Made by a program: the position numbers and the translations under genes
In this document: piece by piece, positions 1 to 61,170 of the stretch
Position numbering within the stretch: the stretch's first letter is position 1
Layout: each line of letters starts with the position of its first letter
Assembly: GCA_021739625.1 (NCBI GenBank)
Contig: JAIPBJ010000012.1
Coordinates: 1 to 61,170, forward strand
Direction of reading: 5' to 3'
Source of the DNA: Flavobacteriales bacterium
GTDB lineage: Bacteria > Bacteroidota > Bacteroidia > UBA10329
DNA: 61,170 nt
The notes under the pieces: generated by a model
The model's input: the letters and a program-made list of their open reading frames with translations, nothing else
Told to the model about the DNA's origin: nothing
Database searches by the model: none

Positions 1-774
1 CCATCTCTGCCTTTGCCAAGATCTCCTTGGCTTTCAGCAGGTGTTCGCCTTTGCGCTGTTTGCCATAGATGATCTCTCCTGTGCGTTTGCTCACCCAGCG
101 GTCGGTGCGCACCAAGGGGTTGGGAATGAACTGCCCGTCCACTTTCACTGCGGGCACGATCTCGGTGAGCAGGCCGTAGCGCATCGCCTCGTGCGCGCTC
201 CAAGGATCGCAGGCGGTACACGACAGCATGGCCAGTTCTACACCCACGAAAAGGTGCAGGAAGTCGGTCGATCCGCCATCGGGCGCGCTTCCGTGCTTGG
301 GCCCTGCCTGACCGAAACGGGCCATGTCCTGCGCAATGCTGTAATCGCACGCCATGCCGATCTCCTGTCCGCCACCTATCCGCATACCGTTCACCCGGCA
401 GATCACCGGCTTGTCGCACATCAGGATGGCCGACACCATGTCGTTGAACAGGCGCATGTACTGCTTGTACTCCTGCGGGTTGCCGGCATAGTATTCAGCA
501 TATTCCTTGGTGTTGCCACCGGTGCAGAACGCCTTATCGCCCACGGCCGTGAACACCACGGTCACCACGCTGCGGTCGTTGCTCGCCTCGCGGAAGGCCA
601 GAATGATCTCTTTCACCGCCCCGGTGGTGTAGGAGTTGAACTGTTTGGGATTGTTGATGATGATCCAGGCGTTGAAAAGGCCCGGCACCTCCTTGCCTGC
701 CACATCCTTGGCAGGGCGTTTCTCATACAGGATCTCTGTGTAATCGTGTTCTACTATGTTGTGGCTCTTCAGCA
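1..774 (-). CDS. oah: 6-oxocyclohex-1-ene-1-carbonyl-CoA hydrolase, 3' part cut by window edge
   Basis: Last gene of the bcr operon; 258 codons are visible and the C-terminus lies outside the window (the family has about 375 residues). It is an enoyl-CoA-hydratase-type protein. The stretches FCTGGNTKEYAEYYAG and YMRLFNDMVSAIL match the region used to recognise BamA/Oah, and the long insertion around it separates it from ordinary crotonases. The known reaction is hydration plus C-C cleavage of 6-oxocyclohexenecarbonyl-CoA to 3-hydroxypimelyl-CoA, which opens the aromatic-derived ring. It starts 32 bp after had, whose product is its substrate. The dienoyl-CoA hydratase (dch) could follow off the edge. 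Confidence 0.93.
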
Positions 775-806
775 TGGCTGTTTGGGATTAAAGGGTATCT
801 GTCCGA

Positions 807-1865
807 TCAGTCGAAATCCGGAACCATCACGCTCCGCTTCGAATACTTGTGGTCCAGCGTGTTGCGGAACACTTCGTTGATGCTGCCCATGGGGAATGTC
901 TGCACGAAATCTCCGATCTCCAGTTTTCCTGTGGCGATAAGGTCAACGACCTCGGGGTAGAGTTCGGGCTTGCAGCCCCAGGTTCCGATGAGCTTGGCAT
1001 CGAAGGCCATGAGGTTGCTCAGGCGCACTTCCACCTTGTCCATCGTGAAGCCCACGATGCTGACCGTGGAGGTGAAGGTGAGCAGTCCGAAAGCCGTCTC
1101 CTGACCCGCTGCGGTGCCAGAGAATTCAAAGATCTTCCAGCCGTAGGTGGGCGCACCGAGTTCTTTGGCCAGATCACGCACTTTGGCTTTCAGATCGCGG
1201 AAATCAAGTCCCTTGGTGTTCACCACCGCATCTACGCCATTCTTCTTGGCCGAGGCCAGTTTCTCATCGCTGATGTCGAGGGCGATGACCTTCGCACCCA
1301 TTATCTTGGCTATGAGCGCGCCATAGACCCCGACACCGCCCACCCCGATAACTATGGCAAGGTCGCCCGCCTCCAGTTCAGATTTCCGCAGCACCTGATA
1401 GGGTGTGGAGATGGCATCGGCAATCACTGACAGTTCCTCCAGCCTGTATTTTGCAAGCACACTGTCGGGCACCGGGCACAGGTATCTGTGTGGCACCTTG
1501 ATGTGCGATGCGAATCCACCATGGAAATCGTTGCCGGGCATCAGCTGGTGCTGGCAGATGTTGCTGCGGCCCTTCTTGCACAGGTCGCATTCTCCACAGG
1601 GCAGCACTGCCGGAACGATGACCTTCCTTCCCTTCAGATGTGCAGGGCCCTGCACCACAGTTCCGCTTATCTCGTGTCCCAGTGTGAGCGGCAGTTCCAT
1701 CTTGGTCTTCACACCATGGTGCCAATAGCTGATGTCGGTATGGCACACGCCACATCCGGCCACTTTCACCAGTGCCTCATGGTCACCGACCTGTGGCATC
1801 TCCGTCTCCACCAGCTCGAAAGGTGCATGTGGGGCGGTCATCCTGTACTGTCTCATCTTCTCCAT
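807..1865 (-). CDS. had: 6-hydroxycyclohex-1-ene-1-carbonyl-CoA dehydrogenase
   Basis: Zinc-dependent alcohol dehydrogenase of 352 residues, close to the usual length of Had. Visible: the catalytic zinc motif CGVCHTDISYW (about residue 38), GHEISG, the structural-zinc cysteines CGECDLCKKGRSNIC (about 90-104) and a Rossmann GVGGVG (about 175). The family oxidises 6-hydroxycyclohexenecarbonyl-CoA with NAD to the 6-oxo compound that Oah cleaves. The specific call rests on its place directly upstream of oah in a bcr operon; by motifs alone it is only a medium-chain alcohol dehydrogenase. A start nine bases downstream is also possible. Confidence 0.88.
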   Translation of the reverse strand: MEKMRQYRMTAPHAPFELVETEMPQVGDHEALVKVAGCGVCHTDISYWHHGVKTKMELPLTLGHEISGTVVQGPAHLKGRKVIVPAVLPCGECDLCKKGRSNICQHQLMPGNDFHGGFASHIKVPHRYLCPVPDSVLAKYRLEELSVIADAISTPYQVLRKSELEAGDLAIVIGVGGVGVYGALIAKIMGAKVIALDISDEKLASAKKNGVDAVVNTKGLDFRDLKAKVRDLAKELGAPTYGWKIFEFSGTAAGQETAFGLLTFTSTVSIVGFTMDKVEVRLSNLMAFDAKLIGTWGCKPELYPEVVDLIATGKLEIGDFVQTFPMGSINEVFRNTLDHKYSKRSVMVPDFD

Positions 1866-1902
1866 CTCTCTTGTGATGTTTGGATTGGCGGGTCAAAAAT
1901 GG

Positions 1903-3174
1903 TCATAGAGCGGTGTTCTCAAACAGGATGGCCGTGCCCTGCCCGCCACCGATACAGGCCGAGGCGATGCCATACCTCACCCCACGGGCCTTCATTTCAC
2001 GTGAAATGGTGAGCGAAAGGCGAGCACCGGTCGCGGCCAGAGGATGCCCCAACGCTATGGCACCACCGTTCACATTGCAGATGTTGCGGTCGAGGCCAAG
2101 CTCGCGCTCGCAACCTATGAACTGGGCCGCAAATGCCTCGTTGATCTCGATGAGGCCGATGTCGGCCAAGGTCAGTCCCGCCATTTCCAGCACCAGACGT
2201 ATGGCGGGCACAGGCCCCAGGCCCATCACATGCGGGTCGATCGCGCTGGTGGCCGAAGCGACCACGCGCGACAAGGGCTTCAGTCCTCTATCTGTGAGAA
2301 AATCGCTGTGCGCCACAATGACCGATGCTGCTCCATCCACGATGCCGCTTGAGTTGGCCGCGGTCTGCACCCCGTCCTTGGCAAACACCGGAGGCAGTTT
2401 GGCCAAAGTGGCCAGGTCTGAGGAACGTACATTCTCATCAGTGTTGAAATCGACCGCTTTCGTATTCAGTTTCACTTTCCTTGGGCTGAGACCCTCGGCC
2501 TCGAACACTGTGGAGTTCATCTTCACCACCTCATCATCATAAAAACCGCGTGCCTTTGCTGCGAGATAATTGTCCACAGACCGTTTGGCGAAGATGTCCG
2601 CCTCTTCTTTGGTGATGCCGTGCTTCTTGGCCACGTTCTCGGCCGTGCAGCCCATTGGCACCGCAGCGGTGTCGTTGAGCGCCTCCCACAGCATGTCCTT
2701 GAAGTCGATACGGCCCAGCGCATAGCCCATGCGGTTGCCGAAGCTGACCGTGGGCGAAAGGGTCATGTTGTCGGTGCCTCCGCACAGGGTGGCACGGGCC
2801 TTTCCCAATGCGATCTGTTCAGCCCCGGCAATGATGGTCTCGAATCCGCTGCCGCAGATGCGTTGCAGCATCACCGCAGGAACTCCCTTTGGGATGCCAG
2901 AATACAGCCCGATGTGTCTGGGCAGGAAGTATGCATCGGCCGAGCTCTGCCCGATGTTGGCATACATCACCTGGTCTATGTCATCGCCCTTCATCCCCGA
3001 ATTTGCCAATGCCGCCCTGCTGGCATAGATGCCCAGATCGGTGGGCGACACCGCCCCCAATGTGCCGCACAGTTTGCCGAATGGCGTTCGGGCACCGTTC
3101 ACCAGATAGATGTCATCGTAGCTGATGCCTATTCCCTTTTCCTTATTGAAATATCCTTTCATCGTTGCTGTCAT
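1903..3174 (-). CDS. Thiolase (acetyl-CoA acyltransferase), probable 3-oxopimelyl-CoA thiolase
   Basis: Thiolase of 423 residues with the nucleophilic Cys in RICGSGFE (about residue 105), the GHPLAATGAR histidine motif and the C-terminal CIGGGQG cysteine. It overlaps the preceding dehydrogenase/hydratase gene by 4 bp (ATGA), so the two are probably translationally coupled. Thiolases cleave 3-oxoacyl-CoA with CoA. In this operon the natural substrate would be 3-oxopimelyl-CoA, giving glutaryl-CoA and acetyl-CoA; that is inferred from context. The N-terminus carries about 20 residues before the conserved thiolase start (VNGARTPFGK). Confidence 0.9.
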   Translation of the reverse strand: MTATMKGYFNKEKGIGISYDDIYLVNGARTPFGKLCGTLGAVSPTDLGIYASRAALANSGMKGDDIDQVMYANIGQSSADAYFLPRHIGLYSGIPKGVPAVMLQRICGSGFETIIAGAEQIALGKARATLCGGTDNMTLSPTVSFGNRMGYALGRIDFKDMLWEALNDTAAVPMGCTAENVAKKHGITKEEADIFAKRSVDNYLAAKARGFYDDEVVKMNSTVFEAEGLSPRKVKLNTKAVDFNTDENVRSSDLATLAKLPPVFAKDGVQTAANSSGIVDGAASVIVAHSDFLTDRGLKPLSRVVASATSAIDPHVMGLGPVPAIRLVLEMAGLTLADIGLIEINEAFAAQFIGCERELGLDRNICNVNGGAIALGHPLAATGARLSLTISREMKARGVRYGIASACIGGGQGTAILFENTAL

Positions 3175-5189
3175 CTGTGTATGAAATCGGCCTTTGCCTT
3201 CGCCCCGTTCTTCTTGAAATTCTCCAATCCGATGTGCATGTCCTCAGAGAGCACGCATTCTCCGAACAGCCTCGATTCCAGCTCCAATGCCTCCTTCAGC
3301 GGCAGCCTGATGCCTTCATAGATCGCCCTGTTCAGGATGTCATCGATCTTTTTGCTGAGGTGGCCGATGTTCAGATCCTTGGGCTGAGGCACGTTTTCAG
3401 AACCACCTTTCATCCATTCGCGTGGCTTTGCTTCTCCTTTCACCAGTTTCTTCGCGAAATCGACCGCTTCTGAAATGAGGTCTCCTTCAGCTTCCATATC
3501 GATCAGTCCAATCTCCAGCGCCTCTTTTGCAGAAACGGTGCGGGCTGTGCGCAATATCTCAGCGGCAACATCAACCCCCACCAAACGTGGCAATCGCTGC
3601 GTGCCGCCCGAACCCGGTATGAAGCCCAGATTGACCTCGGGCTGGCAGGCCACCACTGGCAGTCCTTTCTTGGCGATGCGCGCGGTGCAGGTGATGGCCA
3701 GTTCGTTGCCGCCCCCGAATGCGAAACCGTTCAGGGCGCATACGGTAGGCTTCTTGCACCGCTCGATGGTGTTTATCAGCTCTTGGAACGTATGCGAGTT
3801 CTCATAGCCCTCGTCAGGGGTCTGCAGTGCCGCCAGCATGTTGATGTCGGCTCCCGAAACGAATGCCTTTGTGCCGAAACCCGTGATGACGATGCCTTGC
3901 ACCGAAGGGTCGGTCTCGGCCCTTCCGATCTCATCTTTCAGTTCGGTCAGCACTTCGAGATTCAGTGCGTTGAGCACCTTCGGTCGCCTGATGGTGAGCA
4001 CCGCGATGCTGTCCTGTTTCCGGGCAACGATGCGCGAGATCTTCCAGCCGCCCTCGGTCTTGGCCTTGTCCAATGATGCAGGGAATGGGAAATCGGTGTG
4101 CTCATCGCACCATTCGCGTACCAGAGTATGGGCCTTGCCGATGCCCAGTCGGTTCATCATGGTGAACGGGGCACCGATGACCAGGGCTATCTCGGTGGCC
4201 ATGTCCAGATCGTTGACATTGGTGATGCCACGGTCGATGATGTAGGAACAGAGTGCGAAATAGCCTCCAAGGAACTGTTTCCTAATCACCTCGGCCTTTT
4301 CGGACGGGACATCCACCACCTCGCCACGTTTGGCCGTGTCCCATTTCCCTTTCTGGGCCACCATCTCCTGTAGGGCCTTTGGAGAGCGGAACCATGCGAT
4401 GTGGGTCTTGCGCATCTCCTCCAGCCCGTGGTCGGTAATGGGATTTCCGCCAGTGAGGTTAAGTGCGGTGAAAGGCCCCACACCCTGTTTCAGCGTTTTT
4501 TGAGCAACTGCGTCTATCTCTTTGATGGTTCCATAGCCCTTTTCCAGACACAGGATCGCCAGTTCGCACAGACCCTCGAAGATGGGGTCTATGGCATAGC
4601 CGTAGGAGCTGCCCACTTCAATCGGCACTTTCCCGATGGCCTCATAGAAACTCATCAGGTCGGCCGTTGTCCGGCTGTCGGTGTCCTTGCCGGGCACCAG
4701 CTCCACAATGGGGTTGCGTTCGGCAGGGAAGAAATAGTGTGCCACCAGACACCGGCCCTTGTTGCCGATGTTGCGGAATATGACCTCGGGCTGCATGTGG
4801 GATGAGTTGGACAGATAGATGCAGCTTTCGTCTGTAAGCTGCTCAACCTGCTTGAAGATCCTGTCCTTGATGTCCCCATCCTCGGTGGCGGCCTCCACTA
4901 CCAGATCTGTTCCTTCTATGGCCGAGTAATCTGTGGTGTAGGCGATGCAGTTGCGGATAGCCTCGGCCGCCTGTGGTTTGAAGGAACCTGTTTCCTCGCC
5001 CTGCGCCACCTTCTTTTCGATCTTGGCCTTGGCCGTGTTCAAGGCCTCCTGCGAAATATCCACAAGAACCAGCTTCACATTGTCCTTCCAGAATGTCTTG
5101 GCGAAATGGAGGCAGATGTCCGGGCCGATCTGTCCGGCCCCTATCACGGAGAGTTTTCGGATCTCCAGTCCTCTGTGTTTGAATGCCAT
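3171..5189 (-). CDS. Fused 3-hydroxyacyl-CoA dehydrogenase / enoyl-CoA hydratase
   Basis: Two-domain protein of 672 residues. Residues about 1-390 are the NAD-dependent 3-hydroxyacyl-CoA dehydrogenase (IGAGQIG at 17-23, catalytic His in VAHYFFPAERNP, two helical C-terminal domains). Residues about 405-600 are a crotonase (GFGTKAFVSGADI and FAFGGGNELA form the oxyanion hole). The order dehydrogenase-then-hydratase is the reverse of FadJ/FadB and is found in archaeal and some anaerobic-degrader enzymes. Here it would oxidise the Oah product 3-hydroxypimelyl-CoA to 3-oxopimelyl-CoA, and the hydratase half could interconvert the 2,3-enoyl ester. It abuts the upstream gene with a 1-bp overlap and the thiolase with a 4-bp overlap. 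Confidence 0.9.
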   Translation of the reverse strand: MAFKHRGLEIRKLSVIGAGQIGPDICLHFAKTFWKDNVKLVLVDISQEALNTAKAKIEKKVAQGEETGSFKPQAAEAIRNCIAYTTDYSAIEGTDLVVEAATEDGDIKDRIFKQVEQLTDESCIYLSNSSHMQPEVIFRNIGNKGRCLVAHYFFPAERNPIVELVPGKDTDSRTTADLMSFYEAIGKVPIEVGSSYGYAIDPIFEGLCELAILCLEKGYGTIKEIDAVAQKTLKQGVGPFTALNLTGGNPITDHGLEEMRKTHIAWFRSPKALQEMVAQKGKWDTAKRGEVVDVPSEKAEVIRKQFLGGYFALCSYIIDRGITNVNDLDMATEIALVIGAPFTMMNRLGIGKAHTLVREWCDEHTDFPFPASLDKAKTEGGWKISRIVARKQDSIAVLTIRRPKVLNALNLEVLTELKDEIGRAETDPSVQGIVITGFGTKAFVSGADINMLAALQTPDEGYENSHTFQELINTIERCKKPTVCALNGFAFGGGNELAITCTARIAKKGLPVVACQPEVNLGFIPGSGGTQRLPRLVGVDVAAEILRTARTVSAKEALEIGLIDMEAEGDLISEAVDFAKKLVKGEAKPREWMKGGSENVPQPKDLNIGHLSKKIDDILNRAIYEGIRLPLKEALELESRLFGECVLSEDMHIGLENFKKNGAKAKADFIHR

Positions 5190-7051
5190 TATCGTATGCT
5201 ATTGATTGATGCTTTCTCTCTGGGCAATGGTGCCCCGTCCTTGTGCAGTTTCTCCTCTGCCTGACGGGCAATGAGGGCCGCCCCGTGCGATACCGCGAAC
5301 TGCGGGGCATCTGCCACCGTCATCTCCAGTCGGAACTTGTCGCTCAGCAGATTGCCAAGATATGGATGATGGGCTATCACCCCACCGACCATCACAGTGG
5401 GCATGCCCGGTTCTATGCGCATCTTGGCGATGCGGTTGCCGATGGAGATGTAGATGCCGCGTGCAATGTCGCGCGGGGTCATGCCGTCCATTATCCAGTT
5501 CATGATCTCGGTCTTGGCAAACACGGTGCAGAAGCTGTTCAGCTCCTTGTCATAGTCCGAGTGGGCCGCCAGACTGCTCATCTCAGTGATGCTGATGCCT
5601 GCCCTTTCAGCTATCTCGGTGAGGAACGATCCGGTGCCGGCCGCACATTTGTCGTTCATATAGAAATTGGCAACCTGCCCGTCCGCATCGCAGTGGATCA
5701 CCTTGATGTCCTCGCCCCCGATGTCGATGATGTTCTTCTCGCCAGGAAAATACTTGGACACGGCTGCCGCTGCGCAGATGATCTCTGTCTTGGCCATGTC
5801 TGCCCCGCTGAAGACCTTTCTTCCATAGCCCGTGGCGCAGCTTCGTCTGATGTCGAAGTCGGCACTTATGGCCTTGAGCATGTTGTCCAAGGCGTGGCGG
5901 TCGCCTCCCACCGTTGGCAGCGCATATCTGGCCACCGGCTCGCCAGCTCCGTCAGTCACGGTGAACTTGGTGTGGGCCGAACCGAGGTCTATGCCCAGGT
6001 AGCAGGGCTGACCGCGATAGTTCGAGGGTGATGTTCCTTTGGTCACCATGCCTTTGGCAAGGATCTTCCTGTTCACATCGCCCATCGTGCCGGGCATGCG
6101 CGAGAGCACGTTCTTGCTGGTCATGGCCTTCACCATGTTGGTCATGGCCAGGTTCAACGAGGTGCGCACATAATGCTTACGTCCATATTCCACGATCTTG
6201 CCGTTGAAATAGTCGATCTCGGTAGGTCGGTTGTTGATAAGATCGACCGCCAGCGATGGGAAGTGGTCCCCTCCTTTTTTGAGATAGCGCATGCATTGAC
6301 GCAGAAAGTCATCGGGGAATCTGATCTTCTCGGCCTCGGCCACATCGATTCCCTCCTTGATGATCTGTTCTATCAGTTCCACAGTGTCAGGATCGGTCAT
6401 CGCTTCTTCCATCGTCAGTCTGCTGACCCCGCACAGCGGGCTGAGCGATGCATTGAGAATGGTCTTCTCCCATGCCCGTTTCACCAGTTCAAATGAATCG
6501 ACCGCCTTGGTCTCCAGATTCACCGAACTGAGCAGGGCGGCCAGTTCTGTGGCCCTGCCAGTGGCAGTGTCATTGATTGATGCCAGATAGTTCGGGGCGT
6601 TGAAGAAGGTGACCCTGGTGGCATTCGGAGCGGTGGTGTTGCCTGCAAAGTTGATCACCAGCCGCAGGGTCTTGCTTTCTCCGAATCCGGCCACCAGCAA
6701 TTGCTCCACATCGATCCCGTTCTGGGCCGACACCACTGTGAGTTTCTCGGTGTTCAACACCTCGGCCTGTTTCACCGCATGGGCCGTGTGGTTCGACTTG
6801 AGGGCGAAGAAGAGATAGTCCGCATCCCAGTCTTCGAGTTCGGCAATGGAGCTGCACACCATGCCGAATCTCGCATGGGCCGTTATCACGTTCTGAAGTT
6901 CGAGGCCCTCAGTCCTTATCATGTCGGCCTTGGTGGTGTTAGCCTCGCACAGGGCCACCTCGCAGCCGGCCTCCTGCAGTTTCACAGCAAGGATCATTCC
7001 CACAGGGCCGAGGCCGATGACCGCCACTTTTATGCTGTTGCTCCTGCTCAT
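5189..7051 (-). CDS. Ketopantoate-reductase-type (ApbA/PanE) domain fused to BcrAD/HgdC-type ATPase activase
   Basis: Fusion of 620 residues. Residues about 1-320 look like ApbA/PanE 2-ketoacid reductase: GLGPVG dinucleotide motif, AWEKTILNASLSPL and the C-terminal NNRPTEIDYFNGKIVEYG motif. From about residue 349 a complete acyl-CoA dehydratase/reductase activase follows: GIDLGSAHTK phosphate loop, DIGGEDIKV, KCAAGTG (Cys near 467) and SFCTVFAKTE (Cys near 507). Those two cysteines hold the bridging [4Fe-4S] cluster in this family. It lies 3 bp after the HgdB-like gene, its likely redox partner. No known benzoyl-CoA pathway protein has this architecture to my knowledge. The reading frame is continuous across the junction. 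Confidence 0.85.
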   Translation of the reverse strand: MSRSNSIKVAVIGLGPVGMILAVKLQEAGCEVALCEANTTKADMIRTEGLELQNVITAHARFGMVCSSIAELEDWDADYLFFALKSNHTAHAVKQAEVLNTEKLTVVSAQNGIDVEQLLVAGFGESKTLRLVINFAGNTTAPNATRVTFFNAPNYLASINDTATGRATELAALLSSVNLETKAVDSFELVKRAWEKTILNASLSPLCGVSRLTMEEAMTDPDTVELIEQIIKEGIDVAEAEKIRFPDDFLRQCMRYLKKGGDHFPSLAVDLINNRPTEIDYFNGKIVEYGRKHYVRTSLNLAMTNMVKAMTSKNVLSRMPGTMGDVNRKILAKGMVTKGTSPSNYRGQPCYLGIDLGSAHTKFTVTDGAGEPVARYALPTVGGDRHALDNMLKAISADFDIRRSCATGYGRKVFSGADMAKTEIICAAAAVSKYFPGEKNIIDIGGEDIKVIHCDADGQVANFYMNDKCAAGTGSFLTEIAERAGISITEMSSLAAHSDYDKELNSFCTVFAKTEIMNWIMDGMTPRDIARGIYISIGNRIAKMRIEPGMPTVMVGGVIAHHPYLGNLLSDKFRLEMTVADAPQFAVSHGAALIARQAEEKLHKDGAPLPREKASINSIR

Positions 7052-7054
7052 TGT

Positions 7055-8278
7055 CTAATAGGTGGTTCTGACATCTTCCAACTGTTCAAGAAAGGTCTCG
7101 ATCTTGGTGATGCTCTGTCCTTCTGAGAAGAAACGGAGGTCGCACAGGTCGCCCTCGATCACCAGCGATGGCACTCCGGTCTCTTTCGATAGCCGCTGTG
7201 GCATCCCGAATTTGGCGTTCGAGTTGTTGAAACAGGTCTTGGAGTCGTGATACACGATGCCATCTATCCGATACTCATCGAACCATGCCTTCAGCATTTT
7301 CATCTTGGCCTTTTCGCTGCGGTTGATGAAAATCTCGGTGTAGGCGCGTGCAGTGCTGTTCCACGGGTCGTTCTCATCGAATTGGTCGAACACCCAACTG
7401 CTGCAATAGGTGGATGCCACCACGGCCGCATTGTTGGCTGCGAAGAGGTCGCTCATCATGCGCAGTTTGCCCCAGATGGGCATTCCTTCCCAAAAGATGC
7501 GCTTGGTGGCATTGGGTAGAAATCCGCGACCGTTGGCCACATTGTCCTCCAGTTCGGCCAACAGTTCGGTGTAGTAGTCCTTGGCCACCTGCGTTCCACG
7601 CAGCACCACAATAGGGCCCATGTGGATGGTGCCGTCAAAGAAGCTGATGGGCGCATTCATGGCCGTGGAGGTCTTCAGCACTTTCTGCCAGAGAAGGGTG
7701 GCCTCTCTGCTCAGCCTTATCACGTCCTTGAAACGGTCGATGTCGAATTTCTGCCTGCTTGCCAGTTCCAATGCAGGTATCATCTTCTTGAACTGCCTCA
7801 CCACCAGTTCCACCTCGTCCTCGGTCACCTCGTCCAGATGTCTGGGCGGCTGAATGCCTACAATGGGGCAATTGAAATGGTCTGCATAGAAGGTGAACCA
7901 GTCCTCCACCTCGCGGCATTGGTTGGTGTTGTAGGCGATGAGGTCGGGCCGTGGTGCGCCTTTCAGCCCGTAATGCTTCTGCAAGGGGGTCTCATTTCTG
8001 AGGAACGAGCCGATGTCGGCAGTCGTGTAGGAGCACACATGGCCCGAATAGCCACATTTCACAGCCTCTGGAATATGGTCCATCGCGGTGCGCGTGGCAC
8101 CGAGCAGTGCCCCGTGATTCTCTGGGAAATAGACCTCGAAACCAAAGGAGCGCAGCAGTTCGGCCGGGCCGACACTGGTACACCATGCAATCTTCTTTTC
8201 GCCCGTTCCCAGACCTTTGAAGTAGTCGCCCATCACCTCCTTCATCAGGTCGGTGGTCCGGATCCTGTAGTCGCTCAT
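7055..8278 (-). CDS. 2-hydroxyacyl-CoA dehydratase / benzoyl-CoA reductase-like subunit (HgdB family), third copy
   Basis: Protein of 407 residues of the HgdB/BcrB/BcrC family. Recognisable are the N-terminal IAWCTSVGPAELLRSFG, the cysteine-rich GYSGHVCSYT, TNQCREVEDWF, a central STYCSSWVF and C-terminal KTCFNNSNAKFGM with EGDLCDLRFF. These cysteines resemble [4Fe-4S] ligands of the family. The operon already has both catalytic subunits BcrB and BcrC, so this copy is an extra one and is not paired with a second subunit in the window. It sits between the acyl-CoA synthetase (4-bp overlap) and the reductase/activase fusion (3-bp gap). A second dehydratase or reductase acting on a non-aromatic acyl-CoA is possible; the substrate is unknown. 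Confidence 0.82.
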   Translation of the reverse strand: MSDYRIRTTDLMKEVMGDYFKGLGTGEKKIAWCTSVGPAELLRSFGFEVYFPENHGALLGATRTAMDHIPEAVKCGYSGHVCSYTTADIGSFLRNETPLQKHYGLKGAPRPDLIAYNTNQCREVEDWFTFYADHFNCPIVGIQPPRHLDEVTEDEVELVVRQFKKMIPALELASRQKFDIDRFKDVIRLSREATLLWQKVLKTSTAMNAPISFFDGTIHMGPIVVLRGTQVAKDYYTELLAELEDNVANGRGFLPNATKRIFWEGMPIWGKLRMMSDLFAANNAAVVASTYCSSWVFDQFDENDPWNSTARAYTEIFINRSEKAKMKMLKAWFDEYRIDGIVYHDSKTCFNNSNAKFGMPQRLSKETGVPSLVIEGDLCDLRFFSEGQSITKIETFLEQLEDVRTTY

Positions 8279-10017
8279 CGGGTCGTCCTGTTTCTGATGG
8301 ATTCATCAAGGTTGATGATATAGACCTCCTCATCCAGCGGAACATCGGCACCGTAGAGGTTGAGCAGATGGGAGCGGTATTTTTCGACCACGTTCTTCGG
8401 TGCCACTTTCATGGACGGGGTCAGCGTGCGGTCGTCCAACGACAGTTCGCCATTGATGACCATTGCGCACTTGATCTTGGCGAATTTCTGTTTGATGTCG
8501 CCATTCGCATCGTGCAGGCAGCCTCTCAGGCATCTTCCCAGTTCATTCAGACTGCGCGGACAGAAGCAGCCTTCCTCAGGGGTCACCTCATAGTTGGGGT
8601 TGGTGAGCATTTTTCTGTTGGGGAAGATCAGCGCTACCGGATGTTCCTCGCCACTGCCCGACACTATGGCATATTGAACATAGTGGCAATGTTTCTCTAT
8701 CTGCTGTTCGAGGTCGGTGGGAACCACCTTTTCGCCATTCGACAGCTTGAAGATGCGGTCCTTCCGTGATATGAGTCTGAGCCCGTTGTCGGTGATCTCT
8801 CCCACGTCACCTGTGCGATACCAGCCATCGTCAGTGAATGCGTCCCTGTTGGCCTCATCGTTGTTGAAGTAGCTGCGCATCACGTTGGGGCCTTTCACCT
8901 GAATCTCATCGCCATCTGCAATTCTGATCTCGACACCGGGAATGGGAAGGCCCACTACGCCTGTCTGTCTGGGCAGCGCAGGGTCGGTGAGGGTGCAGCA
9001 GGGCGAGGTCTCGGTGAGGCCCCATCCTTCTATGACCGGTATGTTGCGCTTCTCAAATTCGTTGGAAAGGCGCTCGGGCAATGCGGCCGCTGCGGTGAAT
9101 ATGAATTTGAGTCCGGAGTTGAAAAAGCGGTCTTCCGCCTCCTTGTTCCCGGCCGTCAGTTCCACCAGGGCCTGATAGACCTTGGGAACACTGAAGAAGA
9201 TGGTCGGACGCACGGTCTTCCAGTTGTCCATGATGGACACCGGATCCTTCCCATAACTGCTTTCAAGCGAGTAGGTGGCTCCGTGATACAGCGCTGTGAA
9301 AAGCTCGAAGATGCCCCCGAAACTGTGATGCCATGGCAGGTAGGCCAGCAGGCGGTCGTTCTCGTTCACACTCCATACCGCATCCAGCGCGGCCTGCTGC
9401 GACAGTATGTTGCGGTGCATGAGCTGCACGCACTTGGGGATTCCCATGGTGCCAGAAGTGTACATGTTGAGGCACAGGTCATCGGGGCTCATATCAAAGT
9501 CCAATGCCCTTTCCGCGTCACGGTGCCCTTTGATGAGCCGGTCAAAGGGAATCACCTGCGGATACCGTTCGGCATCCACCGGCTCAAGTGCGAAAATGTG
9601 ATCGATCCGGTCGTGCCTGCCTATATTGTGCAGTTGATGCTCTCCGGCCACAACAAGGAACCGGGCCTCCGAATGGTTGATGAGCAGATCGGCCGTGTCC
9701 TGCTTGAAGTAGGCGAAAATGGGCACGGCTATTCCACCGGATGCCATCACGGCCAGCTCTGTTTCAAGCATCCGCTGGCTGTTCTGTGAGAAGAACACCA
9801 CCTTGTCGCCCTTCTCCAGCCCGTGGTCCCTGAGATTGGCCGCAATGTTCTGCACGTGCCGATAGAACTCCTTCCAGGTCACTCCCTCATATTCACCATT
9901 CTTCCCTTTCTCCTGATAGACGGTACTGCTACCGAACTTCCCGGCATTCGTGCGCAGCAGCACAGCGATGTTCCTGACTATGGGGCCTATGGCTATTGTG
10001 GGGCGGAGCTCTTTCAT
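8275..10017 (-). CDS. AMP-forming acyl-CoA synthetase (long-chain-type ligase)
   Basis: ANL-superfamily enzyme of 580 residues. Motifs: phosphate loop MYTSGTMGIPK, GWGLTETSP, DDGWYRTGDVG and LISRKDRIFKLSNGEKV. The unmatched feature is Met in place of the usual Thr after SGT in the P-loop. The ATG at 10017 is preferred because an upstream in-frame start would overlap the end of bcrD. It would activate a carboxylate to its CoA thioester with ATP. In a benzoyl-CoA operon the acid may be benzoate, a benzoate derivative or a dicarboxylate, but the sequence looks more like FadD-type long-chain ligases than benzoate-CoA ligase, so substrate is left open. Confidence 0.88.
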   Translation of the reverse strand: MKELRPTIAIGPIVRNIAVLLRTNAGKFGSSTVYQEKGKNGEYEGVTWKEFYRHVQNIAANLRDHGLEKGDKVVFFSQNSQRMLETELAVMASGGIAVPIFAYFKQDTADLLINHSEARFLVVAGEHQLHNIGRHDRIDHIFALEPVDAERYPQVIPFDRLIKGHRDAERALDFDMSPDDLCLNMYTSGTMGIPKCVQLMHRNILSQQAALDAVWSVNENDRLLAYLPWHHSFGGIFELFTALYHGATYSLESSYGKDPVSIMDNWKTVRPTIFFSVPKVYQALVELTAGNKEAEDRFFNSGLKFIFTAAAALPERLSNEFEKRNIPVIEGWGLTETSPCCTLTDPALPRQTGVVGLPIPGVEIRIADGDEIQVKGPNVMRSYFNNDEANRDAFTDDGWYRTGDVGEITDNGLRLISRKDRIFKLSNGEKVVPTDLEQQIEKHCHYVQYAIVSGSGEEHPVALIFPNRKMLTNPNYEVTPEEGCFCPRSLNELGRCLRGCLHDANGDIKQKFAKIKCAMVINGELSLDDRTLTPSMKVAPKNVVEKYRSHLLNLYGADVPLDEEVYIINLDESIRNRTTR

Positions 10018-10027
10018 GGTCAACGGT

Positions 10028-10885
10028 TCAGGCAACGACAGCAGCTTCCTTCTCCTTAAGTATGTAGTAGCGGTATCCGCCCCACAGTGCAGCCCCGATA
10101 GCTCCGGAATAGATGGCATCGGGGCTGGAGATGAACTCGAACTTGGTCTTTGAGCTTTCTGCGGTCAGTTCCTCCACGGCCTGGATCATGCCAACGTTCA
10201 TGCCCATGCCTCCGCACAGGACGATTGGCGATTCGGCCCTGAGCGATCCCAGCAGTTTCACGATCCTGTTGGCTATGGACAGGTTGATGCCTTTGACGAT
10301 GTTGGGTGTGGACAGTCCTTTCGAGACGAGATTGATCACGTCCGTCTCGGCCAGCACGGCACAGATGCCCGATGGTGTCTCGGGGTGGTCGGCCTGGAGC
10401 GAGATGGCCCCGACCTCCTCCACGGCAAGTCCCAGATAGCGCGAAATGTTCTCGATGAACTGGCCCGACCCGGAGGCACACTGCCCGGTCATCTTGTAGT
10501 CCACCACGCGGCCCTGTTCGTTCACCTTGATGGCGCGCACATAGAGCGCGCCCATGTCAACAATGGTGTTGGCGTGCGGGGTGAAGAACCTGCCACCGCG
10601 CGCGTGCGAGGTCATGCTGTAGAAGTGGCCTGTTTTGCGCTCCACCATCTCGCCCTCTCCTGTCGAGGCCATGTAGGCGATGTCCTTCTCATAGTTGAGG
10701 TTGTTGCGGCTCAGCAGCAGCTCCACCATCTCTGCGGCCACATCCTTCGGGTTGCGCTTGCGGATCTTCTCGGTCTGCTTGTCAACGATGCGGTGATCGC
10801 CCGATTCGCGGTCGTAGCTCATGATGACGCCTTTGATGTAGCTCCCGCCAACATCGACCCCCATGGTGTATATCGTATTGCTCAT
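10028..10885 (-). CDS. bcrD: Benzoyl-CoA reductase, ATPase subunit D
   Basis: Protein of 285 residues of the BcrAD/BadFG family, typical length for BcrD/BadG. It has the phosphate loop MGVDVGGSYIKGVI, VDMGALYVRAI, TGQCASGSG (Cys near 133) and GICAVLAETDV (Cys near 174); in the holoenzyme these cysteines help bind the [4Fe-4S] cluster shared with BcrA. ATP hydrolysis by the A/D module drives electron transfer from ferredoxin to the active-site B/C module. The gene follows bcrA with a 23-bp gap. The order C-B-A-D is that of Thauera and Rhodopseudomonas. Confidence 0.93.
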   Translation of the reverse strand: MSNTIYTMGVDVGGSYIKGVIMSYDRESGDHRIVDKQTEKIRKRNPKDVAAEMVELLLSRNNLNYEKDIAYMASTGEGEMVERKTGHFYSMTSHARGGRFFTPHANTIVDMGALYVRAIKVNEQGRVVDYKMTGQCASGSGQFIENISRYLGLAVEEVGAISLQADHPETPSGICAVLAETDVINLVSKGLSTPNIVKGINLSIANRIVKLLGSLRAESPIVLCGGMGMNVGMIQAVEELTAESSKTKFEFISSPDAIYSGAIGAALWGGYRYYILKEKEAAVVA

Positions 10886-10908
10886 TGTTCCTTCTGTTTA
10901 TGATGATG

Positions 10909-12324
10909 TCAGGCGGTCTCCGTCTGTTTGGTCGGTTCGGGCAGGTGGGCCGCAATGTTGCGTCTGGCGAACATGGCCCCGCCAAGTGCTCCCATGAATA
11001 TGGAGTCGGTGTGAATGTTCATCGTCACATCCCCATACGCGTCCTTGACCATCTGGCTCACATATTTGAGCACCGCCTGATTGCGCGCCACTCCGCCCGT
11101 GAAGGTGAACTCGTTCCTCACCCCTCCGGACCGGGCTATGAGCGACATGGCCCGCTGCACGATTGCCTTGTGCAGACCTGCGAGGATGTTGGGCCGCTTC
11201 TCTCCGTTGTTGAGCAGTTCTCGCACCTCTGCGCCTGCAAACACGGTGCAGGTCGAGCAGATGGTGGTCTCCTTGTCGGCCTGCATGGCCTCGGGCCCCA
11301 ATTCGTTGAGCGAGATGCTGAACTCATCGGCTATGTAGCCCAGATAGCGCCCGCATCCTGCCGCACAGCGGTCGTTCATGTGAAAACTGGTCACCAGACC
11401 GTGGCTGTCCACCTGAATGGCCTTGGTGTCCTGACCCCCGATGTCCAGCACCGTGCGCGTGTTGGGGAATACCGCATGGGCCCCGAAAGCGTGGCACAGT
11501 ATCTCAGATTTGATGCAGTCCTCTGGGAATGGCAGCAATGCACGGCCATATCCCGTACCCACCATGTTCGAGATGTGGATGTCGTCCGATGCGATGGAGT
11601 CGATATGCTCGCGTAGCGTCAATTCCACATTCTTGTAGTTGTCCTTCACTGCGTTCAGCTCGGCATAGTACCAGTCTTCCTTGTTCTCCTCCAAAGGTCT
11701 TTCTGCCAGACCTCTGTATTTCTCCTCCAGCACCTGCATCGACTCGTCCACCAGTTCCTTGAAGTTGAACTTCACCATTTCGTTCTCCACCGGGGTGATG
11801 CTCTTGTCGAAAGCCAGCATCAGCGGCTCGAAAAACTCCTTGTGCGATTCTGCCACCATCACGTTGTAGCGCTCGCTCACGATGTCTCTGAAGAACTGAT
11901 TCTTGGAACCCAGGTCCTCATTGACGAATTCATGCCTTATCTGCGGCATGATGGTGCTGAGGATCTCGTCCAGTTTGGCAATGATCAGATCCCTGTTGTC
12001 ATACTGGAATTCTGACACCGTCTTTTTCAGCATCCTCTCCAGACTGTCCATCCTCCTTTTGAACTGGCGGTATTGGAAAACCGAACGGATGTCCTCCATG
12101 TAGCGCCTGAACTCCGGCTTGGCATCGATCTCGGCCTTCAGCCTGTTGGTCAGCAGGGTGAACCTTGCATCGTAGATGGCCTCTTCGCGGGCTATGTCGG
12201 CCGCCACCTTGTAGTTGGCCCGGGTGTTGGTGATGCCTCTTCCGATGATCTCATCCCTGTCGTTGATGATCACCGCCTTGGAGGTGGTCGATCCCAGATC
12301 TATGCCCAGATAGTACTTGTTCAT
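10909..12324 (-). CDS. bcrA: Benzoyl-CoA reductase, ATPase subunit A
   Basis: Subunit of 471 residues. The start at 12324 (MNKYYLGIDLGSTTSK) places the ATPase loop at the very N-terminus as in homologues; a longer in-frame start would overlap bcrB. A helical insert of about 170 residues (roughly 60-230) separates the two ATPase lobes, as is usual for BcrA/BadF compared with BcrD. Further motifs are DIGGQDTKAI, DRCAAGCGRYLG (Cys near 316) and CSTCTVFAGAEV (near 358) for the iron-sulfur cluster. At 471 residues it seems somewhat longer than the about 440 I remember for Thauera BcrA. Confidence 0.93.
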   Translation of the reverse strand: MNKYYLGIDLGSTTSKAVIINDRDEIIGRGITNTRANYKVAADIAREEAIYDARFTLLTNRLKAEIDAKPEFRRYMEDIRSVFQYRQFKRRMDSLERMLKKTVSEFQYDNRDLIIAKLDEILSTIMPQIRHEFVNEDLGSKNQFFRDIVSERYNVMVAESHKEFFEPLMLAFDKSITPVENEMVKFNFKELVDESMQVLEEKYRGLAERPLEENKEDWYYAELNAVKDNYKNVELTLREHIDSIASDDIHISNMVGTGYGRALLPFPEDCIKSEILCHAFGAHAVFPNTRTVLDIGGQDTKAIQVDSHGLVTSFHMNDRCAAGCGRYLGYIADEFSISLNELGPEAMQADKETTICSTCTVFAGAEVRELLNNGEKRPNILAGLHKAIVQRAMSLIARSGGVRNEFTFTGGVARNQAVLKYVSQMVKDAYGDVTMNIHTDSIFMGALGGAMFARRNIAAHLPEPTKQTETA

Positions 12325-12343
12325 TTTCAGTCCTTGTTTGTGA

Positions 12344-13642
12344 TTAAGCCTCCACTTCCTTGATGTCCGCACCGATCACCCTGCGCTGATCCAGCATTTG
12401 GAAATAGGATTCCAGTCTGTTCTTGATGTTGGAGTAGGAGAAGTACCGGGGATCCACCAGATCGGACTCGATGAACCCGACCGGAACCTCCAACCTGTCC
12501 TCTATCTCGCGCATCATGGCCAGCTGTCCGGCCGAGAACGAGTTGCAGCTCTTGATGGAGTTGGTGAGATAGCCATCGGCCTGATAGTCCTTGATGCATT
12601 TGGACAGCAGGTCTATGCGCTGTGGGATGTTCATGTTGGTATAGCAGTTCATGCAATACTCGGCCAGCGCTTCCAACGGTCTTTCGGGGTCGTGCCTCCA
12701 ACCGTTGTCATACACTCCGCCCACCTTGGTGTAGGACGATGCCACGATCACTGCGCCCATGTCATAGAATATCTTCCAGAACTCCCTGAAATTGGTCCAG
12801 TTGGGCGGTCCTTCCACCACCAGCCTGAACTTCTCCTCCTTCATCTCGCCCTCGGGAGTGATGGGGCCGAGGCCCTTCGCCACCCGCTCCATGATCTCTT
12901 TATAGAGCTCTTTGTAATAGTCCACAGCTTCCTGTGTGCCCCTGAAACCGATGTTGATGGGGCCGATGTAATAGACGCCAGCGAAATAGGCATCGATGGG
13001 CGAGGGCCTGTGTTTTGTGGTGTCGAATATCCTGGTGATCCAATCCTCGGCCTCGGCCGACAGCGTGAGGTGGCGCTTCAGCTTGGCCTCGTCATATTTG
13101 ATGCCCGTGACTTCCTCCAGTTTCGGGATGACCACCTCCTTGAACTGCTTGACCATGTATTGCGTCATCTCGGGTGTGATCTCGCTGTTCTCCTGATAGG
13201 GTGTGTGAACCATGATGACCTTCGCGTTCGGATACTCACGTTTGAGGGTCTCGAACCATTTCATGAAGGTGAAACAGCCCGTGTAGCTCAGCAGGAGCAC
13301 ATCGGGCTCGGGAATCTTCTCTCCGGTCGGGCCGATGTTCCCTTTGAGCATCATGCCCACATCGCATTTCACATAGGTGCATACGTCCTCCGAGTGCGCA
13401 TGCTTCTCGGCCTCTTTGATGTAGCCGCCCGACTTCTTGCGCATGGCGCTCTGCAGCGCATTGATCTCCGGATAGACCGGAAGCATGTCGAATGTTCTGA
13501 TCAGCTCGGACAGATTGCCCGGAATGAACGTGTAGCAGACCTTCTTGCCGGTCTCCTTGGCTCTCGCCAGTTCGTTGAAAAGATCGCTGACCATCTCCTT
13601 CTGGATGATCATGCTCATTTCCTTCTGTGCTTCTTGTGCCAT
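12344..13642 (-). CDS. bcrB: Benzoyl-CoA reductase, catalytic subunit B
   Basis: HgdB-family protein of 432 residues, the usual size for BcrB/BadE. Cysteine-bearing segments include EDVCTYVKCDVGMML, SYTGCFTFMKW, AEYCMNCYTNM and IKSCNSFSAGQ. In class I enzymes BcrB and BcrC hold two [4Fe-4S] clusters and the benzoyl-CoA site, where the ring is reduced to cyclohexa-1,5-diene-1-carbonyl-CoA. It lies 15 bp after bcrC and 19 bp before bcrA. A second ATG nine codons in (MSMIIQ) is an alternative start. Confidence 0.93.
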   Translation of the reverse strand: MAQEAQKEMSMIIQKEMVSDLFNELARAKETGKKVCYTFIPGNLSELIRTFDMLPVYPEINALQSAMRKKSGGYIKEAEKHAHSEDVCTYVKCDVGMMLKGNIGPTGEKIPEPDVLLLSYTGCFTFMKWFETLKREYPNAKVIMVHTPYQENSEITPEMTQYMVKQFKEVVIPKLEEVTGIKYDEAKLKRHLTLSAEAEDWITRIFDTTKHRPSPIDAYFAGVYYIGPINIGFRGTQEAVDYYKELYKEIMERVAKGLGPITPEGEMKEEKFRLVVEGPPNWTNFREFWKIFYDMGAVIVASSYTKVGGVYDNGWRHDPERPLEALAEYCMNCYTNMNIPQRIDLLSKCIKDYQADGYLTNSIKSCNSFSAGQLAMMREIEDRLEVPVGFIESDLVDPRYFSYSNIKNRLESYFQMLDQRRVIGADIKEVEA

Positions 13643-13657
13643 GGCGGTCTCTTGTCC

Positions 13658-14848
13658 TTATGCGTTGATGGTTACTACAGGCTCATCCTCCCACAGTTTG
13701 ATGGAATCCGAGAAGGTGCCCACCTGCTCCTTGATCACCTTGAACTGGTTGATGTTCTCACTGTACTGGAAGGCGATATAGCGGATGCCCATCTTGTTGA
13801 AGGCGTTCTGGAATATCGGAGCGTCCAGCAGGCTGGGGTCGCAGAAGCTTGCCGAAGCGAAGATCACCCCGTCAGCCCCGCGGTCCTTCACTATCTTGGC
13901 CAAGCGGAACTCTTTCGGATTGCTCACATCATAGATGCAGGACGAGTAGCGGCTCTGATTGATGTAGGCCGTGGAGATCGCCTCCAATGGCCTGTCGGTG
14001 GTCGTGTCAATGTCGCCCTCTATCATGCGCGATCCCAGCATGTAGTCGTCATCCACCACATAGCACCCGGCCTGTTCAATGGCCCGGATCAGCCCCACCG
14101 CAGGCTGCTCGCAGAATGCCCCCGACACCACGATCTTGATCTTGTCCTGCGGAACCCCGATGGGCTTGGCAATATGCGCACACACCTGCTCCAGCAACGC
14201 ATTGTGCTCCTCCACCGGAATCACCATCCCGGCCCTGATGATGTGATAGACATCCTCGATCGAGAGTCTCCAAGGAAAGTCCTGACGGATGTCGTAGATG
14301 AACTCGATCATCTGGCGGTTCCTATTATACAGACCTATGGAGTGGTTGAGCCGCTCAGGGGTCACCTCAACCCCGTTGATCTCCTTGATGTAGCGGAGCA
14401 CATGTTCCATCTCCTGCTGATAGAACACCCCACCTATCTCGGGCAGGAAGTTCTGTGGGAAGTCCATGTACTTCACAAACTTCCCGATCTTCTGCTGCTT
14501 GAAAATGCCCGACAGATTGCGGATCACATCGCAGATGGAAGGGAAGATGTAGCCATCAAAATGCTCCGTATGTCCGTCCAGCACAAGTTCCAGAATACTC
14601 CTCGGAATGTGGCAGATGTAGCTCTGATAATAGGCGTCACCTTTGATGATCTGCTTGCGGTCGCCTCCGCCCATGATGCCCACTGCCAGCCCATTGGCCG
14701 CATGGATGATCTCCCTTGGGAAGTATATCGGCATATACCCGACAACGACCCTTCCTTCCTGCTCGGCCTTCCATTCCTTTGCCCGCGTAAAATGCAGGTC
14801 GAAGGCCAGTTCCTTGCATTCATTCACAATCTGCTCAAGCGATTTCAT
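13658..14848 (-). CDS. bcrC: Benzoyl-CoA reductase, catalytic subunit C
   Basis: HgdB-family protein of 396 residues beginning MKSLEQIVNECKEL, as in BcrC/BadD. Typical segments are VGYMPIYFPREIIHAANG, IFPSICDVIRNLSG, VVSGAFCEQP and IFASASFCDPSLLD, which carry cluster-ligand-like cysteines. It is the first recognisable gene of the operon. The ATG at 14848 was chosen over a TTG 11 codons upstream because family members start here and no Shine-Dalgarno site favours the TTG. A short open frame ends 29 bp upstream. Confidence 0.93.
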   Translation of the reverse strand: MKSLEQIVNECKELAFDLHFTRAKEWKAEQEGRVVVGYMPIYFPREIIHAANGLAVGIMGGGDRKQIIKGDAYYQSYICHIPRSILELVLDGHTEHFDGYIFPSICDVIRNLSGIFKQQKIGKFVKYMDFPQNFLPEIGGVFYQQEMEHVLRYIKEINGVEVTPERLNHSIGLYNRNRQMIEFIYDIRQDFPWRLSIEDVYHIIRAGMVIPVEEHNALLEQVCAHIAKPIGVPQDKIKIVVSGAFCEQPAVGLIRAIEQAGCYVVDDDYMLGSRMIEGDIDTTTDRPLEAISTAYINQSRYSSCIYDVSNPKEFRLAKIVKDRGADGVIFASASFCDPSLLDAPIFQNAFNKMGIRYIAFQYSENINQFKVIKEQVGTFSDSIKLWEDEPVVTINA

Positions 14849-14877
14849 CGTATGTCCTTGGTTTTGATTCCGAACGG

Positions 14878-14991
14878 TCAATTCTTTTCTGGGCCATCTT
14901 CCATCAGTGCACCATGCAGCGATCGTTGGCCACCCGGGCGGTCGATGCCCTTGGCCAGCGGTGCAGAAACAGGGTGGTCGTATGAACCCAT
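14878..14991 (-). CDS. Possible 37-residue leader ORF of the bcr operon
   Basis: An ATG at 14991 opens 37 codons that end 29 bp before bcrC, on the same strand. The third codon positions are moderately G/C-rich, as in the neighbouring genes, and the peptide is rich in Gly, Pro and Asp with no hydrophobic or cysteine-rich segment. I do not recognise it. It could be a small operon protein, a regulatory leader peptide, or chance. It is too short for composition to be convincing. Confidence 0.25.
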   Translation of the reverse strand: MGSYDHPVSAPLAKGIDRPGGQRSLHGALMEDGPEKN

Positions 14992-15087
14992 TGTGAAGTT
15001 GAATGATGCGAAACTATCGGCATCGCTCGCTACAAAATATGAGAAGAGTCATATAAGATGACGGAAATGACAGAGTATGTATGGGTG

Positions 15088-15103
15088 CCATCGGTCCCGA
15101 TGG
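15088..15103. promoter_or_regulatory. 16-bp inverted repeat, candidate operator
   Basis: CCATCGG-TC-CCGATGG: perfect 7-bp arms with a 2-bp spacer, in the control region between the bcr operon and the mobA/xdhC operon. The symmetry and position fit a dimeric transcription-factor site that could control both directions. No regulator gene is present in the window, and a single occurrence cannot establish function. Confidence 0.4.
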
Positions 15104-15276
15104 TCGAGCCACATTCTGGTCTATTATGTATTCATATAGCTGATAATGAGTTTAATGAAAGAACAATCTACAATCTTGAACGTTGATCGTCACAATGTGA
15201 AATCATCGTGCCGAAGGCGATTTTATGCTGATGTAAGTCATAGTACGTATCTGTTCAATGCCTTGCTTTGTGCAGG

Positions 15277-15897
15277 ATGAAGAAGAACGGGAACATCTGT
15301 CCGGCAAGGGTCGGAGCACTCATTCTGGCCGGTGGCGAATCGGGCCGGATGGGATTTCCTAAGCCGTGGCTGGCCTTTGATGCGCAGTCCACCTTTCTGG
15401 AGCACATTGTGGCGCTCTACAGGGCTGCCGGGGTCAGCGAAATAGTCTGTGTGATCAACGCAGCCTTCTGCGCACATCCATGGACAGGCCATGCAGACCG
15501 CATCAGGGCCGTGGCCACAGTGGTCGCGAACGACAGCCCTCACAAGGGTCGCCTTCATTCCATGGTGCTTGGGCTGGGCGCGATGCGGTCGCCCCATATC
15601 TTCGTCCATAATGTGGACAGCCCCTGGGTCGATGTTCAGGTGATCCGCGAGCTGTATGGCAACAGGTGCGAGGTCGGGGTCACAAAACCTGTCTGCATGG
15701 GCACGGCAGGCCATCCTGTGCTCATTTCCAAAGAAGTGACGGACACAATCATGGAACATTCAACGGAATCGGGAACCCTCCGCGATATTTTGCGACTTTT
15801 CGATCAGCGCTCGGTCGAGACGGCCGATAAGGGGATATTGGTGAATGTGAACACCATGGACACGTATGAGGAGCTGAAAGGTGGACATATACGGTGA
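15277..15897 (+). CDS. MobA/MocA-like nucleotidyltransferase
   Basis: Protein of 206 residues with the GT-A nucleotidyltransferase signature LILAGGESGRMGFPK near the start and VHNVDSPWVD as the metal-binding aspartate region. MobA and MocA attach GMP or CMP to molybdopterin. Because xdhC follows with a 17-bp overlap, a MocA-like role making molybdopterin-cytosine dinucleotide for a xanthine-dehydrogenase-type hydroxylase is the best guess. Other GT-A transferases, for instance for sugar nucleotides, cannot be excluded by motif alone. The ATG at 15277 is preferred to one three codons upstream. Confidence 0.75.
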   Translation: MKKNGNICPARVGALILAGGESGRMGFPKPWLAFDAQSTFLEHIVALYRAAGVSEIVCVINAAFCAHPWTGHADRIRAVATVVANDSPHKGRLHSMVLGLGAMRSPHIFVHNVDSPWVDVQVIRELYGNRCEVGVTKPVCMGTAGHPVLISKEVTDTIMEHSTESGTLRDILRLFDQRSVETADKGILVNVNTMDTYEELKGGHIR

Positions 15898-16648
15898 AAT
15901 AGCAGAATCAGGAAGGCAACCGGAGAAGGCCGCCCTGTGTGTGATAGTGCAGACCAAAGGCTCTGCACCGAGAAAGGTCGGGGCCAAAATGATCGTTTAC
16001 GAGAGTGGAAGGATCTCGGGCACCATCGGTGGAGGCGATCTGGAAAGGAAGGTGATCGAGAATGCACTGGCCCAAATTGAAAGGAACGCGCCCGAGATGT
16101 TCCGACACGACCTCCTACATCAGCACAACATGTGCTGTGGAGGAAGCGTGTACATTTATATCGAACCCATCCGCAAGATGAACAGACTCTATATTTTCGG
16201 TGCGGGCCACACAGGCAGTGCATTGGCGCAATTTGCACGGGCACTCGATTTTGACGTCTATGTGATCGATGACCGCAAGGAATACCTTGATCTCATCGTC
16301 ACCGAAGGGGTCAACAAGGTCAACATGGAGTATGGACAGATTCTGCCCTCCTTGCCTTTCAACGGGAACACCTATGTGGCCATCATGACCTACGACCATG
16401 CACACGACAGGGACATTCTGGCATACTGCATTGCACGGCCGCACGCCTATCTGGGCATGATAGGCAGCAGGCGCAAAGTGGAATTGACCAGAAAGATGTT
16501 CATCGAGGCCGGCATTGCCACCGGCCTATCGTTGGAGCAGGTGGACATGCCCATGGGGCTGAATATCGGTGCCGAGAGCCCGCACGAGATCGCCATCAGC
16601 ATCATGGCAAAACTCATTGAAGTCAAAAACAGAAAAGAACATGGGTAA
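15881..16648 (+). CDS. xdhC: XdhC/CoxI family molybdenum-hydroxylase maturation factor
   Basis: Protein of 255 residues. The N-terminal XdhC/CoxI domain has GSAPRKVGAKM and GTIGGGDLERKVIENA (about 23-60). The C-terminal Rossmann domain has LYIFGAGHTGSALAQ (about 107) and GMIGSRRKVELTRK. XdhC-type proteins bind molybdenum cofactor, promote its sulfuration and insert it into molybdenum hydroxylases. It overlaps the mobA-like gene by 17 bp and the following dehydrogenase gene by 8 bp. No hydroxylase subunits are in the window. Confidence 0.87.
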   Translation: MDIYGEIAESGRQPEKAALCVIVQTKGSAPRKVGAKMIVYESGRISGTIGGGDLERKVIENALAQIERNAPEMFRHDLLHQHNMCCGGSVYIYIEPIRKMNRLYIFGAGHTGSALAQFARALDFDVYVIDDRKEYLDLIVTEGVNKVNMEYGQILPSLPFNGNTYVAIMTYDHAHDRDILAYCIARPHAYLGMIGSRRKVELTRKMFIEAGIATGLSLEQVDMPMGLNIGAESPHEIAISIMAKLIEVKNRKEHG

Positions 16649-17375
16649 GCGCATAGCCATCGTCACCGGAGGTGCCAACGGAATAGGAAGGGCCATCGCA
16701 CAGCGATTGGTCGAAGAAGGTGTGACCACCGTCATCGTAGATGTTGACCGCGATGAAGCGATGAGGTCGGCAACAGCATTGGGCGAACGCTGCCATTATG
16801 CCCATTGCGACATCAGCAACGAGCAGGAGGTGCATGACCTGTTCGCCCGGCTTCTGGCTGCACACGGCAGCATTGACGTGGTGGTCAACAATGCCGGCAT
16901 CATCCGCGACAACATGATCTGGAAAATGCCGGCAGACGATTTTGACAAGGTCATGGACATCAACCTCAAAGGCACATGGCTCGTATGCCGCCAGGCCGCC
17001 ATCGTGATGCGTGCGCAGAAGAGCGGCCGCATAGTGAACATCGCCTCAAGGGCCTGGCTGGGCAACCGGGGCCAGTCCAACTATTCGGCCTCCAAGGCCG
17101 GTGTCATAGCGCTTACGCGTGTTCTGGCACTCGAACTCGGTCGGTCGGGCGTGCTTGTCAATGCCGTGGCCCCCGGTCTCATCGATACCCCGCTCACACA
17201 GCGGCTGCCAGAGGATGTCCGACAGAAGCTGATCATGGCGCAGCCCACCGAGACCATGGGCCGGCCCGAGGATGTGGCCAATGCCGTGGCATTCCTTTGC
17301 GATGAGCGCACTGGCTTCATCACCGGCCAGACCATCTATGTCGATGGGGGCAAGAGCATCGGAGCAGGGCTGTAG
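16641..17375 (+). CDS. Short-chain dehydrogenase/reductase (FabG/BadH-like)
   Basis: SDR of 244 residues: VTGGANGIGRA cofactor loop, VNNAGIIRDNM, the catalytic Ser in IVNIASRAW, Tyr and Lys in NYSASKAG, and GQTIYVDGGK at the C-terminus. It could be a 3-oxoacyl-ACP reductase. Its linkage to the bcr operon region also allows a hydroxyacyl-CoA dehydrogenase such as BadH (2-hydroxycyclohexanecarbonyl-CoA dehydrogenase). Sequence alone does not decide. It is coupled to xdhC by an 8-bp overlap. Confidence 0.85.
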   Translation: MGKRIAIVTGGANGIGRAIAQRLVEEGVTTVIVDVDRDEAMRSATALGERCHYAHCDISNEQEVHDLFARLLAAHGSIDVVVNNAGIIRDNMIWKMPADDFDKVMDINLKGTWLVCRQAAIVMRAQKSGRIVNIASRAWLGNRGQSNYSASKAGVIALTRVLALELGRSGVLVNAVAPGLIDTPLTQRLPEDVRQKLIMAQPTETMGRPEDVANAVAFLCDERTGFITGQTIYVDGGKSIGAGL

Positions 17376-17679
17376 TCCCGGTGATCGCTTCCAAGGGCCG
17401 GGAACTGCCGGTCCTGAGCTTGACGAAGGGAAGCAGTCTCCCCTCCCATTCCGCTCCATGCGCTTCCAATGCCCTGCCACTGCGCACCATCGACCCTCCC
17501 CCAAAGGAACCTCTACTCTTAACCTGTCTTAAAAATGGGGAGCCTACACCCTACTTCGTTCAATGGAAGGCAACTAGAGCCCGTAGGCTGTGTCGAACCC
17601 ATCTCACTGCGGCATGACCACCACGATTAATCATAATGAGAACGCAGCCACACACTTGCAAATTACTTGCAAATGAAAT
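17376..17679. other. Non-coding interval after the SDR gene
   Basis: About 300 bp without a convincing gene. At 17410-17430 there is GGTCCTGAGCTTGACGAAGGG, close to a short dispersed intergenic repeat (CCTGAGCTTGTCGAAGG type) that occurs in many bacterial genomes. Around 17653-17675 an 11-bp direct repeat (ACTTGCAAAT twice) occurs. Short open frames here have no recognisable features. Confidence 0.5.
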
Positions 17680-17710
17680 AGGGGTCACAGTCGAAACGAC
17701 CGTAACCCCT
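17680..17710 (-). terminator. Hairpin terminator of the tRNA-Asn gene
   Basis: Two 14-nt arms (17680-17693 and 17697-17710) around a 3-nt loop. On the minus strand the two imperfect positions become G-U wobble pairs, so the RNA structure is better on that strand. It lies 11 bp downstream of the tRNA-Asn 3' end. The T-rich tail is weak (ATTTCATTTG). Confidence 0.65.
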
Positions 17711-17721
17711 TCACACTAAAG

Positions 17722-17795
17722 CTCCCCCTCTTGGACTCGAACCAAGGACCCTCTGATTAACAGTCAGATGCTCTAACCAGCTGAGCTAAGGAGGA
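17722..17795 (-). tRNA. tRNA-Asn (GTT)
   Basis: 74-nt cloverleaf read on the minus strand. The acceptor stem TCCTCCT pairs with AGGGGGA with one G-T wobble. The D arm contains AGCTCAGCTGGTTAGAGC. The anticodon loop CTGTTAA between TCTGA and TCAGA gives anticodon GTT. The T arm carries GGTTCGAGTCC. CCA is not encoded. It is transcribed opposite to the flanking protein genes from its own promoter. Confidence 0.97.
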
Positions 17796-17807
17796 ATTTA
17801 AGGGGCG

Positions 17808-17838
17808 CAAATGTAAGGGCCATTCAATTATCAGACAA
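17808..17838 (-). promoter_or_regulatory. Bacteroidota-type promoter of tRNA-Asn
   Basis: Minus strand TTG (17836-17838), a 20-nt spacer, then TACATTTG (17808-17815). This matches the phylum consensus TTTG-N(about 20)-TAnnTTTG. It lies 12 bp upstream of the tRNA 5' end. It is the best-matching complete promoter seen in the window. Confidence 0.75.
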
Positions 17839-17873
17839 TATGCCCCGCAAAAAAATCAGACCACCTTATCAGA

Positions 17874-17881
17874 TACCTTTG
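17874..17881 (+). promoter_or_regulatory. -7 box of the PfkB kinase gene
   Basis: TACCTTTG, matching TAnnTTTG, 21 bp before the ATG at 17903. No clear -33 element is visible. Confidence 0.55.
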
Positions 17882-17902
17882 CCGCCCTAACCAAAGCACA
17901 GC

Positions 17903-18835
17903 ATGAGCAGCATACTCACCGTGGGCACAGTGGCCTTCGATGCCATTGAGACCCCTTTCGGAAAGACCGACAGAATCGTAGGTGGTGCGGCCACCTACAT
18001 TTCATTGGCCGCCTCCTATTTCAGCAAACCCATCAATGTGGTCTCCGTGGTCGGGGACGATTTCCCGCAGGAAGCACTTGATAATCTTGTGCATCACGGG
18101 GCAGACATCAGCGGCATTCAGGTGAAGAAGGGCGAGAAGACCTTCTTCTGGAGCGGCAAGTATCACAACGATATGAATACCCGCGACACACTGGCCACAG
18201 AGCTCAATGTGCTGGCCGATTTCAATCCCGTGTTGCCAGAGGCATACAAGGCCTGCGACTTTCTCATGTTGGGCAATCTTACCCCGGCTGTTCAGCAGTC
18301 TGTCATGGATCAGATCCCGGTGCGCCCCAAACTTGTGGTGATGGACACCATGAACTTTTGGATGGACATCGCCATGGACGAATTGAAGGCCGCCATTGCC
18401 CGCATAGACGTGCTCACCATCAACGATGCCGAGGCACGCCAGTTGTCAGGCGAGTATTCATTGGTGAAGGCTGCACAGAAGATCCTTACCATGGGACCGA
18501 AATACCTCGTGGTGAAGAAGGGCGAGCACGGTGCCCTACTGTTCAATAAGGAGAGCGTTTTCTTTGCCCCTGCGCTGCCTTTGGAGGAGGTGTTCGACCC
18601 CACAGGGGCGGGAGACAGCTTTGCCGGTGGATTCATTGGCTATCTGGCAAGCACCCGCGATGTGAGCTTTGAGAACATGAAACGCGCCATCATCTTCGGA
18701 TCGGCCATGGCATCTTTCTGCGTTGAGAAATTCGGTACCGAACGGCTCCAGAACCTTACACACAAGGAGATCGATGAGCGTGTGCAGGATTTCATCGACC
18801 TCGTCCAGTTCGACATCTCGTTGGTGAACAACTGA
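17903..18835 (+). CDS. PfkB/ribokinase-family carbohydrate kinase
   Basis: Kinase of 310 residues with an N-terminal substrate-side GGAATYISLAASY motif (about 27-40) and the C-terminal catalytic signature DPTGAGDSFAGGF (about 232-244), in which Asp is the base. The family phosphorylates sugars or nucleosides with ATP. This type is widespread in Bacteroidota as an unassigned sugar kinase, and nothing nearby reveals the substrate. It is a single-gene unit, convergent with the ATP synthase operon. Confidence 0.88.
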   Translation: MSSILTVGTVAFDAIETPFGKTDRIVGGAATYISLAASYFSKPINVVSVVGDDFPQEALDNLVHHGADISGIQVKKGEKTFFWSGKYHNDMNTRDTLATELNVLADFNPVLPEAYKACDFLMLGNLTPAVQQSVMDQIPVRPKLVVMDTMNFWMDIAMDELKAAIARIDVLTINDAEARQLSGEYSLVKAAQKILTMGPKYLVVKKGEHGALLFNKESVFFAPALPLEEVFDPTGAGDSFAGGFIGYLASTRDVSFENMKRAIIFGSAMASFCVEKFGTERLQNLTHKEIDERVQDFIDLVQFDISLVNN

Positions 18836-18855
18836 CCCCCGTCAGTGGTCCGGCA

Positions 18856-18898
18856 GAACAGAAACCCCGGTGTCTTACCGACACGGTCCTTTCTGTTC
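18856..18898. terminator. Bidirectional hairpin between pfkB-type gene and atpG
   Basis: Perfect 9-bp arms GAACAGAAA (18856-18864) and TTTCTGTTC (18890-18898) enclose an inner GTGTC/GACAC pairing. It lies 21 bp after the kinase stop and 20 bp after the atpG stop. The A and T tracts sit inside the stem base, so it may work in both directions. Confidence 0.65.
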
Positions 18899-18918
18899 CG
18901 ACCGATAGGAGGATGGCC

Positions 18919-19788
18919 TTATCCTTCAAGTGCGGCCGCACCGCCCACGATCTCCAGGATCTCGTTGGTGATGGAGGCCTGACGGGCCTTGTTATACGTC
19001 AACTTAAGCTGCTTGAGCATCTCGGTGGCATTGTCCGTGGCCTTGTGCATGGCCGTCATTCGCGCACCGTGCTCCGATGCCAGACTGTCCAGAACGCTTT
19101 TGTAAAGCTGGGTCTTGAGCGAACGTGGAATAAGATCCAGTACGATCTCGGTCTTCGAAGGCTCGAAGATGTAATCGGTCGTCCTTTTACTGTCTGAACT
19201 ATGCTGAGGAGGTGCTACGGGAAGAAACTGCTCGCGCACCGTGGTCTGACTGGCCGCATTGATGAACTCGTTGTAGAAGATCTCCACGCGGTCGTACGTA
19301 CCGTCCACGAAACCCTTCATGATCCCTTCAGCGATGGGCGCGATCACTTCAAAGTTCAACGCATCGAACACATCGTTATGTGTTTCAATGACCTCCAGAC
19401 CTCTGCGGGTAAGGAACTCGGCCGACTTCTTTCCGATGGCCAGCACTTTGATATCCTTGCCTGCAAAATCCTCATCAATGGCCTTGAGAATGGCTTTGCT
19501 CACATTGGCATTGAAACCACCGCACAGACCGCGGTTGGAAGAAACAGCTACGATCAGCACCGTCTTCACCTCACGTTCTGAGGCATAGACTCCGCCATCG
19601 CTCGCATCCACTGTGCTGCTCACGTTCTCCAGAATCTCCTTCAGTTTGGAAGCGTAGGGGCGCATGCGCGTAACAGCATCCTGTGCCCTGCGCAACTTGG
19701 CAGCCGACACCATCTTCATGGCAGAGGTGATCTGCCTCGTAGACGATACCGAGGTGATCCGCTCCCTTACTTCCTTAAGACCGCCCAT
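18919..19788 (-). CDS. atpG: ATP synthase F1 gamma subunit
   Basis: Protein of 289 residues. The N-terminal MGGLKEVRERITSV helix and the C-terminal ASEHGARMTAMHKATDNA helix form the central rotor stalk and are the most conserved parts. SSNRGLCGGFNANV is the other family motif. It is the last gene of the atp operon here; atpD and atpC are not in the window, as in many Bacteroidota where they lie elsewhere. Confidence 0.96.
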   Translation of the reverse strand: MGGLKEVRERITSVSSTRQITSAMKMVSAAKLRRAQDAVTRMRPYASKLKEILENVSSTVDASDGGVYASEREVKTVLIVAVSSNRGLCGGFNANVSKAILKAIDEDFAGKDIKVLAIGKKSAEFLTRRGLEVIETHNDVFDALNFEVIAPIAEGIMKGFVDGTYDRVEIFYNEFINAASQTTVREQFLPVAPPQHSSDSKRTTDYIFEPSKTEIVLDLIPRSLKTQLYKSVLDSLASEHGARMTAMHKATDNATEMLKQLKLTYNKARQASITNEILEIVGGAAALEG

Positions 19789-19912
19789 TCACTGTGATGA
19801 TTTGATAATTAGCAGAATTCATAATCAGCTGATGAGGAGTGACGGTGATAATGGTCTGTCATTCCACGCATTCATCCAATTGCTAATTGCCAATTACTAA
19901 TTGTTGATTGTC

Positions 19913-21487
19913 TCAATACTTCCCGCTCAATTCCTTGGCCACCTGTTCCAACACCGAGGTGATGCTGTCATCAATCTTGCCTGCCTTGATCTGGTCCAGA
20001 ATGTTGCGGTGTTTTGCTTCGAGATGATCGAGATACTCGGTCTCAAAAGCCCGCACCTTGTTCACCGGTATATTGCGCAGCATCCCTTTGGTTCCGAGAT
20101 AGAGGATAGCGACCTGCTTCTCTACCGACATGGGTGAATACTGGCCCTGCTTCAGAATCTCCACGTTGCGTTTGCCCTTGTCCAACACGTTCTTGGTGGC
20201 TGCATCGAGGTCTGAACCGAATTTGGAGAAGGCCTCCAGTTCACGGTACTGGGCCTGATCCAGTTTCAAAGTGCCCGCCACCTTCTTCATCGACTTGATC
20301 TGGGCCGATCCGCCCACACGCGATACCGAGATGCCCACGTTGATGGCAGGACGCACACCCGAGTTGAACAGGTTCGATTCGAGGAAGATCTGACCGTCAG
20401 TGATAGAGATCACGTTGGTCGGGATATAGGCCGACACGTCACCTGCCTGCGTCTCGATGATCGGCAGTGCGGTCAATGAACCGCCCCCTTTCACCAGATG
20501 CTTGATCGAGTCCGGAAGGTCGTTCATGTTCTTGGCCACATTGTCGTCAGCGATCACCTTCGCGGCACGCTCCAGCAGACGGCTGTGCAGATAGAACACA
20601 TCACCGGGATACGCCTCACGTCCGGGAGGTCTGCGCAGCAGCAGCGAAACTTCGCGATAGGCCACCGCCTGTTTCGACAGATCGTCATAGATGATGAGGG
20701 CAGGACGACCGGTGTCGCGGAAGAATTCCCCGATGGCGGCACCAGCGAAAGGTGCATAGAACTGCAGCGGTGCCGGATCGGATGCCGTAGCGGCCACCAC
20801 CACCGTGAAGGCCATGGCACCGGCATCCTCCAGCGTCTTTACGATGCCGGCAACAGTGGAACCTTTCTGGCCAATGGCCACATAGATGCAGAACACCGGC
20901 TTCCCAGCGTCATAGAACTCTTTCTGATTGATGATGGTGTCGATGCACACCGCTGTCTTGCCCGTCTGACGGTCACCGATCACCAGCTCGCGCTGCCCAC
21001 GACCGATCGGGATCATCGCATCGATTGCCTTGATGCCCGTCTGCAACGGCTCATTCACCGGCTGACGGAAGATGACGCCCGGAGCCTTGCGCTCCAACGG
21101 CATCTCATAAAGTTCACCGCTTATGGGGCCTTTGCCATCTATCGGCACGCCCAGTGTGTTGACCACACGGCCCAACATGCCCTCTCCAACTTGGATGGAT
21201 GCGATCTGGCCTGTGCGCTTGGCGGTGGAACCTTCTTTGATGCCGGTCGATGAGCCGAGAAGAACCGCTCCAACGTTGTCCTCCTCCAAGTTCAGGATGA
21301 TGCCCTTTGTGCCGTTGTCGAACTCGATAAGCTCACCTGACTGAACATTCGAAAGTCCGTAGATGCGGGCGATACCGTCACCCACTTGCAGCACGCTGCC
21401 TACTTCCTGCAGTTCGGTCTCGGTCTTTGCCCCCGAAAGCTGTTCACGGAGAATGGCTGAGATTTCAGCCGGATTGAGATTTGCCAT
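19913..21487 (-). CDS. atpA: ATP synthase F1 alpha subunit
   Basis: Non-catalytic nucleotide-binding subunit of 524 residues with Walker [10 protein letters not shown] (about 170), the alpha-specific [20 protein letters not shown] and the arginine-finger region [10 protein letters not shown]. It is about 10-15 residues longer than E. coli AtpA. A 124-bp spacer rich in short AATTAG/CAATTA repeats separates it from atpG. Confidence 0.97.
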
Positions 21488-21538
21488 GATGATGTTTAAG
21501 TCTTTGCTGAATCTGTGGATAGGACGCTCCCCAAGTTC

Positions 21539-22096
21539 TCAGAACTGTTTTGCGTATTGATTGGTATTGAACTCCTGCCGAAGGGCACTGAACTTGCTGC
21601 GGATGCTGGCATCCAACTGACGGTCGCCTATGTTGAGCACAAAGCCGCCCACCAGTTCCGGGTCGATGCGGGTCTCCAATTCAACCGTGCCAGCGATCTC
21701 CTTGTTCAGAATTTCAAGGATGCGTTTCCGCATCTCATCCGAAAGTGCGGCAGCAGATACCACCTGTGCGGTGGTGATGCCTTTCAGTTCCTTGTATTGA
21801 GAGATGAAATGTTTGCTGATGAGACCCAAGGCATCCTCACGGCCGTTCTTCATCAACAGTCGCAAGAAGAGACGGGTCATTTCGTTCAGACCGTTGCTGA
21901 AAATGACATTCAGGGCATTCAACTTGCGTTCGGGGGCGATGATGGGACTCTTCAGCATCACCTGCAGGTCATGGCTCATGCCAATGGCCGAGCTGATGAG
22001 GCTCATGTCTTGGAACACCTGCTCCAGAAGTCCCTTTTCAGCACTCAGACCGACCAGGGCCTTGGCATACCGTATGGCCACCTTGGTATCCTGCAT
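21539..22096 (-). CDS. atpH: ATP synthase F1 delta subunit
   Basis: Protein of 185 residues of the OSCP/delta family: N-terminal VAIRYAKALVGLS and C-terminal DPELVGGFVLNIGDRQLDAS. It connects F1 to the b-subunit stalk. It abuts atpF with a 1-bp gap, as expected for coupled translation. Confidence 0.94.
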   Translation of the reverse strand: MQDTKVAIRYAKALVGLSAEKGLLEQVFQDMSLISSAIGMSHDLQVMLKSPIIAPERKLNALNVIFSNGLNEMTRLFLRLLMKNGREDALGLISKHFISQYKELKGITTAQVVSAAALSDEMRKRILEILNKEIAGTVELETRIDPELVGGFVLNIGDRQLDASIRSKFSALRQEFNTNQYAKQF

Positions 22097-22097
22097 C

Positions 22098-22592
22098 TCA
22101 GTTCAGTTTGATATCGGCAAGCAGGCTTTCCACCAACTTGTTGTGTTTCTGAGCGTCAGAGAGTTCTGCTTTCAGCACTTTCTCTGCAAGATCGATTGAA
22201 ATGGCCGCCACCTGACCCTTCAGGTCGGCCATTGCAGCTGCCTTCTCGGTCAGAATGCTCTCGCGGGCCGAGGCAACGATGCGGTCGGCCTCGCTCTGAG
22301 CTTTTTCCTTGGCATCATTGACAATTTTGTCTTTCAGCTCTTTGGCCTCCTTCATGATGTGGTCGCGCTGGGCGTAGGCCTCTTTCAGAATGCGCTCGTT
22401 GTCGCTCTGCAATTTGGCCATCTCCTTGCGCGCATCCTCTGCCGACCTCAGTGCGTGGGTGATGCTCTCCTCTCGCTCTTTGATGGTCTTCATGATGGCC
22501 GGCCAGGCAAATTTGCCCAGACCTACCCAAACTACCAGAAAAGCAATGGTCATCCAGATGATGAGGCCTATGCCAGGGGTAACCAGTCCCAT
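22098..22592 (-). CDS. atpF: ATP synthase F0 b subunit
   Basis: Protein of 164 residues with one N-terminal membrane segment (about 8-28) followed by a long charged coiled coil (about 35-150). It is the peripheral stalk subunit. The start directly follows a 114-bp intergenic hairpin region after atpE. Confidence 0.94.
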   Translation of the reverse strand: MGLVTPGIGLIIWMTIAFLVVWVGLGKFAWPAIMKTIKEREESITHALRSAEDARKEMAKLQSDNERILKEAYAQRDHIMKEAKELKDKIVNDAKEKAQSEADRIVASARESILTEKAAAMADLKGQVAAISIDLAEKVLKAELSDAQKHNKLVESLLADIKLN

Positions 22593-22649
22593 GTGTTCGT
22601 CTTTGAATTATTGTTCTTATCGCTTGTCAATCAACCGCATCCCTGCGGT

Positions 22650-22673
22650 GGTCGGGGTCTCCCGCCCCCGACC
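22650..22673. repeat. GC-rich hairpin between atpE and atpF
   Basis: GGTCGGGG (22650-22657) and CCCCGACC (22666-22673) form a perfect 8-bp stem with an 8-nt loop. A partial third copy, GGGGCGAGACCC near 22682-22693, can compete for pairing. Such hairpins between atpE and atpF can set differential expression of the c subunit by protecting the upstream mRNA. It also looks like a mobile palindromic repeat. Confidence 0.6.
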
Positions 22674-22706
22674 AACCGTCAGGGGCGAGACCCGTTCCAT
22701 TATTCA

Positions 22707-22973
<267 letters not shown>

Positions 22974-22987
22974 TTAGGGATGATTGA

Positions 22988-23015
22988 TTGTTGATTGACG
23001 ATTGTTGATTGACGA
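22988..23015. repeat. 14-bp tandem repeat (two copies) between atpB and atpE
   Basis: TTGTTGATTGACGA occurs twice, head to tail (22988-23001, 23002-23015), three bases downstream of the atpB stop. Similar low-complexity spacers occur between atpG and atpA. No function is evident. Confidence 0.6.
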
Positions 23016-23018
23016 CTG

Positions 23019-24158
23019 TCAGTGGTGATGCTCCTCAACGGCCGCCCCCAGATAGAGGGCCGAAAGCAGCGTGAATACATAGGCCTGAAGGAAGGCGACA
23101 AGAATCTCCAAAGTGTTCATGAAGATGCCGAACAGCAGCGAGACTATCGACACGCCATAGCCAGCCACAGCTCCATATTTGGCTGCGAAGATGAAGATGA
23201 GGCTCATGAACGACAGAATGATGATGTGGCCGGCCGTGATGTTGGCGAACAGACGCAGGCAGAGCACCACCGGCTTGGTCAGCATGCCCATGATCTCGAT
23301 CGGCACCATCAGTGGCAGAAGCCAGCCCGGAACTCCCGGTGTGGCGAAGATGTGCGCCCAATAGTTCCTGTTGCCCTTCACGGTGGTCATGATGAAGGTG
23401 AAAACTGCCAGGACCAGCGTCACTGCGATGTTGCCCGTAACGTTGAATCCTCCTATGAATGGAATGAGTCCGAGAATGTTCGCTATCCAGATGAAGAAGA
23501 AGACGGTGAGCAGGAAAGGAAGGAACGTCTCGTAGCGGTGGCCTATGGAAGGCTTGGCAATCTCATCGCGCACGAACAGGATGATGGGTTCCAAAAGCGA
23601 CTGAAGGCCCTTTGGGGCCTCATTCGGGTTGCGGCCGTATGCTCTGGCAATGTTCAGGAAGATGATGAACATGAGCAGAACCGTGATCAGGACGCCCGCA
23701 GCGGTCTTGGTGATACTCATATTGATGAAACCTGCTGGCCTACCGTTGAAGAAACCTTTCCAACTTTCCTCACTATAGCCCATGCCCTTGGCATCAGCTA
23801 TGTCCAGATGCTCAGAAGCTGCCAATGGATTGTTCGATCCGAGGCGGATGACATGACCGTGGTCGAGCGCATATCTGTTGTAGGCAGCTTGGCCGTGGTG
23901 GAAACGGGATGACGAGAAGATGCTCAGTCCGTCCTCGTTGCTCCACATGATGATGGGGAGAGGAATGGAGATCTGGTGTTCCCCGATGGTCATCAGATGG
24001 ATGTCATGAGCATCCATCACGTGGTGCATGATCATGTCGCCAGCATTGAACTCACCGTCAGAACCACCTGAGGCAACCGCCTGACCGAAGCCCAGCACAA
24101 GGACTGAAATGAGGGTGAAAATGGCCTTGAAAGCCTTGCCAGTACTGTGTTTCAGCAT
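23019..24158 (-). CDS. atpB: ATP synthase F0 a subunit
   Basis: Protein of 379 residues, much longer than E. coli AtpB (271) but usual for Bacteroidota. The extra N-terminal part (about 1-140) has a signal-like hydrophobic segment and an extracytoplasmic domain. The C-terminal half has the membrane helices, with the essential Arg in VVLCLRLFANITAGH. It ends in a histidine-rich tail. A -7 box at 24199-24206 suggests an internal promoter. Confidence 0.95.
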   Translation of the reverse strand: MLKHSTGKAFKAIFTLISVLVLGFGQAVASGGSDGEFNAGDMIMHHVMDAHDIHLMTIGEHQISIPLPIIMWSNEDGLSIFSSSRFHHGQAAYNRYALDHGHVIRLGSNNPLAASEHLDIADAKGMGYSEESWKGFFNGRPAGFINMSITKTAAGVLITVLLMFIIFLNIARAYGRNPNEAPKGLQSLLEPIILFVRDEIAKPSIGHRYETFLPFLLTVFFFIWIANILGLIPFIGGFNVTGNIAVTLVLAVFTFIMTTVKGNRNYWAHIFATPGVPGWLLPLMVPIEIMGMLTKPVVLCLRLFANITAGHIIILSFMSLIFIFAAKYGAVAGYGVSIVSLLFGIFMNTLEILVAFLQAYVFTLLSALYLGAAVEEHHH

Positions 24159-24198
24159 TTCTTGGTGAAGGATTTGCCCCTGCTAAAAAATTCGGGCG

Positions 24199-24206
24199 CA
24201 AACATA
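24199..24206 (-). promoter_or_regulatory. -7 box upstream of atpB
   Basis: Minus strand TATGTTTG, a full TAnnTTTG match, 40 bp before the atpB start in the 114-bp gap after the upstream membrane protein gene. It suggests that the F0F1 structural genes can be transcribed separately from the bactofilin-atpZ part. Confidence 0.5.
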
Positions 24207-24272
24207 GGCACAAAAAAATCAGAAATACAACCGCTCAGAGGGTGATATTTCTCAGTTCCGTGAAGGGTCTTC

Positions 24273-24647
24273 TCATGGGTTTTTCCTCCGGACAATCGGC
24301 ACAAGGCTCACAAGTTCCAACGCGGTGAAAAACACATAGAACATCAGGAACAGGACCACCACGGGCACAGCCTCCTCCTGCCTGATGAACACATAGATGG
24401 TGACGCCAAGGAGATAGACCAGCATTTTGATGCCCATGATGCCCATGAAGTATGCAGGGAACCGTTTAGGATTCTCTCCCAGCGATGCGATCACGCCCTG
24501 ATGCGTGGCCCACGAGCCCAGCAGAAAGAACAGGGCGACAAAAGGAAAATGTGGATGATAGAGCCGGGAATCGGCAAATTGGCCAAGCAGGTAGGTTGTT
24601 GCAAGTACGGCAACTGCCACAACGGTGGCCTTCAGCAGATAGGTCAT
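24273..24647 (-). CDS. Small membrane protein of the atp operon (AtpI-like position)
   Basis: Protein of 124 residues with four predicted membrane segments (about 4-22, 34-56, 67-90, 95-117). It overlaps atpZ by 4 bp and precedes atpB. The position fits an AtpI-like assembly or Mg-transport accessory protein. The sequence has no motif I can name, so the assignment is by context. Confidence 0.7.
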   Translation of the reverse strand: MTYLLKATVVAVAVLATTYLLGQFADSRLYHPHFPFVALFFLLGSWATHQGVIASLGENPKRFPAYFMGIMGIKMLVYLLGVTIYVFIRQEEAVPVVVLFLMFYVFFTALELVSLVPIVRRKNP

Positions 24648-24907
24648 TGACTGTCCTTGGTTGATGCGCCACCTTTGCCAAGCAGGTCTTTCACTGCGGT
24701 GTACATGGCAACGATGACACTGAGAATAGTGAGTCCTCCTGTGAAATAGGGGGCCGGTGTGCTGAAATGTCCGTCCAACCAGATGCCGCCCAAAGCACCG
24801 GCCAAGATGATGACCATCATCTGCATGGCCATGCCCGAATAGCGGAGAATTGCGTTAGGCGGTCTTTTGCCGGGGCTGTTCTTCGCGCCTGTCGTTCTTT
24901 CCGGCAT
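24644..24907 (-). CDS. AtpZ/AtpI family protein
   Basis: Protein of 87 residues with two membrane segments (about 25-45 and 53-72). The pattern GMAMQMMVIILAGALGGIWLD followed by a second helix is that of the AtpZ/AtpI family placed ahead of ATP synthase genes. Its start overlaps the end of the bactofilin gene by 53 bp in another frame. Confidence 0.8.
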   Translation of the reverse strand: MPERTTGAKNSPGKRPPNAILRYSGMAMQMMVIILAGALGGIWLDGHFSTPAPYFTGGLTILSVIVAMYTAVKDLLGKGGASTKDSQ

Positions 24908-25292
24908 CTGAAAGGTCTTTGATAACCGCTCCTGTTCCCATACTGCACGAACCTGTGAAGGCTGCGCCCGGTTCGATCGCCAGTTTCTTGGTCATGATGT
25001 CGCCATGGACCTTGGCGGTCGATTTGAGCGTGAGCAGGTCGGTCACGGAGATGTTGGCCTTCAGGGTTCCCTCCACTTCTGCATTCTCGCAACGGATGTC
25101 GCCATCTATGATCCCTGTTGCACCCACCACCAGACGCCCCTGACATTCAAGGTCACCTTTCAGCGTACCGTCTATGCGCAGGTTACCTTTGGCCCTGATG
25201 CTGCCCTCGATGACAGTGTCGCTATTGATGTGGTTGGGCATGGCCGTTGAGGAAGTCCTTGCCGAATCATTACCGGAGTTTCTGTTGAACAT
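24855..25292 (-). CDS. Bactofilin (polymer-forming cytoskeletal protein)
   Basis: Protein of 145 residues starting MFNRNSG; an upstream start would add unrelated residues. The core (about 25-125) shows the repeated Gly/hydrophobic pattern of a right-handed beta-helix, for example IEGSIRAKGNLRIDGTLKGD and LVVGATGIIDGDI. Bactofilins polymerise without nucleotide into membrane-associated filaments. It heads the operon in front of atpZ and overlaps it. Confidence 0.88.
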   Translation of the reverse strand: MFNRNSGNDSARTSSTAMPNHINSDTVIEGSIRAKGNLRIDGTLKGDLECQGRLVVGATGIIDGDIRCENAEVEGTLKANISVTDLLTLKSTAKVHGDIMTKKLAIEPGAAFTGSCSMGTGAVIKDLSDAGKNDRREEQPRQKTA

Positions 25293-25416
25293 GGTTTGCC
25301 GATGTCTTAACCTTGCGGTCGGTTTTTGAAGGGCGGTAAATATAGACATTCACCTCAACGACAATTGGTTTCCATGCTACCGTTGCGCATTCTTAGCACC
25401 ATTTAACAACAATTTC

Positions 25417-25845
25417 ATGCCAAAGAATCAGATCCGCGCCTACTTCGAGTCAATGATAGACCGCCCACTTGCCGAGGGAGGAACGGGATTCACGGTCTGG
25501 CTGGGCGGCATCATCAGAAAGATTGATGACGGCACCATTTCACTGGAGGTGACCGTCAGACCGGAAATGTGTACCCCCATGGGCACGCTGCATGGAGGCA
25601 TTCATGCAGCCATTCTGGACGAGGCGGTGGGGCTTACTGTTGCAGCAATGGGCAATGAGGCCCACTTCGTCACCCTCAACATGACCACCGATATGCTTCG
25701 TCCAGCGATGGCGGGCGAGGTGGTGACGGCTGTGACACAGGTGGTGAAGCACGGCCGCAAGGCGATCCATGTCATTGCAAGCCTCTACAATGTTCAGGGA
25801 AAGGAATTGAGCAGATGTACACAGAACATGATGCCTGTGGGGTGA
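25417..25845 (+). CDS. PaaI-family hotdog thioesterase
   Basis: Hotdog-fold protein of 142 residues with the active-site signature TLHGGIHAAILDEAVGL (about 55-70). The family hydrolyses acyl-CoA esters, often aromatic or dead-end ones. No link to the bcr operon other than being in the same 61 kb can be shown. Single-gene unit, convergent with the acyltransferase. Confidence 0.85.
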   Translation: MPKNQIRAYFESMIDRPLAEGGTGFTVWLGGIIRKIDDGTISLEVTVRPEMCTPMGTLHGGIHAAILDEAVGLTVAAMGNEAHFVTLNMTTDMLRPAMAGEVVTAVTQVVKHGRKAIHVIASLYNVQGKELSRCTQNMMPVG

Positions 25846-25853
25846 TCGGTGGG

Positions 25854-25900
25854 GTAGAGCCGCGGTCAGCCGCGTCTGTACAAATGAACCGCGACTCTAC
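25854..25900. terminator. Inverted repeat between convergent thioesterase and acyltransferase genes
   Basis: 13-nt arms (25854-25866 and 25888-25900) with one mismatch and a 21-nt loop, GTAGAGCCGCGGT...ACCGCGACTCTAC. The right arm covers the stop codon of the acyltransferase gene. It probably terminates both genes; the sequence also resembles a dispersed palindromic repeat. Confidence 0.6.
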
Positions 25901-26646
25901 TGCAGATGCCCATGCCGTTCCAATTCATCGGCAATCACCTTTTGTGCCCTGTCGCGCAGCACCTCTGCATCTGCTGCGGTGAGACCTTCTGTGGCAATGG
26001 GCCGATGCACCTTGACCCGTGAGATGCCCGGTCTTCCGCCTTTCCACACATGCGGTTTGGCGGGCAGCAGTTTCCAACCACCGATGAAGGTGACAGGCAC
26101 AATAGGCACCTGATGTTCTATGGCCACTTTGAAAGGGGCATTCTTGAATGGCAGCATCTTGGGGGTGTCGGCAGGGATGATGGCCTCAGGGAAAATGGCC
26201 ACCGAGACACCCTTCTTCAGATCGTCTGCCACACGCTGGTAGGATCCATACGATGCCCGCGCGTTGTCGCGGTCGATGAGGATGTCCATTTTCTTGAAGA
26301 ACATGTTGAACAGCCACCAGCGTCCCAGCCCGATGCGGCCCACAAAGTGAAAATAGATGGGAATGGCAATGTAGGCCTGCATGATGTCGAGGAAGGAAGT
26401 GTGGTTGAGCACGATGATGTATGGGCCCGGCCCGAGCTGTTCCTCCACTCCGGTGAGCGTGATGACGCCCATTGGCCAAGTGATGAGCCGTGCCCAGATC
26501 CGTTTGAGGAACATCGCTTGGGGAAAGAAGGGCTCATAGTTCACAAAGACCACGAAGAATGGCAGCAGCGGCAGCAGCGTGACGAAGGTCATGGCGAAGA
26601 ACAGCCAGCGCCATAGCACCCTCAGTGGCCTGAATTGATCGGACAT
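25897..26646 (-). CDS. plsC: 1-acyl-sn-glycerol-3-phosphate acyltransferase family (PlsC-like)
   Basis: Protein of 249 residues with an N-terminal membrane segment (about 13-35), catalytic NHTSFLD (about 83-89), the substrate-binding FPEAI and a PIVPVTFIGG segment. It transfers acyl chains to lysophosphatidate in phospholipid synthesis at the inner membrane. It reads divergently from the first glycosyltransferase and has a good promoter. Confidence 0.9.
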   Translation of the reverse strand: MSDQFRPLRVLWRWLFFAMTFVTLLPLLPFFVVFVNYEPFFPQAMFLKRIWARLITWPMGVITLTGVEEQLGPGPYIIVLNHTSFLDIMQAYIAIPIYFHFVGRIGLGRWWLFNMFFKKMDILIDRDNARASYGSYQRVADDLKKGVSVAIFPEAIIPADTPKMLPFKNAPFKVAIEHQVPIVPVTFIGGWKLLPAKPHVWKGGRPGISRVKVHRPIATEGLTAADAEVLRDRAQKVIADELERHGHLQ

Positions 26647-26650
26647 GGGG

Positions 26651-26685
26651 CAAAACTAACATCGGAGCCTCATGCGATGTCAAAA
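26651..26685 (-). promoter_or_regulatory. Promoter of the acyltransferase gene
   Basis: Minus strand TTTTG (26681-26685), 22-nt spacer, TAGTTTTG (26651-26658), close to the TTTG/TAnnTTTG consensus. It ends 4 bp before the acyltransferase ATG, so the mRNA would be almost leaderless. It overlaps the 5' end of the divergent glycosyltransferase gene. Confidence 0.6.
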
Positions 26686-27480
26686 TGGTCGGATGAGCAT
26701 GCAGCGAATTACCTTCGCCCTGTGTATCAGCTCTCAGCCGTCATCATCACCCACAACGAGGAGCGGAACATCGCCCGATGTCTCGCCTCGCTGCATGACG
26801 TGGCCGATGAGGTGGTGGTGGTGGACAGCCACAGCACCGATGCCACCCAGCGTATCTGTGAGGAAATGGGTGCGAGGTTCTTGCAGCGAGAGTGGGACGG
26901 CTATAGCCCGCAGCGCAATTTTGCAGTGGATGCGGCCGCCAACGATTGGATCCTTGCCATAGATGCCGATGAGGAGCTTTCGCCCCATCTCCGCGAATCC
27001 ATCCTCAAAGTGAAGGCCGAGAACGGGCACAGGAATTTCAAATTCAACAGAAAGACCAACTATTGCGGGCAATGGATAAACCACTCAGGGTGGTATCCCG
27101 ACACCAAGTTCCGCCTCTTCGACAGGCGGGAGTGCGGCTGGGAAGGGCTGGTGCATGAGACCCTGACCCCGCCCAAGAGCGGAATCCAACACCTGAAGGG
27201 CGACCTGCTGCATTACAGCTACTCCAGCATCGCAGAGCACATTCAGCGCATGGACCGTTATTCCACGCTTTCGGCCCTCGAACTGCGCGACAGAGGTGCG
27301 GAGCCTTCGTTGCTGCGCATCATCATCAGTCCCTCGCTCAAGTTCTTCCGGTTCTATTTCTTGCAGTTGGGCATTCTGGACGGTGTGGCGGGCATTGTCA
27401 TCGCTTCGGTCTCTGCATACGGGACTTTCCTCAAGTATGTGAAGCACTGGTATCTGGTGAAGCGTGGTGTGGGGGCATGA
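26677..27480 (+). CDS. Glycosyltransferase family 2, lipopolysaccharide-core type (WaaE/KdtX-like)
   Basis: GT-A transferase of 267 residues: LSAVIITHNEERNI, DSHSTDAT, then IDADEELS as the metal-binding DxD-type motif, and a WYPDTKFRLFDR segment typical of the WaaE/KdtX-like group. The start is uncertain. A GTG at 26722 would begin MYQLSAVIITHNEE like many homologues and lies 5 bp after a TACCTTCG box at 26710-26717. Overlaps the next gene by 4 bp. Confidence 0.87.
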   Translation: MSKWSDEHAANYLRPVYQLSAVIITHNEERNIARCLASLHDVADEVVVVDSHSTDATQRICEEMGARFLQREWDGYSPQRNFAVDAAANDWILAIDADEELSPHLRESILKVKAENGHRNFKFNRKTNYCGQWINHSGWYPDTKFRLFDRRECGWEGLVHETLTPPKSGIQHLKGDLLHYSYSSIAEHIQRMDRYSTLSALELRDRGAEPSLLRIIISPSLKFFRFYFLQLGILDGVAGIVIASVSAYGTFLKYVKHWYLVKRGVGA

Positions 27481-28304
27481 GGTTCTCGATTCTCATACCC
27501 ACGTGGAACAACCTCGCGTTTCTGCAATGCTGCATCGAAAGCATCCGCAAGAACTCATCTGTCGGACATGAACTGTTGGTCTATGTGAACGAAGGCACGG
27601 ACGGCACCGTGGAATGGTTGGAAAGCGAAGGCATCCGCTACATCCATTCGGCCAAGAATGTGGGCGTATGTACTGCGCTGAACGCGCTTTTCCCGCTTGC
27701 GGCCACCGACCTCATCTGCTATATGAACGATGACATGTACGTGTGTCCGGGTTGGGATGTGCCGCTGCTGAAAGAGATAGCGGCCATCGGCCACGGGAAA
27801 TTCTATCTCAGCGCCACGATGATCGAGCCGGTGGACACGGGGAACCCAAGTGTGCTGGCACCATTTTCCTTCGGGAAAACACCCTCTGAATTCCAAGAAA
27901 ATGAACTGTTGGCCGCATTGCCACAGATGCATAAAGAGGACTGGAGCGGCAGCACCTGGCCGCCCAGCATCATGCATCGCAGTATGTGGCAGGCCATTGG
28001 CGGCTATGGCGAGGAGTTCAGTCCGGGGCTCTACTCCGACCCTGATGTGAGCATGAAACTCTGGATGCAGGGAGTCAGGATTTTCAAAGGAGTGGGGGAG
28101 AGCCGCGTCTATCATTTCATGTCGAAGAGCACAGGACGGGTGAAGATGAACGATGGCAAACGCACCTTTCTGAAGAAATGGGGAGTCAGTTCATCATGGT
28201 TCATCAAGCAGGTGCTGAGGCAGGGACGGCCTTGGCAGGGGCCGTTGCCCGAAACACCCATCCGGCCAACGCTGAAAGACCGGTTCAAGAGGATTTTTGC
28301 CTGA
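27477..28304 (+). CDS. Glycosyltransferase family 2
   Basis: Protein of 275 residues with MRFSILIPTWNN at the N-terminus, AKNVGVCTALNAL and the DxD-like YMNDDMYVCP (about 82-90). The acceptor region includes GGYGEEFSPGLYSDPD. It is coupled to the preceding transferase (ATGA overlap) and followed 6 bp later by a GT4-type gene, so the three probably act on one surface glycan. Confidence 0.87.
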   Translation: MRFSILIPTWNNLAFLQCCIESIRKNSSVGHELLVYVNEGTDGTVEWLESEGIRYIHSAKNVGVCTALNALFPLAATDLICYMNDDMYVCPGWDVPLLKEIAAIGHGKFYLSATMIEPVDTGNPSVLAPFSFGKTPSEFQENELLAALPQMHKEDWSGSTWPPSIMHRSMWQAIGGYGEEFSPGLYSDPDVSMKLWMQGVRIFKGVGESRVYHFMSKSTGRVKMNDGKRTFLKKWGVSSSWFIKQVLRQGRPWQGPLPETPIRPTLKDRFKRIFA

Positions 28305-28310
28305 AAGGCC

Positions 28311-29369
28311 ATGCGCATCGCACTCATACATTATCGGCTGGTGAGGAATGGCGGGCTGGAGACCCGGTTGCTCAACTATATGCGATACTTCGCGGAGCGC
28401 GGCCATGAGACGACCGTCATCGTTTGCAAGGTGGACAGCTCCATTGAGCTTCCTCAGGGTGTCCGCGTTCATCGGGTCGATCTGGACCTGGTTCCCAAAC
28501 CGCTGCGCCTCTATTTCCTTGACAGGGCCTTGCGGAGCATCATCCCCGAAGGGAAATTCGACCTGTCGCTTTCCATGGGGAGAACATCGCATCAGGACAT
28601 GGTGCTGTGCCCGGGCACGCATCTCGGCTATCTGGCCGCGTTGCAGAAACGGTGGTGGAACCCCATGGATCTCTTGAATGTGTGGATGGACAGATGGGCC
28701 TTTGCCAATAGCCGCATGATCTTGGCCGCGTCAGGCATGATGGCCGATGAAATGGAATTGCTGTATGGTGTCGGTGCGGAGAAGATCCGTGTGCTGAATC
28801 CGCCAACGGACGTTGGGCGGTTCAACAGTTCTGGCAAAAAGCAAAAGGCGGAATGGCGCGATAGGCATGGGTTCTCAACCAACGTTCCTTCCATCCTGTT
28901 CATGACCACAGGCAATAAGTTGAAAGGCTATGCCTTCGTTCTGGAGCTGATGCGCAGCCTGCTGAACGAACCTGTCGAACTCATTGTGGCCGGGATGAAG
29001 CCCATGGACACCGACCTGCCCAATGTGCGTTTCGTGGGCTATGCACAGCATCCGCAGGAGCTTTATTGGGCCGCAGATATGCTCATCGTTCCTTCGGTGT
29101 ATGAGGCTTTCGGGCAGGTGGTGACCGAGTCGTTGCAGTGCGGCACGCCCGTGCTCGCCTCGCACATGGTCGGGGCGAAGGATCTGATCGCCCCGGAAAC
29201 TGGCATGGTGATGCAGGGGTTTGACATCGCGGAGTGGACAAGCTCGATATTGGAAATGATATCTCGCAGTTGGGACATTCCGGAAGATTTTGCGGAAGCT
29301 CACAGTTTGACCACCGCCCAGCATTGCGACCGCGTCCTTGCCACTGCGGAAGAGATGCGAGCTGCTTAG
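28311..29369 (+). CDS. Glycosyltransferase family 4 (GT-B)
   Basis: Protein of 352 residues of GT-B architecture: N-terminal HYRLVRNGGLETRLLNYM, and C-terminal nucleotide-sugar site VPSVYEAFGQVVTESLQCGTP with the E-x7-E motif. It is the third transferase of the run and is convergent with the O-antigen-ligase-type gene, overlapping it by 4 bp. Confidence 0.88.
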   Translation: MRIALIHYRLVRNGGLETRLLNYMRYFAERGHETTVIVCKVDSSIELPQGVRVHRVDLDLVPKPLRLYFLDRALRSIIPEGKFDLSLSMGRTSHQDMVLCPGTHLGYLAALQKRWWNPMDLLNVWMDRWAFANSRMILAASGMMADEMELLYGVGAEKIRVLNPPTDVGRFNSSGKKQKAEWRDRHGFSTNVPSILFMTTGNKLKGYAFVLELMRSLLNEPVELIVAGMKPMDTDLPNVRFVGYAQHPQELYWAADMLIVPSVYEAFGQVVTESLQCGTPVLASHMVGAKDLIAPETGMVMQGFDIAEWTSSILEMISRSWDIPEDFAEAHSLTTAQHCDRVLATAEEMRAA

Positions 29370-30973
29370 GGCAGTTCCTCCCTCCGGTGGGAATCAAGCA
29401 CGATCAGCAGCGCATTCATGAACGCATAGAGGGTTGCTCCGGCCTGACTTCCCAACGTGTTGTCGCTGAGGAAGGAGATGCCCATCGTCACCACGAAACC
29501 GAGATAGAGCATATTCCGCCATCTGTCCTTCAGCGGAAAAAGAAACGCGATGATGAACCATGCTCCCCCGAAAACACCGAGGCAGATGGCCGTGGCGAGG
29601 AACTGGTTGTGGGCAATGAGGCGGAACTGTGGCAGCAGACCGTGGTCGTCCAGTTCATACGATCCGTTGTAGGCGGTCACCATTCCCTCGGTGCCAACTC
29701 CCATAGGCCAATGCTCCTTTACTATCTGCACTCCGACCTGCGTATAGACCCATCGTTGGATGAGCGATGAATTGTTTGGGTCGTTGGTGTGGCGATAGTT
29801 GTCCCACTGCCAGAAGAACTCTGCCAACCTGCGCGAAACGCCCCAACGTTGCACGAACCTGTGGTTGGTGAATCCCAGCTCCACATTGCGGACGTCCGTT
29901 TCCGAGAGGCTGTGAACACCCAGTGAGTCTTTGGGCAGGCCGAGCGATGTGAGGTAGCGCATCAGTGTGAACCGGACGGTCTGTCCGCGCAGGTCACTGC
30001 CATTGATGTCCATCGAGCTCCGGTCGGCCCATTCCCTGTCAAGTTCATACTGACAGACAAGGTTCCACATGCGGTGTCCGTTCTCTTTGAAGTGCCGCTC
30101 GGGATAGTGTTCGTATTCGCGGCCATTGGCAGTATGAAGGGGCAGCCCGTTCACGTCAAAGGGAAGGTCGAGCGTCTGACTCTGATAGATGCGGTGAACA
30201 TAGACGCCCCCCGCCACGGCCGAACCTGCGAGCATCAGGGCCGCAGCGAGTTTGAGCCAGTGATCCGCAGAGCGGACCAGCATCCGCAGCAGTACCATAG
30301 AAAGCAGCGCGATGACTATGAGATAGGCGGTGGCCGATTCGAGCAGCACCGTGAAATAGAACAGCCAGACCATCACCGCCAGGGTGAAGACCCGTACGGC
30401 CCAAGGCCATGCCTCCCATTCTGAGAAAAGGAAATGGCCGAGAATGAAGATGGAGAACACCACCATCATCCCGAAACGGATGTGCGATATGAAATAGGAG
30501 AGGTGGCGTTTCTCCACAATGACATCTGCGCTCAGACCGAGGTAATTGACCAGCCCCACCAGCGACCCTGCCACCGTGCCCAGCACAAAGAGGTAGAGCA
30601 CCTGCCGCAGCCTTTCGCGACCGGGCAGTTTGGAGGTGAACATTACGAGTGGAAGCACAACGAGCGGCAGTTTCACCTGCACATCGCGCCAAGCGGCCCC
30701 GAGGTCGGGCGCCCAGAGCGTGCCAATGAGATACATGAGGAAGACCGAGCCGAGCACCATGCTCAGCGGGTGGGCGGAGAACTGCCGGAGCCTTCTTCGC
30801 AGGTCGCCTTCCAACAGCCAGTTGCCCAAGAGCACGAACTGGCCCACGCTCATGAGGATGGTGCTGAGCGGAAGCCCCACGGCAATGAGCGCCATGCCCC
30901 AGAAGGCAAGCTCACGGTGCTGGGTGTCGGAGAGGCGGGTCATGGTCACACTTTTGGGGTCTTCCCCGTTCAT
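29366..30973 (-). CDS. O-antigen ligase/polymerase family membrane protein
   Basis: Protein of 535 residues with about ten membrane segments, a large loop between residues about 250 and 440, and the Wzy/WaaL-type motifs HWPMGVGTEG and HNQFLATAICLG. It would join or polymerise polysaccharide on the outer face of the inner membrane. The ATG at 30973 is preferred since it follows a TACTTTG box; an ATG ten codons further in is possible. Confidence 0.82.
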   Translation of the reverse strand: MNGEDPKSVTMTRLSDTQHRELAFWGMALIAVGLPLSTILMSVGQFVLLGNWLLEGDLRRRLRQFSAHPLSMVLGSVFLMYLIGTLWAPDLGAAWRDVQVKLPLVVLPLVMFTSKLPGRERLRQVLYLFVLGTVAGSLVGLVNYLGLSADVIVEKRHLSYFISHIRFGMMVVFSIFILGHFLFSEWEAWPWAVRVFTLAVMVWLFYFTVLLESATAYLIVIALLSMVLLRMLVRSADHWLKLAAALMLAGSAVAGGVYVHRIYQSQTLDLPFDVNGLPLHTANGREYEHYPERHFKENGHRMWNLVCQYELDREWADRSSMDINGSDLRGQTVRFTLMRYLTSLGLPKDSLGVHSLSETDVRNVELGFTNHRFVQRWGVSRRLAEFFWQWDNYRHTNDPNNSSLIQRWVYTQVGVQIVKEHWPMGVGTEGMVTAYNGSYELDDHGLLPQFRLIAHNQFLATAICLGVFGGAWFIIAFLFPLKDRWRNMLYLGFVVTMGISFLSDNTLGSQAGATLYAFMNALLIVLDSHRREELP

Positions 30974-31059
30974 AGGCGGTGCCGCAAAGTAAGGCGATGG
31001 AGCGCGGTAGGCATAAAAGGGCCGGAAAGATGGTTTTGGGAAGGGGGGTGGGTTTTGGG

Positions 31060-31276
31060 ATAGTAGTGTAGAGGCCACAACCCAATTTGCAGTTCAGGTC
31101 CTTGGCCGCAGTGCGGACGGTCTCGAAGGGCGGGGTCTTGGTCTTCCAGTCGGTGCAGCGGATTTCAATGGCCTCGCCCTCTTTCAGCAGGATGAGGCGC
31201 TTATACGACCAACTGTACCTCCCCTTTCCCAAGGGGGTGAAGGTCTCGGGCCTCATCTGCGTTCAGGATTTTCATG
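31060..31276 (-). pseudogene. Frameshifted small gene remnant
   Basis: An ATG at 31276 opens MKILNADEARDLHPLGKG and then hits a stop within 25 codons. The neighbouring frame continues smoothly as GRYSWSYKRLILLKEGEAIEI and onward with W-x-K-x-x-P-P residues. One extra G in the GGGG run at 31221-31224 would account for the break. The joined product resembles a type of roughly 75-residue hypothetical protein I associate with Bacteroidota. The 3' end is unclear. It could also be a sequencing error. Confidence 0.45.
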
Positions 31277-31433
31277 AAAGACGGTATTCTTGGTGGAAAA
31301 TGGCATTCAAACAGGTTGCATAGCGGCATTCAGCATCCTTTCAGCGGACTATAGCCATAAAATAATGGAATTCAATTGGGTTTGGAGCGGGTTCATCTCG
31401 ATTATCATTTGGTTTAATCTGCTATACGCATGG

Positions 31434-31496
31434 TTTACTGAGCTTTTCACAAGGTTCTCCGAGTCTTTCACAGGGTTTACCGAGTCTTTCACAGGG
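31434..31496. repeat. 21-bp tandem repeat, three copies
   Basis: Three direct copies (31434-31454, 31455-31475, 31476-31496) of TTTACCGAGTCTTTCACAGGG with a few substitutions. In the open + frame the unit would read F-T/S-E-S/L-F-T-G/R. The frame ends at 31568 and the encoded peptide is otherwise unremarkable, so the repeat is probably not in a functional gene. Confidence 0.75.
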
Positions 31497-31568
31497 TGCA
31501 GAAAGGTCAAAGGCGGGTTTCAAGGGATGTATCCAACGAACTGTGTCGGTCCGTTCTATTGGTTTTGA

Positions 31569-31727
31569 CCTGCCGACCACGAGGACCACAAACGCCTGCG
31601 CGTGCTGGCAACAGTGCAGCGCAAGGCGGTCTTCGTGCGGATGTGGGACTATGTGCAGCGGGTGATCCGCGCTGCCGAGGTGGTGTTTGCCAATGATGCG
31701 GTTAAACGGGGGCTGTTCAGGGTGTGA
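31569..31727 (+). pseudogene. Possible 3' remnant of a coding sequence
   Basis: After the in-frame TGA at 31566-31568, 52 codons read without a stop to TGA at 31725-31727. The product is charged and helical (for example LATVQRKAVFVRMWDYVQ) with G/C-rich third positions like real genes here. It has no start codon of its own. I read it as the tail of a lost gene; family unknown. Confidence 0.3.
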
Positions 31728-31771
31728 GGGGAAGGGGTTGTCCAGCGTTTCGGCCTTTGACCATCAACACT

Positions 31772-31779
31772 TAACTTTG
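31772..31779 (+). promoter_or_regulatory. -7 box of the toxin-antitoxin operon
   Basis: TAACTTTG matches TAnnTTTG, 23 bp before the antitoxin ATG. A TTTG at 31756-31759 lies upstream at a shorter than usual spacing (12 nt). Confidence 0.5.
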
Positions 31780-31802
31780 GTTCCGTTTCAACTCCGTATG
31801 CC

Positions 31803-32042
31803 ATGAAAGCCCGCGAAGACCTCCATCGCCTCATCGACACGATCGACAACGAGAAAATGCTGCGCAGTTATCTCACGCTTTTCAGGCAGCTCCGCGCTCA
31901 TGAGACAGGTGCCCTCTGGAACAGTCTCAGTGCCGTTGAACAGCAGGAACTGATGTCGGCCTATGACGAGAGTTTCGACCCTGCCGAACTGGTGTCGCAT
32001 ACGCAGATGAGAGAAGAGCACCGCAAATGGCTAAGTCAATAG
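31803..32042 (+). CDS. Putative antitoxin of a ParE-type module
   Basis: Protein of 79 residues, acidic and helical, with no clear ribbon-helix-helix or other DNA-binding motif that I can name. It is called antitoxin because it overlaps the ParE/RelE-family toxin by 16 bp and precedes it, the standard order. It resembles short 'addiction module' proteins found in front of ParE genes in Bacteroidota. Confidence 0.65.
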   Translation: MKAREDLHRLIDTIDNEKMLRSYLTLFRQLRAHETGALWNSLSAVEQQELMSAYDESFDPAELVSHTQMREEHRKWLSQ

Positions 32043-32323
32043 TATGGACAAAGCGGGCCAGTGCCAGCTTCAATAGGGTCATCGCCTATCTGGAAAAGGA
32101 ATGGGGTGAGAAGGTTACCAAGGGTTTTGTTCAGCGGACTTATACCATCATCGAGCTCTTGGCCCAGCAGCCGGAATTGGGTTCATTGGAAGTTCCGGAC
32201 CACAACATTCGCGGCTTCCTCATCACGAAGCACAACCGTCTGTTCTACCGGGTCACAGACGGTGAGTTGATTCTCCTGAACTTCTATGATACCAGGTCTG
32301 GCAAGAAACGCAGACGGGCCTGA
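32027..32323 (+). CDS. ParE/RelE-superfamily toxin
   Basis: Protein of 98 residues: IVWTKRASASFNRVIAYLEKEW at the N-terminus, a central RTYTIIELLAQQPELG helix and C-terminal NRLFYRVTDGELILLNFYDTR, the fold pattern of RelE/ParE toxins. ParE members poison gyrase and RelE members cleave mRNA; which applies is not visible. It follows the antitoxin in a two-gene unit within an accessory-looking patch. Confidence 0.82.
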   Translation: MAKSIVWTKRASASFNRVIAYLEKEWGEKVTKGFVQRTYTIIELLAQQPELGSLEVPDHNIRGFLITKHNRLFYRVTDGELILLNFYDTRSGKKRRRA

Positions 32324-32383
32324 ATCACATGATTGGGGCCCGCCTCCCAACTGTTGCAGTAGGGCTTCCCTATCAGCCCCGGC

Positions 32384-34039
32384 CTATTTCCCCACAGGGG
32401 CAAGGATTTCCCGATATCCCTGCTCATTGTGAAGCACCTCCAAGGCCCGTTTCAGATCCCTGTCCTCTTTCAGCATGGCCTCTATGCGGCCTTTCTGATA
32501 ATGGTAGCGGGACACGATCTCGGCCTTCAGCAGGTCTTTTATCTCGGGTGCGAAGGTCTCCAGATCCTCTGTCCTGCTGTGGGCCGATGCGGCCACCAGC
32601 GCTTCATATTCGGTCCTTATCCGTTCGAAGGTCTTTTCCTCCTCGGACACTTCTTTCAGGGTCTTGAGCATCGCCTCACTCTCGGTGGTGTAGTCATATT
32701 CCTTGTTCTCCAGCCATTTCTTGAAATCAGCGAACAGTTGGTCGTCTATTTTGAATGCCGTGGCCGATGCAAGTGTCGGATTGCGATGCCGGTATTCTGT
32801 GGCAAAGTCGAAATAGAGCATCTTGCTGCCCAGACTGTAGGCGATGTCTGAGAGGCGCGCGGGTTCCACCTCCACATCGGGCAGAATGCCGCCACCGTCA
32901 TACACCGGTCTGCCTCCGCGCGTGGCGAAAAGGGTCATGAGGCTGTCGGGCACCTTGCTCACGCTGCCGTCCTCGTTGCGCTCGGCATAGTTCACGGCCT
33001 GAATGCAGCGCCCGCTGGGGATGTAATACTTGGCGGTGGTCACTTTGAGCTGTGCGTTGTAGCTCAGCGGGCGGGTGGTCTGCACCAGCCCCTTGCCGTA
33101 GGTGCGCTGCCCGATGATGACCCCACGGTCAAGGTCCTGCAGCACGCCCGCCACGATCTCCGATGCCGATGCCGAGCCGCTGTTCACCAGCACTGCGATG
33201 GGCATGTCGGTGTCCATCGCCTTTGACGGTGCGGTGTAATCCTTGTTCCATTCCTTCACCTTGCCCTTGGTGCTCACCACCAGTTCGCCCTTCTCCACGA
33301 AGAGATTGCTCAGTTTCACCGCTTCATGAAGCAGTCCACCGGGGTTGCCACGGAGGTCGAGCACCAGTTTCTTCATGCCTTTGGCCTTCAGTTCGGTGAT
33401 GGCATCGGCCACTTCCTTGGTGCAGTTGTCGGTGAAACTGCTGAGGTTGACATAGCCCACCTCGTCATCGATCATGCCGTGATAGGACACGCTGTTGATC
33501 TTCACCTCCTCGCGCACTATCGTCTTCAAGGTCGGCTTCTCTTCTCCGAAACGCTTGATCTTGACCTTCACTTCGGTCTTGGGCTGGCCCTTGAGCACAC
33601 TGCTCACCTCCTCGGTGGTCTTGCCCTCGGTGCTCTTGCCATTGATCTCAAGGATGATGTCTCCAGCTATGAGACCTGCCTTGTCGGCCGGGAAACCTTC
33701 GTAGGGTTCGGCCACCACCACAAAGTCGTCCTTCTTGCGAATGAGCGCCCCGATGCCGCCATACTGCCCGGTGGTCATGAAACGGTAATCCTCAATATCG
33801 CTCTCGGGTATGAATGTGGTGAAGGGGTCCAGCGACTCCAGCATCCCTTTGATGCCTTCCTCCATCAGTTTTCCGGGCTGGGTCTCGTCCACATAATAGA
33901 GGTGGAGCTCCTTATACAGCGTGATGAAGATGTCGAGGTTCTTGCTGATCTCGAAGTAGTTGTCCACATAGCTGGATGTGAACAGCGTGAGCGCTGCAAG
34001 TGGAAGTATGATGAAGATGGCCTTGAAGCGTTTCAGCAT
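32384..34039 (-). CDS. C-terminal processing peptidase, S41 family
   Basis: Protein of 551 residues. An N-terminal membrane anchor or signal (about 8-26) precedes a PDZ domain (about 80-165) with GQYGGIGALI, and the S41 core with LDLRGNPGG, catalytic Ser in NSGSASASEIVAG and the lysine in RTYGKGLVQ. A long helical C-terminal region follows. Such Prc/CtpA proteases act in the periplasm on protein C-termini. The start at 34039 follows a TACCTTTG box (34096-34103 on the plus-strand coordinates). Confidence 0.93.
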   Translation of the reverse strand: MLKRFKAIFIILPLAALTLFTSSYVDNYFEISKNLDIFITLYKELHLYYVDETQPGKLMEEGIKGMLESLDPFTTFIPESDIEDYRFMTTGQYGGIGALIRKKDDFVVVAEPYEGFPADKAGLIAGDIILEINGKSTEGKTTEEVSSVLKGQPKTEVKVKIKRFGEEKPTLKTIVREEVKINSVSYHGMIDDEVGYVNLSSFTDNCTKEVADAITELKAKGMKKLVLDLRGNPGGLLHEAVKLSNLFVEKGELVVSTKGKVKEWNKDYTAPSKAMDTDMPIAVLVNSGSASASEIVAGVLQDLDRGVIIGQRTYGKGLVQTTRPLSYNAQLKVTTAKYYIPSGRCIQAVNYAERNEDGSVSKVPDSLMTLFATRGGRPVYDGGGILPDVEVEPARLSDIAYSLGSKMLYFDFATEYRHRNPTLASATAFKIDDQLFADFKKWLENKEYDYTTESEAMLKTLKEVSEEEKTFERIRTEYEALVAASAHSRTEDLETFAPEIKDLLKAEIVSRYHYQKGRIEAMLKEDRDLKRALEVLHNEQGYREILAPVGK

Positions 34040-34095
34040 GGCAGAGGTGTTGATGTCCAATGAACGTGACTTCCTGAAGAATCGTTGAGCGATGG

Positions 34096-34103
34096 CAAAG
34101 GTA
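34096..34103 (-). promoter_or_regulatory. -7 box of the processing peptidase gene
   Basis: Minus strand TACCTTTG, full match to TAnnTTTG, 56 bp upstream of the chosen ATG at 34039. It lies inside a longer upstream reading frame, supporting the shorter protein. Confidence 0.5.
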
Positions 34104-34190
34104 TTGCACACAAGGTGCGGGGCATTTGATGGTCAGCCAAGAATCGTTAACGCCCTGTGGCCGCGATGCGTGAATGTTGAAAACTTTGTC

Positions 34191-34223
34191 TTGCATATGT
34201 CGATGGGGGGGGGTGTAGGTTTG
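34191..34223 (+). promoter_or_regulatory. Putative promoter with a poly-G(9) tract in the spacer
   Basis: TTG at 34191-34193, a 22-nt spacer and TAGGTTTG at 34216-34223 (full TAnnTTTG match). The spacer contains nine consecutive G (34205-34213) placed directly against the -7 box. It precedes the S74/T9SS protein gene by 54 bp. Slippage at the G run would change the -33 to -7 distance. Confidence 0.5.
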
Positions 34224-34277
34224 TGATGCTGTCGCGGTGGCGGCATAATTCATCCCTAACCATCAAAACCCAACGCC

Positions 34278-36170
34278 ATGAAAAAGCTTCTCTTCAATGT
34301 TCCGATGATAGTGTGCATCTTTAGCGTGATGAATGTGATGGAAGGATTTGGGCAGGACTGCACGCAGTGCCAGAGCGGTTGCTCCGGGGGTGCATCTGCT
34401 AATGGCGACTGCTCCTTTGCGGCAGTCGAGGGTGCCACGGCCGATGGACTATATTCTGCTGCCATCGGATACAAAAATGCTGCAAGAGGGCCATACTCCC
34501 TTGTATTCGGCAACGTGATTGAGACCACCGAAGGATCAGAACGTAACATGACCATTGGCATGGGCATCATCAATACCAGCACAATGCTTACCAATTCCTT
34601 CTCCAACTCCATCATGCTAGGGATGAACTCCACCCTGCCGACCATGTTCATTGAAGGTGGCGCGGGCTCAGGAACGTGGGGCAACGTTGGCATCGGTACC
34701 ACGGCCCCCATCGGGATGCTGCATCTGCGAGACGAGGCCGGAGAATCGAACGAGCTGGTGCTGGAGAAGTATGACAACACGCTCGCAAGACTGCGCTTTC
34801 AGCAGGGCACTTCCTTCCTTGGGCATCTGACCATGGACGATGCCGAGGACATGCTCATGACCAACCGCAGCAATAATAGGAACATCATATTCGGCATCAA
34901 TCAGAGCAGTACGCAGGTGGAGGCCATGCGTATTGTGGGCAGCACGGCCAATGTGGGGATTGGCACTGCGGCCCCCGGTGCAAGGCTTCATGTCCGGGCA
35001 GCACCGGCAGGGAATGAACAGTTCCTTCACCTTACGGTGAATGATGCCGCGCTGCCTGAGAATGAAAATTATCTGCGCATCCTTAACTATACAGCCACGG
35101 CAGATGAACTGGGCTTCATGGTGGAGGCACGCAACGGCAATAGTACCACCGTTCCTGCCCTGACCTTGAACGGAGTGCTCGATCAGAGTGTGGATGTGGG
35201 CAGCACTGCCCCTGTGATGACCTTCAACGTGCGCAAGGTGAACACCAGCGGCTCCATAGCCAACCGGCCCCTCTTCTCGTGGCACAACGATGGCACGGCC
35301 AAGATGCGCATGAACGCGGCAGGCAACCTCGGCATCGGAACCGCAAGCCCAGCCGAAAAACTCCATGTGGCAGGGAAAGTGAGAGTAAATACTTTGAATC
35401 CAGGTGGTACGGGCCCTGTCGGGTTTGATGGGAATGGCAATTTGACTGATTTCGGCTCATCCATTCGTTTCAAGGACAACGTTTCGGAGTTGGAGTTTGA
35501 TAGAGTAGCATTCCTGTCTATGCAGCCGGTATCATTCAATTGGAAATCCATTTACGGTGGGTTTGAGGATGTTGGATTCATCGCCCAACAAGTGGCCGAG
35601 GTATTCCCAGACTTGGCCGACATCCGATTCAAGCATGACATCTCTGATGAGGGGGTCATATTGCGCGACACATTAGGCCTTCCAGTGGTCGATTCTACAC
35701 AGACCGAACCTTATGGAGTCAAGTACCATAAGATCCCTGTCTATCTCTATATGCTCGCCAAGCAGCAGGATTCTGTAATCCAGGCCATGGCAGAAAGACT
35801 CGATGCCATGCAGACAATGTTGGATGACTGCTGCACACGCCCATCGTTGCGCATGGACGATAGTGGTGCGGCACCCGATACTGACGAAACATCCAAAAGT
35901 GCCGCCCATGCTGAGTTCGTCCTTTTGCAGAACGACCCCAACCCGTTTGCAGACTATACGGACATCCGTCTTTCGTTGCCGCAATCGGCCAAGAATGCTT
36001 CCCTTTTGGTGGTTGATATGAAAGGAACGGTAATGTTGAATGTGCCGCTCAACGGTGGGCCAGAAACAATACGTGTCTATTCCTCAGATATTGGCAAAGG
36101 CATCTTCACCTATTATCTTCTCAACGGGGGCAATGTGGTCGCAAGTAGAAAAATGGTTTCGACCAAATAA
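34278..36170 (+). CDS. T9SS-exported protein with S74 (chaperone of endosialidase) domain
   Basis: Protein of 630 residues: signal peptide (about 1-25), then a Gly/Asn-rich fibre-like region with repeats such as VGIGTTAPIGMLHLR, NVGIGTAAPGARLHV and NLGIGTASPAEKLHV. An S74 intramolecular chaperone follows at about 394-500 (SSIRFKDNVSELEFDRV, FEDVGFIAQQVAEVFPDL), then a short coiled coil and a T9SS type A sorting domain from about 548 (LLQNDPNPFADYTDIRL). S74 domains trimerise fibres and usually cut themselves off. Expected at the cell surface. Confidence 0.88.
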   Translation: MKKLLFNVPMIVCIFSVMNVMEGFGQDCTQCQSGCSGGASANGDCSFAAVEGATADGLYSAAIGYKNAARGPYSLVFGNVIETTEGSERNMTIGMGIINTSTMLTNSFSNSIMLGMNSTLPTMFIEGGAGSGTWGNVGIGTTAPIGMLHLRDEAGESNELVLEKYDNTLARLRFQQGTSFLGHLTMDDAEDMLMTNRSNNRNIIFGINQSSTQVEAMRIVGSTANVGIGTAAPGARLHVRAAPAGNEQFLHLTVNDAALPENENYLRILNYTATADELGFMVEARNGNSTTVPALTLNGVLDQSVDVGSTAPVMTFNVRKVNTSGSIANRPLFSWHNDGTAKMRMNAAGNLGIGTASPAEKLHVAGKVRVNTLNPGGTGPVGFDGNGNLTDFGSSIRFKDNVSELEFDRVAFLSMQPVSFNWKSIYGGFEDVGFIAQQVAEVFPDLADIRFKHDISDEGVILRDTLGLPVVDSTQTEPYGVKYHKIPVYLYMLAKQQDSVIQAMAERLDAMQTMLDDCCTRPSLRMDDSGAAPDTDETSKSAAHAEFVLLQNDPNPFADYTDIRLSLPQSAKNASLLVVDMKGTVMLNVPLNGGPETIRVYSSDIGKGIFTYYLLNGGNVVASRKMVSTK

Positions 36171-36178
36171 CCGAGACA

Positions 36179-37870
36179 ATGAGACAGTTAATTTCATGCC
36201 TCTTGGCAGGATTATTCCTGCCTGCAATAGTTGTCTCTCAGTGCCCTGACGAATGGGTGAGGCAGATTTCTGGTTTGCCTGAAGGTGATTACCAAATTCA
36301 AAGACAAGGGATGGCGCTTGATCCCAATGGGAATATCCTTATATCGGGTTCATCGAGTGAAGTAGTCGATTTGACAATTGGCCCAGAGAACTATCAATAC
36401 CCGAATGGGGGGCCACTCTATTACTCTCTCTTTCTTACTAAGTTAAATGACCAAGGCGATGTAATATGGACCAAGGTGATTGAATCGGAGAGCAACGCAT
36501 ATGATTTGGTAGTACTCTCCGATTCCAATGGCGGCTCATACATAGGTGGTTCAATGAGGACTCAGTTAACGGTAGATGCTACGACTATATCAAGGCCAGC
36601 TAACTCATCCCAAGGATTTTACTTGATCAGGTTCAATGAGTCAGGAGAAGTCTCATGGAGTTTATCAGGACCATTGCCCTATTCACTTGTGCGCTCTGCG
36701 GCAAAATGGGGAGGAGACATTGTGGTTTGCATCCCATTCCAACAGAGTCTTTCCATATCTGGTCAAGTATTCAATGCAGATGTTTCCTCAAACTCAGGAA
36801 ATCAAGACGTTTTGATTGCACGAATATCTCCAGATGGTGAGTTGGTCTCAACTTACCTCGTCTCTGGAAAAGGCAATTTGGATGTGAGGGCCATTAACTG
36901 TGACCAATACGGCTGCATCGTTCAAGGAAAGTTCGATCATGAACTGATCTATGGCAACGATACATTGACCACCATTGGTCCGGACCACTATTCCATGTAT
37001 CAGATAGCCATTGACAATGAAGGCTTCTTGCAATGGGCCAACGTATCGCAGAATCCTAACGATATGTATGTATACTGCTATGGTCTGGGCTTCACTGACA
37101 ATGGCGAGGTTCATTTCTCCGGTGTATACGACTATTCATCATTCACACTTGGCAATCATTCTTTGCCCATGCCACAAGAACGGGACGTGTTTGTAGGTTC
37201 GCTTGATCGCATAACAGGTGAAGTGCTGTGGTTAAAGAAAGGAAACGGAAGCATGAGTGATTTTACAGAGACACATGATGTAGTGGACAATGAGTCAATG
37301 TTGGCAGGGTCTTTTTACTCATCCCAGTTTGAGTTCGAAGGGGAGACATTCTCAAACACTGATGATGACCAGTTTGATGGATTCATTGTCAGTCTTGATA
37401 GCACAGGCAAGGCCCGCTGTGGCCTTTCCTTTCATGGTGTTGGACAAAACGGGGTACGAGCTGTAAAGAAAACTACGGATGGGCACATTCTGGCACTGGT
37501 ATCCATGGAGCAATTGGATTTCGCTGGACAGTCTTATACAGCCCAAGGCAGGTTCGACCTTTTGCTGATTAAAACCTGCCTCCCATGCGACACCCTCACC
37601 TTCATGGCAGAGACCACAGGCGCTCAGCCCAGGCTGCAGGTTTACCCCAACCCTGCCAACCAAAGCATAAGGGTGGAGGCAACAGGCAACAACCAGCAAC
37701 TGACAGCAATAACCATCACCGACATGCTCGGCCATGCCATACTTCACCAACAAACACAAGGTCATGAACAGAACATCGACATCAGCAGGCTTGCCAATGG
37801 CATTTATACAATTGCAGCCATGCTCGGTAACGGAGAGACAAGGAGAGAAAGGCTGGTGGTGCAGCGTTAA
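36179..37870 (+). CDS. T9SS-exported repeat protein of unknown function
   Basis: Protein of 563 residues with a signal peptide (about 1-20), a body of beta-propeller-like repeats (DPNGNILISGSS, DSNGGSYIGGSM, LDSTGKARCGLS) and a T9SS type A C-terminal domain from about 487 (LQVYPNPANQSIRVE) ending in RRERLVVQR. It starts 8 bp after the S74 protein, so they are probably co-transcribed. Its codon use is noticeably more A/T-rich than the neighbouring genes. Function not recognised. Confidence 0.85.
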   Translation: MRQLISCLLAGLFLPAIVVSQCPDEWVRQISGLPEGDYQIQRQGMALDPNGNILISGSSSEVVDLTIGPENYQYPNGGPLYYSLFLTKLNDQGDVIWTKVIESESNAYDLVVLSDSNGGSYIGGSMRTQLTVDATTISRPANSSQGFYLIRFNESGEVSWSLSGPLPYSLVRSAAKWGGDIVVCIPFQQSLSISGQVFNADVSSNSGNQDVLIARISPDGELVSTYLVSGKGNLDVRAINCDQYGCIVQGKFDHELIYGNDTLTTIGPDHYSMYQIAIDNEGFLQWANVSQNPNDMYVYCYGLGFTDNGEVHFSGVYDYSSFTLGNHSLPMPQERDVFVGSLDRITGEVLWLKKGNGSMSDFTETHDVVDNESMLAGSFYSSQFEFEGETFSNTDDDQFDGFIVSLDSTGKARCGLSFHGVGQNGVRAVKKTTDGHILALVSMEQLDFAGQSYTAQGRFDLLLIKTCLPCDTLTFMAETTGAQPRLQVYPNPANQSIRVEATGNNQQLTAITITDMLGHAILHQQTQGHEQNIDISRLANGIYTIAAMLGNGETRRERLVVQR

Positions 37871-37936
37871 TTCAATGGAAGGGTGTTCGCAAGGACTTCA
37901 ATGGATGAATATATTTGCGCCCAAATCAGCAGCACC

Positions 37937-38113
37937 ATGAATCTTCAGGACATTCTCGCCCCCATCAAATCCCTTTTTCTCTGGACATTCGGCCTGGCCG
38001 AGGCCGGTAATATGAAGGTCAATTATGTGCTGATGGCGCTCATCTTCGGTGCTTTGGTCTATTGGACAAGCCGGCTCATGAGATACGAGAGCAGCGAGAC
38101 CCCGAACCGCTGA
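37937..38113 (+). CDS. Small membrane protein next to purD
   Basis: 58 residues with one membrane segment (about 33-50) and a charged tail. The ATG at 37937 was chosen since the upstream frame is not conserved-looking. Similar short single-helix proteins occur next to purD in Flavobacteriales, as I remember; function unknown. Confidence 0.6.
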   Translation: MNLQDILAPIKSLFLWTFGLAEAGNMKVNYVLMALIFGALVYWTSRLMRYESSETPNR

Positions 38114-38167
38114 GCCTCTCTGCTCAAGTTGCGTCTGCGGCCCGGTCAGGGGCTTTCCGCTCCCTTT

Positions 38168-39460
38168 TCAATTGTCGGACATCAGTTCCAACAGGTCGGT
38201 CCCGATATCGGAGCGGTAGTATTTTCCAGCATAGTCGATGATCTCGGCATTGGCGAACGATCTTTCGAGTGCCTCCTCCAGCGATTCTCCCATTGAAGTG
38301 ACGGTGAGCACCCTGCCCCCGTTGGTCACCACGTGCCCGTCCTTCAAGGTCGTGCCGGCATGGAACACGGTGCTGCCCTCCACGCGGTCGAGGCCGGTGA
38401 TCCGGTGTCCCTTCTCGTAGTTGCCCGGATAGCCATCGGCCACCAGCATCACGGTGCAGGCAGTGCGCGGATCGACCGTCAGGGCGTATGATTCCAGCTC
38501 GCGGTTGCCCATCGCCTCGAACAGGCCCAACAGGTCGCTCTGTATGCGTGGAATGACCACCTCGGTCTCAGGGTCGCCCATGCGCACATTGTATTCGATG
38601 ACGAACGGATTGCCGTTCACATTCATCAGACCGATGAAGATGAAGCCCGTGTAGTCGATCCCGTCCTTCGCCAGTCCGGCAATGGTGGGTCTCACCACCT
38701 GCTCCTCTACTTTGGCGATGAAGGCCTGGTCTGCGAACGGAACGGGCGATACCGCACCCATGCCACCGGTGTTGAGGCCCGTGTCGCCCTCACCGATGCG
38801 TTTGTAATCCTTGGCCGAGGGAAGTATCCGATAGCTCTTTCCGTCCGTGACCACGAACACCGACAGCTCTATGCCGCGCAGAAACTCCTCGATGACCACC
38901 TTTTTCGATGCATCCCCGAACTTGGCGTCCAGCAGCATGGAGGTGAGCTCCACGCGCGCTTCCACCAGTTCGTCACATATGAGGACGCCTTTGCCAGCGG
39001 CCAGGCCATCGGCCTTCAGCACATAAGGGGCTTCCAGCGTTTCGAGGAACCCGAGTCCCTGTTCAAGCGTGTCGGCAGTGAAGCTGTGATACTGCGCAGT
39101 GGGAATGCCGTGCCGCATCATGAACGCCTTGCTGAAATCCTTGCTTCCTTCGAGTTGCGCTCCCATCTGGCTTGGCCCGATGACAGGGATGTAGCGAAGT
39201 GAGGGATCGGCCTTGAAAAAATCGGTGATGCCCGCCACCAGTGGTGCCTCCGGACCCACAATGACCAGATGGATGCCGTTGCCCAGCACAAACTCCCTGA
39301 TGGCCCGGAAGTCCATCGCATCCATGTCCACATTGGTGGCCACCTCCCGTGTTCCGGCATTGCCCGGTGCCACATACAGTTTCGACAGGCTTGGGCTCTG
39401 GGCCATCTTCCAGGCAAACGCATGTTCCCTTCCTCCGGAACCGAGCAGCAGTACATTCAT
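38168..39460 (-). CDS. purD: Phosphoribosylamine-glycine ligase
   Basis: ATP-grasp enzyme of 430 residues starting MNVLLLGSGGREHA, the standard N-terminus; the longer open frame upstream is spurious. Motifs include FSKAFMMRHGIPTA, VLKADGLAAGKGV, GGMGAVSPVPF and IEYNVRMGDPE. It makes GAR in the second step of purine synthesis. Divergent from dnaG with a TACATTTG box at 39489-39496. Confidence 0.96.
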   Translation of the reverse strand: MNVLLLGSGGREHAFAWKMAQSPSLSKLYVAPGNAGTREVATNVDMDAMDFRAIREFVLGNGIHLVIVGPEAPLVAGITDFFKADPSLRYIPVIGPSQMGAQLEGSKDFSKAFMMRHGIPTAQYHSFTADTLEQGLGFLETLEAPYVLKADGLAAGKGVLICDELVEARVELTSMLLDAKFGDASKKVVIEEFLRGIELSVFVVTDGKSYRILPSAKDYKRIGEGDTGLNTGGMGAVSPVPFADQAFIAKVEEQVVRPTIAGLAKDGIDYTGFIFIGLMNVNGNPFVIEYNVRMGDPETEVVIPRIQSDLLGLFEAMGNRELESYALTVDPRTACTVMLVADGYPGNYEKGHRITGLDRVEGSTVFHAGTTLKDGHVVTNGGRVLTVTSMGESLEEALERSFANAEIIDYAGKYYRSDIGTDLLELMSDN

Positions 39461-39488
39461 TTGGATATTCACTTTTTTGGATGATGGG

Positions 39489-39496
39489 CAAATGTA
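39489..39496 (-). promoter_or_regulatory. -7 box of purD
   Basis: Minus strand TACATTTG, a full TAnnTTTG match, 28 bp before the purD ATG. No clear -33 element. Confidence 0.55.
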
Positions 39497-39543
39497 AGGG
39501 CTGCACATGACGAGGTGGGAAGCAATCACTGCATTGATGGACT

Positions 39544-39551
39544 TACCTTTG
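39544..39551 (+). promoter_or_regulatory. -7 box of dnaG
   Basis: TACCTTTG, full match, only 7 bp before the dnaG ATG, so the transcript would be nearly leaderless. Confidence 0.5.
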
Positions 39552-39558
39552 GAACCCC

Positions 39559-41532
39559 ATGATCCCAAAGGAGACCATCGCCCAGATATTCGAGACCGCC
39601 CGCGTGGAGGAGGTGGTGGGCGATTTTGTCCATCTGAAGAAGAAGGGCACCAACCTCTGGGGCCTCTGCCCATTCCACAACGAGAAATCGCCATCCTTCA
39701 GTGTCTCACCTGCCAAGGGCATTTACAAATGCTTCGGATGTGGCGAGGGTGGCAATGCCGTCAACTTCATCATGAGCCACGAGAAGCTGACCTATCCGGA
39801 GGCTTTGCGCTATGTGGCGAAGAAGTACAACATCGAAATAAAGGAGCAGGAGCGCACCCCCGAGCAGGAGGCCGAGCAGAACGGGCGCGAGAGCCTTTTG
39901 CACGTGCTGGCATTCGCGCAGCGCAATTTCACCGAGAATCTGTTGGAGAGCGAGGAAGGCAAGACCATCGGCCTCAGCTATTTCAAGGAGCGCGGATTCA
40001 GCATGGAAACGATCGAGAAGTTCCAGCTCGGCTATGCCTTCGACCGCTACGATGCCTTTCACACAGCTGCCACCGAGGCGCAGTATCAGAAGAAATATCT
40101 GATTGAATCGGGTCTGTGCATCGACCGCGAGGGCAAGCTGCTCGACCGTTTCAAAGGGCGGGTGATGTTCCCGATACACAACCTCTCGGGCAAGGTGATC
40201 GCTTTTGGGGGCCGCACGCTGCGCACCGACAAGAAGATCGCCAAATACATCAACAGTCCCGAGACCGAGGTCTATCACAAGGGCAGTGTGCTCTATGGCA
40301 TCTTTCAGGCCAAGAAGGACATCATAGGCAATGATGAGTGCTACATGGTGGAGGGCTACACCGATGTGATCTCGCTGCACCAGGCAGGCGTCTGCAACGT
40401 GGTGGCCAGCTCGGGCACCAGCCTCACGGTGGAGCAGATACGCCTCATCAGACGCTACACGCCCAACCTCACCATCATGTATGATGGCGATGCTGCCGGC
40501 ATCAAGGCCAGTTTCCGAGGCATCGATCTGGTGTTGGAGGAAGGCATGAACGTGCGCACGGTGCTCTTTCCCGATGGCGAGGACCCCGACTCGTATGCCC
40601 GCCACCGTGGCGGTGAGGACCTGAAGGACTTCGTGAAGGCCAATGCCACCGACTTCATCGAGTTCAAGACCAGACTGCTGGTAGAGGAGACCAAGGGCGA
40701 TCCCATCCGCACGGCCGCGCTCATCAAAGAGATCATCGCCAGCATCGCCCTCATTCCCGACCCCATCATGCGCAACCTCTATGTGCGCAAATGTGGGGCC
40801 ATCATGCTTATGGAGGAGGAAGTGCTGATGATGGAGCTGAACCGTCAGCGCAGAAGGAATTTTGACGACAGGAAGCGCACAAAGGACATTGGCGAAGGCC
40901 GCGAGACTGTTGACGAGGCCGTCCAGGAACAGCCCACTGTCGCCACCAGACCGCAGATCGATCTGCAGCCGAGGGACTCGGAAGGGCAGGAGCGCGACAT
41001 CGTCCGGATCCTAATGGTATTCGGTCAGATGAATATTGAGTTCGATGTCTGGGATGATGAGGGATTCAAAGTGATAGGGCAGGAGGAGGTCAATGTGGCC
41101 GACTATCTGCACGGGGAGATCGCTGCTGACGGCCTTACGTTCGACAATCCGCTCTATCAGCGTATTTTCGATGAGGTCGGGAGATTGTTGGAGCTGCAGG
41201 AGTTGCCCACCGAGCACCATTTCTCACAGCATCAGGATCCCGAAGTGGCGCAGCTTGCGGTCAATTTCCTCTCCAATCCATACACGCTGAGCAATCAGTA
41301 CGGGAAACACAACATCGAGGTGCGCACCGAGGAGATGATGCTCAAACGGTCGGTGGTGTCATCGCTCAATTCGCTCAAGCTGCGCAAATTAGAGAAAATG
41401 ACCATCGACCTTCAGGAGCAGTTGAAGTCAGCTTCAGAAGATGATGCGCTCATCATCATGGCCCGCATTCAGAAATTTCAGAAAGTGAGGCGCCAACTGG
41501 CCGATCACATCGGAACGATCGTGCTGAAATAG
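39559..41532 (+). CDS. dnaG: DNA primase
   Basis: Protein of 657 residues. The N-terminal zinc finger has CPFHNEKSPSF and YKCFGCGEGG (about 37-65). The catalytic core has FPIHNLSGKVIAFGGR, the TOPRIM glutamate in VEGYTDVISL (about 265) and MYDGDAAGIKA. A C-terminal helical domain for DnaB binding follows. It makes RNA primers for replication. Convergent with lspA. Confidence 0.96.
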   Translation: MIPKETIAQIFETARVEEVVGDFVHLKKKGTNLWGLCPFHNEKSPSFSVSPAKGIYKCFGCGEGGNAVNFIMSHEKLTYPEALRYVAKKYNIEIKEQERTPEQEAEQNGRESLLHVLAFAQRNFTENLLESEEGKTIGLSYFKERGFSMETIEKFQLGYAFDRYDAFHTAATEAQYQKKYLIESGLCIDREGKLLDRFKGRVMFPIHNLSGKVIAFGGRTLRTDKKIAKYINSPETEVYHKGSVLYGIFQAKKDIIGNDECYMVEGYTDVISLHQAGVCNVVASSGTSLTVEQIRLIRRYTPNLTIMYDGDAAGIKASFRGIDLVLEEGMNVRTVLFPDGEDPDSYARHRGGEDLKDFVKANATDFIEFKTRLLVEETKGDPIRTAALIKEIIASIALIPDPIMRNLYVRKCGAIMLMEEEVLMMELNRQRRRNFDDRKRTKDIGEGRETVDEAVQEQPTVATRPQIDLQPRDSEGQERDIVRILMVFGQMNIEFDVWDDEGFKVIGQEEVNVADYLHGEIAADGLTFDNPLYQRIFDEVGRLLELQELPTEHHFSQHQDPEVAQLAVNFLSNPYTLSNQYGKHNIEVRTEEMMLKRSVVSSLNSLKLRKLEKMTIDLQEQLKSASEDDALIIMARIQKFQKVRRQLADHIGTIVLK

Positions 41533-41568
41533 GGGGTGGGCGATTCGCCTGTCAAAGGATGGCAGGTC

Positions 41569-42159
41569 TCAACTGCCGAAGAACTCCTTCTGGAGAATGA
41601 TGATCAGCCCCATGCCGCAGGTGATGGCCGAGTCGGCAATGTTGAACACGGGACGGAAGAACAGGAAATGCTGATTGGGCCACAGGGGCGACCATTCAGG
41701 GAAATGCCCTTCGATGAGCGGGAAGTAGAGCATGTCCACTACGCGGCCGTGCAGGAAAGTGGCATATCCGCCATCGGCAGGGAACAGCGAGGCCACCTGA
41801 CCATAGCTCTCCGTGAATATCATCCCGTAGAACGCCCCGTCAATGATATTGCCCATTGCACCCGCAAAGACCAGCGACACGGCCACAATGGCGCCCGTAC
41901 TTGCTCCTTTTTTCAGCAGGTGAAATAGGTAATACAACAGTCCGGCCGCAGCGGCCATCCGAAAAATGCTCAGGATCAGTTTGCCCCACTCGCCCCCCAG
42001 CTCCATTCCGAAGGCCATGCCCATGTTCTCGGTGAAATGGATGATGAACCACGGGAACACCTCGAACTCCTGTCCCAGCATCATGTGTGTTTTCACCCAG
42101 AACTTGGACAGCTGGTCTGCCAAAAGCACAGTGAAGATTATGGCGAGGGCCTTTTTCAT
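41569..42159 (-). CDS. lspA: Lipoprotein signal peptidase
   Basis: Protein of 196 residues with four membrane segments and the catalytic aspartates in GNIIDGAFYG and GRVVDMLYFPL. It cleaves diacylated prolipoproteins in the inner membrane. Longer than E. coli LspA (164), as usual in Bacteroidota. It lies downstream of the DksA-like gene. Confidence 0.94.
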   Translation of the reverse strand: MKKALAIIFTVLLADQLSKFWVKTHMMLGQEFEVFPWFIIHFTENMGMAFGMELGGEWGKLILSIFRMAAAAGLLYYLFHLLKKGASTGAIVAVSLVFAGAMGNIIDGAFYGMIFTESYGQVASLFPADGGYATFLHGRVVDMLYFPLIEGHFPEWSPLWPNQHFLFFRPVFNIADSAITCGMGLIIILQKEFFGS

Positions 42160-42181
42160 CAGGTTGTCTGGTTGTCAGGTT

Positions 42182-42256
42182 GTCAGCAGATCAGCCTTTC
42201 AGACCCAACAGGTTTCAAAACCCGTTAGGTCTTACCTGAAAACCTGATCTGCTGAC
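42182..42256. repeat. Nested inverted-repeat element between dksA-like gene and lspA
   Basis: Outer perfect 13-nt arms (42182-42194 and 42244-42256) enclose an inner hairpin with 15-nt arms (42201-42215, 42217-42231). On the minus strand the two imperfect inner positions become G-U pairs, so the RNA folds best in the direction of these genes. Short direct repeats GTTGTCAG precede it. The inner hairpin shares its core with the one at 55953-55985. Confidence 0.75.
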
Positions 42257-42268
42257 CACCTGAAACGC

Positions 42269-42643
42269 TTATTGAGCGTTCTTAGCCTCAATGCTCAGTG
42301 TGGCGTGGGGCACTATGCGCAGACGGTCCTTGCTGATGAGCTTGCCGGTCACACGACAAACGCCATACGTGCCGTTCTTGATCCGCAGCAGCGCATTCTC
42401 CAGATTCTGGATGAACTTCTGCTGACGGCCGGCCAACTGATTGATCTCCTCTTTGCTGAGGACTTCCGATCCGTCATCCAGAAGTTTGAAGGAAGGTGAG
42501 GTGTCCTCTGTGCCGTTGTCGCCCTTGTGCGACATCTGATCCATCAGCAGTTGGAAATCCTCATTGGCCTTTTTGAGCTTCTCTTGGATAAGGACTTTGA
42601 ATTCCTGCAATTCCTCCTGAGAGTATTTGACTTTGTCTGACAT
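42269..42643 (-). CDS. DksA/TraR-family protein without a complete zinc finger
   Basis: Protein of 124 residues: two-helix coiled coil (about 8-75) and a C-terminal finger segment NGTYGVCRVTGKLISKDRLRIVPHATLSIEAK. The four cysteines of DksA are reduced to one, with Thr, Ser and Ala at the other places, a form usual in this phylum. It may bind the RNA polymerase secondary channel. It sits between ileS and lspA in one direction. Confidence 0.85.
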   Translation of the reverse strand: MSDKVKYSQEELQEFKVLIQEKLKKANEDFQLLMDQMSHKGDNGTEDTSPSFKLLDDGSEVLSKEEINQLAGRQQKFIQNLENALLRIKNGTYGVCRVTGKLISKDRLRIVPHATLSIEAKNAQ

Positions 42644-42653
42644 GTTCGTTGGT

Positions 42654-45600
42654 CTAATTCAATGTATTGATCTGTATGTCGGTAGCTATTCCCTCCAGCA
42701 GTTCCACTGTTTGTGTGTTCCCTGTTGGGAGCTCGGTGAGCAGCTCGAGCGAATCGGCAAGGGTTTCAGCGCAAATATATCCACGATTGGACTCAACGGC
42801 CACCCGCACTTTTTCGGTGTCTTTCACTCTCACTTCAATGCGGTCAATGACCTCCAACCCACTGTCTTTGCGCAGATTTTGGATACGGTTCACCAGTTCG
42901 CGGGCAAGGCCCTCGTTGTAAAGTTCAGCGGTGATGGTGACGTCCAAGGCCACAGTGATCCCACCTTCCGATGCCACCGACCAGCCTGGAATGTCCTTGC
43001 TCACGATCTCCACATCCTCCAAGGTCAACGCCACTTCCTGCCCTTCGGCCATGATGCTGAACTGGTCTTCGGTCTCCAAGGTAGCGATGTCGGCCTGCGT
43101 CATCTTCAGCACTTCTGCTGCGATGGCCTTCATGATCTTACCGTGCTTGGGGCCGAGTGTCTTGAAATTGGCCTTGATGCTCTTATCGATCACGCCCGAA
43201 TTGGCCGCCAAGTATTCGATGGCCTTCACGTTCACCTCGCTGAGGATGAGGTTCTCCACCGCACGCAACTGCCGCTCGAACGTGGCATTGGCCACGGGGA
43301 TCATCAGCTTGGCCAACGGTTGACGCACACGCTGCTTTTCCTTCTTGCGGATGCTGAGCACAAGCGACACGACCCTCTGCGCTACATCCATGCGCTGCTC
43401 CAGATCGGTGTCGATGGCTGAAGTATTCGCAACAGGCATATCGGAAAGATGCACCGAAGTGGCCTTCACTTTTCCCGTCACCTCGTTGAGGTCGCGGAAC
43501 AAGCGGTCGGCATAGAACGGTGCGATCGGGCTCATCAGGTGCGCCACCACGTCCAAGCAGGCGTAAAGCGTCTGGTAGGCCGATGATTTGTCAGTAGATG
43601 GTTCGCCTTTCCAGAAACGCCTGCGGCACAGGCGCACGTACCAGTTGCTGAGGTGGTCGTTCACAAACTCCTGAACGGCACGGCCGGCCTTCTTCGGCTC
43701 ATATTCATCGTAGTGCGCATCCACCTCCGCGATGAGCGAGTTGAGTTTGGAAATGACCCAGCGGTCTATCTCTGGTCTATCGTTCAGCGGCACTTCTTTC
43801 TCCGAGAAATCGAAACCATCGATGTTGGCATAGAGGGCGAAGAAGCCGTAGGTGTTGTAGAGTGTTCCGAAGAACTTGCGCTGCACCTCACCGATGCCCT
43901 CGATGTCGAACTTGAGGTTGTCCCACGGCTCGGCATTGGTGATCATGTACCAGCGCGTGGCATCGGGGCCGAACTTGCTGATGGTGCTGAACGGGTCCAC
44001 GGCATTGCCGAGGCGTTTGCTCATCTTCTGCCCCACCTTGTCCAACACAAGGCCGTTGCTCACCACATTCTTGAACGCCACCGAGTCGAAGCACATCGTG
44101 GCGATGGCATGCAGCGTGAAGAACCAACCACGCGTCTGATCCACGCCTTCGGCAATGAAATCTGCAGGATAGTATTTCTTTCCGTCCACCAGTTCCTTGT
44201 TCTCGAACGGATAGTGAAGCTGCGCATAAGGCATGGCACCCGAATCGAACCACACGTCAATGAGGTCGGCCTCGCGCTTCATCGGCTTGCCCGAATCCGA
44301 TACGAGGATGATATCATCCGCGTAAGGTCTGTGCAGGTCGAATGACTGGTAATTCTCCTTCGAGAAATCGTTGGGAGTGAATTTATCCAACGGATTGGAG
44401 GTCATCACGCCCGCTTTCACGGCCTTGGCGCACGCATCCTTCAATTCCTCCACCGAACCGATGCACAGGGTCTCAAGGCCGTCCTCGGTGCGCCAGATGG
44501 GCAACGGGATTCCCCAGAATCTGCTTCGCGAAAGGTTCCAGTCCTGCAGGTTCTCCAACCAGTTGCCGAAGCGGCCTGTTCCGGTGCTTTCGGGTTTCCA
44601 GTTGATGGTCTTGTTGAGGGCGATGAGCCTGTCCTTCGCTGCTGTGCTCTTGATGAACCACGAGTCGAGCGGATAATACAGGATAGGCTTGTCGGTGCGC
44701 CAGCAATGTGGATAACTGTGCTCGTACTTCTCCACACGGAAAGCACGGTTCTGCTCCTTCAGCTTGATGGCGATGCGCTCGTCCACGCTGAGGTAGTTGT
44801 CGCGGCCCTGCTTCTTCTTCTCAATCTCAATTTCCTCTGGCGACAGATATTCTGCCTTCACGTATTCGCCAGCAAAGTCGGTCACCTCGGGGCGGAAACG
44901 GCCTTGGAGGTCCACCAATGGGACCATGTTTCCGTTGCCATCATCCACCAGCATAGGGCTGATGCCAGCAGCCTTGGCCACGCGCATGTCGTCTGCACCG
45001 AAAGTGGGCGCGATGTGAACGATGCCAGTTCCATCCTCAGTGGAGACAAAATCACCCGCGATCACCTCAAAGGTTCTGCCTTCGGGCTGGGAGTAGGGCA
45101 TCAGTTGCTCGTACTTAGTGCCAACAAGCTCTGCGCCTTTGAATTCGGTAATCACTTCAAACGGAATCGCCTTGTCGCCCGCTTTGTAATCCTCGAATGC
45201 GATGGCTGCATTCTCAGCCTTGAACCATTTTCCGACCAATTCCTTGGCGAGAATCACGGTCACGGGCTTGAAAGTGTATTGGTTGAAGGTCTTGACAGCC
45301 ACATAGTCGATCTTCTCGCCTACGGCCAGAGCGGTGTTTGATGGAAGTGTCCAAGGCGTGGTGGTCCAAGCTAGGATGAAACACTCACCTCCGAATTTGG
45401 CATCCAACCCTGGAGCACGGAATTGCGCCACCACGGTCGTGTCCTTTACATCCCGATATGTTCCCGGCTGGTTCAGCTCGTGTGAACTGAGGCCCGTTCC
45501 GGCCTTGGGCGAATAGGGCTGAATGGTGTAGCCCTTGTACAACAGTCCTTTCTTGTAGAGGTCGCTGAGGAGCCACCACACGCTCTCGATGTAGGTGTTC

Positions 45601-46061
45601 TCGTAGGTGATGTATGGGTTCTCCATATCCACCCAGTAGCCCATCCTGCGGGTGAGGTCGTTCCAGACGTCCGTGTATTTCATCACGGCCTTGCGGCATG
45701 CCTCGTTGTATTCGGCAATGGTGATGCTCTTGCCGATGTCCTCCTTGGTGATACCCAGTTCCTTCTCCACGCCCAGCTCTATAGGCAGGCCGTGGGTGTC
45801 CCATCCGGCCTTGCGCTTCACTTGGAAACCTTTCAGCGTGCGATGGCGGCAGAAGATGTCCTTGATGGTGCGGGCCATCACGTGGTGGATGCCCGGCATG
45901 CCGTTGGCCGATGGCGGCCCCTCGTAGAACACGAATGGCGGGCAGCCCTCGCGGGTGTCCACACTCTTGCGGAAGGTGTCCTCCGCATCCCACAGTGCAA
46001 GCATTTCTTCCGCTATTGCTGGAAGGTCAAGCTGCTTATAGACGGGATATTCCTTGGACAT
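42654..46061 (-). CDS. ileS: Isoleucyl-tRNA synthetase
   Basis: Class I synthetase of 1135 residues, of the longer type. Active-site motifs are SANGMPGIHH (HIGH-type, about 52-62) and KMSKRLGNAVDP (KMSKS-type, about 680), with the editing domain between them (WTTTPWTLPSN). The anticodon-binding and C-terminal domains follow. The start MSKEYP at 46061 is favoured over an ATG three codons upstream. A TAAATTCG box at 46081-46088 fits a short leader. Confidence 0.96.
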   Translation of the reverse strand: MSKEYPVYKQLDLPAIAEEMLALWDAEDTFRKSVDTREGCPPFVFYEGPPSANGMPGIHHVMARTIKDIFCRHRTLKGFQVKRKAGWDTHGLPIELGVEKELGITKEDIGKSITIAEYNEACRKAVMKYTDVWNDLTRRMGYWVDMENPYITYENTYIESVWWLLSDLYKKGLLYKGYTIQPYSPKAGTGLSSHELNQPGTYRDVKDTTVVAQFRAPGLDAKFGGECFILAWTTTPWTLPSNTALAVGEKIDYVAVKTFNQYTFKPVTVILAKELVGKWFKAENAAIAFEDYKAGDKAIPFEVITEFKGAELVGTKYEQLMPYSQPEGRTFEVIAGDFVSTEDGTGIVHIAPTFGADDMRVAKAAGISPMLVDDGNGNMVPLVDLQGRFRPEVTDFAGEYVKAEYLSPEEIEIEKKKQGRDNYLSVDERIAIKLKEQNRAFRVEKYEHSYPHCWRTDKPILYYPLDSWFIKSTAAKDRLIALNKTINWKPESTGTGRFGNWLENLQDWNLSRSRFWGIPLPIWRTEDGLETLCIGSVEELKDACAKAVKAGVMTSNPLDKFTPNDFSKENYQSFDLHRPYADDIILVSDSGKPMKREADLIDVWFDSGAMPYAQLHYPFENKELVDGKKYYPADFIAEGVDQTRGWFFTLHAIATMCFDSVAFKNVVSNGLVLDKVGQKMSKRLGNAVDPFSTISKFGPDATRWYMITNAEPWDNLKFDIEGIGEVQRKFFGTLYNTYGFFALYANIDGFDFSEKEVPLNDRPEIDRWVISKLNSLIAEVDAHYDEYEPKKAGRAVQEFVNDHLSNWYVRLCRRRFWKGEPSTDKSSAYQTLYACLDVVAHLMSPIAPFYADRLFRDLNEVTGKVKATSVHLSDMPVANTSAIDTDLEQRMDVAQRVVSLVLSIRKKEKQRVRQPLAKLMIPVANATFERQLRAVENLILSEVNVKAIEYLAANSGVIDKSIKANFKTLGPKHGKIMKAIAAEVLKMTQADIATLETEDQFSIMAEGQEVALTLEDVEIVSKDIPGWSVASEGGITVALDVTITAELYNEGLARELVNRIQNLRKDSGLEVIDRIEVRVKDTEKVRVAVESNRGYICAETLADSLELLTELPTGNTQTVELLEGIATDIQINTLN

Positions 46062-46094
46062 GGGTCTCAAAATGAGGGCGCGAATTTACAGCAT

Positions 46095-46125
46095 AAAAAA
46101 AGCCCAGAGCGATGCTGACCCGGGC
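46095..46125 (-). terminator. Rho-independent terminator-like hairpin upstream of ileS
   Basis: Minus strand GCCCGG (46125-46120) pairs with CTGGGC (46107-46102) around a 12-nt loop and is followed by seven T. It ends 34 bp before the ileS start and just upstream of a TAAATTCG box. It could block antisense transcription coming from under the divergent gene; if ileS also had a more distant promoter it would act as an attenuator. Confidence 0.55.
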
Positions 46126-46274
46126 CTGATGTCTGCCGATAGATCAACCACTCGATCAAGAGGCGGAATCGGTTATTGCGGTCGGATATCTTTTACGAAG
46201 GGAAAATTACGACCAGCCTGCGAAAAACACACTGAAATAACCTACTCTTCACATGCAATCGTCCGTTGGGCCAC

Positions 46275-46282
46275 TACTTTCG
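46275..46282 (+). promoter_or_regulatory. -7 box of the large T9SS protein gene
   Basis: TACTTTCG, a near match to TAnnTTTG, 19 bp before the ATG at 46302. No clear -33 element. Confidence 0.45.
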
Positions 46283-46301
46283 TAGCCCCAATTTCGAACA
46301 G

Positions 46302-49300
46302 ATGAGCCTCTTTCTCCGTCCCTCCCTGATTCTCCTACTCCTGCTTTCCTTGTTTGACTTCGCTTCGGGGCAGATTTTGACCTTCGAGTTCAGCGCATTG
46401 GCAGGAGGTGAGGCTACGGCTGCATCCAATGGCAATGATGCTGGCCTTCAGGCCTCCTCTATTTCTCGGGGAGCGGGTCTCACTGCATCTGGCAACGCAG
46501 GAAGGTTCAATGCCACCAATTGGGCGGTGACAAGCATTGCCAATGCCGTGAGTGGTGACAAGTACATGGAATTCACCATCACGCCCAATGGAGGCCAACA
46601 GTTCTCAGTCAGTTCCATTTATATTCAGTTGCAGCGCTCAGGAACTGGGCCAAGCGTGGTTGCGCTGCGCAGCTCGGTCGATAGTTACGCGTCCAATCTG
46701 GATGGTGTCAAAACCATTACCGACAATACAAACACGCAGAATTTCACCTTCACATTCGCGCAGGCCAATTCTTCATCCGCTGTCACCTACAGATTCTACA
46801 TGTATGCTGAGACAACAACTGGAACTGGTGGTATAGGGGACGGAACAGGCAATGACATAGTTGTCAATGGGTCAGTGACAGCTGCATCGGGCAATCCGAC
46901 CGTGAACCTATCTGCAAGTGCGAATACGGGTTCGGAAGCAGCCTCGACCTACTTTATACTGACAGGTACGGCTTCTGCGGCTGTAACAGGCCCTCAAACA
47001 GTAGATGTGGCACTTTCTGGAACAGGATTGACCAACGGGGATTTCAGAGTCGATCCTGACGGCCCAGGCGCGACCCCTCCATCAGCCATCACCTTTCCTT
47101 ATACTGTGACTATTGCCGATGGGCAGACCTCGACCGATCTGATTTTGATGGTCTTTGATGATGCCCTCAACGAGGGACTGGAAACAGCAACATTTACCAT
47201 AGGCAATGAAAGTGCTGGAATAACGCTGGGAAGCACCACCACACAGGATTTTGCCATTACCGATAATGATTCGCCAGTTATTGTGGCCAGTCCCACTTCG
47301 CTCGCTGGTTTCAGCACCCCAGAGGGAACGCCTTCGGCATCGCAAACCTTTACGCTTTCTGGCGACAACCTCAGCGGAAACCTAAGTATTGCTGCGCTTA
47401 GCGGATTCGAATATTCGCTCGACAACTCCACGTTCACCTCCACGCTCACTGTTCCGGTTTCGGGCGGCAACGTTACGGGTGAACCTCGCACCATATATGT
47501 AAGACTTACGGGAGCATCCCAAGGCCCTTTCTCAGGCAACGCAGCGGTGTCAGGTGGTGGGGCAACCACACAGAACGTGGCATTGAACGGTACGGTGACC
47601 CCTCCGCCAGCAGCACCGTGTACGGAGCTTTTCATTTCAGAATATCATGAGGCAGCATCAGGAAATGAAAAGTATATCGAGCTATACAATCCGACCAGCT
47701 CATCAATCACCTTGACTGGCATCTATAGTCTCGTGGGTTATACGAATGGAAGCGGTACCGTTTCTTCCACTTTAGCACTTTCAGGAAGCATACCCGGCTA
47801 TGGTGTTGTTTACGCTTCACATTCCTCAGCTGCTCTGGTCTCCGGTGCCATGGCATCAGATGCCAGCGTGATGGGTTTCAATGGCAACGATGTCATTGCA
47901 TTGAGGAAAAGTGGGGTGAACATTGATGTGATAGGGACTATCGGCAGTTCGGCCAATTTCGCTGCGGATGTTTATCTGCGCAGATTGGCAACGGTAAGTG
48001 CACCTGCGACCACTTACAATGCTTCTGAATGGAGCTCCGGTGCAGCAAACAATGTGACCAATATAGGTAGTTATATCAATGACTGTACTGTTGCCAATCC
48101 GGTCGTCACCCTTGGCATCAATACGGCAACAGGTACTGAGACGGCTTCCACCTCCATCACCCTTACCGCAACAGCCGATGCCGCTGTGGCAGGAGACCAG
48201 ACGGTGCAGGTGACCATTGCTGGAACAGGTGTGAGCAGCGCTGACTTCAGTGTGACCTTCCCAACAGACATCACCATTCTCGATGGTCAGACCACTGGCA
48301 CGCTCACATTCACAATCAACAATGATGTGGCCGTGGAGGGCGATGAGACGGCCACATTCACCATCGGAAGCCCATCGTCTGGTATCACCGTGGGCATTCC
48401 ATCAAGTCAGGATCTCACCATTGCAGACGATGACAACGTGACCTCAACCGAAAGTGTGGTCGCATCGGTGGGCGGTGAGGCAGTAAGCATCTCATCACTG
48501 ACAAATGGCACCATCACCAATAACACCCAAGGCACGCAGGTCTGGCAGTTCCGCCTTTATGACGGGAATGGTTCTATAGATGATGCAGACAGCAAGCCAA
48601 CGATCTATGAGCAATTCACCATCCGGCAGTCGGGTGGCAACACCGTTCCTGTTTGGAATAATGCCATTGATAATGTTAAGTTCTTCCTCGGAGCAAGTGC
48701 AACCCCCATTCCCGGCTCATTCCTGATAAGCGCAAGTACCATTTCATTTACCCCGACCACCCCGATAACCGTAGCAGATGGCACTGCACCTGCTGCGATG
48801 AGCATGAGAATAACGCTGGACAACCCATTGGCCGCCAATTCAGACGGCCTCCATTTCGGATTCAGCCTTGTGCCGGCCGATGTGACCATAGAGACCGATG
48901 TGCTGATGAGCTCGCAGTTGGGCACATTCACTGCTATGAGCAATGGTGCGATGAACGTGATTGATATCGATGCCACACTTCAGTTCATCAGTGCTCCGAC
49001 CACTGTTGGTCTGGGCGATGCCTTCACCATTACGGTGAGTGCCATTGATGCCAATGGGAACATCGATCAGGACGACACCACGCCCATCACGCTGGCGCAG
49101 AACACAGGGTCGGGCACCTTCACGGGCGGAAGCACCTCCAATCTGGTCAACGGTACCTACACTTGGACGGGGCTGACCTACGATGTGGAGGAGACCTTTC
49201 AGGTCATCGCATCCGGTGGCAGCTACTCGGCCATCACAGCCAACATCAATGTGGTGGATGCGGACTATCAGCTATTTGATGATTTCAACAGGTCTGATAC

Positions 49301-51833
49301 ATACAACATTGGCATTCCAAGCAGTGGCGGTTCTACAACATGGACGGAGACAGAGGCAGGAGACGGTACCAAGGTGCGGGTATTCAGCAATATGCTCATG
49401 CTGGACAACTGTATCGCATCAGACCCGAGCGGAAGCAGCGGCAGTACCACTACAGAGCGGGTCACATTCAATGTGGAGACCTATTTCGAGACCGTGTTTG
49501 ATGATGCGGGAGGCACACTGAACTGGTTGTTCAACATGCGAACCAACAACAGCAATCTGTCCGGGTTTGCAGGGTCGGCATACGGAATGGCCTTTATTCT
49601 TGGGTGCGATCAGGCCGATTTCACTGCGGCAGGTTCTGACGGATATGCCGTGGTGGTGGGCAATGGCGGCACCACAGATTACATCAAACTGGTGCGTTTC
49701 GCCAATGGTCTTTCTTCTGATGCCAATCTTACTGATATGGTCTCATCAGATGTGGATATTGATGCCAATCATGCCAGTGTGCGTGTGAGCTTTGACCCGT
49801 GTTCTGGCACTTGGACACTATATGCAAGGAATGATGGGGCATCTTTCGTTGCCCCAAATTTGGACAGCCCTGCTTTCTCAGGCCCGTTCACCGCCACCAA
49901 CACGGCCCATACGGCACTTGACCTGAGGCATTTCGGTGCGTTGTGGAAACATAATTCCTCGTGTGTAGGTAACGATACCTATTTCGACAACTTCAACATT
50001 CCGAATTCGGGCTCTGCCTCTACGACCGCCAAGGAATGGAATGGCAGCGTCAATGCCGACTGGAACGAGGCCAACAACTGGGGCCCATGCCCGGGGGTGC
50101 CCACGCAGACCGATGATGTCATCATTCCCAATGTGGCCACACAGCCCATCATCAGCGCGACCCCTGTGGCCTATTGCAAGGACCTGACGGTGAATGCAGG
50201 TGCCGAACTGACCATCAACAGTGGGCAGTTTCTCAATGTGTATGGCAATGTGGTGAACAACGGTGTGACCGATCTTGGGGCAGGTACCCTGTCGTTGGAA
50301 GGGGCAGGTACGGCCACTGTGACCGGTGCCGTCAACATCGCCAATTTTCACACCAGTAAGACCAGCACACTCAATGGAACCGTTACGGTGAGCAACGAGG
50401 CGCGCTCTGAGTCTGGAGGTGCGCTTAATGCCAATGGCAACCTCATCATACAGAGCGGTGCGCAACTGCTGCATGGCACCGGGACGACCGGGGGCGGTGG
50501 TTCGGTCTCCGGAAACATCACCGTGCGCAGGCAGGGCAGTGCAAGTACAACGGTCTATAACTACTGGAGCAGCCCGGTGGTGGGTGGAACGCTTCCCGGT
50601 GGCAACCAGTACTATTACGATTCATCCTTGGGAACGCACTCCAATGCAGATGACACACCTGCCGATCTGGGCTGGCAGTCCTTCAGCGGAAACATGATAA
50701 CTGGACAGGGCTATGCATCCACAGGTGGTGGTCTGGCAAATTTTGTGGGCGTTCCGAACAATGGCACACTTCCGTATGCCGTCACCACTTCTGCCCAACC
50801 GATGAATTCGTTGGTCGGTGGCACCCGTTTCAATCTGGTGGGCAATCCTTATCCATCCGCCATTTCGGCCAACACTTTCATAAATGCCAACGGCCCGAGC
50901 GGCACAGGACGCATTGCCGGAATGCTCTATTTCTGGGATGATGACAACAGTGGAGGATCGGGCTATGCCACCAACGATTACGCCACCTGGACCACCATCG
51001 GATCAATTGGCGGAGGTGGCAACACGCCCTTGGGCTCCATTGCCACGGGGCAGGGTTTCAAAGTGGATGCACAGACCAACGGAGACGTGACCTTCACCAA
51101 CGCCATGCGTGGTGGCAGCAATTCCCAATTCTTCCGTTTGGCAGAAGAGGACGACACGATGGACCGCCTTTGGCTCAGTCTTTCGGGCAATGGCCTGTTA
51201 AACCAGACCTTGGTAGCCTTCCGCGATGATGCCACGGATCTGCGCGATGTGATGTATGATGCCCACAAGATCCGGGGCAACGCCAACATCTCTCTGGCAT
51301 CTGTTCAGGCTGGCGAGGTGTTCGCCATCGCAGCCTATCCCATGGTCATTCAGCCCCGCACAGTGCCTTTGCAGACCTATGTGTCACAGCAGGGAAACTA
51401 CACTTTCGAGGCCGACAGCGTTGATGGATTTTCGGGCACTGATGTCTATCTGCAGGACTTGCAGTCGGGGCAGTCCTATATGCTCGCGCAGGGTGCGACC
51501 GTCTCCTTGCAAGTGGGGCCGCAGGACGAGTTCAACAGGTTTCAGCTATGGTTCTCTCCAGAGCTCGTAACCGGACTGAGTGCAAACACTACGGGCGGTA
51601 CACGCATCATTTCCAGTGAAATGGGACTGCAAGTGCTGATGTCTGCTGATGTCAGTACCAACGGAGAGCTCCGGCTTCACAACGCCATGGGTCAACTGTT
51701 GCTTTCGCAGAACGTGCGTGTGGATGTGGGACGTTCTTCCCTGTTGGATGTTTCCGGTCTGCCCGCAGGCATCTATATTGCAGCGTTCCGATCATCGCAG
51801 GGGATGGTCAATGCCAAGGTAGTACTGCGCTGA
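46302..51833 (+). CDS. Giant T9SS-exported surface protein with Calx-beta and lamin-tail domains
   Basis: Protein of 1843 residues beginning MSLFLRPSLILLLL, a signal peptide. From N to C: an opening beta domain; Calx-beta domain (about 196-322, ending in ITDNDSP); a beta-sandwich (about 326-433); a lamin-tail domain (about 440-560, ELFISEYHEAASGNEKYIELYN); second Calx-beta (about 590-712); Ig-like and legume-lectin-like regions; an IPT/outer-shell part rich in Gly/Asn; and a C-terminal T9SS sorting domain ending AKVVLR. Likely an adhesin. Calx-beta domains often bind calcium. Confidence 0.87.
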   Translation: MSLFLRPSLILLLLLSLFDFASGQILTFEFSALAGGEATAASNGNDAGLQASSISRGAGLTASGNAGRFNATNWAVTSIANAVSGDKYMEFTITPNGGQQFSVSSIYIQLQRSGTGPSVVALRSSVDSYASNLDGVKTITDNTNTQNFTFTFAQANSSSAVTYRFYMYAETTTGTGGIGDGTGNDIVVNGSVTAASGNPTVNLSASANTGSEAASTYFILTGTASAAVTGPQTVDVALSGTGLTNGDFRVDPDGPGATPPSAITFPYTVTIADGQTSTDLILMVFDDALNEGLETATFTIGNESAGITLGSTTTQDFAITDNDSPVIVASPTSLAGFSTPEGTPSASQTFTLSGDNLSGNLSIAALSGFEYSLDNSTFTSTLTVPVSGGNVTGEPRTIYVRLTGASQGPFSGNAAVSGGGATTQNVALNGTVTPPPAAPCTELFISEYHEAASGNEKYIELYNPTSSSITLTGIYSLVGYTNGSGTVSSTLALSGSIPGYGVVYASHSSAALVSGAMASDASVMGFNGNDVIALRKSGVNIDVIGTIGSSANFAADVYLRRLATVSAPATTYNASEWSSGAANNVTNIGSYINDCTVANPVVTLGINTATGTETASTSITLTATADAAVAGDQTVQVTIAGTGVSSADFSVTFPTDITILDGQTTGTLTFTINNDVAVEGDETATFTIGSPSSGITVGIPSSQDLTIADDDNVTSTESVVASVGGEAVSISSLTNGTITNNTQGTQVWQFRLYDGNGSIDDADSKPTIYEQFTIRQSGGNTVPVWNNAIDNVKFFLGASATPIPGSFLISASTISFTPTTPITVADGTAPAAMSMRITLDNPLAANSDGLHFGFSLVPADVTIETDVLMSSQLGTFTAMSNGAMNVIDIDATLQFISAPTTVGLGDAFTITVSAIDANGNIDQDDTTPITLAQNTGSGTFTGGSTSNLVNGTYTWTGLTYDVEETFQVIASGGSYSAITANINVVDADYQLFDDFNRSDTYNIGIPSSGGSTTWTETEAGDGTKVRVFSNMLMLDNCIASDPSGSSGSTTTERVTFNVETYFETVFDDAGGTLNWLFNMRTNNSNLSGFAGSAYGMAFILGCDQADFTAAGSDGYAVVVGNGGTTDYIKLVRFANGLSSDANLTDMVSSDVDIDANHASVRVSFDPCSGTWTLYARNDGASFVAPNLDSPAFSGPFTATNTAHTALDLRHFGALWKHNSSCVGNDTYFDNFNIPNSGSASTTAKEWNGSVNADWNEANNWGPCPGVPTQTDDVIIPNVATQPIISATPVAYCKDLTVNAGAELTINSGQFLNVYGNVVNNGVTDLGAGTLSLEGAGTATVTGAVNIANFHTSKTSTLNGTVTVSNEARSESGGALNANGNLIIQSGAQLLHGTGTTGGGGSVSGNITVRRQGSASTTVYNYWSSPVVGGTLPGGNQYYYDSSLGTHSNADDTPADLGWQSFSGNMITGQGYASTGGGLANFVGVPNNGTLPYAVTTSAQPMNSLVGGTRFNLVGNPYPSAISANTFINANGPSGTGRIAGMLYFWDDDNSGGSGYATNDYATWTTIGSIGGGGNTPLGSIATGQGFKVDAQTNGDVTFTNAMRGGSNSQFFRLAEEDDTMDRLWLSLSGNGLLNQTLVAFRDDATDLRDVMYDAHKIRGNANISLASVQAGEVFAIAAYPMVIQPRTVPLQTYVSQQGNYTFEADSVDGFSGTDVYLQDLQSGQSYMLAQGATVSLQVGPQDEFNRFQLWFSPELVTGLSANTTGGTRIISSEMGLQVLMSADVSTNGELRLHNAMGQLLLSQNVRVDVGRSSLLDVSGLPAGIYIAAFRSSQGMVNAKVVLR

Positions 51834-51854
51834 CCGCTACCGATAAAGAGCCCG

Positions 51855-52067
51855 ATGATGAACCGCTGTCAGATCTTCACGCTACTTGCCGTTGTCCTAT
51901 CGGCCTTTGCCCTTCCAGCGGTCGCGCAAGGGCCTGCACCACCACCTGCCCCGAATGAGGTGCCGTTGGACGGCCTCAGCACGCTGCTGCTTGCCGCAGG
52001 TGCAGCTTATGGAGGCAGGAAGCTGATGCGGAAGAAGAAGGGAAAGGGAACGGATCAGCGGCCATAG
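51855..52067 (+). CDS. Short secreted/anchored protein with PID-CTERM-like tail
   Basis: 70 residues: signal peptide (about 1-24), a proline-rich linker PAPPPAPNEV, then PLDGLSTLLLAAGAAYG and a basic end RKLMRKKKGKG. This tripartite tail (short motif, hydrophobic helix, basic end) resembles the PID-CTERM type seen in Bacteroidota. It lies 21 bp after the giant T9SS gene and is probably co-transcribed. Its end overlaps the convergent gene by 13 bp. Confidence 0.7.
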   Translation: MMNRCQIFTLLAVVLSAFALPAVAQGPAPPPAPNEVPLDGLSTLLLAAGAAYGGRKLMRKKKGKGTDQRP

Positions 52068-53092
52068 ACCGCAGTGTCGCCCAGGGCCCTGAGCCAAAGG
52101 TTGCCCAGTTCCTTCCCGAGGTCCATATTTTCCGTCTTGCGGACCACCTCATAATTCAGGCTGCCATCAGCTTGCGGCAGCAGTTTGAAGTGAAAAGGGA
52201 AGGAGTTGTCCACGGTGGTGTCACCAAAGCCGCTTCTGCCAAACTTCAGTGAATAGAAACGCAGCTCATCGTCAACATTCCGAACGATATAAAGCCCATC
52301 TGTGAACCATTTCAGCCTGTCAACGCCATATTCAGCGGTGTATGGGGTCAAAAGGTCGTGCTGCTTATCATAGCTGTCCCATCGGATGGGGCCGGGCGGG
52401 TCGAGCACAGACCAGTAGCCGATGCGAAAGTCCTCGCGGGTCTCATACACGCCATACCACAGCAGGATGTTCAAAGGTGTGGGGCCGCTGAAGGAGCGGT
52501 CATATTTCACATCGCGGCTCTTCAGATCCGCCTCGAAATGCGATTCGGCCACCAGCTTGTTGCCGAATCCCACCAGCAGATAGAGCGAACTGAGGGCAAT
52601 GCCGATGCGGTTCATTTTCTTCCGCAGCAGTGATTCCCGCTTGAAGAATGCCCCAGCGAACGTGAGGATGAGGAACGGCAGCGTGTAGAGCGGATCGACC
52701 ACGAAGACGCTCGAAATGCTGACGCGATAGTCCGTGAGCGGATAGAAGAGCTGCGTGCCGTAGGTAGTCAGGCAATCGAGGAGTGGATGGGTGAAGATGG
52801 CCCAGAAGAAGAGCCACGACCATTGGCGCATGGTGGCCTCCTCTTTCTTGGCATACAGCCTGTGTACCAGCCAGCCCAGCACGGGGGCCATCAGGATGGG
52901 AAAGAACACCGAGTGCGAGAACCCCCGATGGATCACGATCTCGCGGATGGGGTCGCCCATCGAGAAGAAGACATCGAGGTCGGGGATGGTGCCAGCTATG
53001 CCGCCCCAAAGCAGGGCCTTGTTGCCCACCCTGCGGCCCAGGCACGCCTCGCCCACTGCGGCACCGAGTACAATCTGCGTCAGGCTGTCCAT
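52055..53092 (-). CDS. YdjM/DUF457-family membrane metal-dependent hydrolase
   Basis: Protein of 345 residues. The N-terminal half has membrane segments and the family motifs MDSLTQIVLGAAVGEA, GTIPDLDV and HRGFSHSVFF (about 55-64), with later THPLLDCLTTYG. These His/Asp residues are thought to bind metal. The C-terminal half is a soluble region of unknown role. Members are related to E. coli YdjM. Confidence 0.85.
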   Translation of the reverse strand: MDSLTQIVLGAAVGEACLGRRVGNKALLWGGIAGTIPDLDVFFSMGDPIREIVIHRGFSHSVFFPILMAPVLGWLVHRLYAKKEEATMRQWSWLFFWAIFTHPLLDCLTTYGTQLFYPLTDYRVSISSVFVVDPLYTLPFLILTFAGAFFKRESLLRKKMNRIGIALSSLYLLVGFGNKLVAESHFEADLKSRDVKYDRSFSGPTPLNILLWYGVYETREDFRIGYWSVLDPPGPIRWDSYDKQHDLLTPYTAEYGVDRLKWFTDGLYIVRNVDDELRFYSLKFGRSGFGDTTVDNSFPFHFKLLPQADGSLNYEVVRKTENMDLGKELGNLWLRALGDTAVYGR

Positions 53093-53163
53093 TGGGGCGC
53101 GAAGTTAGTCCCTCAATACCGGTGCTTTTACTTTCCTTTGACTGGACTTTGCATCCTTTTCAC

Positions 53164-54207
53164 ATGAGACACTCCATCCTGATAACGGCCATCCTGCTGG
53201 CCTATGGCTCCCTCAATGCGCAGACCCTCGTCACTCAGGCCAAACTGGGCGACAATTGGGGGTATATCGACATCAAGGGCGAATTCCTGATTCCACCCAC
53301 CTATCGCACCTGCTACCGTTTCTCTGAGAATGGACTGGCACCGGTGATCGATGTCATTTCCAAGAAGGCGATGTTCATTGACATCAAAGGCATTGTGACC
53401 GATACAGAGGTCAAGGACTTTGAGTTTGTGACAGGTTTTCTCACTGACGCTCAGGGATTCAAATGTGGCCTTGCGCCAGTGAAGGTGAAGGGCAAGTGGG
53501 GATTCATGGATGGCAATGGGAAAATGGCCATTGCCGCCAAGTATGACAAGGTGGATCCCTTCGAAAACTGTCTCACTTCGGTGCTGATAGGAAAGTCGCG
53601 TTTCATCCTCACCGCGCAAGGCGCGGAAACTGCATTGAAGGATGCCGGCATCTTGGATGTGAAGGACTTTGTGGGAGGTCTGGCCCCGTTCCGTGCCAGC
53701 GACAAACGATATGGTTTCATGGACGCGCAGCAGAACATCGTCATCCCGGCCCAATTTCAGTCCGTTGGCTATTTCACCACCGATCTCGCTTGGGCCAAGG
53801 ATGCCAGTGGAAAGGTCGGTTTCATAGACCGGAAGGGCAATTGGGTGATACAGCCGCAGTATGAAGCGGGGCACGAGTTCGATCCGGTGAGCGGTCTTGC
53901 CAAAGTGAAATCGGGCGAGACGTACTTCTATGTGAGAAAGAATGGAGAAACTCTCAACGTGGCGGATTCCCAATCATGGGGCAACTACTCCGAAGGGCTT
54001 GCGCGAGGCGAGAAAGGGGCCAAATTCGGCTTCTATGATGCCAAGGGCATGTGGGTGGTGGAACCACAGTTCGAAGCCGTCCGTGATTTCAAGAACGGAT
54101 ATGCCGCTGTGAAACACGGGGGAAAGTGGGGAATGATAGACATGAATGGAAAAATGACCTTTGAGCCGAAATTCGATGGCCTCAAAGACATGGAGCTGGT
54201 AAAATGA
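53164..54207 (+). CDS. WG-repeat protein, exported
   Basis: Protein of 347 residues with signal peptide (about 1-18) and about seven WG/KWG-type repeats such as GKWGFMDGNGKMAIAAKYD, GKVGFIDRKGNWVIQPQYE and GKWGMIDMNGKMTFEPKFD. These form beta repeats of unknown function. The ATG at 53164 puts the signal sequence at the start. Its end overlaps recJ by 26 bp, convergent. Confidence 0.87.
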   Translation: MRHSILITAILLAYGSLNAQTLVTQAKLGDNWGYIDIKGEFLIPPTYRTCYRFSENGLAPVIDVISKKAMFIDIKGIVTDTEVKDFEFVTGFLTDAQGFKCGLAPVKVKGKWGFMDGNGKMAIAAKYDKVDPFENCLTSVLIGKSRFILTAQGAETALKDAGILDVKDFVGGLAPFRASDKRYGFMDAQQNIVIPAQFQSVGYFTTDLAWAKDASGKVGFIDRKGNWVIQPQYEAGHEFDPVSGLAKVKSGETYFYVRKNGETLNVADSQSWGNYSEGLARGEKGAKFGFYDAKGMWVVEPQFEAVRDFKNGYAAVKHGGKWGMIDMNGKMTFEPKFDGLKDMELVK

Positions 54208-55933
54208 CGGTCCCGGCCCGATCCACCACCCTGATGTCCTTCACCTGCAATTGCAGTGACGAACGGCCGTTCCAGTGGTTCTCCTCTATGGAATAGGCCA
54301 TCTCGAACTCCTGCCCCTCGTGCAGCGGAACGAAGAACTCCGCCATCTTGAAAGCGATGCAGGGCATGGGGTAGCCCGCATGGTGCGTGGAATATGCCTT
54401 GAAACGCAGGTGCGTGCCGTCACCGCCCACCAGGGCCGCATCCGTGGCCTTGAGGCCGCGCGTAACGAACACCGGACTCATGTTGCCCGGTCCGAAGGGA
54501 GCGAACTGCTTGAGCAGCGCCATGAACTTGGCGGTGATGCGGTGCAGGTCTATCTCCGCATCGATGTGCAGCATGGGCGTGGTCATCTCCTCGGTGATGC
54601 GCGCGGCAGCAATCTCCTCGAAACGCTGGCGGAAGGTCTGCACCTGTTCCACCCGAAGGCTGAGGCCCGCAGCGTGAGTGTGGCCCCCGAAACGGTCGAG
54701 CAGGTCGGCACATTCGCAGATGGCGGCATGCACATCGAAACCCTCCACCGAGCGTGCCGACCCTGTGAGCGTGCCATCGTCCTGCTGCGCCAGCACGATG
54801 GTAGGCTTGTACCATGTGTCGATGAGCCTTGAGGCCACAATGCCCACCACGCCCTTGTGCCAGCCATCGCCCCACACAACGGTGCTGCGGCTGCTGGCAT
54901 AGAAGCTGTCTGACGTCACCATCTCCACCGCCATCTCCGTCACGCTCTTGTCCAGTTCCCTGCGGGTGGTGTTGTATTCGGCTATCTGCTTCGCGAAATC
55001 GCGGGCCTCGCCCACATTCTCACTGATCAGCAGTTCCACGGCCTTCTTGCCCGATGCGATGCGCCCTGCGGCATTGATGCGCGGCCCGATGATGAACACC
55101 GCGTCTGAGATGGACAGTTCCTTCTTCACGTTGGCGTTCTCCAGAAGCACCTGTATTCCTGTGCAGGGCGCGGAGTTGAGCACCTGCATACCGAAATGGG
55201 CCAGAATGCGGTTTTCGCCCGTCACTGGCACAATGTCCGCAGCGATGCTCACGGCCAAGAGATCGAGACGGTCGAAGAGCGGTCGGATGTCCGCTCCACC
55301 GGCCAAGCAGAAGGCCTGCATGAATTTGAAACCCACCCCACAGCCGCAAAGCTCCTTGTAGGGATAGGGGCAGTCGGGCCGCTTGGGGTCGAGCACGGCC
55401 ACGGCATCGGGCATTTCGGGGCCGGGCAGGTGGTGGTCGCAGATGATGAGGTCGATGCCCTTCGTCCTGGCGTAGGCCACCTTGTCCACCGCGCGGATGC
55501 CGCAGTCGAGCGTGATGATGAGCGAGAAACCATGCTCGGCCGCGAAGTCGATGCCCTGCATGCTGAGGCCGTAGCCCTCGGCATAGCGGTCGGGGATGTA
55601 GTAGTCGAACTGCCCGAGGTCTTTCAGGAAACCGAACACGAGTGCCACAGAGGTCGTGCCATCCACGTCATAATCGCCATAGACGAGCACCTTCTCGCCA
55701 TCTCCCAAGGCGCGTTGCAGGCGATCGACCGCGAGATCCATGTCCTTCATCAGGAAGGGATCGTGGAGGTCATCGAGCGATGGGCGGAAGAATTTCTTGG
55801 CCGAATCGAAATCGGTGATGCCGCGTGTGTAGAGCATCTTGGCGATGTCGGTCTGCACGCCCACCTCATCGCGCAGCCGCTGGATGGCAGCGGTGTCGGT
55901 CACTTCACGGATGTTCCAGGTGGGTCGGGACAT
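54182..55933 (-). CDS. recJ: Single-stranded-DNA-specific exonuclease
   Basis: Protein of 583 residues of the DHH family: VYGDYDVDGTTSVAL (about 83), the hallmark ICDHHLPGPEMPDAV (about 165), GIRAVDKVAYA, and the DHHA1 motif GFGGHTHAAGLSL-type near 415 (visible as FGGHTHAAG). The C-terminal OB domain is present. It degrades 5' single-stranded ends in recombination and mismatch repair. Read after frr. Confidence 0.95.
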   Translation of the reverse strand: MSRPTWNIREVTDTAAIQRLRDEVGVQTDIAKMLYTRGITDFDSAKKFFRPSLDDLHDPFLMKDMDLAVDRLQRALGDGEKVLVYGDYDVDGTTSVALVFGFLKDLGQFDYYIPDRYAEGYGLSMQGIDFAAEHGFSLIITLDCGIRAVDKVAYARTKGIDLIICDHHLPGPEMPDAVAVLDPKRPDCPYPYKELCGCGVGFKFMQAFCLAGGADIRPLFDRLDLLAVSIAADIVPVTGENRILAHFGMQVLNSAPCTGIQVLLENANVKKELSISDAVFIIGPRINAAGRIASGKKAVELLISENVGEARDFAKQIAEYNTTRRELDKSVTEMAVEMVTSDSFYASSRSTVVWGDGWHKGVVGIVASRLIDTWYKPTIVLAQQDDGTLTGSARSVEGFDVHAAICECADLLDRFGGHTHAAGLSLRVEQVQTFRQRFEEIAAARITEEMTTPMLHIDAEIDLHRITAKFMALLKQFAPFGPGNMSPVFVTRGLKATDAALVGGDGTHLRFKAYSTHHAGYPMPCIAFKMAEFFVPLHEGQEFEMAYSIEENHWNGRSSLQLQVKDIRVVDRAGTVILPAPCL

Positions 55934-55952
55934 GATATTCTGATAGCGGACA

Positions 55953-55985
55953 AGACCTGACAGGTTTCCAAAACCTGTCAGGTCT
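55953..55985. repeat. Perfect 15-bp inverted repeat between frr and recJ
   Basis: AGACCTGACAGGTTT (55953-55967), loop CCA, AAACCTGTCAGGTCT (55971-55985). It lies downstream of frr and 20 bp before recJ. The same core (AGACC-AAC/GAC-GGTTT) is in the element at 42201-42231, so this looks like a dispersed palindromic repeat that may terminate or stabilise the frr transcript. Confidence 0.8.
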
Positions 55986-56014
55986 GATGAAAAATGGAGA
56001 AAGAATCCTCCTCC

Positions 56015-56578
56015 TCAGAGGGTCATGATGTCCACCTCCTTCTCGGCCAGCAGGGTGTCCACCTTGTGGCTAAAAGTAGTAGTGAAGGACTGGATCTCAT
56101 CTTCTGCGACCTTGCAGATGTCCTCGCTCAGGCCATCGTTCTTCAAGCCTTTGATACTGTCATTGGCATCCTTCCGCGCGTTGCGGATGCTCACTTTGGC
56201 CTGTTCGGCTATGGCCTTGGCCTGCTTCACGAGGTCGCGTCTGCGTTCTTCGGTGAGGGGCGGAATGGAGATGCGCACCAGCTTGCCATCGTTCTGCGGG
56301 TTGAAACCGAGATTGGCCCGCATGATGCCCTTCTCAATCTCTTCGATCAGTCCTTTTTCAAAGGGTTGCACGATCAGTGTGCGCGGGTCGGGCGTGTTGA
56401 TGTTGGCCAGACTTTTCAAAGGGGTCTGCGAGCCGTAGTAGTCCACCCTCACAGATTCGAGCATGGCCGGACTGGCCTTCCCTGCCCGCACTTTCAGCAT
56501 TTCATTCGCCATGCGGTCGATCGCATTCTGCATGGCCTCTTTCGAGGATTCGTAGATGAAGTCGAGTTCTTCTTCCAT
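56015..56578 (-). CDS. frr: Ribosome recycling factor
   Basis: Protein of 187 residues, the family's usual length: LKVRAGKASPAMLESVRVDYYG, LIVQPFEKGLIEEIEKGI and RISIPPLTEERRRDLVKQAK. It splits post-termination ribosomes with EF-G. The ATG at 56578 begins MEEELDFIYESSKE; longer frames upstream are not part of the family. Confidence 0.96.
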   Translation of the reverse strand: MEEELDFIYESSKEAMQNAIDRMANEMLKVRAGKASPAMLESVRVDYYGSQTPLKSLANINTPDPRTLIVQPFEKGLIEEIEKGIMRANLGFNPQNDGKLVRISIPPLTEERRRDLVKQAKAIAEQAKVSIRNARKDANDSIKGLKNDGLSEDICKVAEDEIQSFTTTFSHKVDTLLAEKEVDIMTL

Positions 56579-56677
56579 CGCCTTTTGGTTTTGGGCCGCC
56601 AAGTTAACGCACGCAATGGGATGCTGTGAAACGGAACCCGCTTCCTGTTCAATCTTACCTTCGGCCCATTGACGCCA

Positions 56678-57877
56678 ATGAAAGCAAAGGACCTTGATGC
56701 GATAGACCGATTGTTGCTCGAAGCGAGCAGGGTCAATCTGACCGGGGCCCAGCGCGGGGAGGTGGCTGCCCTCATCCCGCAGATTACCGATTGGGACAGG
56801 TTTGCACAGCGCGCGATCACTACTCACCTTGCACCGCTGCTGTTCCGCACCCTGAGCGAATGGAAGGGGAATGGCGTGCCTGCCGAAACAATCTCCACTT
56901 TCCAAAGCTGCTACAACAAGGTGCTTGTCACCAACATCCGGATGTATGCCCTTTTCAGCGAGATAGTGCAGGCCTGGAATGCGGCCGGCATCGAGGTCAT
57001 TCCGCTGAAGGGAATGTATCTGGCCGAGGCCGTCTATGGCGACATCGGCCTTCGGCACCTGAGCGATATGGATCTGCTGGTGAAGGAAGAGGATGTGGAG
57101 CGGTGTGTGGAGGTTGCCCAGAATTCAGGTTGGGAGGTTGCGAGATTCGAACACTACTCTGAGGAATTCGCGCTCAATTTCCGTTCTGCGCACCCTGTGA
57201 AATTCATCAAGGCAGGTGCCGCCATTGAACTGCACATCCATGTTCACAGTCGAGGCACTTCATACCATGTAGCGATTGATGAGTACTGGGAGTATTCCCG
57301 GAGATCGGTACTTGATGGCTGCGACATACGCGCGATTCACACCATCCACCTTGTTCAGCATCTGTGCATCCATCTCTACAAGCATCTTATCGCTGCGGAA
57401 TGGAAGACCAGCTCATTCTGCGATGTGCGGGAAGTGCTGATCAGTGGTTTCACTGAACAGGATTGGCATGTATTGCAACTATCCTCTTTACGTTTCAATG
57501 TCTGGGATGAGGTGCAGACTGTGCTATGGCTTGGCTGGAACTATTGGGTGATAGATGTTCCTCCACACCTGCTGGCTGATTTTGGCGATGCTAAGGTGCA
57601 ACAGGCCAATGCGCTTTTCCTTCCATTTTTCAAGTTAGGACATATCGATGAATCCACCAGATTGGAGCGCTCATGGGACAAGGTTTTGGAGCGAATGGGA
57701 GCAATGGAGGGGCCCGTTGCCAAGTCCCGGTATCTTATTGGCTACCTCTTTCCTTCTGACGATTATATGAAACAGCGTTATGGCCAGACCAGTGTTTCAT
57801 CCGTGCGGAGGATCTATCATCCTGCGCTGTTCATGTGGAAAGGTATCCGTGCTCTTACAGCCTATATGTTCCGCTGA
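56678..57877 (+). CDS. NTP_transf_5-type nucleotidyltransferase (RiPP-cluster-associated family)
   Basis: Protein of 399 residues. The nucleotidyltransferase core is at about 105-150: IPLKGMYLAEAVYGD then RHLSDMDLLV with the metal-binding DMD. A helical C-terminal half follows. Members are often beside PqqD, HPr-kinase-like and S24/S26 genes, as here. A TACCTTCG box at 56656-56663 and the ATG at 56678 fit a short leader. It is convergent with the protease gene and 1 bp from it. Target unknown. Confidence 0.8.
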   Translation: MKAKDLDAIDRLLLEASRVNLTGAQRGEVAALIPQITDWDRFAQRAITTHLAPLLFRTLSEWKGNGVPAETISTFQSCYNKVLVTNIRMYALFSEIVQAWNAAGIEVIPLKGMYLAEAVYGDIGLRHLSDMDLLVKEEDVERCVEVAQNSGWEVARFEHYSEEFALNFRSAHPVKFIKAGAAIELHIHVHSRGTSYHVAIDEYWEYSRRSVLDGCDIRAIHTIHLVQHLCIHLYKHLIAAEWKTSSFCDVREVLISGFTEQDWHVLQLSSLRFNVWDEVQTVLWLGWNYWVIDVPPHLLADFGDAKVQQANALFLPFFKLGHIDESTRLERSWDKVLERMGAMEGPVAKSRYLIGYLFPSDDYMKQRYGQTSVSSVRRIYHPALFMWKGIRALTAYMFR

Positions 57878-57878
57878 G

Positions 57879-58385
57879 TTACGCAAAGAGGGGCAGCACT
57901 CTGCTCCAAATTCTGAACGGCAATCTCCATGCAAGTAACAGCGCGTGAATTACCGGGCTGCTGACATCGGAGGTCGTCACCATCATCCTCCCCAATCGCT
58001 GTGCCCTGAGGTGGTCCAAACGGAACACCCGCCTACCGCGCTGCACCTCCACGACCTTGCCTCTCAGTTTTTCCTCTTTGAATGGCGCATCCTCGTTGAT
58101 GCAGCTATCGCCACGGGTGCGGAGGACGTGGTTCTTTCCTTTTGTCTCCTTGGAAATGAGCCTGTGTGCGATCCAACGGTCGCCACGGTCAAAGACCAGC
58201 ACATCGCCCAGCAGCACTTCATCAGCTTTTACGGGTGCAATGGTCGCCACATCGCCCGGCAATAGGAAGGGCCACATGCTGTATCCGCCCAGACGCAGTT
58301 TCACAGTGCGGCCCTCGGCCAGCATCTGCCCGCCAAGACCGAAAGTCTCTTCGGTATTGAGCACCTTGTCAGCCTCGGGACTCAT
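57879..58385 (-). CDS. S24/S26-family serine protease (signal-peptidase-like)
   Basis: Protein of 168 residues with the serine motif GYSMWPFLLPGD (about 34-45), GDVLVF and IAHRLI. A His (IAHRL) stands where bacterial signal peptidases often have Lys, as in archaeal and ER-type Ser-His enzymes. A C-terminal hydrophobic stretch (about 143-165) could bind membrane. It overlaps the kinase gene by 17 bp. It may trim a modified peptide or membrane protein. Confidence 0.78.
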   Translation of the reverse strand: MSPEADKVLNTEETFGLGGQMLAEGRTVKLRLGGYSMWPFLLPGDVATIAPVKADEVLLGDVLVFDRGDRWIAHRLISKETKGKNHVLRTRGDSCINEDAPFKEEKLRGKVVEVQRGRRVFRLDHLRAQRLGRMMVTTSDVSSPVIHALLLAWRLPFRIWSRVLPLFA

Positions 58386-59250
58386 GCTCGCGGATAAAAT
58401 CGATCACCTCATCATTGGGCACCACACCCAAGTGATGCACGGGCAATTGACCGCACATATCTGACAGGAAATGGAGGTGATGCTCGATGAAGGTCTTTTC
58501 ATAACCATGCTGGATGCAATAGGCCATGAGCCGCGAAACCGCCTCAGACCCTTTGAGCCGGGCCATGGTGTTCTGCGGTGAATGGAAAGGCAGGAACACG
58601 GCATGCAGCGGGGCCTGTTTCGGCTCATCGGCATAGAACATGGGCGTGTTGTGTATCACATAACCATCTGCGCCATTCCGGATGATGAGCCGGTCGTCAT
58701 TGATGACCCTGGCTCCTTGATGCTTCCAAATGCCGGCCATGGTACTTTTTCCCACACCGGAGAATCCGCTGAAGATGCGGCCCCGATTGCCATCGAACAC
58801 TCCGGAGGCGTGGATCATGATGGCCTCATTCTGCACAGTCAGACTGTAGAGAAGCAATGGTCCGAGCGGGTAGGCCAGTGGGCAGATGCCCTGCTCACCG
58901 CCTTCGGTGATGGCTTCAGAATAAACTTCCCAAAGTTGAAAACCACTGTCGGTGAGGGCCACCTGCTGCAATGTGAACGGTGCTTCGGGCATAAAGACCC
59001 TGAATCGCAGACCGCCCTTCCACTCACTTATGTCCCAGAGCAGGTGGCCGTCCTGATTGGCAGTGTACAGTGCAACGGCATCGGGCCGCAGGTAATCGGG
59101 AATGTCAGCATTGCACAAGACATGAATGTCTGGGCCATCAACACTGTCAGCGATGAACGGCACATAGCCTCCCTCCAAGGCCAATGGTAGGCCCGAGCGA
59201 TTCTCGAGGCGGATGAGAAAATCAGCGATGCGCAGGGTGCAATCAGCCAT
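58369..59250 (-). CDS. HPr-kinase-like ATP-binding protein (lasso-cluster kinase type)
   Basis: Protein of 293 residues. The N-terminal half (about 1-150) is unassigned. A P-loop kinase domain follows with GFSGVGKSTMAG (about 165-176) and VINDDRLII, which matches the C-terminal half of HPr kinase/phosphorylase. It lacks the partner-HPr-specific loop motifs that I can recognise. Such kinases in paeninodin-type clusters phosphorylate peptide C-termini. It overlaps the PqqD gene by 8 bp. Confidence 0.8.
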   Translation of the reverse strand: MADCTLRIADFLIRLENRSGLPLALEGGYVPFIADSVDGPDIHVLCNADIPDYLRPDAVALYTANQDGHLLWDISEWKGGLRFRVFMPEAPFTLQQVALTDSGFQLWEVYSEAITEGGEQGICPLAYPLGPLLLYSLTVQNEAIMIHASGVFDGNRGRIFSGFSGVGKSTMAGIWKHQGARVINDDRLIIRNGADGYVIHNTPMFYADEPKQAPLHAVFLPFHSPQNTMARLKGSEAVSRLMAYCIQHGYEKTFIEHHLHFLSDMCGQLPVHHLGVVPNDEVIDFIREHESRG

Positions 59251-59521
59251 TCAAGAGTCCACTGAGCTGTTCAAGGAAACCGTGCAGGTCAGCACGGGCC
59301 GTCTCTTCCTTCACATCGAATTCTGAAACGATGGCCGCAACCAACGATGATGTGGTGACACCCGCTTCCAGCCTGTCCCATACGAGGCTTCCCACATCGT
59401 TGAGGGTGAACATCTCGTCCATGTCGGCCACGCTGCCTTTCACGGGCACCAGCACCAGTTCATCGCCCACCTTGCGGGCTGCGAAGTTGGGTTTCAACGC
59501 TGCAAGTCTGTTCAGTTCCAT
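59243..59521 (-). CDS. PqqD-like protein (RiPP recognition element)
   Basis: Protein of 92 residues with the winged-helix PqqD fold pattern: MELNRLAALKPNFAARKV, LNDVGSLVWDRLEAG and DLHGFLEQLSGLLNG. PqqD-like domains bind leader peptides and deliver them to modifying enzymes. It is the first gene of the three-gene operon. No radical-SAM or cyclase partner is in the window. Confidence 0.82.
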   Translation of the reverse strand: MELNRLAALKPNFAARKVGDELVLVPVKGSVADMDEMFTLNDVGSLVWDRLEAGVTTSSLVAAIVSEFDVKEETARADLHGFLEQLSGLLNG

Positions 59522-59783
59522 AGAGTGTTTTCAGCGCGCCAAAATACCAAAGACTCTCAGCAATGGGAAGTCAGTCGTCAATGTCTGTGCGAACGCTCAA
59601 CCTGGGGTCGATCGTTCAGGGTCTCACCCTAAAGCGCTTTCGTTGCGGCCGAGATGCAAAGGATCAGGTCATTCTCATACACGTGGCCGTGTCCCTTGAC
59701 AATCAACCGCAGATTTAACCATCCCATAAACCATGACCGAGGATGACAGGCCTAATTTTGATGCCTACCAAAGCAAAGCACAG
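59522..59783. other. Divergent interval upstream of the PqqD operon and phosphonatase-like gene
   Basis: 262 bp between the divergent operons. Two short open frames exist: 51 codons on + (59563-59718) and 32 codons on - (59629-59727). Neither has features I recognise, but each could be a missed peptide gene. A TAATTTTG box at 59754-59761 supports the ATG at 59784 for the next gene. Confidence 0.35.
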
Positions 59784-60530
59784 ATGACCATCTCCGATCA
59801 CATTTCTCTCGTTGTATTTGACATGGCAGGCACCACGCTGGTGGACAAAGGCGAGATAGAGGACTGCTTCCTTGAGGCGTGTCGCAGAACAGGACTTGAC
59901 GTGAGTCGCGACCGCATCAACGCTATGATGGGCTGGAGCAAGATCGTGGTGTTCCAGACCTTCTGGAAGGAACATCTCGGTGAAGGTGCACCCGAACTGG
60001 AAGGGAGCGTGAAGGAGTCGTACGACCTGTTCCGTGAACTGCTGGAGGACTTCTATCGTACACAGCCCTTGCAGCCCACAGATGGCGCAGTGGACACCAT
60101 CAACTGGTTGAGGAGCAATGGTGTGAAAGTGGTGCTGAACACGGGTTTTTACCGCGTTGTGACAGACATCATCCTCTCTCGCCTCGATTGGGACAAGGGA
60201 TTGAACGCTGACCGCGTATCCACAGGCGATTCCTTCATCGACATGAGTATTGCCTCTGACGAGGTGGAGAAAGGCCGACCTTATCCATTCATGATACGCA
60301 AGGCCATGGCGCAGTTTGGCATAGCTGATTCCAAGCGCGTGATAAAGATTGGCGACACCCCCGTTGATCTGGAAGAAGGCCGTCAGGCAAACTGCCTGCT
60401 CAGCCTTGCCGTGACCAATGGCTCACACACCGAGGCCGAACTTGCCCCTTTGGACAATGACGGTCTGCTGCCCTCCATGTCGAATCTACGGCCGTTTCTC
60501 GAAAAGAAGTTCGCACATGTGGTCGCCTGA
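59784..60530 (+). CDS. Phosphonatase-like HAD hydrolase (PhnX-like)
   Basis: HAD hydrolase of 248 residues: nucleophile motif VVFDMAGTTLVDKG (about 10), cap-domain lysine in MGWSK at the place of the Schiff-base lysine of PhnX, and IKIGDTPVDLEEG (about 193) in the C-terminal motif. PhnX hydrolyses phosphonoacetaldehyde. The related phosphonatase-like group is often beside PhnZ-type genes, as here. An ATG at 59733 is an alternative start. It overlaps the next gene by 14 bp. Confidence 0.78.
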   Translation: MTISDHISLVVFDMAGTTLVDKGEIEDCFLEACRRTGLDVSRDRINAMMGWSKIVVFQTFWKEHLGEGAPELEGSVKESYDLFRELLEDFYRTQPLQPTDGAVDTINWLRSNGVKVVLNTGFYRVVTDIILSRLDWDKGLNADRVSTGDSFIDMSIASDEVEKGRPYPFMIRKAMAQFGIADSKRVIKIGDTPVDLEEGRQANCLLSLAVTNGSHTEAELAPLDNDGLLPSMSNLRPFLEKKFAHVVA

Positions 60531-61113
60531 ATTGGTGGCGCAGACCGTGGACGCGGTCTTCGGTCTGTTGGAGCGATTCGGTGACGCAGATTATATCGGA
60601 GAGGCCATTTCACAGATGGAACACGCCTGTCAGGCCGCGCAGATGGCCGAGGCCGAAGGATTTGATGATGAGGTGATATTGGCCGCCCTGTTTCACGACA
60701 TAGGGCATCTCTGTGCTTTGCAGGACGACCCCCCGCAGATGGATGGATATGGCTCCATGGAGCACGAGAAGCTTGGATCCGGTTATCTCCGCTCAAGAGG
60801 CTTCTCGTCCAAGATTACCCGATTGGTGGAAAGCCACGTGGCCGCCAAGCGATACCTGTGTTTCGTTGACCCCGAGTACTACGGCAGCTTGTCGATGGCC
60901 TCCAAGCGCACCCTGGTTTATCAGGGCGGGCCGATGAACGCCAAGGAGGCGATGGAATTCTGCAACGATCCATTGTATTCCACCATCATCCGCATGCGGC
61001 AGTGGGACGAGATGGCCAAGAAAGAAGGCATGCCACTCATCGACCTGTCCATATTTCGGGAGATGGCCGTGAAACACCTGTTGGAGCAGCGCAATGCTGT
61101 GGCTTCTGCTTAG
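60517..61113 (+). CDS. PhnZ-like HD-domain oxygenase (phosphonate degradation)
   Basis: Protein of 198 residues with HD-domain residues QMEHACQAAQMA, ALFHDIGHL, ESHVAAKRYLCFVDPEYY and YQGGPM. This matches the HDIG protein found in phosphonate operons and PhnZ, a mixed-valence di-iron oxygenase that splits 2-amino-1-hydroxyethylphosphonate to glycine and phosphate. The start at 60517 gives 14 bp overlap with the PhnX-like gene. The partner PhnY is not in the window. Confidence 0.82.
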   Translation: MWSPELVAQTVDAVFGLLERFGDADYIGEAISQMEHACQAAQMAEAEGFDDEVILAALFHDIGHLCALQDDPPQMDGYGSMEHEKLGSGYLRSRGFSSKITRLVESHVAAKRYLCFVDPEYYGSLSMASKRTLVYQGGPMNAKEAMEFCNDPLYSTIIRMRQWDEMAKKEGMPLIDLSIFREMAVKHLLEQRNAVASA

Positions 61114-61170
61114 CGGAGGACTGCCCATTCTCAGACCCGGACAATTTTCATTCAGGGAACAAAAGGAAGG

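Follow-up and report, generated by a model that had tools for sequence, protein, structure and literature searches.

A reductase-activase fusion encoded within a benzoyl-CoA reductase gene cluster of Bacteroidota and its possible role in anaerobic aromatic metabolism

The contig of a Flavobacteriales bacterium analyzed in our study (61,170 nucleotides, hereafter the window) encodes a protein in which a 2-keto acid reductase is joined to an activase, which raises two questions: whether such a fusion is real, and in which pathway its two halves could work together. The gene is a single open reading frame, uninterrupted for 620 codons, with a product of 620 amino acids:

5189..7051, minus strand, fusion gene for a predicted ApbA/PanE-type 2-keto acid reductase (residues 7-313), a linker (314-348) and a predicted acyl-CoA dehydratase activase (349-600), from profile matches, alignment and a structural model

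A preliminary description had claimed an in-frame fusion of an ApbA/PanE-like reductase to an HgdC/BcrAD-type activase, and our study confirms it, as the reading frame is open and both halves exceed the cut-offs of family profiles. The ApbA motifs were recovered by Pfam ApbA (65 bits against a gathering cut-off of 22.2, residues 9-149), Pfam ApbA_C (103 against 22.7, residues 191-310) and NCBIfam TIGR00745 apbA_panE (162 against 141), and the activase by Pfam BcrAD_BadFG (129 against 31.5, residues 352-595) and NCBIfam TIGR00241 CoA_E_activ (170 against 125). The predicted structure has two confident domains, the linker being weak at residues 313-324. It is important to consider that two genes can be joined by an assembly or annotation artefact; nothing was found in favor of this, and its probability is practically nil. 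First, 75 full-length fusions from many assemblies, mostly of Bacteroidota and also of Neomarinimicrobiota, can be aligned. Second, 12 further genomes of the same class and most of 80 public loci carry the full-length fusion with 42-73% identity, which rules out an assembly join at about position 6000. The fusion is therefore real, and the artefact is refuted by its orthologues. The architecture had also been presented as previously unknown; the literature searched on the fusion, or on BCR with 2-hydroxyacyl-CoA dehydratase in Bacteroidetes, yielded no description of it, although it is widespread in sequence data.

On its domains and catalytic residues, the reductase half is placed in the ApbA/PanE reductase superfamily. 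The Rossmann GxGxxG motif is kept in all 75 fusions, and residues K85, N111, K196, N200, S266 and E278 are invariant in 75/75; these correspond to K72, N98, K176, N180, S244 and E256 of PanE, with Lys176, Glu256, Asn98 and Ser244 as catalytic residues. PanE equivalog models score far below their cut-offs, and a plain ketopantoate reductase was rejected because three asparagines, which we take to be substrate-side residues, are replaced: Asn184 by S (75/75), Asn194 by M (74/75) and Asn241 by H (75/75). The best solved sequence relatives are D-mandelate dehydrogenases (PDB 3wfi, 3wfj and 5x20; 8wl1 of Lactobacillus brevis), at an identity of 22-24% that indicates kinship only. They share the catalytic Lys/Asn/Ser/Glu with the reductase half, and in 3wfi the positions of PanE N194 and N241 are likewise taken by Met and His, but they are not fused and differ from the S found here in place of N184. 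In comparisons of the model, 3wfi was the first reductase among the Foldseek matches and 5x20 has the same fold (Z 37.4, 2.3 Å over 305 residues), while VIA-align ranked ketopantoate reductases equal to D-mandelate dehydrogenases. The "ketopantoate-reductase-type" label given earlier is refined accordingly: in sequence, this half is closer to D-mandelate dehydrogenases than to ketopantoate reductases. Since a nucleotide-binding domain is joined here to an ATP-costly, electron-injecting motor, one could imagine a chiefly regulatory reductase half that senses NAD(P)H and gates the electron transfer which the activase half drives with ATP; we consider this improbable, since a pure sensor would not be expected to keep all compared catalytic residues (Lys, Glu, Asn, Ser) invariant, and the reductase half also exists as a free protein.

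The activase half, judged by its CoA_E_activ profile, cluster cysteines and nucleotide motifs, fits the acyl-CoA dehydratase activases (HgdC/HadI). Both cluster cysteines, whose presence had already been pointed out, were found as C469 in MNDKCAAGTG and C508 in NSFCTVFA and are invariant in the 75 fusions. HadI and HgdC (PDB 4eht and 1hux) share these cysteines and the nucleotide-binding motifs with it, at 32-33% identity and a fold Z of about 27, but lack the N-terminal reductase; in addition, HadI, HgdC and MbdQ have GGQD where the fusion has an invariant GGED that includes Glu447. The activase half of the model also aligns (Z 24.2) with 7yyl, a double-cubane cluster protein with its reductase, a system in which a single HGD-D protein is likewise served by an activase of its own.

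The profile matches of its neighbors place the fusion gene in an ATP-dependent benzoyl-CoA reductase cluster:

807..1865, minus strand, had, 6-hydroxycyclohex-1-ene-1-carbonyl-CoA dehydrogenase (TIGR03201, 448 bits, above cut-off)
1903..3174, minus strand, thiolase (acetyl-CoA C-acyltransferase; TIGR01930)
3171..5189, minus strand, fusion of 3-hydroxyacyl-CoA dehydrogenase (N-terminal) and enoyl-CoA hydratase (profiles)
7055..8278, minus strand, hgdx, lone HadB-like HGD-D subunit, predicted partner of the activase half (profiles, residue alignment)
8275..10119, minus strand, AMP-forming acyl-CoA ligase (profiles, alignment)
10028..10885, minus strand, bcrD-like benzoyl-CoA reductase activase subunit (TIGR02261, 295 bits, cut-off 313)
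10909..12372, minus strand, bcrA-like benzoyl-CoA reductase activase subunit (TIGR02259, 421 bits, cut-off 578), start probably near 12324
12344..13642, minus strand, bcrB, benzoyl-CoA reductase subunit B (TIGR02260, 662 bits, above cut-off)
13658..14881, minus strand, bcrC, benzoyl-CoA reductase subunit C (TIGR02263, 423 bits, above cut-off)
15268..17375, plus strand, divergent genes for a MobA/MocA-like Mo-cofactor nucleotidyltransferase, an XdhC-like maturation factor and a short-chain dehydrogenase

By equivalog models, bcrB, bcrC and had are above their cut-offs and bcrA and bcrD below theirs; the window starts just past had, downstream of which many relatives carry oah (above cut-off) and dch (below). 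This set resembles the known class I clusters (bcrCBAD, had, oah, dch), from which it differs by an extra ligase-hgdx-fusion module inside. The ligase has five invariant cysteines in its C-terminal domain, and its conserved alignment starts at about residue 35, so its true start is probably near 10017. The MobA/MocA-like and XdhC-like genes are consistent with a role in maturing a molybdenum hydroxylase, for example 4-hydroxybenzoyl-CoA reductase (4-HBCR).

Special attention was given to hgdx, the neighboring gene upstream of the fusion in nearly all clusters; at two loci (L034 and L035), fusion and thiolase are present and hgdx is not nearby. Its closest solved relative is HadB, and its S35, E53, C82, C121 and C349, kept in 77/77 rows, correspond to HadB S37, E55, C84, C117 and C346; hgdx thus has the three cluster cysteines and the Ser37/Glu55 pair of an alpha-type subunit of 2-hydroxyacyl-CoA dehydratases (HadBC/HgdAB). 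The double_cubane model matches it weakly (66 vs 350 bits), which sets it apart from the double-cubane cluster protein. The 2-hydroxyacyl-CoA dehydratases characterized so far pair two HGD-D subunits in a heterodimer. In 12 of 13 fusion-bearing Bacteroidota genomes, only BcrB, BcrC and hgdx were found, with no second, beta-type HGD-D gene elsewhere in the genome; hgdx must therefore be a homodimer or borrow BcrC, and we do not file it as a member of the dehydratases but only as a protein that may work like one. A different role, as a second, BCR-like reductase that works with the activase half on a ring or dienoyl-CoA intermediate while the ApbA half performs an unrelated reduction, would agree with the family of hgdx, which also includes BcrB/BzdO/MbdO, and with its location, nearly always within a ring-reduction cluster. 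Yet hgdx has the equivalent of HadB Ser37, where the BcrB of the window has T, and it scores 204 bits on HadB against 166 on BcrB; moreover, we know of no 2-keto acid in the Had/Oah branch, and we regard this second reductase as unlikely.

The module follows the ring-reduction genes across genomes. In a set of 59 class-level genomes, the fusion and the bcr genes occur together in 13 of 13 and both are missing from 46 of 46, and the order ligase-hgdx-fusion recurs with Thauera-type and Bzd-like ring reductases alike. In Neomarinimicrobiota, there are also relatives whose reductase and activase are encoded by separate, neighboring genes, with order and slot unchanged. A gene for a 4-HBCR-like alpha subunit is present in all 18 module genomes (805-973 bits) and in none of 13 others, whose best match reaches 292 bits. 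These 18 scores lie below the curated TIGR03194 cut-off of 994.55 bits, and the Cys-rich loop that we take as the 4-HBCR hallmark is held by two neighboring HcrB proteins, for which reasons we call the gene 4-HBCR-like. The HCDH-ECH gene is not universal among module genomes: four have no match to either HCDH-ECH family, and a pair of such enzymes, one per beta-oxidation stage, was not found, the two families being mostly alternatives. The same two-step logic might serve an aliphatic or branched 2-keto acid, with only regulation shared with the benzoyl-CoA pathway. By what is known of the families, ApbA-type D-hydroxyacid dehydrogenases and HadBC also take branched-chain acids, and the kinship of hgdx to HadB agrees with this; nevertheless, it is unlikely in view of the strict co-occurrence of the fusion with bcr genes and the 4-HBCR-like gene, and the position of the fusion between ligase and thiolase/had argues for an aromatic feed.

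We therefore favor, with a probability of about 0.5, a helper enzyme with two functions in an anaerobic pathway for aromatic compounds, through which tyrosine- or phenylalanine-type compounds would enter ring reduction. Using NAD(P)H, the reductase half would form the (R)-2-hydroxy acid from an aryl 2-keto acid, either 4-hydroxyphenylpyruvate or phenylpyruvate, and the separate ligase would turn the (R)-aryllactate into its CoA ester. The activase half, as a homodimeric ATP-driven activase with one bridging [4Fe-4S] cluster, would inject one electron into hgdx, which would dehydrate (R)-aryllactyl-CoA to coumaroyl- or cinnamoyl-CoA. Beta-oxidation enzymes and the thiolase would then yield 4-hydroxybenzoyl-CoA or benzoyl-CoA, to be degraded by 4-hydroxybenzoyl-CoA reductase and BcrCBAD/Had/Oah/Dch. 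The (R)-stereochemistry common to ApbA-type enzymes and 2-hydroxyacyl-CoA dehydratases speaks for this pathway. We count against it the missing beta subunit of hgdx, the uneven presence of HCDH-ECH, loci L034 and L035, the 4-HBCR scores below cut-off and the VIA-align tie.

The earlier proposal of a single 2-hydroxyacyl-CoA dehydration route for the two halves agrees with the HadB-like gene upstream in nearly all clusters and with the adjacency of the halves where they are separate, its setting now being refined to a benzoyl-CoA reduction cluster. The fusion may offer a benefit beyond co-production of both activities; substrate channelling, suggested at the same time, is unsupported because a separate ligase step comes between, binding of the dehydratase substrate is not expected of an activase, and unfused versions exist.

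The same logic as in the proposed pathway operates in the clostridial (R)-phenyllactate dehydratase route (FldABC with FldI) and in HadBC, where a 2-keto acid passes through the (R)-2-hydroxy acid and its CoA ester to the enoyl-CoA in an activase-driven manner. Here, however, a ligase replaces the CoA-transferase, one HGD-D subunit stands in place of two, the reductase is fused to the activase, and the expected fate is benzoyl-CoA instead of a reduced acid. Most of what is known about benzoyl-CoA reductase pathways comes from Proteobacteria and a few other lineages; eleven papers do mention BCR together with Bacteroidota. A scheme from phenylpyruvate through cinnamoyl-CoA to benzoyl-CoA has been drawn for benzene degradation in a different organism (2026; PMC13416013).

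Most genomes, with and without the module, encode 4-hydroxyphenylpyruvate dioxygenase (4HPPD). This lends no support for or against the module as a complement of the aerobic tyrosine route, and the presence of that route in most genomes counts against a tyrosine route here. In its most specific form, which we offer tentatively, our proposal is an uncharacterized oxygen-independent route for tyrosine or phenylalanine in Bacteroidota and Neomarinimicrobiota, in which a single-subunit dehydratase (homodimeric or sharing BcrC), driven by the reductase-activase fusion and linked with a ligase domain rich in Cys, would dehydrate aryllactyl-CoA and feed 4-hydroxybenzoyl-CoA reductase and benzoyl-CoA reductase.

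These results indicate that a conserved cluster in many Bacteroidota and Neomarinimicrobiota has an added module, and the fusion within it suggests a single route to which both keto acid reduction and radical dehydration belong. If true, this would connect the breakdown of aromatic amino acids with reduction of the benzene ring in bacteria that are common in the environment, would predict a dehydratase with only one subunit type, and would give a testable function to proteins that are likely labelled only "ketopantoate reductase" or "activase".

Our analysis identified a minus-strand reading frame without stops (5189-7051) whose 620 residues comprise, at 9-310, an ApbA/PanE reductase and, at 352-595, an acyl-CoA dehydratase activase, both matched by Pfam and NCBIfam models above curated cut-offs. 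The AlphaFold2 model contains two confident domains (mean pLDDT 85) and a weak linker at about 313-324; Foldseek and VIA-align relate the N-terminal domain to ketopantoate and D-mandelate dehydrogenases, with Z reaching 37-38, and the C-terminal one to HadI, HgdC and MbdQ/P (Z about 27). The fusion of both domains in one chain, as proposed in the preliminary description, was borne out: 75 fusions were aligned, and an assembly artefact is ruled out by full-length copies in 12 further genomes of the class and in many relatives. Scanning a single genome for each species returned 94 relatives, 80 of them kept, mainly Bacteroidota plus some Ignavibacteria and Neomarinimicrobiota; record titles such as Competibacteraceae and Thermoanaerobaculia may reflect mis-binning. 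Among Neomarinimicrobiota-type genomes, the halves are fused at locus L140, whereas L135, L136, L137 and L139 encode them in two neighbouring genes whose order matches that of the fusion. In the trees of each half, the 71 Bacteroidota-type fusions form one group, weakly supported in the activase tree, outside which fused and split forms intermingle. At L138 (G093), the reductase half lies in the cluster without an adjoining activase partner.

The minus-strand gene order is bcrC, bcrB, bcrA, bcrD (ATP-dependent benzoyl-CoA reductase), ligase (AMP-forming acyl-CoA ligase), hgdx (a lone HadB-like HGD-D subunit), fusion, HCDH-ECH, thiolase and had; bcrB, bcrC and had pass their equivalog cut-offs, and bcrA and bcrD score under theirs. 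Further features of the window are:

3171-5189 (-), HCDH-ECH, a 3-hydroxyacyl-CoA dehydrogenase and enoyl-CoA hydratase fusion, dehydrogenase domain first, the reverse of FadB/FadJ
8275-8772 (-), C-terminal domain of the ligase, with five invariant Cys
15268-17375 (+), genes divergent from the bcr cluster, encoding a Mo-cofactor nucleotidyltransferase-like protein, an XdhC-like protein and a short-chain dehydrogenase
46266-51833 (+), 1855-aa protein with no Pfam match at 1e-5 besides a lamin tail domain

In many relatives, had is followed by oah, dch and another HCDH-ECH, and in other genomes a second HCDH-ECH family with an identical domain layout replaces the 3171-5189 type. Some Neomarinimicrobiota carry Bzd-like reductase genes, yet their ligase-hgdx-fusion-had core is unchanged; therefore, the module is not bound to one reductase type. 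Across 59 genomes of the class, the fusion and bcrA/bcrD-type genes occur together in 13 of 13 and are both absent from 46 (Fisher p 2.5e-13, shared ancestry ignored). A 4-hydroxybenzoyl-CoA reductase-like alpha subunit is present in 18/18 genomes that carry the module, sharing its contig in 14, versus 0/13 that lack the module (p 4.8e-9, shared ancestry ignored); the genome of the window has this gene on a different contig (C52). Two near-identical bins (L034, L035) have the fusion followed by thiolase, while hgdx, the ligase and the bcr genes are all missing from the stretch covered, reflecting either rearrangement or an assembly break.

The equivalents of PanE K72, N98, K176, N180, S244 and E256, which we take to act in cofactor binding or catalysis, are invariant in the 75-fusion alignment, where PanE N184, N194 and N241 (reference sequence checked against PDB) are replaced by S, M and H. 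The nearest solved sequences are D-mandelate dehydrogenases, one of which (3wfi) shares the Met and His at two of these three positions. These features are consistent with a hydrophobic 2-keto acid, and not ketopantoate, as the probable substrate. The activase half shows no variation in its two cluster Cys or its nucleotide motifs; residues 443-450 include GGED, with Glu447 invariant, whereas HadI, HgdC and MbdQ have GGQD there.

The only HGD-D proteins in the window's genome are BcrB, BcrC and hgdx, and among 12 related genomes with the fusion, hgdx is likewise the sole one beyond BcrB and BcrC in 11, the remaining genome having five. In 77/77 rows, hgdx keeps the Ser37 and Glu55 equivalents and all three cluster Cys of HadB, residues whose roles we presume from the HadBC structure, whereas BcrB of the window has Thr at the Ser37 position. 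Because these residues are kept and there is no further HGD-D protein, hgdx looks from its sequence like a dehydratase alpha subunit lacking its beta subunit; a homodimer, or a partnership with borrowed BcrC, are possible arrangements. The HGD-D protein of L138 is divergent, at 32% to hgdx and with Ala in place of Ser37.

The model of the ligase's Cys domain resembles C-terminal domains of AMP ligases, and its five Cys are absent from the seven ordinary Bacteroidota ligases compared. At about 30 loci, this domain is a stand-alone gene (150 aa, between hgdx and fusion, e.g. L046:9445-9927), usually adjoining an ADP-forming acyl-CoA synthetase, which seems to substitute for the ligase body. The stand-alone forms have lost the catalytic Lys and retain the Cys, one of the five being Ser in one sequence.

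In the pathway we propose, the N-terminal half would reduce an arylpyruvate, the ligase would make the CoA ester, and the activase half would fire hgdx to give cinnamoyl- or coumaroyl-CoA, which beta-oxidation would convert to benzoyl- or 4-hydroxybenzoyl-CoA, with ring reduction last; a comparable chemical scheme has been drawn for a different organism (PMC13416013). The fusion had also been suggested to channel substrate, but direct channelling is unlikely, since the ligase step separates the two activities; most simply, the fusion would provide both in equal amounts.
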